Assembly (NCBI GenBank): GCA_021286645.1
Contig: JAJTBZ010000047.1
Location: 1-43,043 of the forward strand
Direction: 5' to 3'
DNA from: Ignavibacteria bacterium
GTDB taxonomy: Bacteria; Bacteroidota; Ignavibacteria; Ignavibacteriales; Ignavibacteriaceae
DNA length: 43,043 nucleotides
Every line of letters starts with the position of its first letter. Positions within the stretch are counted from its first letter, which is position 1. This document shows positions 1-43,043 of this stretch, one piece after another. The position numbers and the translations under genes were made by a program. The notes below the pieces were generated by a model. That model did not search any database and had not been told where the DNA came from. It saw only the letters and a list, made by a program, of their open reading frames with translations.

Positions 1-246
1 AAGAAATTGTTGGCTAAATTGCCATCCTTACCGCAAAGTTGTGTTGAATCAGCAAAGATTATCCAGAGCAAACGGCATTTATACGAGCACGAGAATATTT
101 TCCCGCCATCGGTTATTGATTATATGGCAAAAGTATTACGCGATGAAAACGATGATAAAATGAACGGCTGGCTGCAGGAATTACCCGCGGCAGACAGGTT
201 ACTGGAAATCCGGAAGATAATGCATAAAGATTTGCATAAGCATTAA
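1..246 (+). CDS. C-terminal part of an unrecognised protein (cut by window edge)
   Basis: The frame is open from the first base to a TAA at 244-246, giving about 81 residues. Only TTG codons (7, 10, 19) could start it near the edge and none has a convincing ribosome-binding site, so this is most likely the tail of a longer gene that begins before the window. The visible part is charged and probably helical, with no transmembrane segment and no motif I recognise. It converges on the leftward gene at 365-919, with a strong hairpin between them. Confidence 0.5.
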   Translation, partial: KKLLAKLPSLPQSCVESAKIIQSKRHLYEHENIFPPSVIDYMAKVLRDENDDKMNGWLQELPAADRLLEIRKIMHKDLHKH

Positions 247-317
247 TTGGAAACGCGCCGGATATAAGAAAATCCCCCATATTGCAGAGAAATCTGCCAC
301 ACAAGCCAGGTCAAATT

Positions 318-342
318 GGGGCATCCCTCCAGGGATCGCCCC
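318..342. repeat. Inverted repeat between convergent genes
   Basis: GGGGC plus ATCCCT (318-328) pairs with AGGGAT plus GCCCC (331-336, 338-342), separated by a 2-nt loop and one bulged C at 337. It lies between a rightward gene end (246) and a leftward gene end (365). Neither side has a long T-tract, so it could be a weak bidirectional terminator or a REP-like palindrome rather than a textbook intrinsic terminator. Confidence 0.55.
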
Positions 343-364
343 GTTTGTCTTGTCGAACTACTGT

Positions 365-919
365 CTATTTTTTATTTCTATAAGAATACTGCCTTTTTTT
401 GTAAAGTATCCACGCGAACGCGACGGAAAAGAAAATGAGCGCCATATCGGTAACGATCAATAGCGGCATTCCTTCCCGATTGTTCATACGGTGTTTTGTG
501 TACATAATAGCACTGAATAGTATGGCAGTAAGTATAAATGCAATGAGCATAAGAATAACAATAAAATCCGGAGTTCCCTGAATAGCCATGGTAAACTTTC
601 TTTTTAACGGTATTTCTTCGGCGGCCCGGGGCAGCTTCAGTACGACAGGTAACACGACCCACAGCACCAACAGACACCCGAAAACACCTGCAAAGAGCGA
701 AAGGGGCAGTCTGGGAAATAAATTGAATGCCAGTATTGCTCCAATCATAGCACATAATTCAAATAGATACACGTTCCTGATTTTTATACTCTCTTCACTG
801 CTGCGGACGTGGTACCCGCGACCCAACGGGAACAGAGGATAAAAATCAGTCTTACCATCTTCGGAAGTTACGAATAACAGATTCATTATTCCTGAAGATG
901 AATCACTGGATGTTTTCAT
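365..919 (-). CDS. Small multi-pass membrane protein, unknown function
   Basis: A 184-residue protein. Its first 45 or so residues are soluble-looking, followed by about four hydrophobic segments (roughly residues 50-70, 73-95, 115-140 and 152-172) and a basic tail, YKKRQYSYRNKK. An alternative ATG at 886 (residue 12) has AGGA just upstream and may be the true start. No catalytic motif or known domain is recognisable. It follows the DUF2520 gene after about 165 bp on the same strand, so it may be the last gene of that cluster or a separate unit. The function is unknown. Confidence 0.6.
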   Translation of the reverse strand: MKTSSDSSSGIMNLLFVTSEDGKTDFYPLFPLGRGYHVRSSEESIKIRNVYLFELCAMIGAILAFNLFPRLPLSLFAGVFGCLLVLWVVLPVVLKLPRAAEEIPLKRKFTMAIQGTPDFIVILMLIAFILTAILFSAIMYTKHRMNNREGMPLLIVTDMALIFFSVAFAWILYKKRQYSYRNKK

Positions 920-1084
920 GCTTGTACACGCATAGTATTAATTAATAACTATATGCAATTTACGCCAGTAAAAACATTCCTGCAATGATGTCAAGCAAGT
1001 GGCAGGCAGATGTGACGCAGGCCAAATGATACGTATATGGCTATACAATGAAGAAGTAAGGCGGGTAATAAAACGGGATAATGA

Positions 1085-1963
1085 CTAACCGCTTTTATGT
1101 AATACTTTGTGTATTTCGTTATACAGATCTTCTTTTTCCGGGGCTTTTTGCTTTGCTATTTCTATTAAGTGTTTAGATTGTGCCATATAGCTTTGTAAAA
1201 GCGCGGGCTGTAATTGTATAAGCGAGTTCACATGGTCAGAGATAACACCGGAAGAGCCCCGTTCCACGGGTCCGGAAAGTGCCCGGGTAATACCCGATTC
1301 GCGAGCGTGCTCGAGAGTAGCCTGGATAATAGGGTTGGCAAGCTGCCAGAAAGTAACGGCATCGATTTGCAGTGACTGAAAAATGGTTTCAGCTGCCTGA
1401 AGGTTGCCGATAAGAAAATTTGAAAGGAATACACCCATAACATGGTAGAGTGTTTTTAAATCACGGGAAATTTGAAATGGCTGAGTGCCTAACGTCAGGC
1501 ATAATTGCACTAGTTCACTGCCCAGTGTATCATCAGTGCATTCAATCGCGGCGCAACTGCCCGTAAGCGGCACACGATTAAGTGATGAAAACGTCTGCAT
1601 AAAATGAATTGATGCAGTAAGCGTTCCGGGTCGGGCAACCGGAGCCAGTATGGCCGAATTTAATGAACCCGAGAGATGGAGTACCGCCCGGTTGGGAGCC
1701 GGCGTAGTATTATTGGCAATATCTTCGGCTACCGCTCCGATTTGCTGGTCGGGAACCGCGATAATGATACAGTCTACATGTTCCGGTATAGATGATACGG
1801 TATCGGCAATTAAGGGTATGTTATACAGCGCGCCCGGTTTTTGTGCGGATGCAAGCCTTCTGCTGATAATGGTGGAGATTGTATACCCATTCTCAATGAG
1901 CGCGGGAATCAATGAATGGGCAATTTTACCTGCCCCGATAATACAAATATTTGATATCTTCAT
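1085..1963 (-). CDS. Rossmann-fold / DUF2520 oxidoreductase-like protein
   Basis: A 292-residue protein that starts with a nucleotide-binding beta-alpha-beta motif, IGAGKIAHSLIPAL (about residues 9-22), the GxGxxA/G signature of NAD(P)-binding folds. The middle part carries the IIAVPDQQI strand typical of dehydrogenase-like Rossmann domains. The second half (about 125-285) is helical and matches my recollection of DUF2520, which is related to the 6-phosphogluconate and ketopantoate reductase C-terminal domains. The substrate is unknown. Its ATG overlaps the stop of the MEMO gene by one base (TAATG), so the two are almost certainly translationally coupled and co-transcribed. Confidence 0.8.
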   Translation of the reverse strand: MKISNICIIGAGKIAHSLIPALIENGYTISTIISRRLASAQKPGALYNIPLIADTVSSIPEHVDCIIIAVPDQQIGAVAEDIANNTTPAPNRAVLHLSGSLNSAILAPVARPGTLTASIHFMQTFSSLNRVPLTGSCAAIECTDDTLGSELVQLCLTLGTQPFQISRDLKTLYHVMGVFLSNFLIGNLQAAETIFQSLQIDAVTFWQLANPIIQATLEHARESGITRALSGPVERGSSGVISDHVNSLIQLQPALLQSYMAQSKHLIEIAKQKAPEKEDLYNEIHKVLHKSG

Positions 1964-2781
1964 TAATAGAACGCCGCTGAAAGATAGCCGACAACTTCCG
2001 TTGTGTCGCCGGAAACGGCGCCGGAATCGGTTTGGTGTAATAAATTTGAGCGTGTTCTTCCGTTTTTAGCAAGAGCCTGCATGAGCGATACAATGAGTCC
2101 GCCGCCGCATGCTTCGCATTCACCCTTATTCAGGCTGGTTTGCAAACCCTGGTAATCGGTTTGTGCAATATAGTTGGCTACAACCTCATCCAAAGTTTCA
2201 GCAATACCACGGGGATAAAAATGCGACAGATCAGAGCTTGCCAAAATAATAGTATCAGTGCCGATATATGGCTGAATTGCCTCGGCGAGCAGGGAAATGT
2301 TTGCAGCGCTCTGTTCACCCATTACGATGGGAATAAATGAAAATTCCGGTAACAGTCTTTGAAGAAAAGGCAGTTGTACTTCAATGGAATGTTCAGCGCG
2401 ATGGCCATTTACTCCCGCGCGAATTTGCGGATAGCGCGATGTAATATCCTGGCGGATTTCTTTATGTACGGGTACTTTGCCGAGGGGGGTAACATACGAG
2501 TCGCCCTCATAAATACACATATCGGTAAAATATTCCCGGTGACTGGGCGCAATTATGAAAACGGTTTTAACGGGTTGTTCCTTCAGCAATGTAAAGGCAT
2601 GAGCAGCGGTTAAACCGGAATATACATACCCGGCATGAGGAACTACCATGCCCCGAACTGGTCCGGCGGGGGCAACTTGAACAGCAGCTTTATTCAGGTA
2701 GTAATCTATTTCATCAGTAAGTTCAGTAACCGGGCCAGAGTAAAAAAGGCCTGCAACTGCAGGTTGTCTATCTGATTTCAC
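1963..2781 (-). CDS. amrB: MEMO-family protein (AmmeMemoRadiSam system protein B)
   Basis: A 272-residue MEMO homologue, related to extradiol dioxygenases. VPHAGYVYSG gives His49 and APSH gives His81, and ECEACGGG gives Cys225; these correspond to the metal-site residues His49, His81 and Cys244 of human MEMO1. EHSIEVQLPFLQ and SSDLSHF are further family signatures. It starts with GTG at 2781, inside the end of the AMMECR1 gene (14-bp overlap), with AGGTGA at the junction. In prokaryotes MEMO is commonly linked or fused to AMMECR1 and a radical SAM protein, in a system of unknown function. MEMO and AMMECR1 are adjacent here. Confidence 0.92.
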   Translation of the reverse strand: MKSDRQPAVAGLFYSGPVTELTDEIDYYLNKAAVQVAPAGPVRGMVVPHAGYVYSGLTAAHAFTLLKEQPVKTVFIIAPSHREYFTDMCIYEGDSYVTPLGKVPVHKEIRQDITSRYPQIRAGVNGHRAEHSIEVQLPFLQRLLPEFSFIPIVMGEQSAANISLLAEAIQPYIGTDTIILASSDLSHFYPRGIAETLDEVVANYIAQTDYQGLQTSLNKGECEACGGGLIVSLMQALAKNGRTRSNLLHQTDSGAVSGDTTEVVGYLSAAFY

Positions 2782-3346
2782 CTGTTAAATTCCTGTGTAC
2801 TTGTTCACCAAAAACTTCGGCGGTAAAAGCCTTAATCCGTAAAGGTCGTTTCATCCATTCATTGGAAGGTAAACCGGCCTTCTGGCAAAGCGCGCTGATA
2901 AACTGGTTGGCGCTCATATTGTATTCAATTGCAACCTGGGGTAACAGAACACCTGAGCCGAGGTCATCTTCAAGTATAAGGCCATGCCTGCCTATTTCAA
3001 TTTCTTCAAATTTGCCAATGTATTCTGGTTGAGAAAGCACGGAAATTTCAATTAAGATACGGGGCAATTCCATCTCGTCTACCGGTGGAAAACGATGATC
3101 TTCCACGGCAGCAAGTTTAGCAGCCTCGCAGACTGTTTCAAAAAGAGGTTCGTCGGATTCTATATATCCTATACAACCGCGTAACTCACCATCTTTTTTC
3201 AAAGTAACAAATGCACCACCCGGATTGAGCAGATTCGGGTAATGCCGGTAGTTTACCATTGGGACAGGGATATCGGAAAATAATGTCATAATCGATTCCC
3301 TTGCACACAGTAGTAAAACACCGCGTTCCTGGGGACTTAGAGCCAT
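2768..3346 (-). CDS. amrA: AMMECR1-domain protein (AmmeMemoRadiSam system protein A)
   Basis: A 192-residue protein covering the whole AMMECR1 domain. The invariant LRGCIG motif (about residues 55-60) is present, followed by the conserved VEDHRFPPV and the ISVLSQPE stretch. The biochemical role is not established in any organism; structural work suggests a nucleic-acid or modifying enzyme fold, but that remains unproven. The ATG at 3346 is preceded by GGAAGG. It overlaps the MEMO gene by 14 bp and lies 13 bp downstream of a DUF4905-like gene, so it sits in the middle of a compact leftward cluster. Confidence 0.92.
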   Translation of the reverse strand: MALSPQERGVLLLCARESIMTLFSDIPVPMVNYRHYPNLLNPGGAFVTLKKDGELRGCIGYIESDEPLFETVCEAAKLAAVEDHRFPPVDEMELPRILIEISVLSQPEYIGKFEEIEIGRHGLILEDDLGSGVLLPQVAIEYNMSANQFISALCQKAGLPSNEWMKRPLRIKAFTAEVFGEQVHRNLTGEIR

Positions 3347-3359
3347 AAATAACCTTCCC

Positions 3360-4175
3360 TTATATAACGAGCTTGTAAATGGTTACCTGGTTTTTGTTTA
3401 ATAACGTAATCAGGTACTGCTTATAAATAAAAAATGAATCAAAAGTGAATCGCTCCAGCCCTTTGCTAAGGGTGGATTCAAACACTACCTTATCCCGGCG
3501 TGTATCGAGTCCATACATAATATGATCGTACAAGCCTTTGGGGGTTCGGCGGTGCAAGGTACAAAAGAAGATATCAGACATTTGAATAGCTTCAAGGTTA
3601 CCTTCCGCCGCGGTAAGGAGCGGTGCAAGCAGCGAGTCAATTTTATTATCCGTTCCGGAGTGGTACACTTCCGGGAAGCGGTAATTGCTAAAGTCTCTGG
3701 CAGCCATAGCCTGTTCTTTTAGCTCGTTTATGAGAGCAGCATTCATTCCTAATTCAGATATAACAGCGCCGGTACCGGCATCGAGCACGTAAAAGGAAGC
3801 CCCTTCAAATTCCTGCCGGTACGCGTAAACATTACCGTTATACAGGAAGCCATAAACAAGCTCACGGTTTTCCCATAGAATGCGTTCTTCGCTTACCGAG
3901 TAAGCAATAATATCGCAATGCCATGGCATATCAGGTTTTACATATCTGTGAAAATATATGGTATCGGAATCGAATTCTTCGATACCGATCCAGAAAGATT
4001 CAGATAATTGTACATTCTTCATTAACCTGTTACCGGTTTTCAGGTCGTAACATTGGAAATACGTTTGCGAGCGTTCGGTATCCCTTTCCTCAATAAGAAG
4101 AAAGTCGGCCGGGTTAATTAATAACCGCCATACAGTTCTGCTGGAAGAATGGGAGAAATATTTCGTTACGCTCAT
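3360..4175 (-). CDS. DUF4905-like protein, probable beta-propeller fold
   Basis: About 271 residues from the ATG at 4175; the frame can be extended to a TTG at 4193, but ATG gives a more natural N-terminus (MSVTKYFSHSSS). There is no signal peptide or membrane span. Repeating pattern elements such as YDLKTGNRL, YSVSEERILWENR, YVLDAGTGAVISE and YGLDTRRDKVVFES look like blades of a PQQ/WD-like propeller. Length and pattern agree with what I recall of DUF4905, found mainly in Bacteroidota and Ignavibacteria, but the assignment is from memory. It sits 13 bp before AMMECR1. Function unknown. Confidence 0.7.
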   Translation of the reverse strand: MSVTKYFSHSSSRTVWRLLINPADFLLIEERDTERSQTYFQCYDLKTGNRLMKNVQLSESFWIGIEEFDSDTIYFHRYVKPDMPWHCDIIAYSVSEERILWENRELVYGFLYNGNVYAYRQEFEGASFYVLDAGTGAVISELGMNAALINELKEQAMAARDFSNYRFPEVYHSGTDNKIDSLLAPLLTAAEGNLEAIQMSDIFFCTLHRRTPKGLYDHIMYGLDTRRDKVVFESTLSKGLERFTFDSFFIYKQYLITLLNKNQVTIYKLVI

Positions 4176-4320
4176 AGTTAATTTTTTTTCCAATAACAGG
4201 AAATGCCAAATGCAAATTACGAACTATTTTACAAAAAAGTAACCGGAAAAAGTAATCCTTCACTTTTAAGTCCGTGTAATTAATAAGGCAATTGGCAAAA
4301 TCTAATTTAAATGCTACATG

Positions 4321-5037
4321 CTACATGCACATTTTCTTCCAAAGTTTTGTTGGCAGAAACAATAAACTGCCGCCATCGAACAGCGGGGAATTTGCCAGGT
4401 TAATTACATGCCGCCCCTTGCCGGCAAGAAACTGACGCACCGTTTCGCCGCATGAATATTGGCTCAGGCTGCCCATAATATAAATTGCATTATCAAAAAT
4501 GCCGGTACAGCCTCCGAAAAAACCCGACTTCATTCCGGGTAGTTCAATATCAGAACTATTCACGAGCAGGCTCTCTTTGCCGGCAGCTTCCAACTGTTTA
4601 TGTATCCCTTCATCGGAAGTGATAAAAGCATTATCGGTGATGGGCAACACACTGCACCGGGTATATCCCTGGTTTACATGAATAAATTCTTTTTCATGGC
4701 AGGTTTTAGCCAGAACCGTATCGGTAATTTCCCGGTGGTGGATAAATACTGCACCGGTCGCCACACCATTGTAATATGCAGAGGCCGGGTATAAATTCCC
4801 GACGGGCTTTTCTCCTTTAATTAATTGAATACCGGATTTCCTAAGCCGCTGTATATATTTTTCGGGTGTATTGGGTGCGTAAACAAGATAATTATCAACT
4901 TTACAGAAAAATACGTCCGGATGGTTTGAAATCTCCGGGTACGTAATACCGTTGGTTTCGAACGGAATAATATCGGCATACATACCAAGTGCCCCGAGTA
5001 CTGCTGAAGGGGCTGCCGCGTTAACAATACATAACAT
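4321..5037 (-). CDS. DUF6873-like protein (possible guanidine-modifying-enzyme fold)
   Basis: A 238-residue soluble protein. Recognisable segments are GYTRCSVLPITDNAFITSD (about 131-149), the GMKSGFFGGCTG turn (about 176-187) and SPLFDGGSLLFLP near the C-terminus. These resemble the family now called DUF6873, which is predicted to adopt the fold of arginine deiminase-type enzymes. The Cys that deiminases carry near the C-terminus is not evident here (GGSLL instead), so catalysis is unproven. The start overlaps the upstream radical SAM gene by 17 bp, implying coupling. Confidence in the gene is high; in the family it is moderate. Confidence 0.7.
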   Translation of the reverse strand: MLCIVNAAAPSAVLGALGMYADIIPFETNGITYPEISNHPDVFFCKVDNYLVYAPNTPEKYIQRLRKSGIQLIKGEKPVGNLYPASAYYNGVATGAVFIHHREITDTVLAKTCHEKEFIHVNQGYTRCSVLPITDNAFITSDEGIHKQLEAAGKESLLVNSSDIELPGMKSGFFGGCTGIFDNAIYIMGSLSQYSCGETVRQFLAGKGRHVINLANSPLFDGGSLLFLPTKLWKKMCM

Positions 5038-6031
5038 GAAAAGACCTGCCTTGTACTAATGGATCTGAAATAAATGAAATCGATTTACCACGCGATGCCA
5101 GCGCGATCTTATTTGCTGCCTTATAACCTACAGCATAATTAAACTCCTCCGGAGCCACCCGGATGCTGATTGCAGAATTCGGTTGTGCCTGTACCTGCTT
5201 TACCAGCAATTCCTGCCATATAGCCGTAAGAACCAGTTCACGGAACGATACATGGTACGGCCCGGCAATTAACTCGTTACCGGTAATAAATCCCTCGGAA
5301 GGGTGAAGGCCGAGTTTAATAACAGTAACACCAAATTTTTCGAACAGTAAATAGATGTTTTTTGACCAATTAACAGCATCGTCGATCGATAGAGGCGAGT
5401 AGCTGCCTTTTTCGTACAGAGCCGCTAAGCTGGTACCCCGAATAACAAGCGCGGGGTAAATTCTGGTATTCGAAGCGCCCAGGTTAATTATGCCCTGTGC
5501 GGTTGCCGCTGATTTTTCAAAACTATCACCGGGCAGGCCGAGCATCATTTGTAAGCCAAGTTCGATACCTGCAGAAAGAATCAATTCTGAAGCGCGGGCT
5601 ACATCTTCTGCGGTATGCCCCCGGCCGGTTTGACGCAGCACTCCATTATCAAGAGACTGGGCGCCAAGTTCAACGGTTGTAACATGGTATCGTTGCAGTA
5701 ATTGTATTACCGCGGGTGATATATAGTCGGGACGCGTTGAGAGGCGGATACCCTGAACCGCGCCGCTTTCAACATAACGAGCGGCAATTTTTAAATAGCT
5801 TTCCTGAACATCAACAGGAATACCGGTGAAATTTCCACCGAAGAACCCAATATGTTTAACCGCGTCGGCATGCCGAAAAGTTGCAAGGTGCGATGAAATT
5901 ATTTCGTGTATTGCCTCGGGGGCAGGGGCTTCCTGCTTCCCGGTAATTTTTTGTTGATTGCAAAAAATACATTGGAACGGGCACGCGAGTTCCGGAACGA
6001 ATATGGGTATGGTATAATGTTTTTTCTTCAT
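5021..6031 (-). CDS. Elp3-like radical SAM protein (COG1243-type, no acetyltransferase domain)
   Basis: A 336-residue radical SAM enzyme. The [4Fe-4S]/SAM motif is CPFQCIFC (CxxxCxxC, about residues 17-24), followed by FFGGNFTG (the GGE-like SAM contact) and ELGAQSLDNGVLRQTGRGH (about 121-139), which is typical of Elp3/HemN-like enzymes that follow a substrate over several turns. It ends without the GNAT domain of true Elp3. The family is widespread in anaerobes and its substrate is unknown. It is the first gene of the leftward cluster, preceded by about 560 bp of non-coding DNA. It is not of the PflA-like family that normally accompanies AMMECR1/MEMO. Confidence 0.85.
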   Translation of the reverse strand: MKKKHYTIPIFVPELACPFQCIFCNQQKITGKQEAPAPEAIHEIISSHLATFRHADAVKHIGFFGGNFTGIPVDVQESYLKIAARYVESGAVQGIRLSTRPDYISPAVIQLLQRYHVTTVELGAQSLDNGVLRQTGRGHTAEDVARASELILSAGIELGLQMMLGLPGDSFEKSAATAQGIINLGASNTRIYPALVIRGTSLAALYEKGSYSPLSIDDAVNWSKNIYLLFEKFGVTVIKLGLHPSEGFITGNELIAGPYHVSFRELVLTAIWQELLVKQVQAQPNSAISIRVAPEEFNYAVGYKAANKIALASRGKSISFISDPLVQGRSFHVMYC

Positions 6032-6596
6032 ATCGGAATATAGGTTAATTTCAGATTTATCGTCAACGAGAAAACAGCGAGTATTATGTAGGAATGAATA
6101 CCACGAGCGAAGGAAAACGCGGGGCGAATCGTCAAATACATGAATATTATATGCCTGAAGAAATGATTCAATCGAAAACTGTTATTCGCGCGGGAATGAT
6201 ATTTCGTATTTATTTAGTAAATTATACATGAATCTGTCTGGAATATCTGGTTATCAATCGTGCCGCGGAGTTCCCGAGTAAAAATACAGGACGTAAAAAC
6301 AGCATGAATATGCGGGTTGATTTTTTCCCGGGCGTAGTTGATTTTATTAACACGGAATTCACGAAAATCGAGCAATGGCCGACTCTCCAAAATTATTGAT
6401 TCTGAACGGGCATAAACGTTTAGAAAAACTCAATGCTTCTGTTTCGTGTGGCGGATTATGATTCATATATACAATAACCTGATGGGGCGGGAACGGTTTC
6501 TATGTACCCGTGTTTTTCTATTGGATCAGGGTTAAGGGAATGAAATGTACCGTGAGTTTTTGCATTACAGTGTTTGTTGAATAAAATTAAAATTGT
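6032..6596. other. Intergenic region between divergent units
   Basis: This 565-bp stretch lies between the leftward radical SAM gene and the rightward TonB receptor gene and should hold both promoters. I see no convincing coding frame, RNA gene or operator. A weak sigma-70-like arrangement (TTGCAT, 16 nt, TAAAAT) lies immediately before the receptor ATG, too close to be a confident call. The receptor has no Shine-Dalgarno sequence, only an A-rich leader. Confidence 0.4.
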
Positions 6597-8840
6597 ATGA
6601 AGATAGTATATAGTACTACGTTGGCATTTTTGTGGGGAATGTTTTTCCTGCTCGTGCTGCCAGGCGGGGCAGTACATGCCCAGAGCCTGGGAAATCTCAA
6701 TGGAATTGTCCGTGATTCTGTTTCCGGTGAAGCAATAGCGTTTGCGACCGTGTATATTCCCGATCTGAAAAGAGGGGCAACAACCAACGACCATGGTTTT
6801 TTTGTTATAAATGGTATTCCTGCCGGAAAAGAATATTCAGTACGTGTTGCCTGTGTTGGTTATATAACAAGAATGCACAAAGCAAAAATTACCGCGAACG
6901 CCGATACAAAAGTTGTATTCCGACTTGTTTCAACGGTAATAATGATGCCGAAAATTGAAAAGATTGGTGAAAAACAACAAGAGAAAAATTCAACCGATCT
7001 TGGCTTGCAGCGTGTAAGCATTAAGGAAATGGAGATGCTGCCTAAGGGTGTGGAGATGGATGTGTTCCGCTCTTTGCGTACAATACCCGGAGTGCAGTCT
7101 ACCGGTGATGCTTCGGCCAAGTATTATGTGCGCGGTGGTGCAAGCAACCAGAACCTGGTATTGCTCGATGGCGTAACAATTTACAATCCTTTCCATGCTT
7201 TGGGTATGGCCAGTGTAATAGACCCCGAATTAATAAATTCAATAGAATTTTACAAGAGCGGTTTCCCTACCGAGTATTCAAGCCGCTTATCCTCTATCCT
7301 GAATATTGTTTCGAAAAAAGGGAACGCGAATAACTTTTCCGGAAAGGCAGCAGCCAGTTTTCTTTCTACCAAAGGATTGCTCGAAGGGCCGTTACCGTTT
7401 GGTTCCTTTATCATGACAGGCAGAAAGAGTACTTCATCGCAAATAAGTAATAAGTTTTTCGGAAAAAATATTCCATTCGATTTCTACGATTACTTCTTTA
7501 GGGTAAATTACGATAATCAGAACGACGTTGATATTCCCCGTTTTTCTATTAGTGGTTTCTTCAGTAATGATAAGTTGATTAATAATGATCCGTATATCGC
7601 CGATTTTAACTGGGCGAATAATATGATCAACTTTACCTATCATCAATTATTCATGGGTTCATTCATTGAAGTTGGCGTTTCTTCCAGTAATACTACGGGC
7701 GAAGTTAAACCGAATTTATCTTCTGCTAAACCAAAAAGTAACAGCCTGAATGATCTGAGTATAAAGGTTGATATGACACGAATTTATTCTAATAAGAATG
7801 AAATTCGTGGCGGATTATTATTTCAGACAATAAAAAATGATCTGTACTTCACCATGCCCAAAGGAATTGTATCGACAAATACGGTAAATGCAGGGTTTAC
7901 CGGAGGCTATCTGAAGTTTAAGCTTATGCAATTTGAAGATCTGGGAATTGATCTGGGCAGCCGTTTTAATCTGGCCGGGTTAAATACAAATGGCGGAATG
8001 ACACTGGAACCGCGTATCAGTGTAACATACCGGCCTCATCCTCTGGTAGGCCTGAAAGCCGCTTATGGTGAATATCAGCAGGAAATGACTACAACTGCAG
8101 ATGAAAACGAAGTGGTTTCGTTGTTTGAACCCTGGGTTATTATTCCTGAATATATGAAACCTTCGCGTGCAAAGCATTATACCGGTGGTGTTGAGCTGAA
8201 TGCAACTGAGGAACTTACGTTAACTGGCGAGATATATTTAATTAATCAGGAGAACGTTCCGTCTTTGAACTTTAATAAACTGCTGGCTTCCGATCCCGAT
8301 TTTCTACCAGCCACGCAGGAGTCGTATGGCCTGGAAGGGTCAGTTAAATATCAGGCTGAAACGTATCTGGTAAGTGTGGGGTACTCGCTTTCATACGCGT
8401 ATAAAGTTGTAGAGGGCTGGCGGTCATATCCACGATATGATTCGCGGAATAATCTGAATATCTCAATAGAGAAAAATTTTGGCGATGGTTGGACTGCAAG
8501 TGTTATGTGGCTCTATAATTCGGGTTCACCATTTACACAAATGGTAGGATTTTATGATAAAATGGACGTGCAGAATTTATTCCAGTTATGGGTACCGTAT
8601 GAGGCAGCAAGTTCGTATGGCTACTTTATTGACAGGAATCTCGGAAGGCTTCCCGATTATCATCGAATGGATGTGAACGTGTCGAAGAAATTCGATTTTG
8701 GATTCGCCCGCTTCCTGATAGATTTTAATATCTTGAACGTGTACAACAGGAAGAACCTGTTCTATTTTGAACGGCAAACCGGCAAACGTGTTAATATGTT
8801 GCCGATATTACCAACAGTTTCGTTGAAAGCTGAGTTTTGA
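6597..8840 (+). CDS. TonB-dependent outer-membrane receptor with carboxypeptidase-like N-terminal domain
   Basis: A 747-residue protein. A signal peptide (about 1-29, ending AVHAQ) is followed by a CarboxypepD_reg-like domain (about 33-115, GIVRDSVSGEAIAFATVYIP), a plug domain (about 140-240, with RTIPGVQSTGDASAKYYVRGG and VLLDGVTIYNP) and a beta-barrel ending in Phe (SLKAEF), as expected for an outer-membrane protein. It is short for the family, like receptors that travel with DUF4249 lipoproteins rather than SusCD pairs. The ligand is unknown. Its TGA overlaps the TTG start of the next gene (TTGA), so the two are coupled. Confidence 0.92.
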   Translation: MKIVYSTTLAFLWGMFFLLVLPGGAVHAQSLGNLNGIVRDSVSGEAIAFATVYIPDLKRGATTNDHGFFVINGIPAGKEYSVRVACVGYITRMHKAKITANADTKVVFRLVSTVIMMPKIEKIGEKQQEKNSTDLGLQRVSIKEMEMLPKGVEMDVFRSLRTIPGVQSTGDASAKYYVRGGASNQNLVLLDGVTIYNPFHALGMASVIDPELINSIEFYKSGFPTEYSSRLSSILNIVSKKGNANNFSGKAAASFLSTKGLLEGPLPFGSFIMTGRKSTSSQISNKFFGKNIPFDFYDYFFRVNYDNQNDVDIPRFSISGFFSNDKLINNDPYIADFNWANNMINFTYHQLFMGSFIEVGVSSSNTTGEVKPNLSSAKPKSNSLNDLSIKVDMTRIYSNKNEIRGGLLFQTIKNDLYFTMPKGIVSTNTVNAGFTGGYLKFKLMQFEDLGIDLGSRFNLAGLNTNGGMTLEPRISVTYRPHPLVGLKAAYGEYQQEMTTTADENEVVSLFEPWVIIPEYMKPSRAKHYTGGVELNATEELTLTGEIYLINQENVPSLNFNKLLASDPDFLPATQESYGLEGSVKYQAETYLVSVGYSLSYAYKVVEGWRSYPRYDSRNNLNISIEKNFGDGWTASVMWLYNSGSPFTQMVGFYDKMDVQNLFQLWVPYEAASSYGYFIDRNLGRLPDYHRMDVNVSKKFDFGFARFLIDFNILNVYNRKNLFYFERQTGKRVNMLPILPTVSLKAEF

Positions 8841-9796
8841 GACAATACCTGGTATTATGTTTGGTTGTAGTTATGGCATTCTTCCTGAATTCGTGTAAAG
8901 AAGGTTTTGAACCGAATGCACCGTTTCAGGAAAAATATGTTCTCAACTGTATCCTAAATGCAAATGACAGTGTTCAAATAATGACAATAACACGCGGGTA
9001 CCCGCCGAATGCCGATGGCAGTGCTACACCAACAGGTGATCTCGGTGTGAAAAATGCACTGGTACGAGTATGGGTAGATGATTCGGTTTATTTTTTTCAT
9101 GATACAATAACCGAACGGAGCGATGGTTCGCATGGCGGAGGAAAAGTTTCATTTTATGTCTGTAAATACTATCGTAGCAGTCCCGGAAAAGCGCATGTAG
9201 TTGAAGCAATATTACCGGGAGGTAAAAAGTTAAAATCGTCATTCGATATGCCGCAACCGGTCTCGATTACTTTCGACCCGGCAGTTACGGTGCCAACGCT
9301 TCAGTCCGATAATTTCTTTTTAAGCTGGGAAACAACAGATAGGAACGTATATTTTTATCCCCGGCTTATTCTCTCGTATAAATACCAACAGGATACGAGC
9401 TGGATTTTAAAAACAAAGAAATTGCCGGTGGACTATGTTAGCAGAAATGGCCAGACTGAATATTTTTATGCGATACCCTCTGCTAACCATACAATAAAAG
9501 TTTCGAAGAATGCATTGGGTTCGGCAATTACCGATATCGCTCAGGCTGATCAGGACAAAACGCATTATAAAATTCTGGGTATGAATCTGGAGGTTTATAC
9601 ATTAGATAAATATCTCGCGAATTACTATGCGAATACGGCAATGCAGGGTGGTGATTTTACCATCCGGCTTGATGAAGTGGATTTTACCAATATTACCGGC
9701 GGGCTGGGTGTTTTTGCCGGTTATGTTCATCAGACATTATTTATAAATCTTAACACCGATTTTATTTGGTCACTGGGTTTTAATAAAGAAAAATAA
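8837..9796 (+). CDS. DUF4249-like outer-membrane lipoprotein, copy 1
   Basis: A 319-residue lipoprotein with lipobox FLNSC (Cys20). TTG is the start, four bases overlapping the receptor stop. Features matching DUF4249 are the N-terminal beta-strand block with YVLNCILNANDSVQIMTITR and the C-terminal GGDFTIRLDEVDFTNITGG with GLGVFAG. In Bacteroidota DUF4249 genes sit next to small TonB-dependent receptors and are thought to be surface or periplasmic partners of the receptor; no substrate is established. It is closely similar to the protein at 11411-12358. Four bases separate it from the following propeller lipoprotein. Confidence 0.85.
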   Translation: MRQYLVLCLVVVMAFFLNSCKEGFEPNAPFQEKYVLNCILNANDSVQIMTITRGYPPNADGSATPTGDLGVKNALVRVWVDDSVYFFHDTITERSDGSHGGGKVSFYVCKYYRSSPGKAHVVEAILPGGKKLKSSFDMPQPVSITFDPAVTVPTLQSDNFFLSWETTDRNVYFYPRLILSYKYQQDTSWILKTKKLPVDYVSRNGQTEYFYAIPSANHTIKVSKNALGSAITDIAQADQDKTHYKILGMNLEVYTLDKYLANYYANTAMQGGDFTIRLDEVDFTNITGGLGVFAGYVHQTLFINLNTDFIWSLGFNKEK

Positions 9797-9800
9797 GAGA

Positions 9801-11276
9801 ATGAAAACACGAGGGAGCTCGTTAGTTTTATTCTATATGCAGTGGATTGTGTTGTTGCTGTTATTTTCATCCTGTAAGCGGGATGTTAGTATAACACAAC
9901 CGGAACCGCTTGAACCTGACAGGAAACTGGTTATTCACTCTGTTCCTGCATATTGCGCTGTATATATAAACAACCGGAACAGTGGTTTCTTTACAGCAGA
10001 TACTCTGTTTCGGCTGGAAAAGACCGATACGTTGGTAACGCTGAAGTATCAGTATTACCGCGATAGTGTCTTTGTTGTTCACGTGCCCGATGAGGGACTG
10101 GTAGAGTTGTTCATTGATTTTACGAAAAATCCCGCGATGTGGGGAAATCTCAATTGTACTGCCAAACCGGTAACTTGCAGCATTATCAGGGATGGCATGA
10201 TGATGAGCGAGAAGACTCCCTATATTATGCGAAATCTGCTGCCGGGTAAATATACGCTTACGTATCAGGCGCCAAACTGCCGGGAAGCGACAAATACATT
10301 TATTGTTCGCAGCGGCCAAACAACCAATGGCTTTATGGCTCTGGAAGATACTTCGGTTTGGGTTTCATATACGCGGGCCAATTCCGGCATACCCGAAAAC
10401 AGAGTGATCTGCGCTATCGTTGATGACCACGATGTAAAGTGGTTCGGAACCCCCGGATCGGGCCTGGTTCGCTATGATGAAAAAAAATGGACGGTTTACA
10501 ATATGGCCAATTCCGGTATAATGAGTAACCGCATTCAGTGCATAGAAAAAGATCGGTCCGGTAACCTGTGGATGGGTACGGATTGCGGCCTGTGCAAATT
10601 CGACGGGACAAATTTTTACCGGTTTACCAAAAGTATGAATACCATACCGGATGACTATGTGACAACTCTGAAGATGGATAAGAGCGGTATTTTGTGGGTT
10701 GGTACGTTAAACGGGTTTGTCCGGTTCGATGGTAATACCTGGAAAAAAACTAAATGGGATATGCACGACGATGCAGCATGGGTTACGGGCTTTGCTTTTA
10801 CTCAGTCAAACCGGATTTATTTGGCAACTATGGCCGGTGTATTGCGTATGAAAGATGATACTACTTATATAGCGCATAGCTGGTATATGGATTCAACCAT
10901 GACAATAAGCAGGGCGATGAACGCGATTGCCGTTGGGAGCGATGATATTCTCTGGGCAGGTTCACTGAATGCAAGAATGCTGTTGGGCGGTTTGTTTTGT
11001 TTTGATGGTACCATCTGGAAAAATGATTTTTCCGGTTTACCCGATCACAACATTAATTGTATTTTCATCGATGACAATAATGAAAAATATATCGGGACCG
11101 AAAATGGATTGATTCGATTCAGTGATTATTATGCAGATAAGAAAATTTATAACGTGTATAACACGAATCTGAAATCAAATTCAATACATTGCGTAGTGAA
11201 AGACTCTAATGGAAATGTCTGGGTGGGCACCTATGATGGCGGTATTGTAAAATACAAAACAAAGAGTGACCGGTAA
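9801..11276 (+). CDS. Lipoprotein with PEGA-like domains and Reg_prop beta-propeller, copy 1
   Basis: A 491-residue protein with signal peptide and lipobox LFSSC (Cys25). Residues 45-175 hold two PEGA-like beta-sandwich repeats (the second ending in LLPGKYTLTYQAPNC). From about 185 to 485 there are repeated blades of the two-component regulator propeller type: NLWMGTDCGLCKFDG, ILWVGTLNGFVRFDG, KYIGTENGLIRF and NVWVGTYDGGIVKY. No kinase or DNA-binding part is attached, so it is an extracytoplasmic binding or sensing module. It forms a transcription unit with the receptor and DUF4249 genes and has a paralogue at 12374-13864. Confidence 0.88.
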   Translation: MKTRGSSLVLFYMQWIVLLLLFSSCKRDVSITQPEPLEPDRKLVIHSVPAYCAVYINNRNSGFFTADTLFRLEKTDTLVTLKYQYYRDSVFVVHVPDEGLVELFIDFTKNPAMWGNLNCTAKPVTCSIIRDGMMMSEKTPYIMRNLLPGKYTLTYQAPNCREATNTFIVRSGQTTNGFMALEDTSVWVSYTRANSGIPENRVICAIVDDHDVKWFGTPGSGLVRYDEKKWTVYNMANSGIMSNRIQCIEKDRSGNLWMGTDCGLCKFDGTNFYRFTKSMNTIPDDYVTTLKMDKSGILWVGTLNGFVRFDGNTWKKTKWDMHDDAAWVTGFAFTQSNRIYLATMAGVLRMKDDTTYIAHSWYMDSTMTISRAMNAIAVGSDDILWAGSLNARMLLGGLFCFDGTIWKNDFSGLPDHNINCIFIDDNNEKYIGTENGLIRFSDYYADKKIYNVYNTNLKSNSIHCVVKDSNGNVWVGTYDGGIVKYKTKSDR

Positions 11277-11410
11277 TAATATTGGAAGCAATATACAGGG
11301 GTGAAAACACGAACATTATAAGAAAATGAATTTATTTGAGTGCAGCGTTCGGCTGCTAATTTAACAGGTGAGTTCGGCTTAACTGCCGGGCTACAAAATC
11401 AAATTTAGGT

Positions 11411-12358
11411 ATGAAAAATATATTAGTGTGTGCGGCAACATTAGGTCTGGCTCTACTTCTGTTTGCCTGCAAGGAAAGCTTTGAGCCCAATGCTCCATTT
11501 CAGGAAAAGTATGTTCTGAATTGTTTGATTAATGCTGATGACAGCATACAGACGCTTACCATTACCAGGGGCTATGCCCCCAACCCGGATGGCAGTGCAA
11601 CACCAATGGGTGATCTTGGTGTAAAGGATGCTTTGGTCCGTATTTGGGTTGAAGATTCAGTATATTTTTTCCATGATACCATAACAGATAGAACAGATGG
11701 CACGCATGGCGGTGGAAAAGTCTCATTCTATGTATGTAATTTTTACCGTACGAGTCCTGGTAAAAAACATACGGTCGAAGCTATACTTCCCGATGGTAAA
11801 AAGCTTGTTTCAAGTTTTACCATGCCCTCACGGGTTAATATAACCATGGACCCGGCTGTTTCGGTACCATCGATAAATGCGGTCAGTTATTTTCTTCAAT
11901 GGGAAACCTATGACCGGGATGTCTATTTTTATCCACGATTAACTCTTAACTATTCTCATCTGGAAAACAATAATTGGGTGCCGGGCGCAAAAATTCTACC
12001 TTCAGATTATATCAGTAGAAACGGTACAATGCAGTACATGTACCCCATACCATCAGCATCGCACGTTGTTAAGTTTGAAAAAGCTGCGCTAACTTCGGCG
12101 ATAAACGATTTACTGAAAATTGATTCGGATAAGAGCCATTTCAAAATCAGCGGCATGTGGCTTGATGTTTATACTCTGGATAAATATTTAACAAGCTATT
12201 ACTCGAATACGGCAATGCAGGGAGGCGATTTTACAATCCGTCTGGATGAGGTAGATTTTACCAATGTTAGCGGGGGACTTGGTGTATTTGCCGGATACGT
12301 GCACCAGACAGTTTTTGTTAACCTAAATGAAGAATATATCCATTCACTTGGATTTTAA
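11411..12358 (+). CDS. DUF4249-like outer-membrane lipoprotein, copy 2
   Basis: A 315-residue paralogue of the protein at 8837-9796, with lipobox LLFAC (Cys20) and ATG start. The same N-terminal CKESFEPNAPFQEKYVLNC block, the GGGKVSFYVC segment and the C-terminal TAMQGGDFTIRLDEVDFTN block are retained. The most variable part is about residues 130-230, between the conserved beta-strand blocks, which is where ligand or partner specificity might have diverged. It lacks its own adjacent receptor gene and presumably shares the one at 6597-8840 or uses another elsewhere. It is followed after 15 bp by the second propeller lipoprotein. Confidence 0.85.
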   Translation: MKNILVCAATLGLALLLFACKESFEPNAPFQEKYVLNCLINADDSIQTLTITRGYAPNPDGSATPMGDLGVKDALVRIWVEDSVYFFHDTITDRTDGTHGGGKVSFYVCNFYRTSPGKKHTVEAILPDGKKLVSSFTMPSRVNITMDPAVSVPSINAVSYFLQWETYDRDVYFYPRLTLNYSHLENNNWVPGAKILPSDYISRNGTMQYMYPIPSASHVVKFEKAALTSAINDLLKIDSDKSHFKISGMWLDVYTLDKYLTSYYSNTAMQGGDFTIRLDEVDFTNVSGGLGVFAGYVHQTVFVNLNEEYIHSLGF

Positions 12359-12373
12359 TACTCAGGTACAGAT

Positions 12374-13864
12374 ATGTTAAAAAATCAATTACGTCATTTA
12401 TTATTATTACCGATTTTATTCACGATGTGCTTGTTTATATCATCATGCGATAAGGATGTTAGTATAACGCAGCCGGAGCCCGCTAAACCAGACAGGCGGT
12501 TGGTAATACGGTCAAAGCCAAAATACTGCTTTATATTTGTGAATAACAGAAATAGCGGATACTTCACACCCGATACTATGCAGGTGCCCGATACCCTGAT
12601 TAGGCTCGATGAGACCGATACTCTTATTACCCTCAAATATCAATACTATCGTGATAGTGTGTTTACGGTTCATATACCTGCCGAAACTACCAAGGAATTG
12701 TATATCGATTTTTACGCTAATCCGGCTATGCGGGGTAACTTTTATTGTACAGCAAAACCAACTAATTGTACCATATTGTTGAACGATTCCTCAATTAACG
12801 CGAAGACGCCTTTTACCATTAAAAATCTTTTACCGGGCAAGTATAATATTACCTATCAGGCATATAGCCATAGGGATTTAAAACAAACCTTTATCATTCG
12901 CAGCAGTCAGACAACAAATGTATTTATGGCTCCAGAGGATACAACTGTATGGCTTTCCTATACTCATGAAAATTCACCGTTGCCAGATAATTCACTCTAT
13001 TCGGTATGCGTAGATAAAAAAGACGTGAAATGGTTTGGTACAGCCTCGACGGGTCTGGTTCGGTTCGATGAAAAGAGCTGGAAAATTTACAATATGAGCA
13101 ATTCAAATATCCCCAGTAACAGGATTAACTGTATTACCACGGATGCGCAAAATAACATCTGGATAGGAACGGATTTCGGGCTGGCTAAATTTGATGGTAC
13201 AAATTTTACTACGTACCGAACAAGTAATGCTCCATTGCCCGATGACTGGGTTTCTTCTATTACATTCGATCAGAATGGTATTATGTGGGTCGGTACGTAC
13301 AGGGGAGTTACCCGATTCAACGGAAGTACATGGAAGACAATATTTTCATCCACTACAGCAGTCCCCTCAGTATGGGTGACCGGTATCGCCATTGGTACGC
13401 AGAATGATGTTTATATGGCTACAAGAACGGATCTGGTACGGTACTGGAATAACCAGATAATCCGTTATGGATATACCATGGATACAACATTTAGTGTTAG
13501 TACAGCATTAAACGCGGTTGCTGTTGGGCCGGATGATGTTGTGTGGTGTGGTGCTTTAAGCGCGAATGGCCTGTTTGGCGGAATATTTAGCTTCGACGGG
13601 TATTTTTGGAAATCCGATTACACCGGCCTTCCGAATAACAATATGAATTGTATATATATTAATAAGAAAAATGAAAAGTTTGTCGGAACGGATAACGGAT
13701 TGGTTCGTTTTACAAATTATTTTCTTGACAGACTGATATATTATAAGGATAATACAAATCTAAAATCAAATGTTATTCGAGGTATCAGTAAAGATTCCAA
13801 TGAAATATACTGGATTGTTACCGGCGGCGGCGGCGTTACCAAGTACAAATCGAAAAATGGATAG
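12374..13864 (+). CDS. Lipoprotein with PEGA-like domains and Reg_prop beta-propeller, copy 2
   Basis: A 496-residue paralogue of the protein at 9801-11276. It has lipobox FISSC (Cys25), with Asp at +2 where copy 1 has Lys; this could alter sorting, though rules for this lineage are not known. Two PEGA-like domains (about 35-180) precede a propeller with blades such as NIWIGTDFGLAKFDG, IMWVGTYRGVTRFNG and KFVGTDNGLVRF. The last blade ends IYWIVTGGGGVTKY, degenerate compared with copy 1 (NVWVGTYDGG). It ends the block and is followed by a strong terminator. Confidence 0.87.
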   Translation: MLKNQLRHLLLLPILFTMCLFISSCDKDVSITQPEPAKPDRRLVIRSKPKYCFIFVNNRNSGYFTPDTMQVPDTLIRLDETDTLITLKYQYYRDSVFTVHIPAETTKELYIDFYANPAMRGNFYCTAKPTNCTILLNDSSINAKTPFTIKNLLPGKYNITYQAYSHRDLKQTFIIRSSQTTNVFMAPEDTTVWLSYTHENSPLPDNSLYSVCVDKKDVKWFGTASTGLVRFDEKSWKIYNMSNSNIPSNRINCITTDAQNNIWIGTDFGLAKFDGTNFTTYRTSNAPLPDDWVSSITFDQNGIMWVGTYRGVTRFNGSTWKTIFSSTTAVPSVWVTGIAIGTQNDVYMATRTDLVRYWNNQIIRYGYTMDTTFSVSTALNAVAVGPDDVVWCGALSANGLFGGIFSFDGYFWKSDYTGLPNNNMNCIYINKKNEKFVGTDNGLVRFTNYFLDRLIYYKDNTNLKSNVIRGISKDSNEIYWIVTGGGGVTKYKSKNG

Positions 13865-13899
13865 TAACGGGTTTTTATTTTCCGTGAAATAAAATTTGT

Positions 13900-13931
13900 A
13901 AGGTACGGCCTTCCGGCTGTACCTTTTTTTT
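13900..13931 (+). terminator. Intrinsic terminator after the lipoprotein block
   Basis: An 11-bp stem (13900-13910 with 13915-13925, one G-T wobble) closes on a TTCC tetraloop and runs into a T-tract (13924-13930). It follows the second propeller gene by about 35 bp and separates the block from the TPR gene. Confidence 0.85.
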
Positions 13932-13958
13932 ATAAAATTTGTCAGACGGATTATTCTC

Positions 13959-15290
13959 ATGAGATTCTCTTTAATAAGTTGTACGAAGTATGTTGTATTC
14001 CTGTATATCATTGCCCTGGCGATGGTGTGCCCGGCACAATCGGGTACGGCTCTGAAGAGCAGAGTGCAGGAATTGATGACACAGCAGAACTACCGCGAAG
14101 CAATTCCACTACTTCGAACAATATTACTCAAAGATTCCACCGATTTTGAGACCGCTTTTAATTTGGCATCTGCATTGCAGGGAGCGGGCAGGATACAGGA
14201 CGCACAAGTCTTGCTTCAAAAGTTGATTGGCTCGGGAAAGCGGGAAAGCGATGTGCATTTTCTGCTGGCGAGAAATTATTCATTGCAGGGGTTAAGTGAA
14301 GACGCCGTTAAAGAATTTCAAACCTCGTGGAAGCTTGATACAACCAATCAACAGGCGCTGTATCAACTGGCCGGGGCAGCGTTAGAGAATCAGGATTACA
14401 CCATTGCCATTTCGGCATATAACCGACTGTTGTCGCAGGATAGTCTCGACGCGGTTTCGTTTCGTCAGCTTGGTATTTGTTATGCCCGTATAGATTCATT
14501 GGCAATAGCGCTTAACTGCCTGCAGCGCTCGCTTTCGCTGAACGGAAGAGATCCGGTGGCAATAAATCAGGCGGCATCGGTACTAATGAAATTAAACCGT
14601 CTCGATTCGGCAGCATCCGCGCTCGATACGGCAATCGCCTTGTATCCGGGTGTGTGCTCGTTTAAGGTATTCATGGGTGACATTCAGTTAAAGCGAAGGC
14701 AGATGCTGCCCGCCTCCGCCTGGTACGCTGAAGCAATGGCATGCGGTGATTCTTCCGCGGTTACCTGTCAGAAATACGGTGCTTCGGTGGTATTGTTTGT
14801 TAATAAAGCGGACTCTGTTAACGTAAACCAGAAGTTGGCGTTTTATCAACTGGCGTATAATGCACTAAAAAAATCCTATAGCCTCTCGCCGAAAAATTTC
14901 ATTACGTTGTATTACCTGGGGCAATGCGCCGATAAATTGGGAAAATGGGATGAGGCCCTGGATTACCTGAAGCAGGCATACAGCCAGGCAATACCGGGTA
15001 TCACGGCTGACATTTTAAGTCAGTTAGGGCGCAGTTCTTTCAGCAGAGGGCGTTACACGGAAGCACTGGAAGCCTACCGAACGGCATTTGTTCTGAAGCC
15101 GGGAGATAATGATATACTAAACGCAATTCTGAATATTATCGATATGCATTGTGAAAACCCGGAAACCTCGGCAGCATATCTGCAATTTCTACTTGAACGC
15201 GCCGATGATAATGAATTTGAACAAAGTGTAAAAATCAGGAATGTACTTGACGGCTTACAGAAGCCGGTGCAGAGTATTAAACACAAATAA
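13959..15290 (+). CDS. Exported TPR-repeat protein
   Basis: A 443-residue protein with an N-terminal signal sequence (about 1-28, ending CPAQS) and tandem tetratricopeptide repeats over most of its length. Examples are YREAIPLLRTILLKDSTDFETAFNLA, DAVKEFQTSWKLDTTNQQALYQLA and RYTEALEAYRTAFVLKPGDNDIL (shortened here to their key pattern: W/Y-LG/A-Y-A-P). TPRs form superhelical protein-binding scaffolds, so a periplasmic assembly or adaptor role is likely but the partner is unknown. It has its own upstream terminator and a convergent neighbour (phoR), so it is probably a single-gene unit. Confidence 0.85.
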   Translation: MRFSLISCTKYVVFLYIIALAMVCPAQSGTALKSRVQELMTQQNYREAIPLLRTILLKDSTDFETAFNLASALQGAGRIQDAQVLLQKLIGSGKRESDVHFLLARNYSLQGLSEDAVKEFQTSWKLDTTNQQALYQLAGAALENQDYTIAISAYNRLLSQDSLDAVSFRQLGICYARIDSLAIALNCLQRSLSLNGRDPVAINQAASVLMKLNRLDSAASALDTAIALYPGVCSFKVFMGDIQLKRRQMLPASAWYAEAMACGDSSAVTCQKYGASVVLFVNKADSVNVNQKLAFYQLAYNALKKSYSLSPKNFITLYYLGQCADKLGKWDEALDYLKQAYSQAIPGITADILSQLGRSSFSRGRYTEALEAYRTAFVLKPGDNDILNAILNIIDMHCENPETSAAYLQFLLERADDNEFEQSVKIRNVLDGLQKPVQSIKHK

Positions 15291-15305
15291 AAAAAAAGTT
15301 TGGCA

Positions 15306-15330
15306 GGGTACGTGGTATAAGAGCGTACCC
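15306..15330. terminator. Bidirectional terminator between TPR gene and phoR
   Basis: GGGTACG (15306-15312) pairs with CGTACCC (15324-15330). A-rich sequence on the left (15285-15298) and T-rich sequence on the right (15331-15342) provide a U-tract in either direction. The two flanking genes converge here. Confidence 0.75.
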
Positions 15331-15332
15331 TA

Positions 15333-16772
15333 TTACTTTTTTAAACAAAACGAAAATGTTGTTCCGGTACCCGCGGTGCTTGTTGCGGTAATAGTACTGC
15401 CGTGGGCCTCCACAATATGCTTAACAATTGCCAACCCTAAACCGGTGCCACCGGTTTCGCGTGAGCGTTCCTTATCAACCCGGTAGAATCGTTCAAATAT
15501 ACGTGGCAGGTGTTCGGCCGCTATACCGATGCCGTTATCTTCGATAGAGAATTGAACTGATTTATCGATTGGTTTACAGGAAATTTTAATACAGGTGCCT
15601 TCGGGATTATATTTAATAGCGTTATCTATCAGGTTTGAAAAAACCTGCTGCAGACGGGATCGGTCGCCATATACCTGAATGCCTGAATTCTTCGGAATTT
15701 CAAGGGTGATTTGTTTTTGCTCGGCTAATACTTTAAACGTGTCGGATATCTGCTGGAATAACTCATCGATACTAAAATAGCGGAAGCTTAGTTTCAACTC
15801 ACCGGATTCAATTCGGGAAATCTCAATCAGATCGTTAAGCAGGAAATTCAGCCTGTCAACATGTGCTAAAGCTTTTGATAAATATTTGGTATTAACGGCG
15901 GGGTCGTTAATTGCGCCTTTTAATAAAGTCTCAAGAAATGCCTGCATGGAAAATAGAGGAGTGCGTAGTTCATGCGAAACATTTGCAAGGAACTGAGAAC
16001 GTACCTTCGCGAGGCGTTCCAGTTCAATAACATCGGTATTAATTTGTTTGGCAAGACTGTTAATCGAATCGGCGAGCATGCGTGTCTCATCGTGTGAAGT
16101 AACATCAATTTGTAAATTGTAGTTACCCCGCGAAATCTCGTTTACTTTGGTGATTATATTGCGAAGGGGTTTTGAAATGCGTTCTGAAACAAAGATGCTG
16201 AGAATTAGAATAAGTATCATTGCAATAATGCCGGCATAAGCAATTTTAACACGCATGGAAGAAATCTGTTCCTGCATTTTTTGCAGTGAGAGAGAGGCCC
16301 GCAGATACTTAATTCCTGCAAGATCTCCTTTCAGGCCGGGAATGTCAATTTTTTTTGCTACATAAAAGTACTCTATGCTGGTGCTTTTACTCATTCGCTT
16401 ATCGCGCCCGGTACCGTAAATGGCGGCAAGATTTATTTCGGGACGAGTCCGATGATTTTCGAGGAAGCGCAATAATTGCGGCTCAACCTCAGAATCGAGT
16501 AGAACAGTGCCGATACTATCGATTGCAGTAATACGGATTTGTGTTTGTACCGTGTGTTGGTGAAAACTTTCGTAGGTGTGCAAAAAAGAACCGGTATTGG
16601 AATCGGCAAGGTAATGGGAAATGATGTCAATTTCGTTCAGCAATTCCGATTCAATATTATCTTCAATCTGGCTTTCCAGTTCGTACTCTATAATTACGGC
16701 TACAGAGATAAGCGTAACCAAAGCGAACAGGATATACGTAAGAGAAATTTTATTGCGGATTGACCGTATCAT
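15333..16772 (-). CDS. phoR: Sensor histidine kinase, PhoR-like
   Basis: A 479-residue membrane kinase. TM1 is about residues 9-29, followed by a periplasmic domain of about 145 residues, TM2 (about 176-196), HAMP (about 197-249) and HisKA with phospho-acceptor His267 in ANVSHELRTPL. The HATPase domain has N box DNAIKYNP, G1 DNGIGI and G2 GGTGLGLAIVK. The substantial periplasmic domain differs from E. coli PhoR, which has almost none, and resembles Gram-positive PhoR. Assignment to phosphate rests on context: it overlaps the phoB-like gene by 4 bp and lies beside a Pho box and the pst operon. Confidence 0.88.
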   Translation of the reverse strand: MIRSIRNKISLTYILFALVTLISVAVIIEYELESQIEDNIESELLNEIDIISHYLADSNTGSFLHTYESFHQHTVQTQIRITAIDSIGTVLLDSEVEPQLLRFLENHRTRPEINLAAIYGTGRDKRMSKSTSIEYFYVAKKIDIPGLKGDLAGIKYLRASLSLQKMQEQISSMRVKIAYAGIIAMILILILSIFVSERISKPLRNIITKVNEISRGNYNLQIDVTSHDETRMLADSINSLAKQINTDVIELERLAKVRSQFLANVSHELRTPLFSMQAFLETLLKGAINDPAVNTKYLSKALAHVDRLNFLLNDLIEISRIESGELKLSFRYFSIDELFQQISDTFKVLAEQKQITLEIPKNSGIQVYGDRSRLQQVFSNLIDNAIKYNPEGTCIKISCKPIDKSVQFSIEDNGIGIAAEHLPRIFERFYRVDKERSRETGGTGLGLAIVKHIVEAHGSTITATSTAGTGTTFSFCLKK

Positions 16773-17446
16773 GATTTCTTAAACCTGTATCCAATACCCT
16801 TAAGTGTTTCTATCAGATAATCTTTGCTGCCGAGCTTCTCGCGAATTTTCCTGATATGAACGTCAATAGTTCGCGCGCCGACTACAACATCGTCGCCCCA
16901 TATTTTTTCGAGCAGAGTATCGCGCGAAATTATTCGTCCCTTATTCTGAATCAGGTACACGAGAGTTTCAAATTCTTTTTTCGTGAACGGAACAATAGTG
17001 TTATTAATAGTGGCGGCATAATTATCGAGGTCTATTTCCATTTCCTCAACAATCAATTTTTTATTTTCGGACTGTTTGCCTGAATCGCGCCGGAAAATTG
17101 TTCGTATGCGTGCCATAAGAATGTTAAGGCTTACCGGCTTAACAATATAATCCTCGGCCCCGATTTCCAGACCGATAACTTCATCAATGTCGGTATTTTT
17201 CGCGGTTAAGAAAATAATGGGAATTTCGGCAGTAAGGGTTTCGGCCTTTAATTTTCTGCAAATATCGAAGCCATTCATACCTGGCAGCATAACATCGAGA
17301 ATAATCAAATCAATTTTAGAAAAATCCTGATTCAGGGCATCCTTGCCGTTGGCGGCAGTCAGAACATCATAACCTTCCTGTCGGAGATTATACCCGATAA
17401 CATCAAGAATATCAATTTCATCATCTACAAGTAGTATAGTTTTCAT
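16769..17446 (-). CDS. phoB: Response regulator, PhoB/PhoP-like (OmpR family)
   Basis: A 225-residue regulator. The receiver domain (1-120) has Asp8/Asp9, phospho-acceptor Asp51 in LIILDVMLPGMNG, Thr81 and Lys103 in YIVKPVS. The winged-helix trans_reg_C domain (about 128-223) shows the FTKKEFETLVYL and VVGARTIDVHIRKIREKLG patterns. It is the first gene of the phoB-phoR pair, divergent from the porin-pst operon across a 158-bp gap that contains the four-repeat Pho box, so autoregulation and control of both directions are likely. Confidence 0.92.
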   Translation of the reverse strand: MKTILLVDDEIDILDVIGYNLRQEGYDVLTAANGKDALNQDFSKIDLIILDVMLPGMNGFDICRKLKAETLTAEIPIIFLTAKNTDIDEVIGLEIGAEDYIVKPVSLNILMARIRTIFRRDSGKQSENKKLIVEEMEIDLDNYAATINNTIVPFTKKEFETLVYLIQNKGRIISRDTLLEKIWGDDVVVGARTIDVHIRKIREKLGSKDYLIETLKGIGYRFKKS

Positions 17447-17510
17447 AAAGCACAGTTTTTGTTTGTAAAAATATTGTTTTTTTAGCCAAAAAATGAATGC
17501 TTTCGGCTTC

Positions 17511-17550
17511 TTAACAGATTTTTAACATTGCTGTAACATTGCCATAACGG
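17511..17550 (+). promoter_or_regulatory. Pho box: four direct repeats at 11-bp period
   Basis: TTAACAG (17511), TTAACAT (17522), GTAACAT (17533) and ATAACGG (17544) recur exactly every 11 bp. Both E. coli PhoB and B. subtilis PhoP bind direct repeats with 11-bp period, and the TTAACA unit is very close to the Bacillus TT(A/C/T)A(C/T)A consensus. The array ends 8 bp before a Bacteroidota-type -7 element at 17559, so it occupies the -35 region of the porin-pst promoter, the usual position for activation by this family. Confidence 0.85.
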
Positions 17551-17558
17551 CCCGGGGC

Positions 17559-17566
17559 TAATTTTG
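17559..17566 (+). promoter_or_regulatory. Putative -7 promoter element (TAATTTTG) of the pst operon
   Basis: The octamer fits TANNTTTG, the -7 consensus of the Bacteroidota housekeeping sigma factor. No -33 TTTG is needed if the Pho box is the activator site. Transcription would start near 17573, about 30 nt before the porin ATG. Confidence 0.6.
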
Positions 17567-17604
17567 AGTATCAATTTTTTATAAACAACGAAAAGAATCT
17601 GTCA

Positions 17605-18897
17605 ATGAAAATTAAAAATGTACTCTTTCTGTTCGTCTTCGCCATGTCCGGTGCAGTATGCTTCGGGCAGGATTCAACTGCAGCAAGTGCTTCCGTTGAG
17701 GAACGTATCGATGAAGTAAAGGGCCAGGTAGATGGAATAAACGAAACTATACTCGATATGAAATCGACTCTCGATGCTCTGAAGAAAATCAAAATATCAG
17801 GTTATATCCAGGCGCAATATCAGGCTGCTGATAAAGATGGCGCCGCTTCGGTAGCGGGCGGTAACTTTCCTGCAACGGCACATGAACGCTTCCTGCTTAG
17901 AAGAGGAAGAGTGAAATTTATGTATGATAACGATTTAACACAGTATGTAATGCAATTAGACGCTGTGCCTTCAGGCGTAACAATAAAAGATGTTTATGTA
18001 ATGGTAAAAGAGCCCTGGATGCGCGCGGTTTCATTAACGGCGGGTGTTTTTAACAGGCCTTTTGGTTTTGAAATAGAATATTCCTCATCAATGCGCGAAG
18101 CTCCGGAACGGTCCCGGTTGTTTCAGACTTTGTTCCCCGGCGAGCGTGATTTAGGTGCCAAAATAGAAATTGCTCCTGAATCGGGAGCGTTTAGCTGGTT
18201 GAACGTGAAACTCGGTTTATTTAACGGTACCAAAAATACTTTGGATGAAACGGATAACTTTAAAGATGTAATAGGTCGCGTAGGGTTCTCGCTGCCATTT
18301 ACCGAAACCAACCTCGCGCTTGATGGCGGTGTTTCAGGGTATTTTGGCAAGGTTCGTACCGATGACGGTAAACAAATCATTAAAGTAAATTCGGCAACCG
18401 GTTATGAAGTATCAACCGACCCGACTGCTGACCGTACATATATCGGTGGAGATCTCGAATTATATTATGATATACCATCCTTTGGCGGTTTCTCATTACG
18501 CGGTGAATATATTAGCGGTAAGCAGCCAGGTGCTGCGGGCAGCTCGAGTTACCATGCAGTAGGCGGCGGCGATACATACCTTCGTAACTTTATGGGATAC
18601 TATGTAACCTACGTACAGAATATCGGCACGAAAAATCAGTTCGTAATCAAATATGATGTGTATGATCCGAACACTGATCTTTCCGGCGACGATATCGGTT
18701 TGGCAGCCAACAAATCAACCGCGGCAGATATTAAATATTCGACTTTAGGGTTTGGCTGGATTTACCACTGGGATGGTAACGTGAAATTTACATTGTACTA
18801 CGACTCTGTGAAGAATGAAACCTCGAAAAATCTATCTGCTTTTACAGATGATCTGAAGGATAACGTATTAACATTCAGAGTGCAGTACTCGTTTTAA
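17605..18897 (+). CDS. oprP: Phosphate-selective porin (OprO/OprP type)
   Basis: A 430-residue outer-membrane porin. A signal peptide (about 1-22, VCFGQ) is followed by a coiled-coil stretch (about 30-58, SVEERIDEVKGQVDGINETI), which may trimerise or contact peptidoglycan. The barrel opens with ISGYIQAQYQ and RRGRVKFMYDNDL and has the GVFNRPFGFEIEYSS motif typical of the OprO/P family; the chain ends in Phe (RVQYSF). It is the first gene after the Pho box and lies 23 bp before pstS, so phosphate or polyphosphate import across the outer membrane is the likely role. Confidence 0.9.
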   Translation: MKIKNVLFLFVFAMSGAVCFGQDSTAASASVEERIDEVKGQVDGINETILDMKSTLDALKKIKISGYIQAQYQAADKDGAASVAGGNFPATAHERFLLRRGRVKFMYDNDLTQYVMQLDAVPSGVTIKDVYVMVKEPWMRAVSLTAGVFNRPFGFEIEYSSSMREAPERSRLFQTLFPGERDLGAKIEIAPESGAFSWLNVKLGLFNGTKNTLDETDNFKDVIGRVGFSLPFTETNLALDGGVSGYFGKVRTDDGKQIIKVNSATGYEVSTDPTADRTYIGGDLELYYDIPSFGGFSLRGEYISGKQPGAAGSSSYHAVGGGDTYLRNFMGYYVTYVQNIGTKNQFVIKYDVYDPNTDLSGDDIGLAANKSTAADIKYSTLGFGWIYHWDGNVKFTLYYDSVKNETSKNLSAFTDDLKDNVLTFRVQYSF

Positions 18898-18920
18898 TTA
18901 AACAGACTAAGGAGAAAACA

Positions 18921-19745
18921 ATGAAGAATATATTAGCGGCTCTGGTAATTGGTTTAATGGTGTTTGGATTCCGCGGCGCTGAAGAAACTATTACCGTAAA
19001 AGGCTCTGATACTATGGTAATACTCGCGCAACGCTGGGCTGAAATATATATGTCAAAACACTCAGGTGTAAACGTGCAGGTTACCGGCGGCGGTTCGGGA
19101 GTAGGAATTTCTGCTCTTATCAACGGAACAACAGATATTTGTAATTCCTCACGCCCGATGAAAAACAGCGAAAGAGAAAAACTAAAAAAACGCTACAATA
19201 CGCTTGGTGTTGAAGTTAAATGTGCCAAAGATGGTTTAAGCGTGTACTTACACGAATCGAATCCGGTAAGAGAATTAACTCTTGAACAGATTAAGGGAAT
19301 CTACACCGGAAAAATTAAGAATTGGAATGAAGTTGGCGGCCCGAATGCAAAGATAATTATTTATGGTCGTGAAAACAGCTCGGGTACGTACGTGTACTTC
19401 AAAGACTTTGTATTAGGCGGTGCCGATTATATCTCATCCATGCAAAGCCTGCCGGGTACTGCAGCTGTAGTAAACGCTGTTTCAAAAGATAAATATGCAA
19501 TCGGTTATGGTGGTGCGGCATATGCAAAGGGTATTCGTCTTGCCAAGATTAAGAAAGATGCAAACTCACCGGCATACGAACCGAATCCGGAAAATATTAA
19601 AAGCGGCAACTATCCTATAACCCGCTTCCTGTATATGTACTTACCGAGCCGCCCGAGCGGAGCGATTAAAGAATATATCGACTGGATATTAAGTCCCGAA
19701 GGACAGAATATTGTAACCAAAGTAGGATACTTCCCGGTTAAATAA
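18921..19745 (+). CDS. pstS: Phosphate ABC transporter, periplasmic binding protein
   Basis: A 274-residue protein with a signal peptide (about 1-20) and a mature part starting ETITVKGSDTM. Phosphate-contact motifs of PstS are present: KGSDTM (Ser/Thr loop), TGGGSGVGI, NSSRPMK and the YGRENSSGTYVYF segment that closes over phosphate. AAGGAG at 18909-18914 gives a strong ribosome-binding site, stronger than those of the downstream permease genes, as is usual for an abundant binding protein. It feeds phosphate to the PstC/PstA channel encoded immediately downstream. Confidence 0.95.
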   Translation: MKNILAALVIGLMVFGFRGAEETITVKGSDTMVILAQRWAEIYMSKHSGVNVQVTGGGSGVGISALINGTTDICNSSRPMKNSEREKLKKRYNTLGVEVKCAKDGLSVYLHESNPVRELTLEQIKGIYTGKIKNWNEVGGPNAKIIIYGRENSSGTYVYFKDFVLGGADYISSMQSLPGTAAVVNAVSKDKYAIGYGGAAYAKGIRLAKIKKDANSPAYEPNPENIKSGNYPITRFLYMYLPSRPSGAIKEYIDWILSPEGQNIVTKVGYFPVK

Positions 19746-19752
19746 ATTGCTT

Positions 19753-20820
19753 ATGAAATTATCTAATAGTATAGTTCCGATACGCAAAAAACTCACCCTG
19801 CCACGCCGGCCGGGTGAGTTTTTTATCGAAGCAGGAATTAAAACAGTATCATTTACATCTTTCGCGGTAATAATCCTGATATTCATATTTGTATTTCGCG
19901 AAACCCTTCCGGTGTTTTTCCCGAAGGAACATAAAGCAGTGCAGTCTGAAGTTTTAGAATCAGAATCGTATGGAGATACTGCACCAAGCGAGCATGACAA
20001 GGAAATACAAAACCGGATTGATATGTCGCAGGCGCTCGAGACCTCGGGTGAAAACGGAAAAATTACCATGGAAAGTATAACGGCGGCCGAATGGCAGCCG
20101 GTATCTGCAAAACCACGTTACGGTTTATGGCCGCTGTTTTTCGGCAGCCTGAAAGTAACGTTGGTTGCTATTGCTATCGCTTCACCATTGGCAATACTGG
20201 CGGCGCTGTTCTCCGCTGTATTTGCTCCGAAGCGGTCAAAAGAATTAATTAAACCGGTTATTGAGTTGCTGGCCGGGTTCCCCTCGGTAGTTATCGGGTT
20301 TTTTGCACTGATGACCATTGCCACAATATCGCAGAATATCTTCGGTTACCAGTACCGGCTGAACTCGTTTGTCGGCGGCGTGGCACTGGCATTGGCAGTT
20401 ATCCCGATAATTTATACTGTAACCGAAGATGCAATTAACTCGGTACCAGGTTATTATTTTGAGGCAGCATACGCGTTGGGAGCAACAAAGTGGCAGACTG
20501 CATTATTTGTTATATTACCCGCGGTAACACCGGGTATATTTGCTGCAATGCTTCTGGGTTTCGGGCGGGCTTTTGGCGAAACCATGATTGTGCTTATGGC
20601 TACCGGGAACGCTGCTCTGGGTTCGTTTAGCATATTCGATCCGGTACGCACGTTTTCAGCAACTATCGGCGCGGAAATGGCCGAAGTTGTGTTTGGCGAT
20701 AATCATTATACTATGCTGTTCCTAATAGGTTCGTTATTATTTATTGTAACATTTGCCCTGAATGCCGTGGCGGAATTTTGGGTTCGGAATAAACTTCTTA
20801 AGCGGTTTAGAGGTGAATGA
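19753..20820 (+). CDS. pstC: Phosphate ABC transporter permease
   Basis: About 355 residues from the ATG at 19753 (a TTG at 19747 is less likely). TM1 (about 37-55) is followed by a hydrophilic stretch of about 70 residues (about 56-125, rich in Glu and Ser), longer than usual before the permease core. The core has five further spans and the EAA loop [18 protein letters not shown] that docks on PstB. GRAFGETMIVLMATGN is a PstC signature. It begins 7 bp after pstS and overlaps pstA by 4 bp. Confidence 0.93.
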   Translation: MKLSNSIVPIRKKLTLPRRPGEFFIEAGIKTVSFTSFAVIILIFIFVFRETLPVFFPKEHKAVQSEVLESESYGDTAPSEHDKEIQNRIDMSQALETSGENGKITMESITAAEWQPVSAKPRYGLWPLFFGSLKVTLVAIAIASPLAILAALFSAVFAPKRSKELIKPVIELLAGFPSVVIGFFALMTIATISQNIFGYQYRLNSFVGGVALALAVIPIIYTVTEDAINSVPGYYFEAAYALGATKWQTALFVILPAVTPGIFAAMLLGFGRAFGETMIVLMATGNAALGSFSIFDPVRTFSATIGAEMAEVVFGDNHYTMLFLIGSLLFIVTFALNAVAEFWVRNKLLKRFRGE

Positions 20821-21713
20821 TGAAAAAGAAAATTATCGGATGGCTTGTAATAGGTATTTCAGCCCTCAGTACTCTGATGATAGTTGCAGCCCTGGTTTAC
20901 ATGATTGCCGAGATTGGTATGAACGGCAGGCACAATCTATCGTGGAAATTTTTAACCTCCGCTCCTACGGAAGGTATGACTGCAGGCGGAATATTCCCGG
21001 CCATAGTAGGTACGGTAATGTTAGTAATAATTATGGCTGCTGCCGGTGTTCCGGTAGGTACCATAACGGCTATTTACCTGAGTGAATACTCGCGGAAGGA
21101 TTCAATGTTTACCCGAAGTATCCGGTTCGCGGTAAATACACTGGCAGGAGTTCCTTCAATAGTTTTTGGTCTATTCGGGCTTGGCTTTTTTGTGCAGTTC
21201 GTTGGTTACGGCGCCGATAAACTTGCCGGGGGCCAGCTGCATTGGGGCCAGCCAAATATTTTATGGGCAAGCCTTACAATGGCGCTGCTTACCATACCTG
21301 TAGTTATTGTCTCTGTTGAAGAAGCCCTGCGCGCGGTTCCCGATGACTTGCGCGCCGCGGGGCTTGCTTTAGGTGCAACGAAATGGCAAACAATACGGAA
21401 AATAGTTCTGCCCAACGCGGTTTCGGGCATTATGACCGGAGCAATTCTTGCAGTTGGCCGTGGAGCAGGTGAAGTGGCTCCCATATTGTTTACCGGCGCG
21501 GCATACTTTCTGCCGAAACTTCCCTCATCACTGTCGGATCAGTTTATGAATCTGGGTTACCACATATACATTATGGCTACACAATCGCCCGATGTAGAGG
21601 CAACAAAAGGCATACAGTATGCTTCGGTTTTTGTTCTCCTGATGGTAACATTCAGCCTTAACCTGATAGCAGTGGTGATACGATTTAAATTACGAAAAAA
21701 GTATAGTGTATAA
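20817..21713 (+). CDS. pstA: Phosphate ABC transporter permease
   Basis: A 298-residue inner-membrane permease with six predicted spans. It has the EAA loop [19 protein letters not shown] and the PstA signature [18 protein letters not shown]. Its ATG overlaps the PstC stop (ATGA), and a second in-frame ATG follows at 20820; AGGTGA at 20811-20816 is better spaced for the second. It pairs with PstC to form the channel and lies 5 bp upstream of pstB. Confidence 0.95.
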
Positions 21714-21718
21714 AGAAT

Positions 21719-22480
21719 ATGGAAAATACTATTAAAATATCCGTAAACGATCTTAATCTCTTTTACGGTAAAAAACAGGCATTAATTGATATCAATATTG
21801 ATATATTTGAAAAAAATGCCACGGCTCTCATAGGACCTTCGGGCTGTGGTAAATCAACATTTCTCCGCTCTATTAACCGAATGAATGAACTGATCAGCAA
21901 TGTTACCACAACAGGTGAAGTGCTGATTGGCGGAAAAAATATTTTTGATGCAGGCGTTGATGTTGTTACATTACGTAAGAAAGTCGGGATGATATTTCAA
22001 AAATCGAACCCGTTTCCTAAATCGATATTTGACAATATTGCGTTCGGGCCACGGGTGAATGGAATAAAGGATAAAAAGACTCTCGATGAGATAGTTGAAC
22101 GCACGCTGCGGCAGGCGGCTCTCTGGGATGAGGTAAAAGACGACTTGCAGAAAAGCGGCCTTTCACTTTCCGGCGGCCAACAGCAAAGGCTCTGTATAGC
22201 CCGCGCGCTTGCAGTTGACCCTGAAATTTTGCTCATGGATGAGCCGGCCAGCGCGCTTGACCCGATTTCAACGGCAAAAATTGAAGAATTGATTTTTGAA
22301 TTGAAAAAAAATTATTCTATCGTTATTGTAACACATAATATGCAGCAGGCAGCCCGCGTGAGCGATTTTACCGCCTTTTTCTACATGGGCGAGTTGATAG
22401 AATACAATGAAACAAAACGGATTTTTACCAATCCATTAAAAAAACAAACAGAAGACTATGTTACCGGAAGATTCGGTTGA
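21719..22480 (+). CDS. pstB: Phosphate ABC transporter ATPase
   Basis: A 253-residue ATPase of normal PstB length. Walker A is GPSGCGKST (39-47), the Q-loop is [15 protein letters not shown], a hallmark of PstB, the signature is LSGGQQQR, Walker B is [12 protein letters not shown], and the switch His lies in IVTHNMQQA. It powers phosphate import through PstCA. It lies 12 bp before phoU. Confidence 0.96.
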
Positions 22481-22492
22481 TAAGGAGAAAAT

Positions 22493-23191
22493 ATGGACAG
22501 GCATTTTATTCGTGAAATAGAAGAATTAAAAAAGACATTATTACAGATGGTTTCAGCCGTTGATGAACAGGTCGAAATGGCCTACAACGCGCTGTTAACC
22601 GGCGACCTGACCAACAGTGACGCCATTAAAAAAATGGATATAGTAGTTGACCAGTATGATAACCAGATAAAAGAACAGGCAAAAAAAATTCTTGCTCTGT
22701 ATCAGCCTGTGGCCTCGGATCTGCGTTTCGTGTTTACCGCGATAATGATTAATAACCAGTTGGAACGCTGCGGCGATCTTTCGGTAAATATTATGCAGCG
22801 TATTAAAAAAACGCAGGAGGCGCGTGATATAATATTGGAGTCCGATCTTTTGGAAATGATTAAGCTTGCACGGTTTATGGTTAAGGATGCAATTGACGCA
22901 TTTATCCATGAAGATACACAGTTGGCAAAAACGGTTATGGATCGGGATTCTTATGTTGATGCCCTGAACAAGGCAGCATTCAAGTTTCTTGTAGGTAAAA
23001 TGGAACAAAACCCGCTGGTAGTTAAAGCGTGCGCCCATTTACTGATACTTGCTAAACATATCGAACGCCTGGCTGACCATGCTACCAATATCGCTGAAGA
23101 TGTTATCTTCTTAATCAGCGATGAAATAGTTACCCACCGTTTTAATGAAGAAGCTTCTCCTGCCGAGGACGCGGGGGAATTACCCTCATAG
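22493..23191 (+). CDS. phoU: Phosphate signalling protein PhoU
   Basis: A 232-residue protein with the duplicated three-helix PhoU domain. The metal-binding motifs are seen in both halves: DNQIKEQAKKILALYQPVA with DLRF, and a second half built around DSYVDALNKAA and ILAKHIERLADHATNIAED. It links the Pst transporter to PhoR and represses the Pho regulon at high phosphate. AAGGAG at its start gives it its own good ribosome-binding site. It is the last gene of the operon, which ends at a terminator at 23215. Confidence 0.95.
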   Translation: MDRHFIREIEELKKTLLQMVSAVDEQVEMAYNALLTGDLTNSDAIKKMDIVVDQYDNQIKEQAKKILALYQPVASDLRFVFTAIMINNQLERCGDLSVNIMQRIKKTQEARDIILESDLLEMIKLARFMVKDAIDAFIHEDTQLAKTVMDRDSYVDALNKAAFKFLVGKMEQNPLVVKACAHLLILAKHIERLADHATNIAEDVIFLISDEIVTHRFNEEASPAEDAGELPS

Positions 23192-23214
23192 AGTTTCTTT
23201 ATCTCTATACGTTC

Positions 23215-23258
23215 GGGTTCCTGCACGTGAAGAACAGCGCGTACAGGAACCCTTTTTA
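23215..23258 (+). terminator. Intrinsic terminator of the pst-phoU operon
   Basis: GGGTTCCTG (23215-23223) pairs perfectly with CAGGAACCC (23244-23252), followed by TTTTTATTT. Confidence 0.9.
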
Positions 23259-23386
23259 TTTAGCGAAAGGTGAGCGATAAGGTTTGTACGCAAAAAAAGT
23301 ATGATATGGCGATAGCCGTAATACGGTATGAGTAGTGCAAGAATCAGAAAATGTCGGGGTCGTATTTAGAAGGGTTTGTAAAGAAG

Positions 23387-23416
23387 CCGGCATCCCGATG
23401 TTGTTCGGGATGCCGG
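23387..23416 (-). terminator. Perfect 12-bp hairpin after the S46 peptidase gene
   Basis: CCGGCATCCCGA (23387-23398) pairs with TCGGGATGCCGG (23405-23416) around a 6-nt loop, 11 bp past the peptidase stop. On the minus strand it is followed by a U-poor tract (CTTCTTTAC), so it may act as a weak terminator or as a 3'-end stabiliser. Confidence 0.65.
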
Positions 23417-23427
23417 AATAAAAAGTG

Positions 23428-25590
23428 TTATTCTACGCCAAGTTCGTTGAGTAGTTTATCGGCACCGCCGAGTTTCTGCGTTACAAACAGAATATATCGT
23501 ATATCTGCGCCAATTGAGCGGCTGTAAGATTCACTCCATGCGAAATCATTAATTGTTGCCTCAAAAGCCCTGTCGAAATTAAGACCAATCATTTCGCCCC
23601 AGGCGTTTAATACCGGGCTGCCGCTATTGCCGCCGGTAGTATCCATGTTATATAAAATATCTACCGGAACATCGTTGAGCTTTTTATGGCGGAACCTGCC
23701 AAAATCTTTTTTATCATAGAGAGCACGAAGTTTTGGGCTTACGGTATACACGCCGCCTGCAACACCTTTTTCCATTACGCCGGCAAGAGTGGTTATCGGT
23801 TTGTAGTAGGTGGCATCTACCGGTGTGTATCCGCGTACATAGCCGTACGTGAGTCGAAGTGTTGAATTCGCGTCCGGTACAAACGATTTCTGCTTGAAGT
23901 CGTGTTTTACATCAAGGTATTTAGGCAGTAGTACATTTAATTTCCCGTTTATTGTTTCATATCGTTTCTCGATAGGTTTATATGCAGTATCCAGTTTCAT
24001 CATGAAAGAAATAAGCGGGTCAACCTGCCATGAAAGGTTCGATGAATCTTTAACCGCGCTCATAAATTTGGCGGAATCAAAAACGATGGAATGGTTGAGC
24101 AGCGAGTTAATTTCTGATGTGAGTTGTTCCTCTGTTTTATTTCTGAATTGGCTCAGGGGTTCAAAGTTACTTAATTCCGGCAATGTAACGGCTTCGGAGA
24201 TGATACGTTTTAACAGCAGGCCATCAACATAGCAGTCAGCTTCTTTGAGATCCTCGGCATAGCCCTCGAACAACAGCGCGCGATTCTTTGCCGAGTACGC
24301 GGATTTTCTATCATTTTCCGGCTTGCACATTTCGGATTTATATTCAATTAGCTGGGTAGCAAGACGTGAAGCGTATATACGGGCACGGATACTGGAAACG
24401 AAAAAGCTTGTTCTGCCGAGTGCGCATTGCTCCATGTAGGCTTCGTCAATATCGTGTAACAAATCTTTGTAGGCAGCGGTGCGGATCTGATCAGCTAAAA
24501 TAAACTGCTGTAGTTCGGCTTCTTCCGCCTGTTTTTGTTTTACAAGTTCCAGCCTTTGCAACCCGAGAATTTTACCGCGATAATTTTTTTCGGTATTCGC
24601 GAGTGTCTTAATGCGCGATGAATATTTCAAAGCGAGTTCGGGGTTATTCTTGCCGAGCTCTTCATACAGGGAAATGAATGATTCAAAGAGCTTTGAAACG
24701 TAGGGAAGCTGATATTTTTCCTGAAACTCCATGTATTTGGCAGGGAAGTGGCGGAACGTGCGTCCCGGGTACCCCAAAACAAAGACGAAATCGTTTTCAT
24801 CGACGCCGTTGGGATTAACTTTAAGGAAGCGTTTCGGGATAAACGGGATATTATTTTTTGAATACTCGGCGGGTTTACCATCGGGGCCGACGTATGCACG
24901 AACGAATGTAAAGTCGCCGGTATGACGTGGCCATACCCAATTATCATTTTCGCCGCCGAAATCGCCAACGCTGCGCGGAGGAACGAAAACCAGGCGGACA
25001 TCCTTGAGAATTTTATATCGAAACAGGATATATGTTTTACCGGTAAACATTTCGGATACTTCGGCTTTAATACCGGGATTACTTTTCTCTTCCGATTTTG
25101 TAAGTTCGCGAATCTTCTTTTGGATCAATGTTACCCTTTCGGCCGGAACAGATGCTGCGGAGGCTGCCTGTAAAATTTCTTCAGAAACATCTTTATATGA
25201 TTCGGTAATCATGCATGTCAGGCCCTGTGCCGGAATTTCTTCTTCACGCGAAGCGGCATAAAAGCCATCGGCGAGGTAATTCTTTTCTACAGTGCTCGCC
25301 TGTCGGACAAAGTCGAAAGTGCAGTGATGATTCGTGAGAATTAATCCGTTACCCGATACAAATGAGCCGGTACAGCCGCCTAAACGAACCAGAGCGTCAA
25401 CCAGGCTGGTGCCGGAGGGGTTATAAATATCAGTTATAGGGATCTTGAGCCCCGCGCTTTTCAGATCAAGTTTTAGTATCTCGCTCAGGGGATACATACC
25501 CTCATCGGGTGGAGCGGGAAACATGAGCGTGCAGGGGAGGCAGAGCACAACTGCCCAAATAAGTATAAGTTTGCTGAAAGGATTACGCAT
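23428..25590 (-). CDS. S46-family dipeptidyl-peptidase, DPP11-like specificity
   Basis: A 720-residue exported serine exopeptidase with a signal peptide (about 1-25). The chymotrypsin-like triad is visible: His89 in TNHHC, Asp216 in GENDNWVWPRHTGDF and Ser656 in TGGNSGSP, with an alpha-helical domain inserted between (about 280-560). In this family the residue 18 after the catalytic Ser sets the S1 pocket: Gly in DPP7, Arg673 in P. gingivalis DPP11. Here it is Arg674 (GLNFDR), which predicts removal of dipeptides with Asp or Glu at P1. AGGTGA precedes the ATG. It points to peptide scavenging in the periplasm. Confidence 0.93.
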   Translation of the reverse strand: MRNPFSKLILIWAVVLCLPCTLMFPAPPDEGMYPLSEILKLDLKSAGLKIPITDIYNPSGTSLVDALVRLGGCTGSFVSGNGLILTNHHCTFDFVRQASTVEKNYLADGFYAASREEEIPAQGLTCMITESYKDVSEEILQAASAASVPAERVTLIQKKIRELTKSEEKSNPGIKAEVSEMFTGKTYILFRYKILKDVRLVFVPPRSVGDFGGENDNWVWPRHTGDFTFVRAYVGPDGKPAEYSKNNIPFIPKRFLKVNPNGVDENDFVFVLGYPGRTFRHFPAKYMEFQEKYQLPYVSKLFESFISLYEELGKNNPELALKYSSRIKTLANTEKNYRGKILGLQRLELVKQKQAEEAELQQFILADQIRTAAYKDLLHDIDEAYMEQCALGRTSFFVSSIRARIYASRLATQLIEYKSEMCKPENDRKSAYSAKNRALLFEGYAEDLKEADCYVDGLLLKRIISEAVTLPELSNFEPLSQFRNKTEEQLTSEINSLLNHSIVFDSAKFMSAVKDSSNLSWQVDPLISFMMKLDTAYKPIEKRYETINGKLNVLLPKYLDVKHDFKQKSFVPDANSTLRLTYGYVRGYTPVDATYYKPITTLAGVMEKGVAGGVYTVSPKLRALYDKKDFGRFRHKKLNDVPVDILYNMDTTGGNSGSPVLNAWGEMIGLNFDRAFEATINDFAWSESYSRSIGADIRYILFVTQKLGGADKLLNELGVE

Positions 25591-25848
25591 ACCAAATCAC
25601 CTGATAAATAAATAATTGTAATTGCTGGTAGAAATGTAGGGAAGAATCAGCAAGAGGAAAAATTTGTTTGCCGGCGGGGTTTGCGAGCTGGCCGCTTTGA
25701 CTGATACCAACAGAACCCGATGGCAGTCTGCAGGTTTTATAATTTCTTTATAACATTGTTTTATAATAAAATAGTTGATTGTAAATTATAGAACAAATAT
25801 TAAAAAAATGGCACAACTATCTATTATTCTATTATTTAAGGAGAGACG

Positions 25849-26598
25849 ATGAAACTACTTATTCAATGTGTTCTATTGCTTGGAATGTGCGCGGGTACAA
25901 TGTTTGCCCAGGAAGAGGCAAAAGCAGAAAAACCTTATAGCTTTAGCTCAGGGCTTGATTTTGTGAGCAGTTATAACTGGCGCGGGCAGGATTTAGGAAA
26001 ATCACCCGCGATTCAGCCCTATGCCGCGGTAAGCGCGTATGGATTTGAATTCGGCACCTGGGGTTCGTATGCTTTTAATTCCGAAGCGCTTAATGATGCA
26101 GGCGTTAAAGTACCCTTTACCGAAATCGACCTGAATTTGAAATATAAATTAACCACTCACTCGGGTACATTTGCCATTGAAGCAGTAGACTTTTTCTATC
26201 CATACATGGGAAAACCGTATTCACACTATAACCTGAATGAAGATCCGGCACACATGGTAAATGTTGCATTGCATTATACCGGAAAAGAATGCTGCCCTGT
26301 CAGTCTGTTAGTTGATTACAGTGCCATAAACGATCCGGATAAATCAATTTATATTGAAGCAGCATACCCTGTTAAATTCGGCGAAACCGAAGTAGGTCTG
26401 GTGTGCGGTGTCGCGAAAGGAAAGGATAAATCGGTTTTGTATGATGTTGACGGCTCAAAACTTGCATTCGTAAATACCGGTTTTACGGTTACAAAGAATA
26501 TTACATTCTCAAAAGAATTTTCGATGCCTATAGCAACATCGTTTATTTTTAATCCCTACCGCTCCGCTGCCTTTTTAGTAGTAAAAGCCAGCTTATAA
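25849..26598 (+). CDS. TorF-family putative porin / outer-membrane protein
   Basis: A 249-residue protein with a signal peptide (about 1-20, TMFAQ). FSSGLDFVSSYNWRGQDLGKSPAIQPY (key elements SSYNWRG and PAIQP) is the N-terminal signature of the TorF/Gcw_chp family of small predicted beta-barrels. The rest alternates hydrophobic and polar strands, and two adjacent Cys (ECCP) in the middle are unusual for a barrel. AAGGAG at 25838-25843 fixes the ATG. Transport function in this family is presumed, not proven. It is a single-gene unit ending in a strong terminator. Confidence 0.75.
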   Translation: MKLLIQCVLLLGMCAGTMFAQEEAKAEKPYSFSSGLDFVSSYNWRGQDLGKSPAIQPYAAVSAYGFEFGTWGSYAFNSEALNDAGVKVPFTEIDLNLKYKLTTHSGTFAIEAVDFFYPYMGKPYSHYNLNEDPAHMVNVALHYTGKECCPVSLLVDYSAINDPDKSIYIEAAYPVKFGETEVGLVCGVAKGKDKSVLYDVDGSKLAFVNTGFTVTKNITFSKEFSMPIATSFIFNPYRSAAFLVVKASL

Positions 26599-26620
26599 AA
26601 CTCTTATAGGAAAAAGTGAC

Positions 26621-26653
26621 CCGGGAGCAGCAGTGCCGCTCCCGGTTTTTTTT
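26621..26653 (+). terminator. Intrinsic terminator after the TorF-like gene
   Basis: CCGGGAGC (26621-26628) pairs with GCTCCCGG (26638-26645), followed by eight T residues. The last T abuts the end of the convergent VOC gene. Confidence 0.88.
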
Positions 26654-27099
26654 CATTCTTTTACATACTTTTCATTTTCTGCTACAAGACCTGCATCCCA
26701 TTTTTCTTTTGGCATTTCCGAATATAACTCGATAAGATTATTCTCGGGGTCTCGCAAGTGTACCGTTCGAATTCCCCACTGCGCCATATCGGTGGGTGTG
26801 TTAAGGAAGTTAGCGCCCCTGCTGCTGATTTCCTGATAAGCGGTATCTACATTAGGGACTTCAATAATAATAACCAATTTATCTGCGGCATCGGGATTCG
26901 TATGTACTTCATTTTTGCTAAAAGCGGCATTCATCAACTCAGCAGAGAACAGGCTTAAGCCCGAAGGCAGCCCGATATCGAAACTGGCATAATTACTACC
27001 CGGCTCACCCCACGTGCAAGTAAGCCCCAGTGTGTTTTTATAAAATGAAAAACTGGTATCGAAATTGTAAACCAACAATCGAAGGTTATTAAGCTTCAT
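26653..27099 (-). CDS. VOC-superfamily (glyoxalase/bleomycin-resistance fold) protein
   Basis: A 148-residue protein with the paired beta-alpha-beta-beta-beta modules of the vicinal-oxygen-chelate fold. N-terminal LRLLVYNFDTSFSFYKNTLGL and C-terminal VHLRDPENNLIELYSE are typical. The usual second metal ligand Glu is present in NLIELY, but the first-module ligand His seems replaced (LRLLV), so metal binding is uncertain. AAGGAG precedes the ATG. It lies 35 bp downstream of an AraC-type regulator on the same strand, so the two are probably co-transcribed. The substrate is unknown. Confidence 0.85.
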   Translation of the reverse strand: MKLNNLRLLVYNFDTSFSFYKNTLGLTCTWGEPGSNYASFDIGLPSGLSLFSAELMNAAFSKNEVHTNPDAADKLVIIIEVPNVDTAYQEISSRGANFLNTPTDMAQWGIRTVHLRDPENNLIELYSEMPKEKWDAGLVAENEKYVKE

Positions 27100-27134
27100 C
27101 TATCTCTCCTTGATTAAAAATACATCTCGAAAAA

Positions 27135-27914
27135 TTAGTGTTTTTGCTTTGTAGATAATTGTAAAAATCGGCCATTCTCGTTTTTGTATAATTGTTTTGG
27201 ACTGACACCGGTAATATTTTTTACGTCATGAATAAAGTGCGCCTGGTCGAAAAATTGCGCCCCGGGGTGTAATTCACCTTTTGCGATAGAACTATAGGAA
27301 TGGTAACAGCGGATAATTTTGCAATACGTTTTTAGCGGCAGGCCAAACCAATCCTGAAAATACCTGTTTATTTGTCGACTGCTGATAGCACTTTTGCGTG
27401 CATACTGTTCTACCGTCAGCCTGCCTTGCGATTCCGTAAGCAGGTTGAACAAACATTTTTTTCTGCTATCGATGGACGCGGCTTCCTTAAGGCGAGAGAG
27501 AAAAAAAGATGAAGCTACGTGAGTGAACTTAATAAATGACAGATCGGGTAGCGTATGAACAGGCGGCATGAATAGCTGAACAGGCTGAAAACTGTTGAGC
27601 AGGGATGAAATTTTTTGATTCAGCAGGAACTCGGCAGCGGCAAGCCTGAACCTGACCGAATACTGGCGAACATGTGGCTGAATGCATACCGGAACGGGAT
27701 CAGTCCACAGCCCGGTTATACCCGCTGAAACTACCTGTCCCTCCTGCAAGGATACAATATAATCAAAATAGCCGTCAGGTAAGATGGTAAACTCCTTCGG
27801 TTGAGGTGAGGGGTTCTCATAATACCAGAAGCATTTAATTAAATCTTGCAGCAGTTCAGGGGGCGGCATCTCTGAATATAAAATATCTTTCACACGCAGA
27901 TCTCCCAGACACAT
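27135..27914 (-). CDS. AraC-family transcriptional regulator
   Basis: About 259 residues from an ATG at 27914. The frame extends to 28193, but the extra 93 residues are hydrophobic and low-quality and do not look like family sequence, so the internal start is preferred; its ribosome-binding site is weak. The N-terminal part (VKDILYSEMPPPEL to about 100) resembles DUF6597-type ligand domains of AraC regulators (ILPDGYFDYIVSL). The C-terminal double helix-turn-helix ends with FFDQAHFIHDVKNITGVSPKQL, the AraC signature. It probably controls the VOC gene downstream. Confidence 0.85.
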   Translation of the reverse strand: MCLGDLRVKDILYSEMPPPELLQDLIKCFWYYENPSPQPKEFTILPDGYFDYIVSLQEGQVVSAGITGLWTDPVPVCIQPHVRQYSVRFRLAAAEFLLNQKISSLLNSFQPVQLFMPPVHTLPDLSFIKFTHVASSFFLSRLKEAASIDSRKKCLFNLLTESQGRLTVEQYARKSAISSRQINRYFQDWFGLPLKTYCKIIRCYHSYSSIAKGELHPGAQFFDQAHFIHDVKNITGVSPKQLYKNENGRFLQLSTKQKH

Positions 27915-28394
27915 AGAAAAAAATCTTAACAATATATAATATAAAACAAAATACGGTCTTTGAGTATGGAGAATATATTGTTCCCGGAAGCATTTTCCGG
28001 CACCGGGATAGTGAAACCGGGAAGGGAAAAAGTTACCGCTCATACACATAAAATGCTCACTCGGGGGAGGTATTGACCCGGGAAGCATCGTAATTTGGGA
28101 AAATTCTGTATCTTTAGGTGTGGACAATAGAGAATATTGTAAATTACACAAAATTAAGCACGCGTATAAAAAAATAACGAGTGTTGGAGGCACAAAGGAA
28201 ATTATTACGGTAATTTTCTCATGGATTGTTATTTTTATTAAAAACCCCGCGAGGCTGGCGCATTGCTATGCAGGCGCCGGGTCGTGGAAATATATCGTGC
28301 CTCCCTTCATGCAAAATCCCGGAATGAGCAGTTATAATATTTCCGGAGTGGTTCGTACAATCAATTATCATACTTATATACAACAGGCACATGT
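27915..28394. other. Intergenic region between araC-like gene and the giant repeat gene
   Basis: About 480 bp between divergent genes, assuming the AraC start at 27914. It contains an 11-bp palindrome ATTACGGTAAT (28204-28214) and an 8-bp inverted pair GGAGGCAC/GTGCCTCC (28186-28193 and 28297-28304). Either could be an operator, but nothing more supports this. No RNA gene or coding sequence was recognised. Confidence 0.35.
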
Positions 28395-31300
28395 ATGAAA
28401 AGCAAAATCCTGGTACTAACATTAATTTTATTTTCAATAGTATTTGGCCAGTCAAATCATACAGTAACGTTTACCGGCAGCGCGTCGGATTTTACCAGCG
28501 CGGAAAAAATTTACGGCGGTGATGACGTTGACTATTATGTAACATTTGACGGCTCGGCATTTTATATTGGTGCATTTCGGGTGAACAGCCCCACCTTTGC
28601 CGAATATGACCACTTTACGGTGTATTTTGATACCGATCCTGTCCCGGGACTTACCACTTCGGGCAACGGTACGACCACCGGTGTGAATTGGGATAGTAAG
28701 ACACCCACGCTCCCGTTCCGGGCAGACTATCGCGCGTGTATCCGCAGGGCAAACTCGGGTGAAAGCTTTTTGAGTAACTGGACCGGCTCGGCATGGAATA
28801 CTACAGGTTCAAACGGTAAAGGCTGGACCCAGTATACCACTGACCGTGCATTGGAGGTGCGCATTCCTTTTACCGATATCGGCAGCCCCGCGGGCGTGTA
28901 TTTTGCAATGTATATGTCCTACGGTAACTATGGCGGCGGGTTTTATGGCGCAAATAACAGTCCCACGTACCCTATTACTTTTTCGGGTTCAACCATGTCC
29001 GGCTATTTTGGCGGTATAGGATTAAGCGCGCCGAATTGTACACCGGTAAGTTATTATAATACGCCTATTACTGCATCGCTCAGCAATGCCACCCCTGCTT
29101 CGGGTGCCAAATATGGAAAAGTAACATTTTCTACCGGCACAATCGGAACCTCGGGTAGTTTCAGCATTGCTTCCGGCGGCAGCATGGAATTTACCGGCGG
29201 AACGCTGAATATTGGGTCGACTGATACCGTTTATTGTAGCGCGGCGAGTAAAATTTCTCAAACCGGCGGCGGCTTTGGTGCTGCATCGAATCTCGGCTGG
29301 GTTAAATTCTCCGGCTCCAATACGCTTTCAGGCACGTTGTCGCTATACAAAGCTGTGCTTACCGGATCGGTAAACTTTGGCAGTGACGCAACGATTACCA
29401 ACACTTTAAAAATGCAAAGCGGCAGTTCTGTTGTAACCAACGCTCCGAAATATGGAACCGGCTCACTTCTATTATATAATTCCGGCGGTACATTCAGCCG
29501 CAGCCTCGAGTGGAGTGCCTCATCAGGTGCAGGGTACCCGCAATATGTGCAGCTATCGGGTAATACCAAAGTAGATCTAAGTCAGAACAGCGGGGGTGCC
29601 CGTGTTATGGCGGCCGATCTTACAATTGATTCCGGTAGTGAATTAACTCTGAATGCCATGGCTGCTTCGCTTACCGTGAACGGTAACCTTACCAATAATG
29701 GTACGCTTACTCTTTCAACAGTTGCAGGCGGCGATTTGACGGTAAAAGGAAACTTTACCACTGCCGGCACGGTGAATCATAACACCCGGCAGATCTCGTT
29801 TGCAGGCAGCACGGAGCAGTTGATAAATGGTTTAAGCGCTATCGATTATCTGGAAGTGAATAACACGGCCGGTGTAAAACTGGGCAGTATAACCGGAAAA
29901 GTTCTTACTATTGGTAAGCGGTTGCTGATGACGGCAGGTAATTTAACCACTGATGTAGATACCGTAATGCTAGGTTCAACCGCGGTTCTTCAGAATGAAG
30001 GCGCGAATCGATATGTAATAGGTGTTATCGGTTCTTCCCGCAGTGTTACGTCAGGGCAGGATTTTGGTGGTATTGGCCCCGTATTTGCTTCGGGTACCGA
30101 TATCGGAACTGTAGCATCATATCGTTTAAGCGGCGCGGCAGGCGCGGTTACTGCAAACGGTCATACGGGTATCAATCGCCAGTGGCGTGTAACCCGTACC
30201 GGTACGGGCACATTTGCATCGCGTCAGTTAACCTTTAACTGGGTTTCGAATGATGATAACAGTAAAGACCTTACAACATCACAAATATTCAGGAGTGCTG
30301 ATAACGGTACAACCTGGTCAGCAATCTCGCACTTTACAAACGCGTCAACAACGCGTTCAGTTTCGACAAATGATACATTGGTTGGTTACTATACAATATC
30401 GGATGTAAATAATCCGCTTGGTTATGTGCCTGCACTTACAACAATTGCGGCAGGTAACTGGTCTTCGCCCTCTATATGGAATGGTAACGCGGTTCCCAAT
30501 ACCGGCGCCGATGTAATCATTAACCATAATGTTACACTCGATATGAATGCCAGTGTAACTACACTGACAGTTAACTCGGGCAAGACATTCACAGCCAGCG
30601 ACGCTACTCCCCGCACGCTTACCATAGCGGCAGGCGGTTCGCTGTTGAACAGCGGAACATTTGTCCCTGCCGGTGGTACTGTGCTCTTTAGCGGTGCAGG
30701 ATCGGTTGGCGGCACAACAAGTTTGAACAATGTTACCATTTCCAATGGTGTTGATTTTGGCAGCGCAACTACTATTAACGGTACATTGCGTATTAATACC
30801 GGCGGCTATGTAAATACAAACGCGCCAATTTATGGCACCGGTGCAACTTTACAGTATGCAACCGGCGGCGTGTATGGCAGAAGCTTTGAATGGAAAGATA
30901 CAACGGGCGCGGGTTACCCGTATAACGTGCAAATGTCCAATAATACAATATTAAACCTTGGTAATGGCGGCGCGGCTGTGTATCGTCGTATAGCCGGTTC
31001 TTTAACTATAGATGCCGGTTCGGCGGTTACTATGGATACCTTAGGCGCATCAATGAGCAAAGCACTTGAAGTAAAAGGCAGCGTGCTGAATAACGGACGT
31101 CTGTTACTCTCTTTTACTTCGGGCGGTGATCTGAATGTAGGCGGAAATTTTACCAATAATGGCGTATTTACCGCTAACGGACGGGCAATTAATTTTAACG
31201 GTTCGGCATTGCAGAACATTGTTACCGGAAGCAGCTCCGCTACTACAGTAGATAATATGATTATCGCGAACTCCAATAGCGTTGCATTAAATGGCGTTAA

Positions 31301-33848
31301 CGGACATCAGTTTACGGTAAACGGCACGCTGAATTTCGCGGCTGCCGGGTTAAACCTTATTACAAATACCGATACACTCGTACTTGGTTCATCGGGATAT
31401 ATTACCGGCGAAACTGGAAGTAAGTACGTTTCCGGCGTACTGAAAACTACACGCTCGCTGAATACCGACTCAAGCAGTTTTGGCGGTTCAGGTTTATACA
31501 TACCCGCGGGTTCGGAGAACCTTGGTTCGGTAACGGTGTACAGAGTTTCGGGCTCCGGAGCTATTGCCGGGACCGATACGAATACGGGTATTGCCCGCCA
31601 GTGGCGCGTAGTAACAACCGGTGTACAGTCATTCACTGCACGCCAGTTCGTGTTCTCATGGCCTTCGGGTTTGAACAATGGCCGTGACCTTTCAATGGCA
31701 CAATTATACAAGAGCAATGATAACGGTGCTACCTGGAGCATGGCATCCAATTACGTGAATGCATCATCGCAGCAGGCAACAGCAGCAGTAACCTCTCCCG
31801 GGTATTTTACATTCGCCGATATAGCGCATGTTCTCGGCACGGGTATATATTACGCGGCTATCCATAATGGTAACTGGAACACTGCCGGCACGTGGAACCT
31901 TAACGCGGTACCCCCGTCGAATGCTAACGTAACAATATATTCAAATGTAACATTGGATAAAGATGCCGCGGTTGATACTCTTACGATTACGAGCGGGAAA
32001 ATATTTACCGCTTCTGACGCGACACCACGAACGTTAACGGTTGCTTCGGGTGGTTTATTACAAAACAATGGAACATTTACGCACGCGGGCGGTTCGGTTG
32101 TGTTCGCGGGAACGGGTACCGTATCAGGTACAACGTCATTGAATAATGTAACAATATCAAACGGCGTTAACTTCGGTACTGCCGGTACTGTTAACGGAAT
32201 ATTCCGCATTAATGCCGGCGGTTACGTTAATACCAATCCGCCTATTTATGGCACCGGTGCAACATTACAGTATGCAAGCAGCGGTGTTTACGGGCGCAGC
32301 AACGAATGGAAAGATACCAGCGGCGCGGGCTACCCGTACAATGTACAGATATCGAACAATACAATACTCAATCTTGGTAACGGAGCGGCTGCCACGTACC
32401 GCCGCATTGCCGGCTCTCTTACTATTGACGCAGGCTGCGCGTTAACTATGGATACCCTGAGCGCTTCAATGAGTAAAGCTTTCGAAGTAAAAGGAAATGT
32501 CCTTAATAACGGTCGTTTATTGCTTTCATTTACTTCGGGCGGTGATTTAACACTCGCGGGTAATTTTACCAATAACGGTTTATTTAATACAAACGGAAGA
32601 GCAATTATCTTTAATGGTTCTTCCCAGCAAAAAATTGCTGCCGCGGCGAATGCTTCTACTACGGTAGATTATTTGCTGATTCAAAATGCGGCCGGCGTTG
32701 CATTAAACGGTGTTGGTGCAGGCGTGCTGAATATTCAGTCGCAGGTGAATTTCAATGGTACAGCCGGAAATTTAGTAACCAATGCAGATACACTGGTGCT
32801 TGGTAGCAGCGCGTCTGTTGCAGGTGAAGCGGCAGGCAGGGAAATAGTTGGCCTGTTACGGGTTAAACGTACTGTCGGAACCGGTTCAACCACATTTGGC
32901 AGTATTGGTGCATCAATTAACGCCGGTGCAGATAACCTTGGCGATGTTACAGTATTACGTACCACAGGTACGGGAGGCATTGTAACCAGCGGCGGTAATA
33001 GCGGTATCGCGCGCACCTGGAAAATCAGCAATTCAGGCAGTCAGACTTTTGCCGGCAGGTTATTAACACTTTCGTGGTTATCATCTGATGATAATAGCAA
33101 GGATGCGGCAAAGTCACAGTTGTTTACGAGTGCCGATAACGGCAGCTCGTGGATTGCAGCCGGTATGTATCAGAACGCATCGGCAAGCCGGGCAGATACC
33201 GCCACAATAACATCATTTAAATGGTACACCGTAAGTGACTCGGCTCATTCACTTGCAGCAAGTGGATTTACCTTACACTTAACCGCTTTATTGCAGGGCT
33301 TTGTTACCGATTCTACAATGATTCCCGATACACTTACTGTTATATTACGCGGTACTGCTGACCCGTATGTACAAATTGCAAGTGCAAGAGTACTGGTTAC
33401 CGCCGAAGGTAAAGGTGATTTCTCATTTACCGGCATTCAGAACGGTACACCATATTATGTATGTGTATCCCATCGGAACTCTGTTTATACATGGAGTGCC
33501 CAGCCGCAGGAATTCACCGGTAATACATTAACCTATGATTTTACTACGGCTGCTTCGCAGGCGTATGGCGATAATCAGATTCTGGTAAATACCAAGTATT
33601 GTATATACAGCGGTGATGTTAATCAGGATGGTAACGTTGACTTTACCGATATGATTGCAATTGATAATGATTCATATAACTACGCGACCGGGTATCTCGA
33701 TACCGATGTGAATGGTGATTTAAGCGTAGATTTCAACGATATGATTATTATTGATAACAACTCGTATAACTATGTTGCTACGGTTGGCCCGCCGGTTACC
33801 CCGGCTAAAATGAAGAAGCCGCACGCTGTAAGGCCGGCTCATAAATAA
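28395..33848 (+). CDS. Giant secreted beta-repeat protein with dockerin-like Ca-binding C-terminus
   Basis: A 1817-residue exported protein. A signal peptide (about 1-18, IVFGQ) leads to a CBM9/DOMON-like beta-sandwich (about 20-210, with YVTFDGSAFYIGAFRV). Three large repeats of about 470 residues follow, rich in Gly, Thr, Asn and Ser and probably beta-helical. Repeats 2 and 3 each open with GNW...W...AVP and contain SLNNVTISNGV, YGTGATLQYA and GSLTIDAG. The C-terminus (about 1738-1795) has two Ca-binding loops, DVNQDGNVDFTD and DVNGDLSVDFND, as in type I dockerin domains. No T9SS sorting domain is evident; the tail is basic (KMKKPHAVRPAHK). Likely a surface or extracellular adhesin or matrix protein. 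Confidence 0.85.
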   Translation: MKSKILVLTLILFSIVFGQSNHTVTFTGSASDFTSAEKIYGGDDVDYYVTFDGSAFYIGAFRVNSPTFAEYDHFTVYFDTDPVPGLTTSGNGTTTGVNWDSKTPTLPFRADYRACIRRANSGESFLSNWTGSAWNTTGSNGKGWTQYTTDRALEVRIPFTDIGSPAGVYFAMYMSYGNYGGGFYGANNSPTYPITFSGSTMSGYFGGIGLSAPNCTPVSYYNTPITASLSNATPASGAKYGKVTFSTGTIGTSGSFSIASGGSMEFTGGTLNIGSTDTVYCSAASKISQTGGGFGAASNLGWVKFSGSNTLSGTLSLYKAVLTGSVNFGSDATITNTLKMQSGSSVVTNAPKYGTGSLLLYNSGGTFSRSLEWSASSGAGYPQYVQLSGNTKVDLSQNSGGARVMAADLTIDSGSELTLNAMAASLTVNGNLTNNGTLTLSTVAGGDLTVKGNFTTAGTVNHNTRQISFAGSTEQLINGLSAIDYLEVNNTAGVKLGSITGKVLTIGKRLLMTAGNLTTDVDTVMLGSTAVLQNEGANRYVIGVIGSSRSVTSGQDFGGIGPVFASGTDIGTVASYRLSGAAGAVTANGHTGINRQWRVTRTGTGTFASRQLTFNWVSNDDNSKDLTTSQIFRSADNGTTWSAISHFTNASTTRSVSTNDTLVGYYTISDVNNPLGYVPALTTIAAGNWSSPSIWNGNAVPNTGADVIINHNVTLDMNASVTTLTVNSGKTFTASDATPRTLTIAAGGSLLNSGTFVPAGGTVLFSGAGSVGGTTSLNNVTISNGVDFGSATTINGTLRINTGGYVNTNAPIYGTGATLQYATGGVYGRSFEWKDTTGAGYPYNVQMSNNTILNLGNGGAAVYRRIAGSLTIDAGSAVTMDTLGASMSKALEVKGSVLNNGRLLLSFTSGGDLNVGGNFTNNGVFTANGRAINFNGSALQNIVTGSSSATTVDNMIIANSNSVALNGVNGHQFTVNGTLNFAAAGLNLITNTDTLVLGSSGYITGETGSKYVSGVLKTTRSLNTDSSSFGGSGLYIPAGSENLGSVTVYRVSGSGAIAGTDTNTGIARQWRVVTTGVQSFTARQFVFSWPSGLNNGRDLSMAQLYKSNDNGATWSMASNYVNASSQQATAAVTSPGYFTFADIAHVLGTGIYYAAIHNGNWNTAGTWNLNAVPPSNANVTIYSNVTLDKDAAVDTLTITSGKIFTASDATPRTLTVASGGLLQNNGTFTHAGGSVVFAGTGTVSGTTSLNNVTISNGVNFGTAGTVNGIFRINAGGYVNTNPPIYGTGATLQYASSGVYGRSNEWKDTSGAGYPYNVQISNNTILNLGNGAAATYRRIAGSLTIDAGCALTMDTLSASMSKAFEVKGNVLNNGRLLLSFTSGGDLTLAGNFTNNGLFNTNGRAIIFNGSSQQKIAAAANASTTVDYLLIQNAAGVALNGVGAGVLNIQSQVNFNGTAGNLVTNADTLVLGSSASVAGEAAGREIVGLLRVKRTVGTGSTTFGSIGASINAGADNLGDVTVLRTTGTGGIVTSGGNSGIARTWKISNSGSQTFAGRLLTLSWLSSDDNSKDAAKSQLFTSADNGSSWIAAGMYQNASASRADTATITSFKWYTVSDSAHSLAASGFTLHLTALLQGFVTDSTMIPDTLTVILRGTADPYVQIASARVLVTAEGKGDFSFTGIQNGTPYYVCVSHRNSVYTWSAQPQEFTGNTLTYDFTTAASQAYGDNQILVNTKYCIYSGDVNQDGNVDFTDMIAIDNDSYNYATGYLDTDVNGDLSVDFNDMIIIDNNSYNYVATVGPPVTPAKMKKPHAVRPAHK
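30434..33245 (+). repeat. Two near-copies of a ~1.4-kb coding repeat
   Basis: The DNA at about 30434-31845 recurs at about 31847-33245, with a more divergent relative at about 29080-30425. The best-conserved part is 30600-31180 against 32010-32570, where the proteins share ASDATPRTL, TSLNNVTISNGV, GSLTIDAG and NNGRLLLSFTSGGDL. Synonymous differences are common, so the duplications are not very recent. Confidence 0.85.
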
Positions 33849-33860
33849 ACTTCAATTGGT

Positions 33861-33900
33861 AAAAGGGCCTCTGCGGTAAAAACAGAGGCCCTTTTGCTTT
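33861..33900. terminator. Bidirectional terminator between the repeat gene and hypD
   Basis: AAAAGGGCCTCTG (33861-33873) pairs perfectly with CAGAGGCCCTTTT (33883-33895), with A's on the left and TTTTGCTTTTT on the right. It lies between two convergent gene ends, so it can serve both. Confidence 0.9.
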
Positions 33901-36261
33901 TTAAAAATCGCCGTGCTCGGTACGACGGATAATTTCGTTTTGCAGTTCCGGTGAAAGATCGTTAAAATAATCACTGTAGCCCGCCACGCGAACAATCAGG
34001 TCACGGTATTTTTCCGGGTGCTGCTGTGCCTCGCGCAGGGTGGCTGCCGAAACTACATTGAATTGAATATGATGCCCATCCATGCGGAAATAGCTCCGGA
34101 TTAAATGGACGAGGTTTTTCAGTCCGGCCTCAGTTTCAAGTAAATGCGGTGTGAATTTTTGGTTAAGCAGCGTACCGCCGGTTCTGATATGATCGAGCTT
34201 TGCCGCTGACTTTACAACGCCTGTCGGGCCCTGCGTATCCGCACCCTGTACCGGTGAAATTCCTTCGGAGAGCGGTTCGCCTGCCTTACGACCATCAGGA
34301 GTGGCAAGAGTAACACTGCCAAAATAAACATGGCAGGTAGTAGGCAGCAGGTTAATTCGATACGTGCCGCCTTTGGTGGTGGGGCGGCCGTTTACCGCGT
34401 TGTAAAATATTTCAAAAATCTGAATTGCCTGAGCATCGGCGTAATCGTCATCGTTGCCATACTTGGGAGTTTTATATACAAAATCAACACGCATATTTTC
34501 ATAGCCGGCAAAATCGGCGCCAATGGCCGCAAGTATCTGCTGCATGGTGTAACTCTTCTTATCATATACATGGTACTTAACCGATGTGAGTATATCGGTA
34601 AGAGTTCCGAGTCCTACGCCCTGAATGTAATTGGTATTATAGCGTGCCCCGCCCGCGTTATAATCGGTGCCATTGCCAATACAATCTTCAATAAGCAGGG
34701 AAAGGAAGGGAGCGGGTATATATGTGGCGTATAGCTGCTCGATAATATTATTGCCTTTAATTTTAATATCGGCAAAATGCTGCACCTGTTTTGCGTATGC
34801 CTGTAACAAATCATCGAACGAAGTGAACGATTCGGCAGTGCCTGTTTGCAAGCCGATCAGTTTACCGGTTCGGGGATCTGCACCATTATGCAGCGTAACT
34901 TCAAATATCTTTACCAAATTGAAGTAACCGGTAAGAATATAGCTTTCGGTGCCGAAGGCGCCGGTTTCAACACAGCCGCTCGCGCCGCCATTGCGCGCGT
35001 CTTCAACTGCCTTGCCCTGTCGGATAAGCTGTTGAATGATAGCATCGGTATTAAATACCGAAGGTTGTCCGAATCCGGTTTTAATAATGCGGGCCGCGCG
35101 GTGCACGAACCGTTCGGGATTCTTTTTGCTTACCTGCACCATAGAGCTGGGCTGCAGCAAACGCATTTCTTCTATCACATCGAGAATAACATATGTAAGG
35201 TCGTTAACCGCATCGCTGCCATCTGCCTTTACGCCGCCAACGTTTATCAGGGCAAAATCGGTGTAAGTGCCGCTTTCGCGGGCGGTTACGCCAACTTTCG
35301 GCGGCGCCGGGTGATTGTTGAACTTTACCCAGAAGGCCTGCAGTAATTCACGGGCAAAATCTTCAGTAAGAGAACCATCCGCCAAACCTGCCTGGTAGAA
35401 CGGGAACAAGTGCTGATCCAACCGGCCCGGGTTGAAAGAGTCCCAGGGATTTAGTTCTGTTACTACACCGACATGTACGAACCAGTAATATTGCAATGCT
35501 TCATGAAATGTTTCCGGTTTATGAGCAGGCACTCTGCGGCAAACTTTCGCCATGGCAAGTAATTCATCCTTGCGGATAACATCGGTTTCCGTTGCTGCCA
35601 ACGCCTCTAATGAATCGGCATGCCGTTGCCCGAATGTAATAAGGGCGGCAGCGGTAATTTCCATTGCCTCCAGTTCATCAGCTTTTGCCAGAGCATGCGG
35701 ATCATTAAAATAATCGAGTTTTTCTTTCGCAGCGCGAATATCTTCAATAATATCGAGCATGCCCTTGTGATAAATTTTATTGCCGTTTACCGTATGGCCG
35801 GGCGCGCGCTGTTCCTGAAACTCGGTAAAGATACCCGCGTTATAGGCGGCTTTCCAGGAATCATCCAGCTTCGCGAAAATGCGCTCCCGCTGTGTTTTCC
35901 CTTTCCAATAGGGAATAACGGTCAGTTCATACGAGTGCATAACGCTTTCGGGTACGTGGTACGGTACTTTTTCACGGCTGTTCAGTATGCGTAAATCTTC
36001 CAGGCTGTGCAGGCATACTTCGGGGTACGTGGGGACTGCCTTAATTGCCGGGCCCCTTTCACCCACAATCAATTCGCCGGGATTTATGCAGATGCTTTTA
36101 TGCTCAAGGATGTATTGAAACGCCATTGCCCGTGTAACGGGAATCGAACAGGCGGTTTCGGTTGCCTGGTAGAATTCTGTTAACAGCAAAGCGCGTTCAT
36201 CGGAAATGCTGTTAATCGCGTTTAAACTTTCGGTTCTCAGCCGTGTAATTCGTTCTGTCAT
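33901..36261 (-). CDS. hypD: Glycyl radical enzyme, trans-4-hydroxy-L-proline dehydratase
   Basis: A 786-residue glycyl radical enzyme. The active-site Cys430 and Glu432 lie in SGCVETG and the radical Gly761 in VRVAGYSDYF. Relative to C. difficile HypD as I recall it, every key residue is present with a constant offset of four: Phe148, His156, Asp274, Ser330, Asp335, Phe336, Cys430, Glu432, Tyr446, Thr641 and Gly761 (HypD 152, 160, 278, 334, 339, 340, 434, 436, 450, 645, 765). PFL would have a Cys-Cys pair and choline lyase a GCVEP motif; neither fits. The expected reaction is dehydration of hydroxyproline to pyrroline-5-carboxylate, strictly anaerobic. It overlaps its activase gene by 4 bp. 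Confidence 0.92.
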   Translation of the reverse strand: MTERITRLRTESLNAINSISDERALLLTEFYQATETACSIPVTRAMAFQYILEHKSICINPGELIVGERGPAIKAVPTYPEVCLHSLEDLRILNSREKVPYHVPESVMHSYELTVIPYWKGKTQRERIFAKLDDSWKAAYNAGIFTEFQEQRAPGHTVNGNKIYHKGMLDIIEDIRAAKEKLDYFNDPHALAKADELEAMEITAAALITFGQRHADSLEALAATETDVIRKDELLAMAKVCRRVPAHKPETFHEALQYYWFVHVGVVTELNPWDSFNPGRLDQHLFPFYQAGLADGSLTEDFARELLQAFWVKFNNHPAPPKVGVTARESGTYTDFALINVGGVKADGSDAVNDLTYVILDVIEEMRLLQPSSMVQVSKKNPERFVHRAARIIKTGFGQPSVFNTDAIIQQLIRQGKAVEDARNGGASGCVETGAFGTESYILTGYFNLVKIFEVTLHNGADPRTGKLIGLQTGTAESFTSFDDLLQAYAKQVQHFADIKIKGNNIIEQLYATYIPAPFLSLLIEDCIGNGTDYNAGGARYNTNYIQGVGLGTLTDILTSVKYHVYDKKSYTMQQILAAIGADFAGYENMRVDFVYKTPKYGNDDDYADAQAIQIFEIFYNAVNGRPTTKGGTYRINLLPTTCHVYFGSVTLATPDGRKAGEPLSEGISPVQGADTQGPTGVVKSAAKLDHIRTGGTLLNQKFTPHLLETEAGLKNLVHLIRSYFRMDGHHIQFNVVSAATLREAQQHPEKYRDLIVRVAGYSDYFNDLSPELQNEIIRRTEHGDF

Positions 36262-37079
36262 TGTACACCACCAATAATTGCCGGTAAATGATATGATTCA
36301 AATAAAGATTTAATCTCTTCCATCCGTTCGTGAGTGGGCGGCTCGATATGCGCGGCGGGAAATTCCTGATGCAGGCGTTTGTATTTTTTTTCTGCCGCCT
36401 TATGAAACGGCAGCAAGTCAACACGGGCTGCAACATGTAATTGCGCTAATAATTCCGCTATGCCGTGCAGGTTTTTTTCGGTATCGGTAATACCCGGCAC
36501 GATGGGTACGCGGATATACGTAAATTTACCCGCCCGGGCAATGAGCTTTAAGTTTTCAATAACCGATTCATTCCCGACTCCCGTGTATTGCCTATGCTCG
36601 TTGGTATCAATCAGTTTTAAATCGTACAGGAATAAATCAGTATAGGGTAAAACGGCTTCCAGGTTGCCGGCGGGTCCATAGCCTGTGGTATCAATAGCGG
36701 TATGGATTAATTGCATTTTACATAAACGGAGAATGGCGGTAAGGAAAACTGATTGCACCAGCGGCTCTCCGCCGGAAAATGTAACGCCGCCGTTCGATTG
36801 TTCCATGAACAGGCTGTCGCGCAATATTTCCTGTAACAAATCCTTTGCAGCCAATCGCCGCCCTATTACCTCTTCAGTTTCATACACGGCTCCGTCAAGC
36901 GGCAGCTCATTGGTAACGGTTTCCGAAAGCATGCGGCAGCTTTCCGGGTTTTGGCACCATGTGCACCGCATTGGGCAGCCTTTCATAAAAACTGTAGTGC
37001 GGATTCCGGGGCCATCGTGCAGCGTGTATCGCTTAATATCGAAAATTACGCCGGTGATATCTTTTAAATCTTTTTGCAT
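36258..37079 (-). CDS. hypE: Radical SAM glycyl-radical-enzyme activase for HypD
   Basis: 273 residues from the ATG at 37079; the frame extends to 37259 but those residues are not family-like. GIRTTVFMKGCPMRCTWCQNPE carries the cluster motif C35xxxC39xxC42. VTFSGGEPL is the SAM contact and LYDLKLID with YIRVPIVPGITD complete a PflA-type fold. It installs the radical on Gly761 of the downstream enzyme; ATGA overlap supports this. Unlike many GRE activases it lacks the Cys-rich ferredoxin insert after the first cluster and resembles the single-cluster PFL activase. Confidence 0.9.
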   Translation of the reverse strand: MQKDLKDITGVIFDIKRYTLHDGPGIRTTVFMKGCPMRCTWCQNPESCRMLSETVTNELPLDGAVYETEEVIGRRLAAKDLLQEILRDSLFMEQSNGGVTFSGGEPLVQSVFLTAILRLCKMQLIHTAIDTTGYGPAGNLEAVLPYTDLFLYDLKLIDTNEHRQYTGVGNESVIENLKLIARAGKFTYIRVPIVPGITDTEKNLHGIAELLAQLHVAARVDLLPFHKAAEKKYKRLHQEFPAAHIEPPTHERMEEIKSLFESYHLPAIIGGVQ

Positions 37080-37118
37080 AGTTTCTGTACACACGAGCTG
37101 ACTGAATAAATAACGGCG

Positions 37119-37126
37119 CAAAGATA
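37119..37126 (-). promoter_or_regulatory. Putative -7 element (TATCTTTG) of the hypE-hypD operon
   Basis: On the minus strand TATCTTTGCGC fits the Bacteroidota -7 consensus TANNTTTG and lies 40 bp before the activase ATG. The -33 position is T-rich but has no clear TTTG. The 310-bp gap to the divergent lipoprotein gene also holds a 10-bp palindrome GAATATATTC at 37186-37195. Confidence 0.5.
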
Positions 37127-37389
37127 AGAACAAGCAAAACGAAAAGCTAATATGAAAAAATGAATGAAAATATTTAATTCGAAGGGAATATATTCTAATC
37201 GGGGCCAGTTGAAATGCTGTTGTTTCTATGTTGCTGTGCGAATATCTGAGTGCTAACATTCTTATCCAGCTGATAGATTTTGTATATTAATTTAGAAAAC
37301 TGCATTTTTCTTCTTGAGCTTATCTTTTTTTCAATACCGATAACACTAATCCAAGTTTGAGCAATGGAATAATAACCAACAGGAGCATT

Positions 37390-38631
37390 ATGAAGAGAAT
37401 AGCCACCGCAATCTTTCTATTATATATTTTTACAATTGGTGGTTGTAAAAAGACTGATGACAATCCATTTGATGGAGTCTCTACCGGTAGCATATCAGGC
37501 AAAATAACGGATATCAATTTAGGGTCAGCCTTAGCAAATGTATCGGTAACAACTACACCGGCTACCAGCACGGTTCTAACCAATTCAGCCGGCGAGTTTG
37601 TAATTTCAGATGTCCAATCGGGTAGTTATATACTCAAAGCCGGAAAAACCGGTTATTTAGACTATACAGTAAATGTTTCAGTAGCTGTAGGAAAAACAAC
37701 GCAGGCAGACATGCAGCTAAGTTCCAATAACCCCAATATACCTACAGTGCCATCATTGGTGCAACCCGCAAACGGGGCTACCTGGCAACCGGCAACACTT
37801 TTGTTTACCTGGACTGCCAGCACTGGTGTTGGCAGCTATACCTTACAGGTATCATCAAATAGTAATTTCAGCACGTTAGTTTATAATCAGGGGGGCTTGT
37901 CCGGCACGAGTCAGCAAGTAAGTGGGCTTGCAAATAGTGCTGTTTATTATTGGCGGGTACGGGCAGTAAACACGTATGGGTCATCAGCATATTCCGAGGT
38001 GCGAAATTTTACTACATCGGCTACCGGGGCCCCTGGATACCCTTGCCCGGGAGTAGCAACAGTTAATTATGCCGGTAAAACCTATCATACGGTATTGATC
38101 GGTAGCCAGTGCTGGTTGAAGGAAAACTTGAATGTTGGTGTAAAAATTAAGGCCAGTGCAAATCAGGTAAATGACACAATTATTCAGAAATACTGCTATG
38201 CTGATCTTGATACGAATTGCGATATTTTGGGTGGTTATTATCAATGGAACGAAGCGATGCAGTACGTAACTACCCCGGGGGCGCAGGGTATTTGCCCTGC
38301 CGGTTGGCATATACCAACGCAGGCAGAGTTTGAAACATTGATTGAGGCTGTTGGACAGAACTCAAATTCGTTAAAGGCCATTGGTCAGGGTGATGGTGAA
38401 GAATTTGGCGCGGGAACCGATAGCAGTGGCTTCTCAGGTTTATTGAATGGCATACGAGGGGTACAAGGTACTTTTGGTGATAAATCTCTCTGGGCATATT
38501 TATGGAGTTCATCGAATACGTCTGTATATGGACCGACGGCACTGAGTTTTAGTTTCGTTGGCAGTACTATCACAATACAAGGCGCATATAGCAAGACAGC
38601 CGGGATTAATATTCGTTGCCTGAAGAATTAA
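37390..38631 (+). CDS. Lipoprotein with carboxypeptidase-like, FN3 and FISUMP domains
   Basis: 413 residues from the ATG at 37390, which has AGGAG at 37381-37385. The lipobox is TIGGC. A CarboxypepD_reg-like domain (about 35-110, GKITDINLGSALANVSV) is followed by a fibronectin type III domain (about 115-210, YYWRVRAVNTYGSSAYSEV). The C-terminal FISUMP domain (about 220-413) has the signatures IGSQCWLKENLNVG, GICPAGWHIPTQAEFE and LWSSS. These lipoproteins are abundant in Fibrobacter and occur in Bacteroidota/Ignavibacteria; the function is unknown but surface exposure is expected. It is a single-gene unit. Confidence 0.87.
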   Translation: MKRIATAIFLLYIFTIGGCKKTDDNPFDGVSTGSISGKITDINLGSALANVSVTTTPATSTVLTNSAGEFVISDVQSGSYILKAGKTGYLDYTVNVSVAVGKTTQADMQLSSNNPNIPTVPSLVQPANGATWQPATLLFTWTASTGVGSYTLQVSSNSNFSTLVYNQGGLSGTSQQVSGLANSAVYYWRVRAVNTYGSSAYSEVRNFTTSATGAPGYPCPGVATVNYAGKTYHTVLIGSQCWLKENLNVGVKIKASANQVNDTIIQKYCYADLDTNCDILGGYYQWNEAMQYVTTPGAQGICPAGWHIPTQAEFETLIEAVGQNSNSLKAIGQGDGEEFGAGTDSSGFSGLLNGIRGVQGTFGDKSLWAYLWSSSNTSVYGPTALSFSFVGSTITIQGAYSKTAGINIRCLKN

Positions 38632-38690
38632 GTTGTTTTACCCGGAGACCGGCCATTTCAAACTGTGCACTACCCTTTCATACTGGTTAC

Positions 38691-38720
38691 AAGGCGGCCT
38701 CGGGTCGCCTTTCCTATTTT
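38691..38720 (+). terminator. Probable terminator after the FISUMP gene
   Basis: AAGGCG (38691-38696) pairs with CGCCTT (38706-38711), with a partial inner CC/GG pairing, and is followed by TCCTATTTT. The stem is short and the U-tract interrupted. Confidence 0.55.
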
Positions 38721-38858
38721 CCGGGTATTATAGAACTCGCTAGTAATATTGTTCACAGGACACAGAAAATACATTTTTTAAGGAAATAAAAAATAATGTG
38801 CTATCGAATTGTATTTTTTCTGTATTTTACCCTACTTTTTTTCAAAATTTAACAGACT

Positions 38859-40043
38859 ATGAATCTATCAGAACAAATACACTCGCTCGCGCGTAAATAC
38901 GAAAGTTACACCGCGCAAAATTTATCGAAACTCGTCAAGGTGAAATCATTAAGTACCACCGAGAAAGAAGTTTCAGAACTTATAGTTACCTTAATGAAAG
39001 AAGCCGGTTTCGATGAAGCCCGTGTTGACGGCCTGGGAAATGCTGTCGGACGCATCGGGAACGGTAAAAAGGTAATTGCTATCGACGGGCATATAGATAC
39101 AGTAGATACCGGCAACTTACAGAACTGGGATAAGGATCCTTTTTCCGGTGAAATAAGCGACGGCTACGTATATGGCAGAGGTACGGTTGATCAGAAGTCT
39201 GGCGTTGCCGCTTTTATTACCGCTGGCCGCATCTTAAAGGAAGTCGGTGTTCCGGAAGACGTTACCGTGTATTTTACCGGTACCGTTATGGAAGAAGACT
39301 GCGACGGCTTATGCTGGAAATATTTAGTTGAAGAGGAAAAAATCAGACCCGATTTCGCGATTATTACCGAACCAACCGACTGTAAAGTATATCGCGGCCA
39401 CCGCGGCAGAATGGAAATAGAAGTTTCCTTTACCGGTGTATCCTCGCACGGTTCGGCCCCGGAACGCGGCAAGAATGCTATTTATATGGCTTCGCGCGCC
39501 TGCCTGGCAATTGAGCAGTTAAACGAGCGCCTGATGTTCGATCCGTTTTTGGGTAAAGGTACCGTTACCGTTACCGAATTTGTATCGGGCAGCCCCTCAT
39601 TATGCGCCGTGGCAGATTTTGCCAAAATCCACTTAGACCGCCGTTTAACCTGGGGTGAGGATAAAGAACTTGCCGTTGCCCAGATTGAAGAAATCGTTAA
39701 AGAATTCGGCGCTAAGGTAGAAGTATTACAGTATAGCGAAAAAGGTTTCACCGGTCGTGAATATGGTATGGAAAAATACTACCCGACCTGGAAACTGGAA
39801 GAAAGTGAACACGTAGTGCAGATTGCTGATAAAACATATACCGATTTATTCAGCACCCGCCCCGTTATCGATAAATGGACTTTCTCTACCAACGGTATTA
39901 TGATTAACGGCGTGTACAAAATCCCGTCAATCGGGTTTGGCCCGGGCAACGAAGCCCTGGCACACGCGCCCAACGAAAAAGTACCTGTTGAAGATTTAGT
40001 GAAAGCTTCAGCGTTTTATGCATATTTTTGTCAAATTATATAA
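38859..40043 (+). CDS. ygeY: M20-family metallohydrolase, YgeY type
   Basis: A 394-residue two-metal hydrolase. The M20 ligands are all visible: His78 and Asp80 in DGHIDTVD, Asp111 in GRGTVDQKSG, Glu145/Glu146 in VMEEDCDG, Glu171 in ITEPTD and His369 in ALAHAPNE. The HRGRMEIEVSFTG start of the dimerisation domain and the ASRACLAIEQLN region are typical of the YgeY branch, annotated as selenium-metabolism-linked hydrolase. In E. coli it sits beside ygeW and ygeX; here ygeW follows directly. A role in anaerobic purine or diaminopropionate breakdown is inferred from that linkage. No Shine-Dalgarno precedes its ATG. Confidence 0.9.
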   Translation: MNLSEQIHSLARKYESYTAQNLSKLVKVKSLSTTEKEVSELIVTLMKEAGFDEARVDGLGNAVGRIGNGKKVIAIDGHIDTVDTGNLQNWDKDPFSGEISDGYVYGRGTVDQKSGVAAFITAGRILKEVGVPEDVTVYFTGTVMEEDCDGLCWKYLVEEEKIRPDFAIITEPTDCKVYRGHRGRMEIEVSFTGVSSHGSAPERGKNAIYMASRACLAIEQLNERLMFDPFLGKGTVTVTEFVSGSPSLCAVADFAKIHLDRRLTWGEDKELAVAQIEEIVKEFGAKVEVLQYSEKGFTGREYGMEKYYPTWKLEESEHVVQIADKTYTDLFSTRPVIDKWTFSTNGIMINGVYKIPSIGFGPGNEALAHAPNEKVPVEDLVKASAFYAYFCQII

Positions 40044-40060
40044 TTGAAAAAGGAGAAACA

Positions 40061-41071
40061 ATGGTATCGAATTTAAAAGGACGCCATTTTATTACCGAAG
40101 ATACCTGGACCAAACAGGAACTTGACACTGTTTTTGAAACAGCTTTTGATTTAAAGAAAAAATTCGCTTTGGGCGAATCAACCCGCTACTTACAGGATAA
40201 AACATTATTCATGATGTTTTTCGAACAGTCAACCCGCACCCGTAACTCTATGGAAGCAGGTATGACCCAGTTAGGCGGCCACGCCCACGATTTAACTCCT
40301 GACAAAATGCAGATTTCGCACGGTGAAGTAGCAAAAGATACCGCTATTATCCTGAGCCGTATGGGTCACGGTATTGCATGCCGTAACTGCTTCTACGGAA
40401 CCGGCTTAAAATACCTGGAAGAAATGGCAAAATACTCTACCCGTCCCGTAATGTCATTACAGGATGATATGTACCACCCGTTCCAGGGCCTTGCAGATCT
40501 TATGACCATATTCGAACACTGTGGCCGTGATACCCGTAAACTGAAAGTTACCGTATCGTGGGCATATGCCGAGTCGCATTCAAAACCGCTCAGCGTTCCC
40601 CAGACCCAGATTTTACTTTTCCCCCGTTATGGTATCGATGTTACCGTAGCTCATCCGAAAGAATTCCCATTGAGCAAACATATTGTTGAAAAAGCTCAGA
40701 AAAATGCGGAAGTTGGCGGCGGCAGCCTCCGTTTCACCGATAACATGGACGAAGCTTTTGAAGGCGCGCACATCGTTATCCCGAAAAACTGGGGCGGTTT
40801 CGGCTTCTATGGCGAAGAAACCTATCTTGCCAATGAAGAAGAATGCAAAAAAGAAATGAAAGCTAATATCGCGAAATACAAAAACTGGATTTGCGATGAC
40901 AAGAAAATTAAATTAGCCGATAAGCACGTGAAATTAATGCACGCGTTACCTGCTGACCGTAATAAAGAAGTTACCGATGAAATTCTGGATAACCCGGATA
41001 TCTCCATCGTTTTTGACGAAGCAGAAAACCGCTTGCATACAGCAAAAGCAATCATGTCACTTACCATGTAA
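40061..41071 (+). CDS. ygeW: Knotted carbamoyltransferase, YgeW type
   Basis: 336 residues from the ATG at 40061; AGGAG at 40051-40055 rules out the in-frame TTG at 40028. Carbamoyl-phosphate contacts are STRTR (57-61) and HPFQGLADL (139-147). The second-substrate region carries MHALPADR instead of the HCLP of ornithine or the equivalent of aspartate transcarbamylases, as in the YgeW family, whose substrate is unresolved. The long C-terminal insert is compatible with the knotted subgroup. It lies 17 bp after ygeY, and ends at a strong terminator. Confidence 0.92.
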   Translation: MVSNLKGRHFITEDTWTKQELDTVFETAFDLKKKFALGESTRYLQDKTLFMMFFEQSTRTRNSMEAGMTQLGGHAHDLTPDKMQISHGEVAKDTAIILSRMGHGIACRNCFYGTGLKYLEEMAKYSTRPVMSLQDDMYHPFQGLADLMTIFEHCGRDTRKLKVTVSWAYAESHSKPLSVPQTQILLFPRYGIDVTVAHPKEFPLSKHIVEKAQKNAEVGGGSLRFTDNMDEAFEGAHIVIPKNWGGFGFYGEETYLANEEECKKEMKANIAKYKNWICDDKKIKLADKHVKLMHALPADRNKEVTDEILDNPDISIVFDEAENRLHTAKAIMSLTM

Positions 41072-41102
41072 TTGCAGGTTTAAGCTGAAAGGCTTATTGA
41101 AG

Positions 41103-41135
41103 GGCTGTTCCTTAACCGGAGCGGCCTTTTTTTTT
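41103..41135 (+). terminator. Intrinsic terminator of ygeY-ygeW
   Basis: A 9-bp stem (41103-41111 with 41118-41126, two G-U wobbles) with loop TTAACC is followed by nine T's. Confidence 0.88.
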
Positions 41136-41172
41136 GCGCTGCCCGGGTGTTATTGGCGGTTTAAAATAGCAA

Positions 41173-41236
41173 GGTTGTCCGTAACTGAACCGAAAGCAGA
41201 GGAACAGGTGGCTTTCGGGTAAATTCACGGACAACC
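41173..41236 (-). repeat. Nested inverted repeat after the flagellin gene
   Basis: An outer perfect pair, GGTTGTCCGT (41173-41182) with ACGGACAACC (41227-41236), encloses an inner pair, CCGAAAGC (41190-41197) with GCTTTCGG (41211-41218). Symmetric 7- to 8-nt internal gaps make a long two-storey hairpin starting 18 bp after the flagellin stop. The minus-strand transcript would end it with a U-rich CTTGCTATTTT. It probably terminates or protects the flagellin mRNA. Confidence 0.75.
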
Positions 41237-41254
41237 CGGTAAAAAAGTATTGTT

Positions 41255-42109
41255 CTATTTGAACAACGAGAGAACCTGCTGGGGAGCCATATTCAATTGC
41301 GAAAGCATTGAAGTGGCAGCCTGACCCAGGATAGAGCCGCGGGTAGCGTTCAATTGTTCCATTGCAGCATCGGCATCGAATAAGCGGCTTACGCTGGCCG
41401 TTGCATTGGAGATTGATACGTTCAGGGTTTCTTCACGAATATCAAGACGTTGTACGAAGTTACCAATTTTACCCAAAGCGGTCTGTACAGAAGCTTTCAG
41501 GGTAGAAACGTTGGCTTCGAGTGTGGCAACGGTGGCGCTGTTGGTTACGCTTGAGCCGGTAACATTCAGTAAGTTACTTAAACCGTTGTTAAAGCCGTTT
41601 GCAATTGAAGTAGCAATTGCAGAAGCGAAATCGAGAGTCATTTTATCGGTATAAGCATTACCTACCTGGAAAACGAAACCGCCTTCGGCATCGCCGCCGC
41701 CCGTTAAGAGCGAGGTGTTATTGTATTTAGTAGATCCCAAAATGCCGGTTAATTCCTGTGCCATCGATTTTATATCGGCTGCAATAGACGCGCGGTCCGC
41801 AGTCGGGTTGGTAGCGTCAGAAAGTTTACCTTCAATCTTCACTAATAGATCGCTCAGGCTGAGTAAAGCGCCTTCAGCAGTGGAGAGCATGTTCTTCGCG
41901 CCGGAGACGTTGTTTTGCGCGGCTTTCATAACAGAAATTTTTCCTTCGAGAGATTTACCAATGTTAAATCCCGAAGTGTCATCTGCAACCTGGTTAATAC
42001 GTTTACCGGTTGCGATTCGCAATTGTGCTACGCTGGCTTCTTTGTTTGTTTTCGCGAGCGAGTAATATGCAGAAAGTGCATCGACGTTGGTGTTAATCCT
42101 AAACGACAT
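41255..42109 (-). CDS. fliC: Flagellin (short form)
   Basis: A 284-residue flagellin reduced to the D0/D1 core. The N-terminal MSFRINTNVDALSAYYSLAK and the LRIATGKRINQVADDTSGF segment, with helices up to about residue 135, pair with a C-terminal half containing NFVQRLDIREETLNVS and ending MLSQLNMAPQQVLSLFK. Only a small central domain (about 135-200) remains, so the filament would have little outer decoration. A GGAGGT ribosome-binding site (42114-42119) fixes the ATG. No other flagellar gene is in the window, and no clear sigma-28 promoter was found upstream. Confidence 0.95.
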   Translation of the reverse strand: MSFRINTNVDALSAYYSLAKTNKEASVAQLRIATGKRINQVADDTSGFNIGKSLEGKISVMKAAQNNVSGAKNMLSTAEGALLSLSDLLVKIEGKLSDATNPTADRASIAADIKSMAQELTGILGSTKYNNTSLLTGGGDAEGGFVFQVGNAYTDKMTLDFASAIATSIANGFNNGLSNLLNVTGSSVTNSATVATLEANVSTLKASVQTALGKIGNFVQRLDIREETLNVSISNATASVSRLFDADAAMEQLNATRGSILGQAATSMLSQLNMAPQQVLSLFK

Positions 42110-42560
42110 TTTATACCTCCATGTAACAATTAGTTGAGAGTTGGCATCCGTGCCCAGTAATGTTGGTTAAGTTAAGCTCTTCGCCGAGTTGGACTGAAGG
42201 TATAGCAAACTTCGCCATTTTGGATAATCCTTTACTTTTTGTTGTGTAAAAATAAATTCTGTTTATTTTCGTTTTCAACATCCGCCGGGGGATGGTTATC
42301 TTCTGTTCTGTCTATCTTTGTGCAACTGCCTGTTTTGTAATTTCGGGGCTATGTTGCATTATGTATTAATTTAACAATATCCGTGCCATAAGCCAATAAC
42401 GATTGAAAAGCAGGCCGTTTCGTTGTTTGTTAATCCCCTATGCTGTGTTGTTTTGCCCGCTGATAACGCGGGTGAAACGTGGTTTTCCCTGTTATGCTTA
42501 ACGGAATGCAAAATACGGGCCAGGAACAGGTTCCGGGCCTTACCGGGACGGGAAGTGTAG
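42110..42560. other. Long leader / intergenic region upstream of flagellin
   Basis: About 450 bp without a convincing gene. It holds two small hairpins: CCCGC/GCGGG (42456-42472) and a palindromic GGCC-GGAAC/GTTCC-GGCC element (42518-42539). If transcription of flagellin begins at the boxes near 42570, this would be an unusually long 5' untranslated leader. Confidence 0.45.
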
Positions 42561-42569
42561 AATAGTGCG

Positions 42570-42586
42570 CAAAGTTAACAAAGTTA
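42570..42586 (-). promoter_or_regulatory. Two overlapping TAACTTTG promoter-like boxes
   Basis: The plus strand reads CAAAGTTA at 42570-42577 and again at 42579-42586. On the minus strand both are TAACTTTG, matching TANNTTTG, and the downstream copy is extended to TAACTTTGCGC, like the box before hypE. They point toward flagellin, about 460 bp away. Confidence 0.45.
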
Positions 42587-42604
42587 TCCACATAATTTTC
42601 CACA
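42584..42604 (+). promoter_or_regulatory. Pair of DnaA-box-like sites
   Basis: A perfect consensus DnaA box TTATCCACA (42584-42592) is followed 12 bp later by TTTTCCACA (42596-42604), one mismatch from consensus, in the same orientation. The first overlaps the promoter-like box at 42579-42586. No dnaA, dnaN or other origin-linked gene is in the window. Confidence 0.5.
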
Positions 42605-42629
42605 CGTCAGGCCGTAGGTTTATGTATAT

Positions 42630-42660
42630 GGCTAAAATACGTGGCTATATTTAGCCACGT
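42630..42660. repeat. Hairpin with two mutually exclusive pairings
   Basis: ACGTGGCTA (42639-42647) pairs perfectly with TAGCCACGT (42652-42660) around a 4-nt loop. Alternatively GGCTAAA (42630-42636) pairs with TTTAGCC (42650-42656). The two cannot form together. Confidence 0.6.
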
Positions 42661-42701
42661 GTGTGAAATAATCATAATATTATTGAGAAACCCCGGTGGC
42701 A

Positions 42702-42859
42702 GAGTAGCCGCAGGCGTATCGAAGCCGGGTGACTGAGTATCCGAAGGCGTATCGAAGTCCGGTGATTGAGTATCCGAAGGCGTATCGAAGTCCGGTGATT
42801 GAGTAGCCGCAGGCGTATCGAAGTCCGGTGATTGAGTAGCCGCAGGCGTATCGAAATCC
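42702..42859. repeat. 33-bp tandem repeat, four full units and one partial
   Basis: Units start at 42702, 42735, 42768, 42801 and 42834 (the last is 26 bp). Units 2 and 3 are identical (GAGTATCCGAAGGCGTATCG plus 13 bp); units 1, 4 and 5 have GAGTAGCCGCAGGCGTATCG instead. The first unit also differs near its end (GCCGGGTGACT). No spacers separate them, so this is not a CRISPR array. The 33-bp length keeps a minus-strand frame open, but that frame has no start signal or domain and is probably not a gene. Confidence 0.9.
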
Positions 42860-42911
42860 CAATGGCGACGATTGAACGCAAACAAGAAAATACTAAATTG
42901 TAACATTCAGA

Positions 42912-43043
42912 GTGCCATAGGCACGATATATCTGTAGAAAACAGGTACCCAAAAATTTTATAAAGATCCGTAGGATCGATATTGGGGTATTGTAATGGTG
43001 GCGGATGATTTTTTTTACAGGGTCTCTACGGTTTAAGAGATTC
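42912..43043. repeat. Palindrome-bearing repeat element, runs off the window
   Basis: Two perfect mini-hairpins of the same design, a 5-bp stem with a 3-nt loop, lie 53 bp apart: GTGCC-ATA-GGCAC (42912-42924) and GATCC-GTA-GGATC (42965-42977). AT-rich linkers join them and the end of the window (TCTC...GAGA, about 43022-43041) may hold a third. The layout resembles dispersed REP/MITE-like elements I recall from related genomes; no transposase is nearby. Confidence 0.6.

Follow-up and report, generated by a model that had tools for sequence, protein, structure and literature searches.

A proposed three-part outer-membrane uptake system of TonB-dependent transporter, DUF4249 lipoprotein and PEGA-propeller lipoprotein in Ignavibacteriales

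What is imported through the TonB-dependent transporters of Bacteroidota is decided by lids and accessory lipoproteins. The pairing of such a transporter with a DUF4249 lipoprotein has already been published for Bacteroides thetaiotaomicron, where BT2172-BT2173 are reported to lie in one conserved operon and disruption of either gene is reported, by reference to a preprint, to have similar consequences (PMC11003636). BtuB-BtuG-BtuH, for vitamin B12 uptake, is described as a transporter with a lid lipoprotein and one more lipoprotein at the surface, a seven-bladed propeller lipoprotein being involved (PMC10404256), and XusA-XusB, which serves xenosiderophore uptake, as a lipid-anchored propeller beside a TonB transporter (PMC13142918). 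Likewise, SusCD utilisomes with surface glycan-binding proteins (SGBPs) combine a transporter, a lid and accessory surface lipoproteins (PMC7618045).

The locus described here lies in a window of 43,043 nucleotides (contig JAJTBZ010000047.1, assembly GCA_021286645.1) and encodes a TonB-type receptor (T), DUF4249 lipoproteins (D) and lipoproteins with two PEGA domains and a propeller (P). We consider it probable that its five genes make up a single operon and encode an outer-membrane uptake complex of three parts, with T as transporter, D as lid and P as accessory capture lipoprotein. Its T-D pairing is, as the earlier note recognised, a known association, and P is added to it as third partner. 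In BtuB-BtuG-BtuH, by contrast, the roles of lid and of B12 binder both fall to the propeller; XusB is a DUF4374 protein acting as lid, whereas P has PEGA and Reg_prop domains and stands beside a separate lid candidate, D; and SusCD differs in having a SusD lid instead of DUF4249 and a SusC larger than T, while the five genes include no glycoside hydrolase. P shares propeller fold and repeat with the sensors BT4663 and BT3049 and with PorZ, but it differs from them by its single propeller, its PEGA domains and lipid anchor, and its lack of a signalling domain. In the literature covered (titles and abstract openings, with few subscription papers and no preprints), neither a DUF4249-PEGA-propeller triad nor a modular tripartite uptake machine was found.

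Gene order in the window and in related genomes

Bacteria of this order are known mostly from metagenomes. According to the open reading frames, T, D1, P1, D2 and P2 follow one another on the plus strand of the window between positions 6597 and 13864 (Table 1), the stop of T overlapping the TTG start codon of D1 at 8837 by 4 bp. Reading frames and Pfam matches together bear out the layout given in the earlier note, namely T overlapping D, then P, then a second D-P pair. The five genes are presumably co-transcribed, and a hairpin behind P2 may mark the operon end, terminator-like sites being no commoner across the whole region than in shuffles (10 vs 8.8, sd 3.1).

Table 1. Features of the locus, in window coordinates
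Feature	Position	Strand	Basis or content
T: TonB-dependent transporter/receptor, 747 aa	6597..8840	+	signal peptide, CarboxypepD_reg-like N-terminal domain, plug, barrel
D1: DUF4249 lipoprotein, 319 aa, proposed lid	8837..9796	+	Pfam, AlphaFold2 model
P1: lipoprotein, two PEGA domains and seven-bladed Reg_prop propeller, 491 aa	9801..11276	+	Pfam, model
P1 first PEGA domain (PEGA1), aa 41-113, proposed docking module	9921..10139	+	conservation
P1 second PEGA-like domain, aa 114-182	10140..10346	+	Pfam, model, conservation
P1 seven-bladed propeller, aa 183-490	10347..11270	+	model, fold match, conservation
D2: second DUF4249 lipoprotein, 315 aa	11411..12358	+	Pfam, identity to D1
P2: second PEGA-PEGA-propeller lipoprotein, 496 aa	12374..13864	+	Pfam, identity to P1
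Intrinsic-terminator-like hairpin just 3' of P2, possible operon end	13900..13925	+	11 pairs, 6 G-C, T-rich tail; consensus match only

The T-D-P arrangement is above chance, because the same order recurs across related genomes, of which 97 were sampled for occurrence and 79 named loci for gene order. PEGA1-bearing P was found in 52 of the 97 genomes, the D subfamily in 67, and P without D in none (Fisher 3.5e-14, uncorrected for relatedness); runs with D contain 76 of the 83 P copies, and the seven that are not near D may in some cases reflect contig breaks. The D profile was built from loci picked for holding P, so that ranking by it favours the D of P-bearing loci. In the named loci, 78 T genes have at least 700 bp behind them; 77 of these are followed by D, with the identical 4-bp overlap in 72, and by this adjacency D is placed as a lid of a TonB transporter would be. 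Where a T-D pair leaves room for a further gene (68 cases), P comes next in 51, at a median gap of 2 bp, and is absent after D in the other 17, hence P is dispensable to the T-D core. On the receptor tree P is distributed by clade: over 69 rows its presence changes 7 times, compared with 15.4 in shuffles, none of 500 of which was as low. The genome survey that had been suggested as a check thus upholds the claim of a constant third partner for a large clade, and the neighbourhood is not unique to its source genome.

Outside the order, no full-length P was found in a 395-genome sample of the phylum, and 20 DUF4249 loci (BT2172-BT2173 not among them) have T adjacent in 18 and P in none; seven of these 20 loci of other Bacteroidota carry a family with an MG2 (alpha-2-macroglobulin-like) domain. 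A partner that is constant in one clade and absent from these 20 loci offers a handle on how complexes of this kind would be assembled and on DUF4249 cargo.

Domains and predicted folds of the three proteins

Pfam matches of T to CarbopepD_reg_2 (50.5 bits) and Plug (48.9 bits, cut-off 23.9) identify it as a predicted TonB-dependent transporter, the barrel being assigned by homology. Among solved structures it matches just one at E <= 1e-5, namely 9gbc_A, over profile positions 8-252 (E 2.3e-15), an entry of XusAB (PMC13142918). Against the BtuB models TIGR01779 and NF007926 it reached 15.4 and 14.7 bits, far under the cut-offs of 599.7 and 836, and T is hence not classed as BtuB.

D1 and D2 belong to DUF4249 (PF14054; 49.2 and 43.8 bits, cut-off 28.5, model positions 12-266 of 269), which was their only Pfam match at E <= 1, so that neither is a SusD-type lid. 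The AlphaFold2 model of D1 has a pLDDT of 91.0. Residues 268-295 of D are well conserved (0.53 vs a mean of 0.42), yet the monomer model is poorest at residues 271-280 (pLDDT 47), as would be expected if a partner ordered this loop. A search of solved sequences with DUF4249 gave nothing at E <= 1, and fold assignments from VIA (best Z 8.2, complement C3b, 98 residues, rmsd 2.9) and Foldseek (cytokine receptors, query TM about 0.2) were discarded as reflecting a common beta-sandwich. To our knowledge, no ligand has been described for DUF4249, as is the case for many lid families.

P1 and P2 match Reg_prop with 75.7 and 61.9 bits and PEGA with 33.0 and 31.2 bits. At E <= 1, Pfam places PEGA twice in P1 (the best stretch being 42-108) and once in P2 (123-185), while the P1-P2 alignment and the modelled strands at 41-180, before the propeller, predict two PEGA domains in each. 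In the P1 model (pLDDT 91.6) seven blades can be counted, and its propeller superimposes on 3v9f with Z 33.0 (284 residues, rmsd 2.4); the closest solved structures are the hybrid two-component sensor domains BT4663, BT3049 and BT4673, and PorZ (5m11) gives Z 29.4 (298 residues, rmsd 2.9). Propeller matches filled the list of this fold search, which hardly tested the PEGA part. At Pfam cut-offs P contains PEGA and Reg_prop only, with no kinase or regulator domain as in hybrid two-component sensors; it scores 76.0 and 50.8 bits with the model NF052228 for PorZ of type IX secretion (NCBIfam; cut-off 260), and DUF4374, the annotation of XusB-type lids, is absent from its matches at E <= 1. PEGA1 is the most conserved domain of P (0.486 vs 0.411 for the remainder, one-sided p ~0.001), whereas aa 321-420 of P1, within the propeller, form a long stretch of low conservation. 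Lone relatives align to the family profile from position 113 at the earliest and lack PEGA1, and relatives with a single PEGA domain, about 410 aa long, are encoded apart from T and D. We propose that PEGA1 may dock P on the complex.

A lipobox cysteine is present, by eye, in D1, P1, D2 and P2. Across the families it is mostly followed as in C-[ED]-[ED]-x-F-x-P in D and C-[ED]-K-[ED]-V-S in P, with at least two acidic residues among the next four in 84% of 79 D and 68% of 75 P, against 18% of 65 other lipobox-like ORFs. As a family trend, these residues resemble the lipoprotein export signals published for Capnocytophaga canimorsus (C-X-K-(D/E)2-X) and F. johnsoniae (SDDFE) (PMC5080379). In the window, D1 and D2 have CKE, and P1 has CKRDVS, a poor export signal.

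The proposed complex and alternative roles of the propeller lipoprotein

In the proposed complex, T would be a TonB-driven transporter and D its lipid-anchored lid, on which P would stand via its N-terminal PEGA domain(s) with the propeller facing outside. P would capture the ligand and hand it over to D, comparable to the proposed role of BtuH for BtuB-BtuG and to that of the glycan-binding proteins for SusCD; precedents are found in the propeller lipoprotein lids BtuG and XusB and in the accessory lipoproteins BtuH and SGBP (PMC10404256, PMC13142918, PMC7618045). Extra P copies, and here the second D-P pair, may widen the ligand range or the capture capacity of one transporter.

Seven-bladed propeller lipoproteins are known as lids in BtuG and XusB (PMC10404256, PMC13142918), and XusA is the only solved match of T at the threshold used, so that P could itself be the lid and DUF4249 the accessory protein. 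This is unlikely, however, since D is constant with T while P is missing after a quarter of the T-D pairs with room (17/68) and from all 20 DUF4249 loci outside the order, and since two PEGA domains set the propeller far from the lipid anchor and Pfam gives Reg_prop rather than DUF4374. It is also rather improbable that P is co-expressed with the transporter but acts apart from it, as a surface scaffold, an adhesin or a PorZ-like secretion component: despite the likeness of its propeller to PorZ, the seven P copies found alone and the one-PEGA relatives away from T and D, both P proteins score far under the PorZ cut-off, and PEGA1-bearing P occurs in no genome without D and follows receptor clades.

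The earlier note had suggested that P might sense the ligand; as a sensor it would signal that substrate is present, to which the sensor domains among its closest solved propellers would correspond. This role was not supported and is very unlikely, as the likeness is limited to the propeller, no kinase or regulator domain accompanies it in P, and the histidine kinase gene of the region is on the opposite strand, past a TPR gene. There is likewise a slim chance that D, P or both face the periplasm and that the operon is not a surface system; we know of no lipoprotein export signal defined for the order, and the signal of P1 is poor, yet export-signal-like residues are family-wide and D is tightly coupled to a TonB receptor.

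A wider scheme, less likely than not, can also be put forward: lidded TonB transporters of the DUF4249 type may possess an exchangeable third slot, in which a lineage-specific surface protein docks on the transporter-lid core, namely the PEGA-propeller protein (often multiplied) in this order and the MG2-domain family in other Bacteroidota. Docking would then fall to the PEGA domain as adapter, and capture to the propeller as an interchangeable head.

Duplication, neighbouring genes and upstream sequences

D1 and D2 are 70% identical over 296 aa and P1 and P2 53% over 479 aa, and both pairs are sisters in the tree (support 1.0 each), as duplication of the unit would give. Co-duplication of the two lipoproteins, which had been claimed from the window, fits these pairs but was rejected as a general rule, because the runs and the tree of the relatives do not bear it out. 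A D-P-D-P array behind a single receptor was found only in the window; elsewhere mainly P multiplies, and runs with several P and one D are commoner than mixed runs, such as DPPDPD in genome G062 and DPDPPP, with a second T, in G079, for which the tree either shows no sister D-P pairs or has no entry. No sign of recent gene conversion between the copies was seen at four-fold sites, which are saturated (67/91 and 75/104 differing in the two pairs).

Rfam gave no match in the window and five relatives, thus no riboswitch hints at the ligand and the window holds no cobalamin riboswitch. Many loci have citF, citDE, an MmgE/PrpD gene and aconitase facing the operon tail to tail, and acs upstream of it; of the 79 named loci, many of them short contigs, 15 show the citF cluster and 22 the acs cluster. 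The single citF of the window's genome is on another contig, of 7.5 kb, which shows no T, D or P, and the cit neighbourhood is therefore treated as inherited gene order. As a guide to the ligand these neighbours were set aside, since they hint no more than weakly at tricarboxylate complexes. Among 70 distinct regions upstream of T, which are related to each other, AAACCGGA occurs in 9 (0.8 expected from Markov shuffles), AAGTGAAT in 11 (1.8 expected) and a TTAATT palindrome with a 4-base gap in 3; the enrichment is weak, and none of these words is present in most regions. Beyond a TPR gene, a histidine kinase gene occupies positions 15333-16772 of the window on the opposite strand.

The T–D–P gene cluster and its distribution

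The five open reading frames proposed in the earlier note, which encode a TonB-type receptor (T), two DUF4249 lipoproteins (D1 and D2) and two PEGA-PEGA-Reg_prop propeller lipoproteins (P1 and P2), were borne out together with their order (see table). The TTG start codon of D1 lies in a 4-bp overlap with the 3' end of T, and a lipobox is visible by eye in D1, P1, D2 and P2.

Coordinates of the features in the window and in related loci
Feature	Sequence	Position	Strand	Remark
T	window	6597-8840	+	CarboxypepD_reg-like domain and TonB plug, above Pfam cut-off
D1	window	8837-9796	+	DUF4249, above Pfam cut-off
P1	window	9801-11276	+	PEGA and Reg_prop, both above Pfam cut-off
D2	window	11411-12358	+	DUF4249, above Pfam cut-off
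P2	window	12374-13864	+	PEGA and Reg_prop, both above Pfam cut-off
Terminator-like hairpin, T-rich tail	window	13900-13925	+	35 bp 3' of P2
Radical SAM protein	window	5021-6031
Histidine kinase	window	15333-16772
Peptidase S46	window	23428-25590
1817-aa protein	window	28395-33848		G8 domain, 27.0 bits (cut-off 22.9)
Post-DUF4249 lipoprotein	L126	12360-12821		length and lipobox
Post-DUF4249 lipoprotein	L142	11367-11834		length and lipobox
Post-DUF4249 lipoprotein	L144	11161-11625		DPBB domain (the sole one of five scanned)
Post-DUF4249 lipoprotein	L151	3411-3881		length and lipobox
Post-DUF4249 lipoprotein	L154	11432-11902		length and lipobox

The three-gene system of T, D and P is real and conserved, has been seen so far in one order and is a variation on the known lidded TonB transporters. 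A P profile (A3, 42 rows) searched against 97 related genomes, the window's own (G000) among them, gave 91 matches at E ≤ 1e-60, 83 of which include the first PEGA domain (PEGA1; two of these are incomplete), and PEGA1-bearing P is present in 52 of the 97. The D profile (A4, 45 rows from loci picked for holding P) gave 128 matches at E ≤ 1e-25, spread over 67 of these genomes. P and D occur together in 52 genomes, D alone in 15, neither in 30 and P without D in 0 (Fisher 3.5e-14, shared ancestry being ignored). Runs with D include 76 of the 83 P copies, the other seven lying in G001, G028, G067 (two), G068 and G084 (two). D is near P in 64 of 128 cases (56 of the 60 top-scoring matches and 8 of the remainder), and as A4 favours the D of P-bearing loci, this score gradient is partly built in.

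Using the receptor alignment (A5) to scan genome contigs yielded 79 loci from the best 80 matches listed, labeled Ignavibacteri- or Melioribacter- (55), "Bacteroidetes bacterium" (18), "bacterium" (4), Stygiobacter electus (one) and Candidatus Lokiarchaeota (one), and from these names the order is taken as Ignavibacteriales. The contig labeled Candidatus Lokiarchaeota (L149), which holds T, D and the beginning of P, is probably a bacterial contig mis-binned into an archaeal assembly. Among these best matches, 78 T genes have 700 bp or more of sequence after them; D follows in 77, overlapping T by exactly 4 bp in 72, and P follows in 51 of the 68 T–D pairs with room for it, at a D–P distance between -74 and 113 bp (median 2 bp).

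On a quick receptor tree of 69 rows including the window (52 with P, 17 without), the presence of P requires 7 changes, compared with 15.4 in shuffled data, and none of 500 shuffles gave so low a number. P thus tracks receptor clades, apart from some losses or gains. Most of the rows lacking P group together in a weakly supported set of 12 rows, 11 lacking P and 1 having it; five of these have a carbamoyl-phosphate synthase gene upstream. The window receptor is on a long branch (1.19) and belongs to a starred group of 31 rows, of which 25 have P. Some receptor relatives without P carry a lipoprotein of 153-156 aa after DUF4249 (see table). G000 itself has two more, more distant DUF4249-receptor pairs, on contigs C63 (L018) and C1 (L017), with receptor scores of 733 and 342 (the latter broken by the contig end) versus 1077 for T; no P was found near either pair.

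A different third partner outside the order

The pairing of DUF4249 with its transporter has been reported before (PMC11003636). DUF4249 itself occurs phylum-wide: of 296 genomes, 190 have it at E ≤ 0.001. A 395-genome sample of the phylum, with four candidates per genome scored, yielded no full-length P from other orders; the sole match outside the order (G172) covers the propeller only. Among 20 high-scoring DUF4249 loci chosen outside the order, a T gene adjoins DUF4249 in 18 (exceptions L203 and L220), and within flanks of a few kb P is beside DUF4249 in 0 of 20. In seven of the 20 (L201, L202, L204, L205, L206, L208 and L211), the next same-strand gene after DUF4249 encodes a member of one family of ~590-880 aa (phmmer E of 4e-36 or better against the L208 member). 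Of five members scanned, those of L201 and L208 have an MG2 (alpha-2-macroglobulin-like) domain above the cut-off and those of L205 and L211 below it, and the L202 member gave no match; a search of the ORFs in the loci from the order found no relative of the L208 member. With this MG2-type family outside the order and P inside it, the third position after T–D differs by lineage, and the family is an alternative third partner for this pair of transporter and putative lid.

Architecture, candidate surface signals and a proposed mechanism

In the AlphaFold2 model of P (63 rows, pLDDT 91.6, pTM 0.84), a signal helix is followed by two small beta domains (41-113 and 114-182) and then by a propeller; seven blades were counted in it, and strand 187-190 closes it. 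The propeller fold is shared with BT3049 (Z 33.0, 284 residues, rmsd 2.4) and BT4663 (Z 32.2), both hybrid two-component sensors, and with PorZ (Z 29.4), and sequence E-values are as low as 5e-74. Mean conservation falls from PEGA1 (0.486) through the second PEGA domain (0.453) to the propeller (0.402), with poorly conserved ten-residue blocks (0.25-0.41) at residues 321-420. A second set of lipoproteins, of ~410 aa, matches the P profile from position 113 or later, that is, without PEGA1; the domain scan of one (L189) gave one PEGA and Reg_prop, and four of six have C-E-E-E after the lipobox. Neither T nor D was found beside them in six loci (L189-L193 and L197; L191 is a 4.6-kb contig), which makes PEGA1 the mark of the transporter-associated form. 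As PEGA1 is also the best conserved part of P, we infer that it is the dock of P on T–D.

The D model (80 rows, pLDDT 91.0) is mostly beta, its second half also containing two helices, and neither a solved relative by sequence search nor a convincing fold match to the model was found. Residues 268-295 are conserved (0.53 versus a mean of 0.42) and residues 271-280 are poorly predicted (pLDDT 47), which would fit a loop that becomes ordered on contact with a partner.

In Capnocytophaga canimorsus the published export signal is C-X-K-(D/E)2-X, and in Flavobacterium johnsoniae it is SDDFE (PMC5080379). After the lipobox cysteine, D mostly has C-[ED]-[ED]-x-F-x-P and P mostly C-[ED]-K-[ED]-V-S. 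Two or more of the four residues after the cysteine are acidic in 84% of 79 D and 68% of 75 P; for the 65 other ORFs with a lipobox-like site in these loci, chance lipoboxes included, the figure is 18%. The window copies are poorer (CKEGF and CKESF in D, CKRDV and CDKDV in P).

In the mechanism proposed as the most likely, T would import a ligand, powered via TonB, with D acting as its lid and P as an accessory capture protein on the cell surface. BtuB-BtuG-BtuH (PMC10404256), XusA-XusB (PMC13142918) and SusCD utilisomes (PMC7618045) are the closest working models, and the triad would operate in a similar way. Membership in the BtuB, XusB or PorZ family was tested for the triad and rejected in all three cases. 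As to the ligand, no riboswitch was found with Rfam in the window and five relatives, and in 70 distinct regions upstream of T some words are weakly enriched. In many loci (L052, L072, L074 and others) the putative operon converges tail to tail with a group of genes comprising citF, a citDE fusion, an MmgE/PrpD gene and aconitase, and an acetyl-CoA synthetase gene lies upstream of T in the same or other loci; in G000, citF sits on a different contig from the window's T-D-P genes.

Duplication history

D1/D2 and P1/P2 are each a sister pair (support 1.0) with saturated synonymous sites, which points to an old duplication within the window's lineage and is compatible with a doubling of the D–P pair in one event. 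Among the runs surveyed in the related genomes, a plain D-P-D-P run occurs in the window only. Mixed D/P runs occur in G062, G074, G079 and G084. In the tree, which excluded G062:C55, L063 (G074) has two D that are sisters (support 0.83), unlike the D of L060, L073 and L081. One D with two or three P is common elsewhere (G006, G063, G073, G081 and G086). The P copies of L063 and of L075 are not mutual nearest kin, and those of six loci (L050, L080, L081, L082, L083 and L086) are nearest kin of each other; the gain of extra P per T–D is the commoner event.
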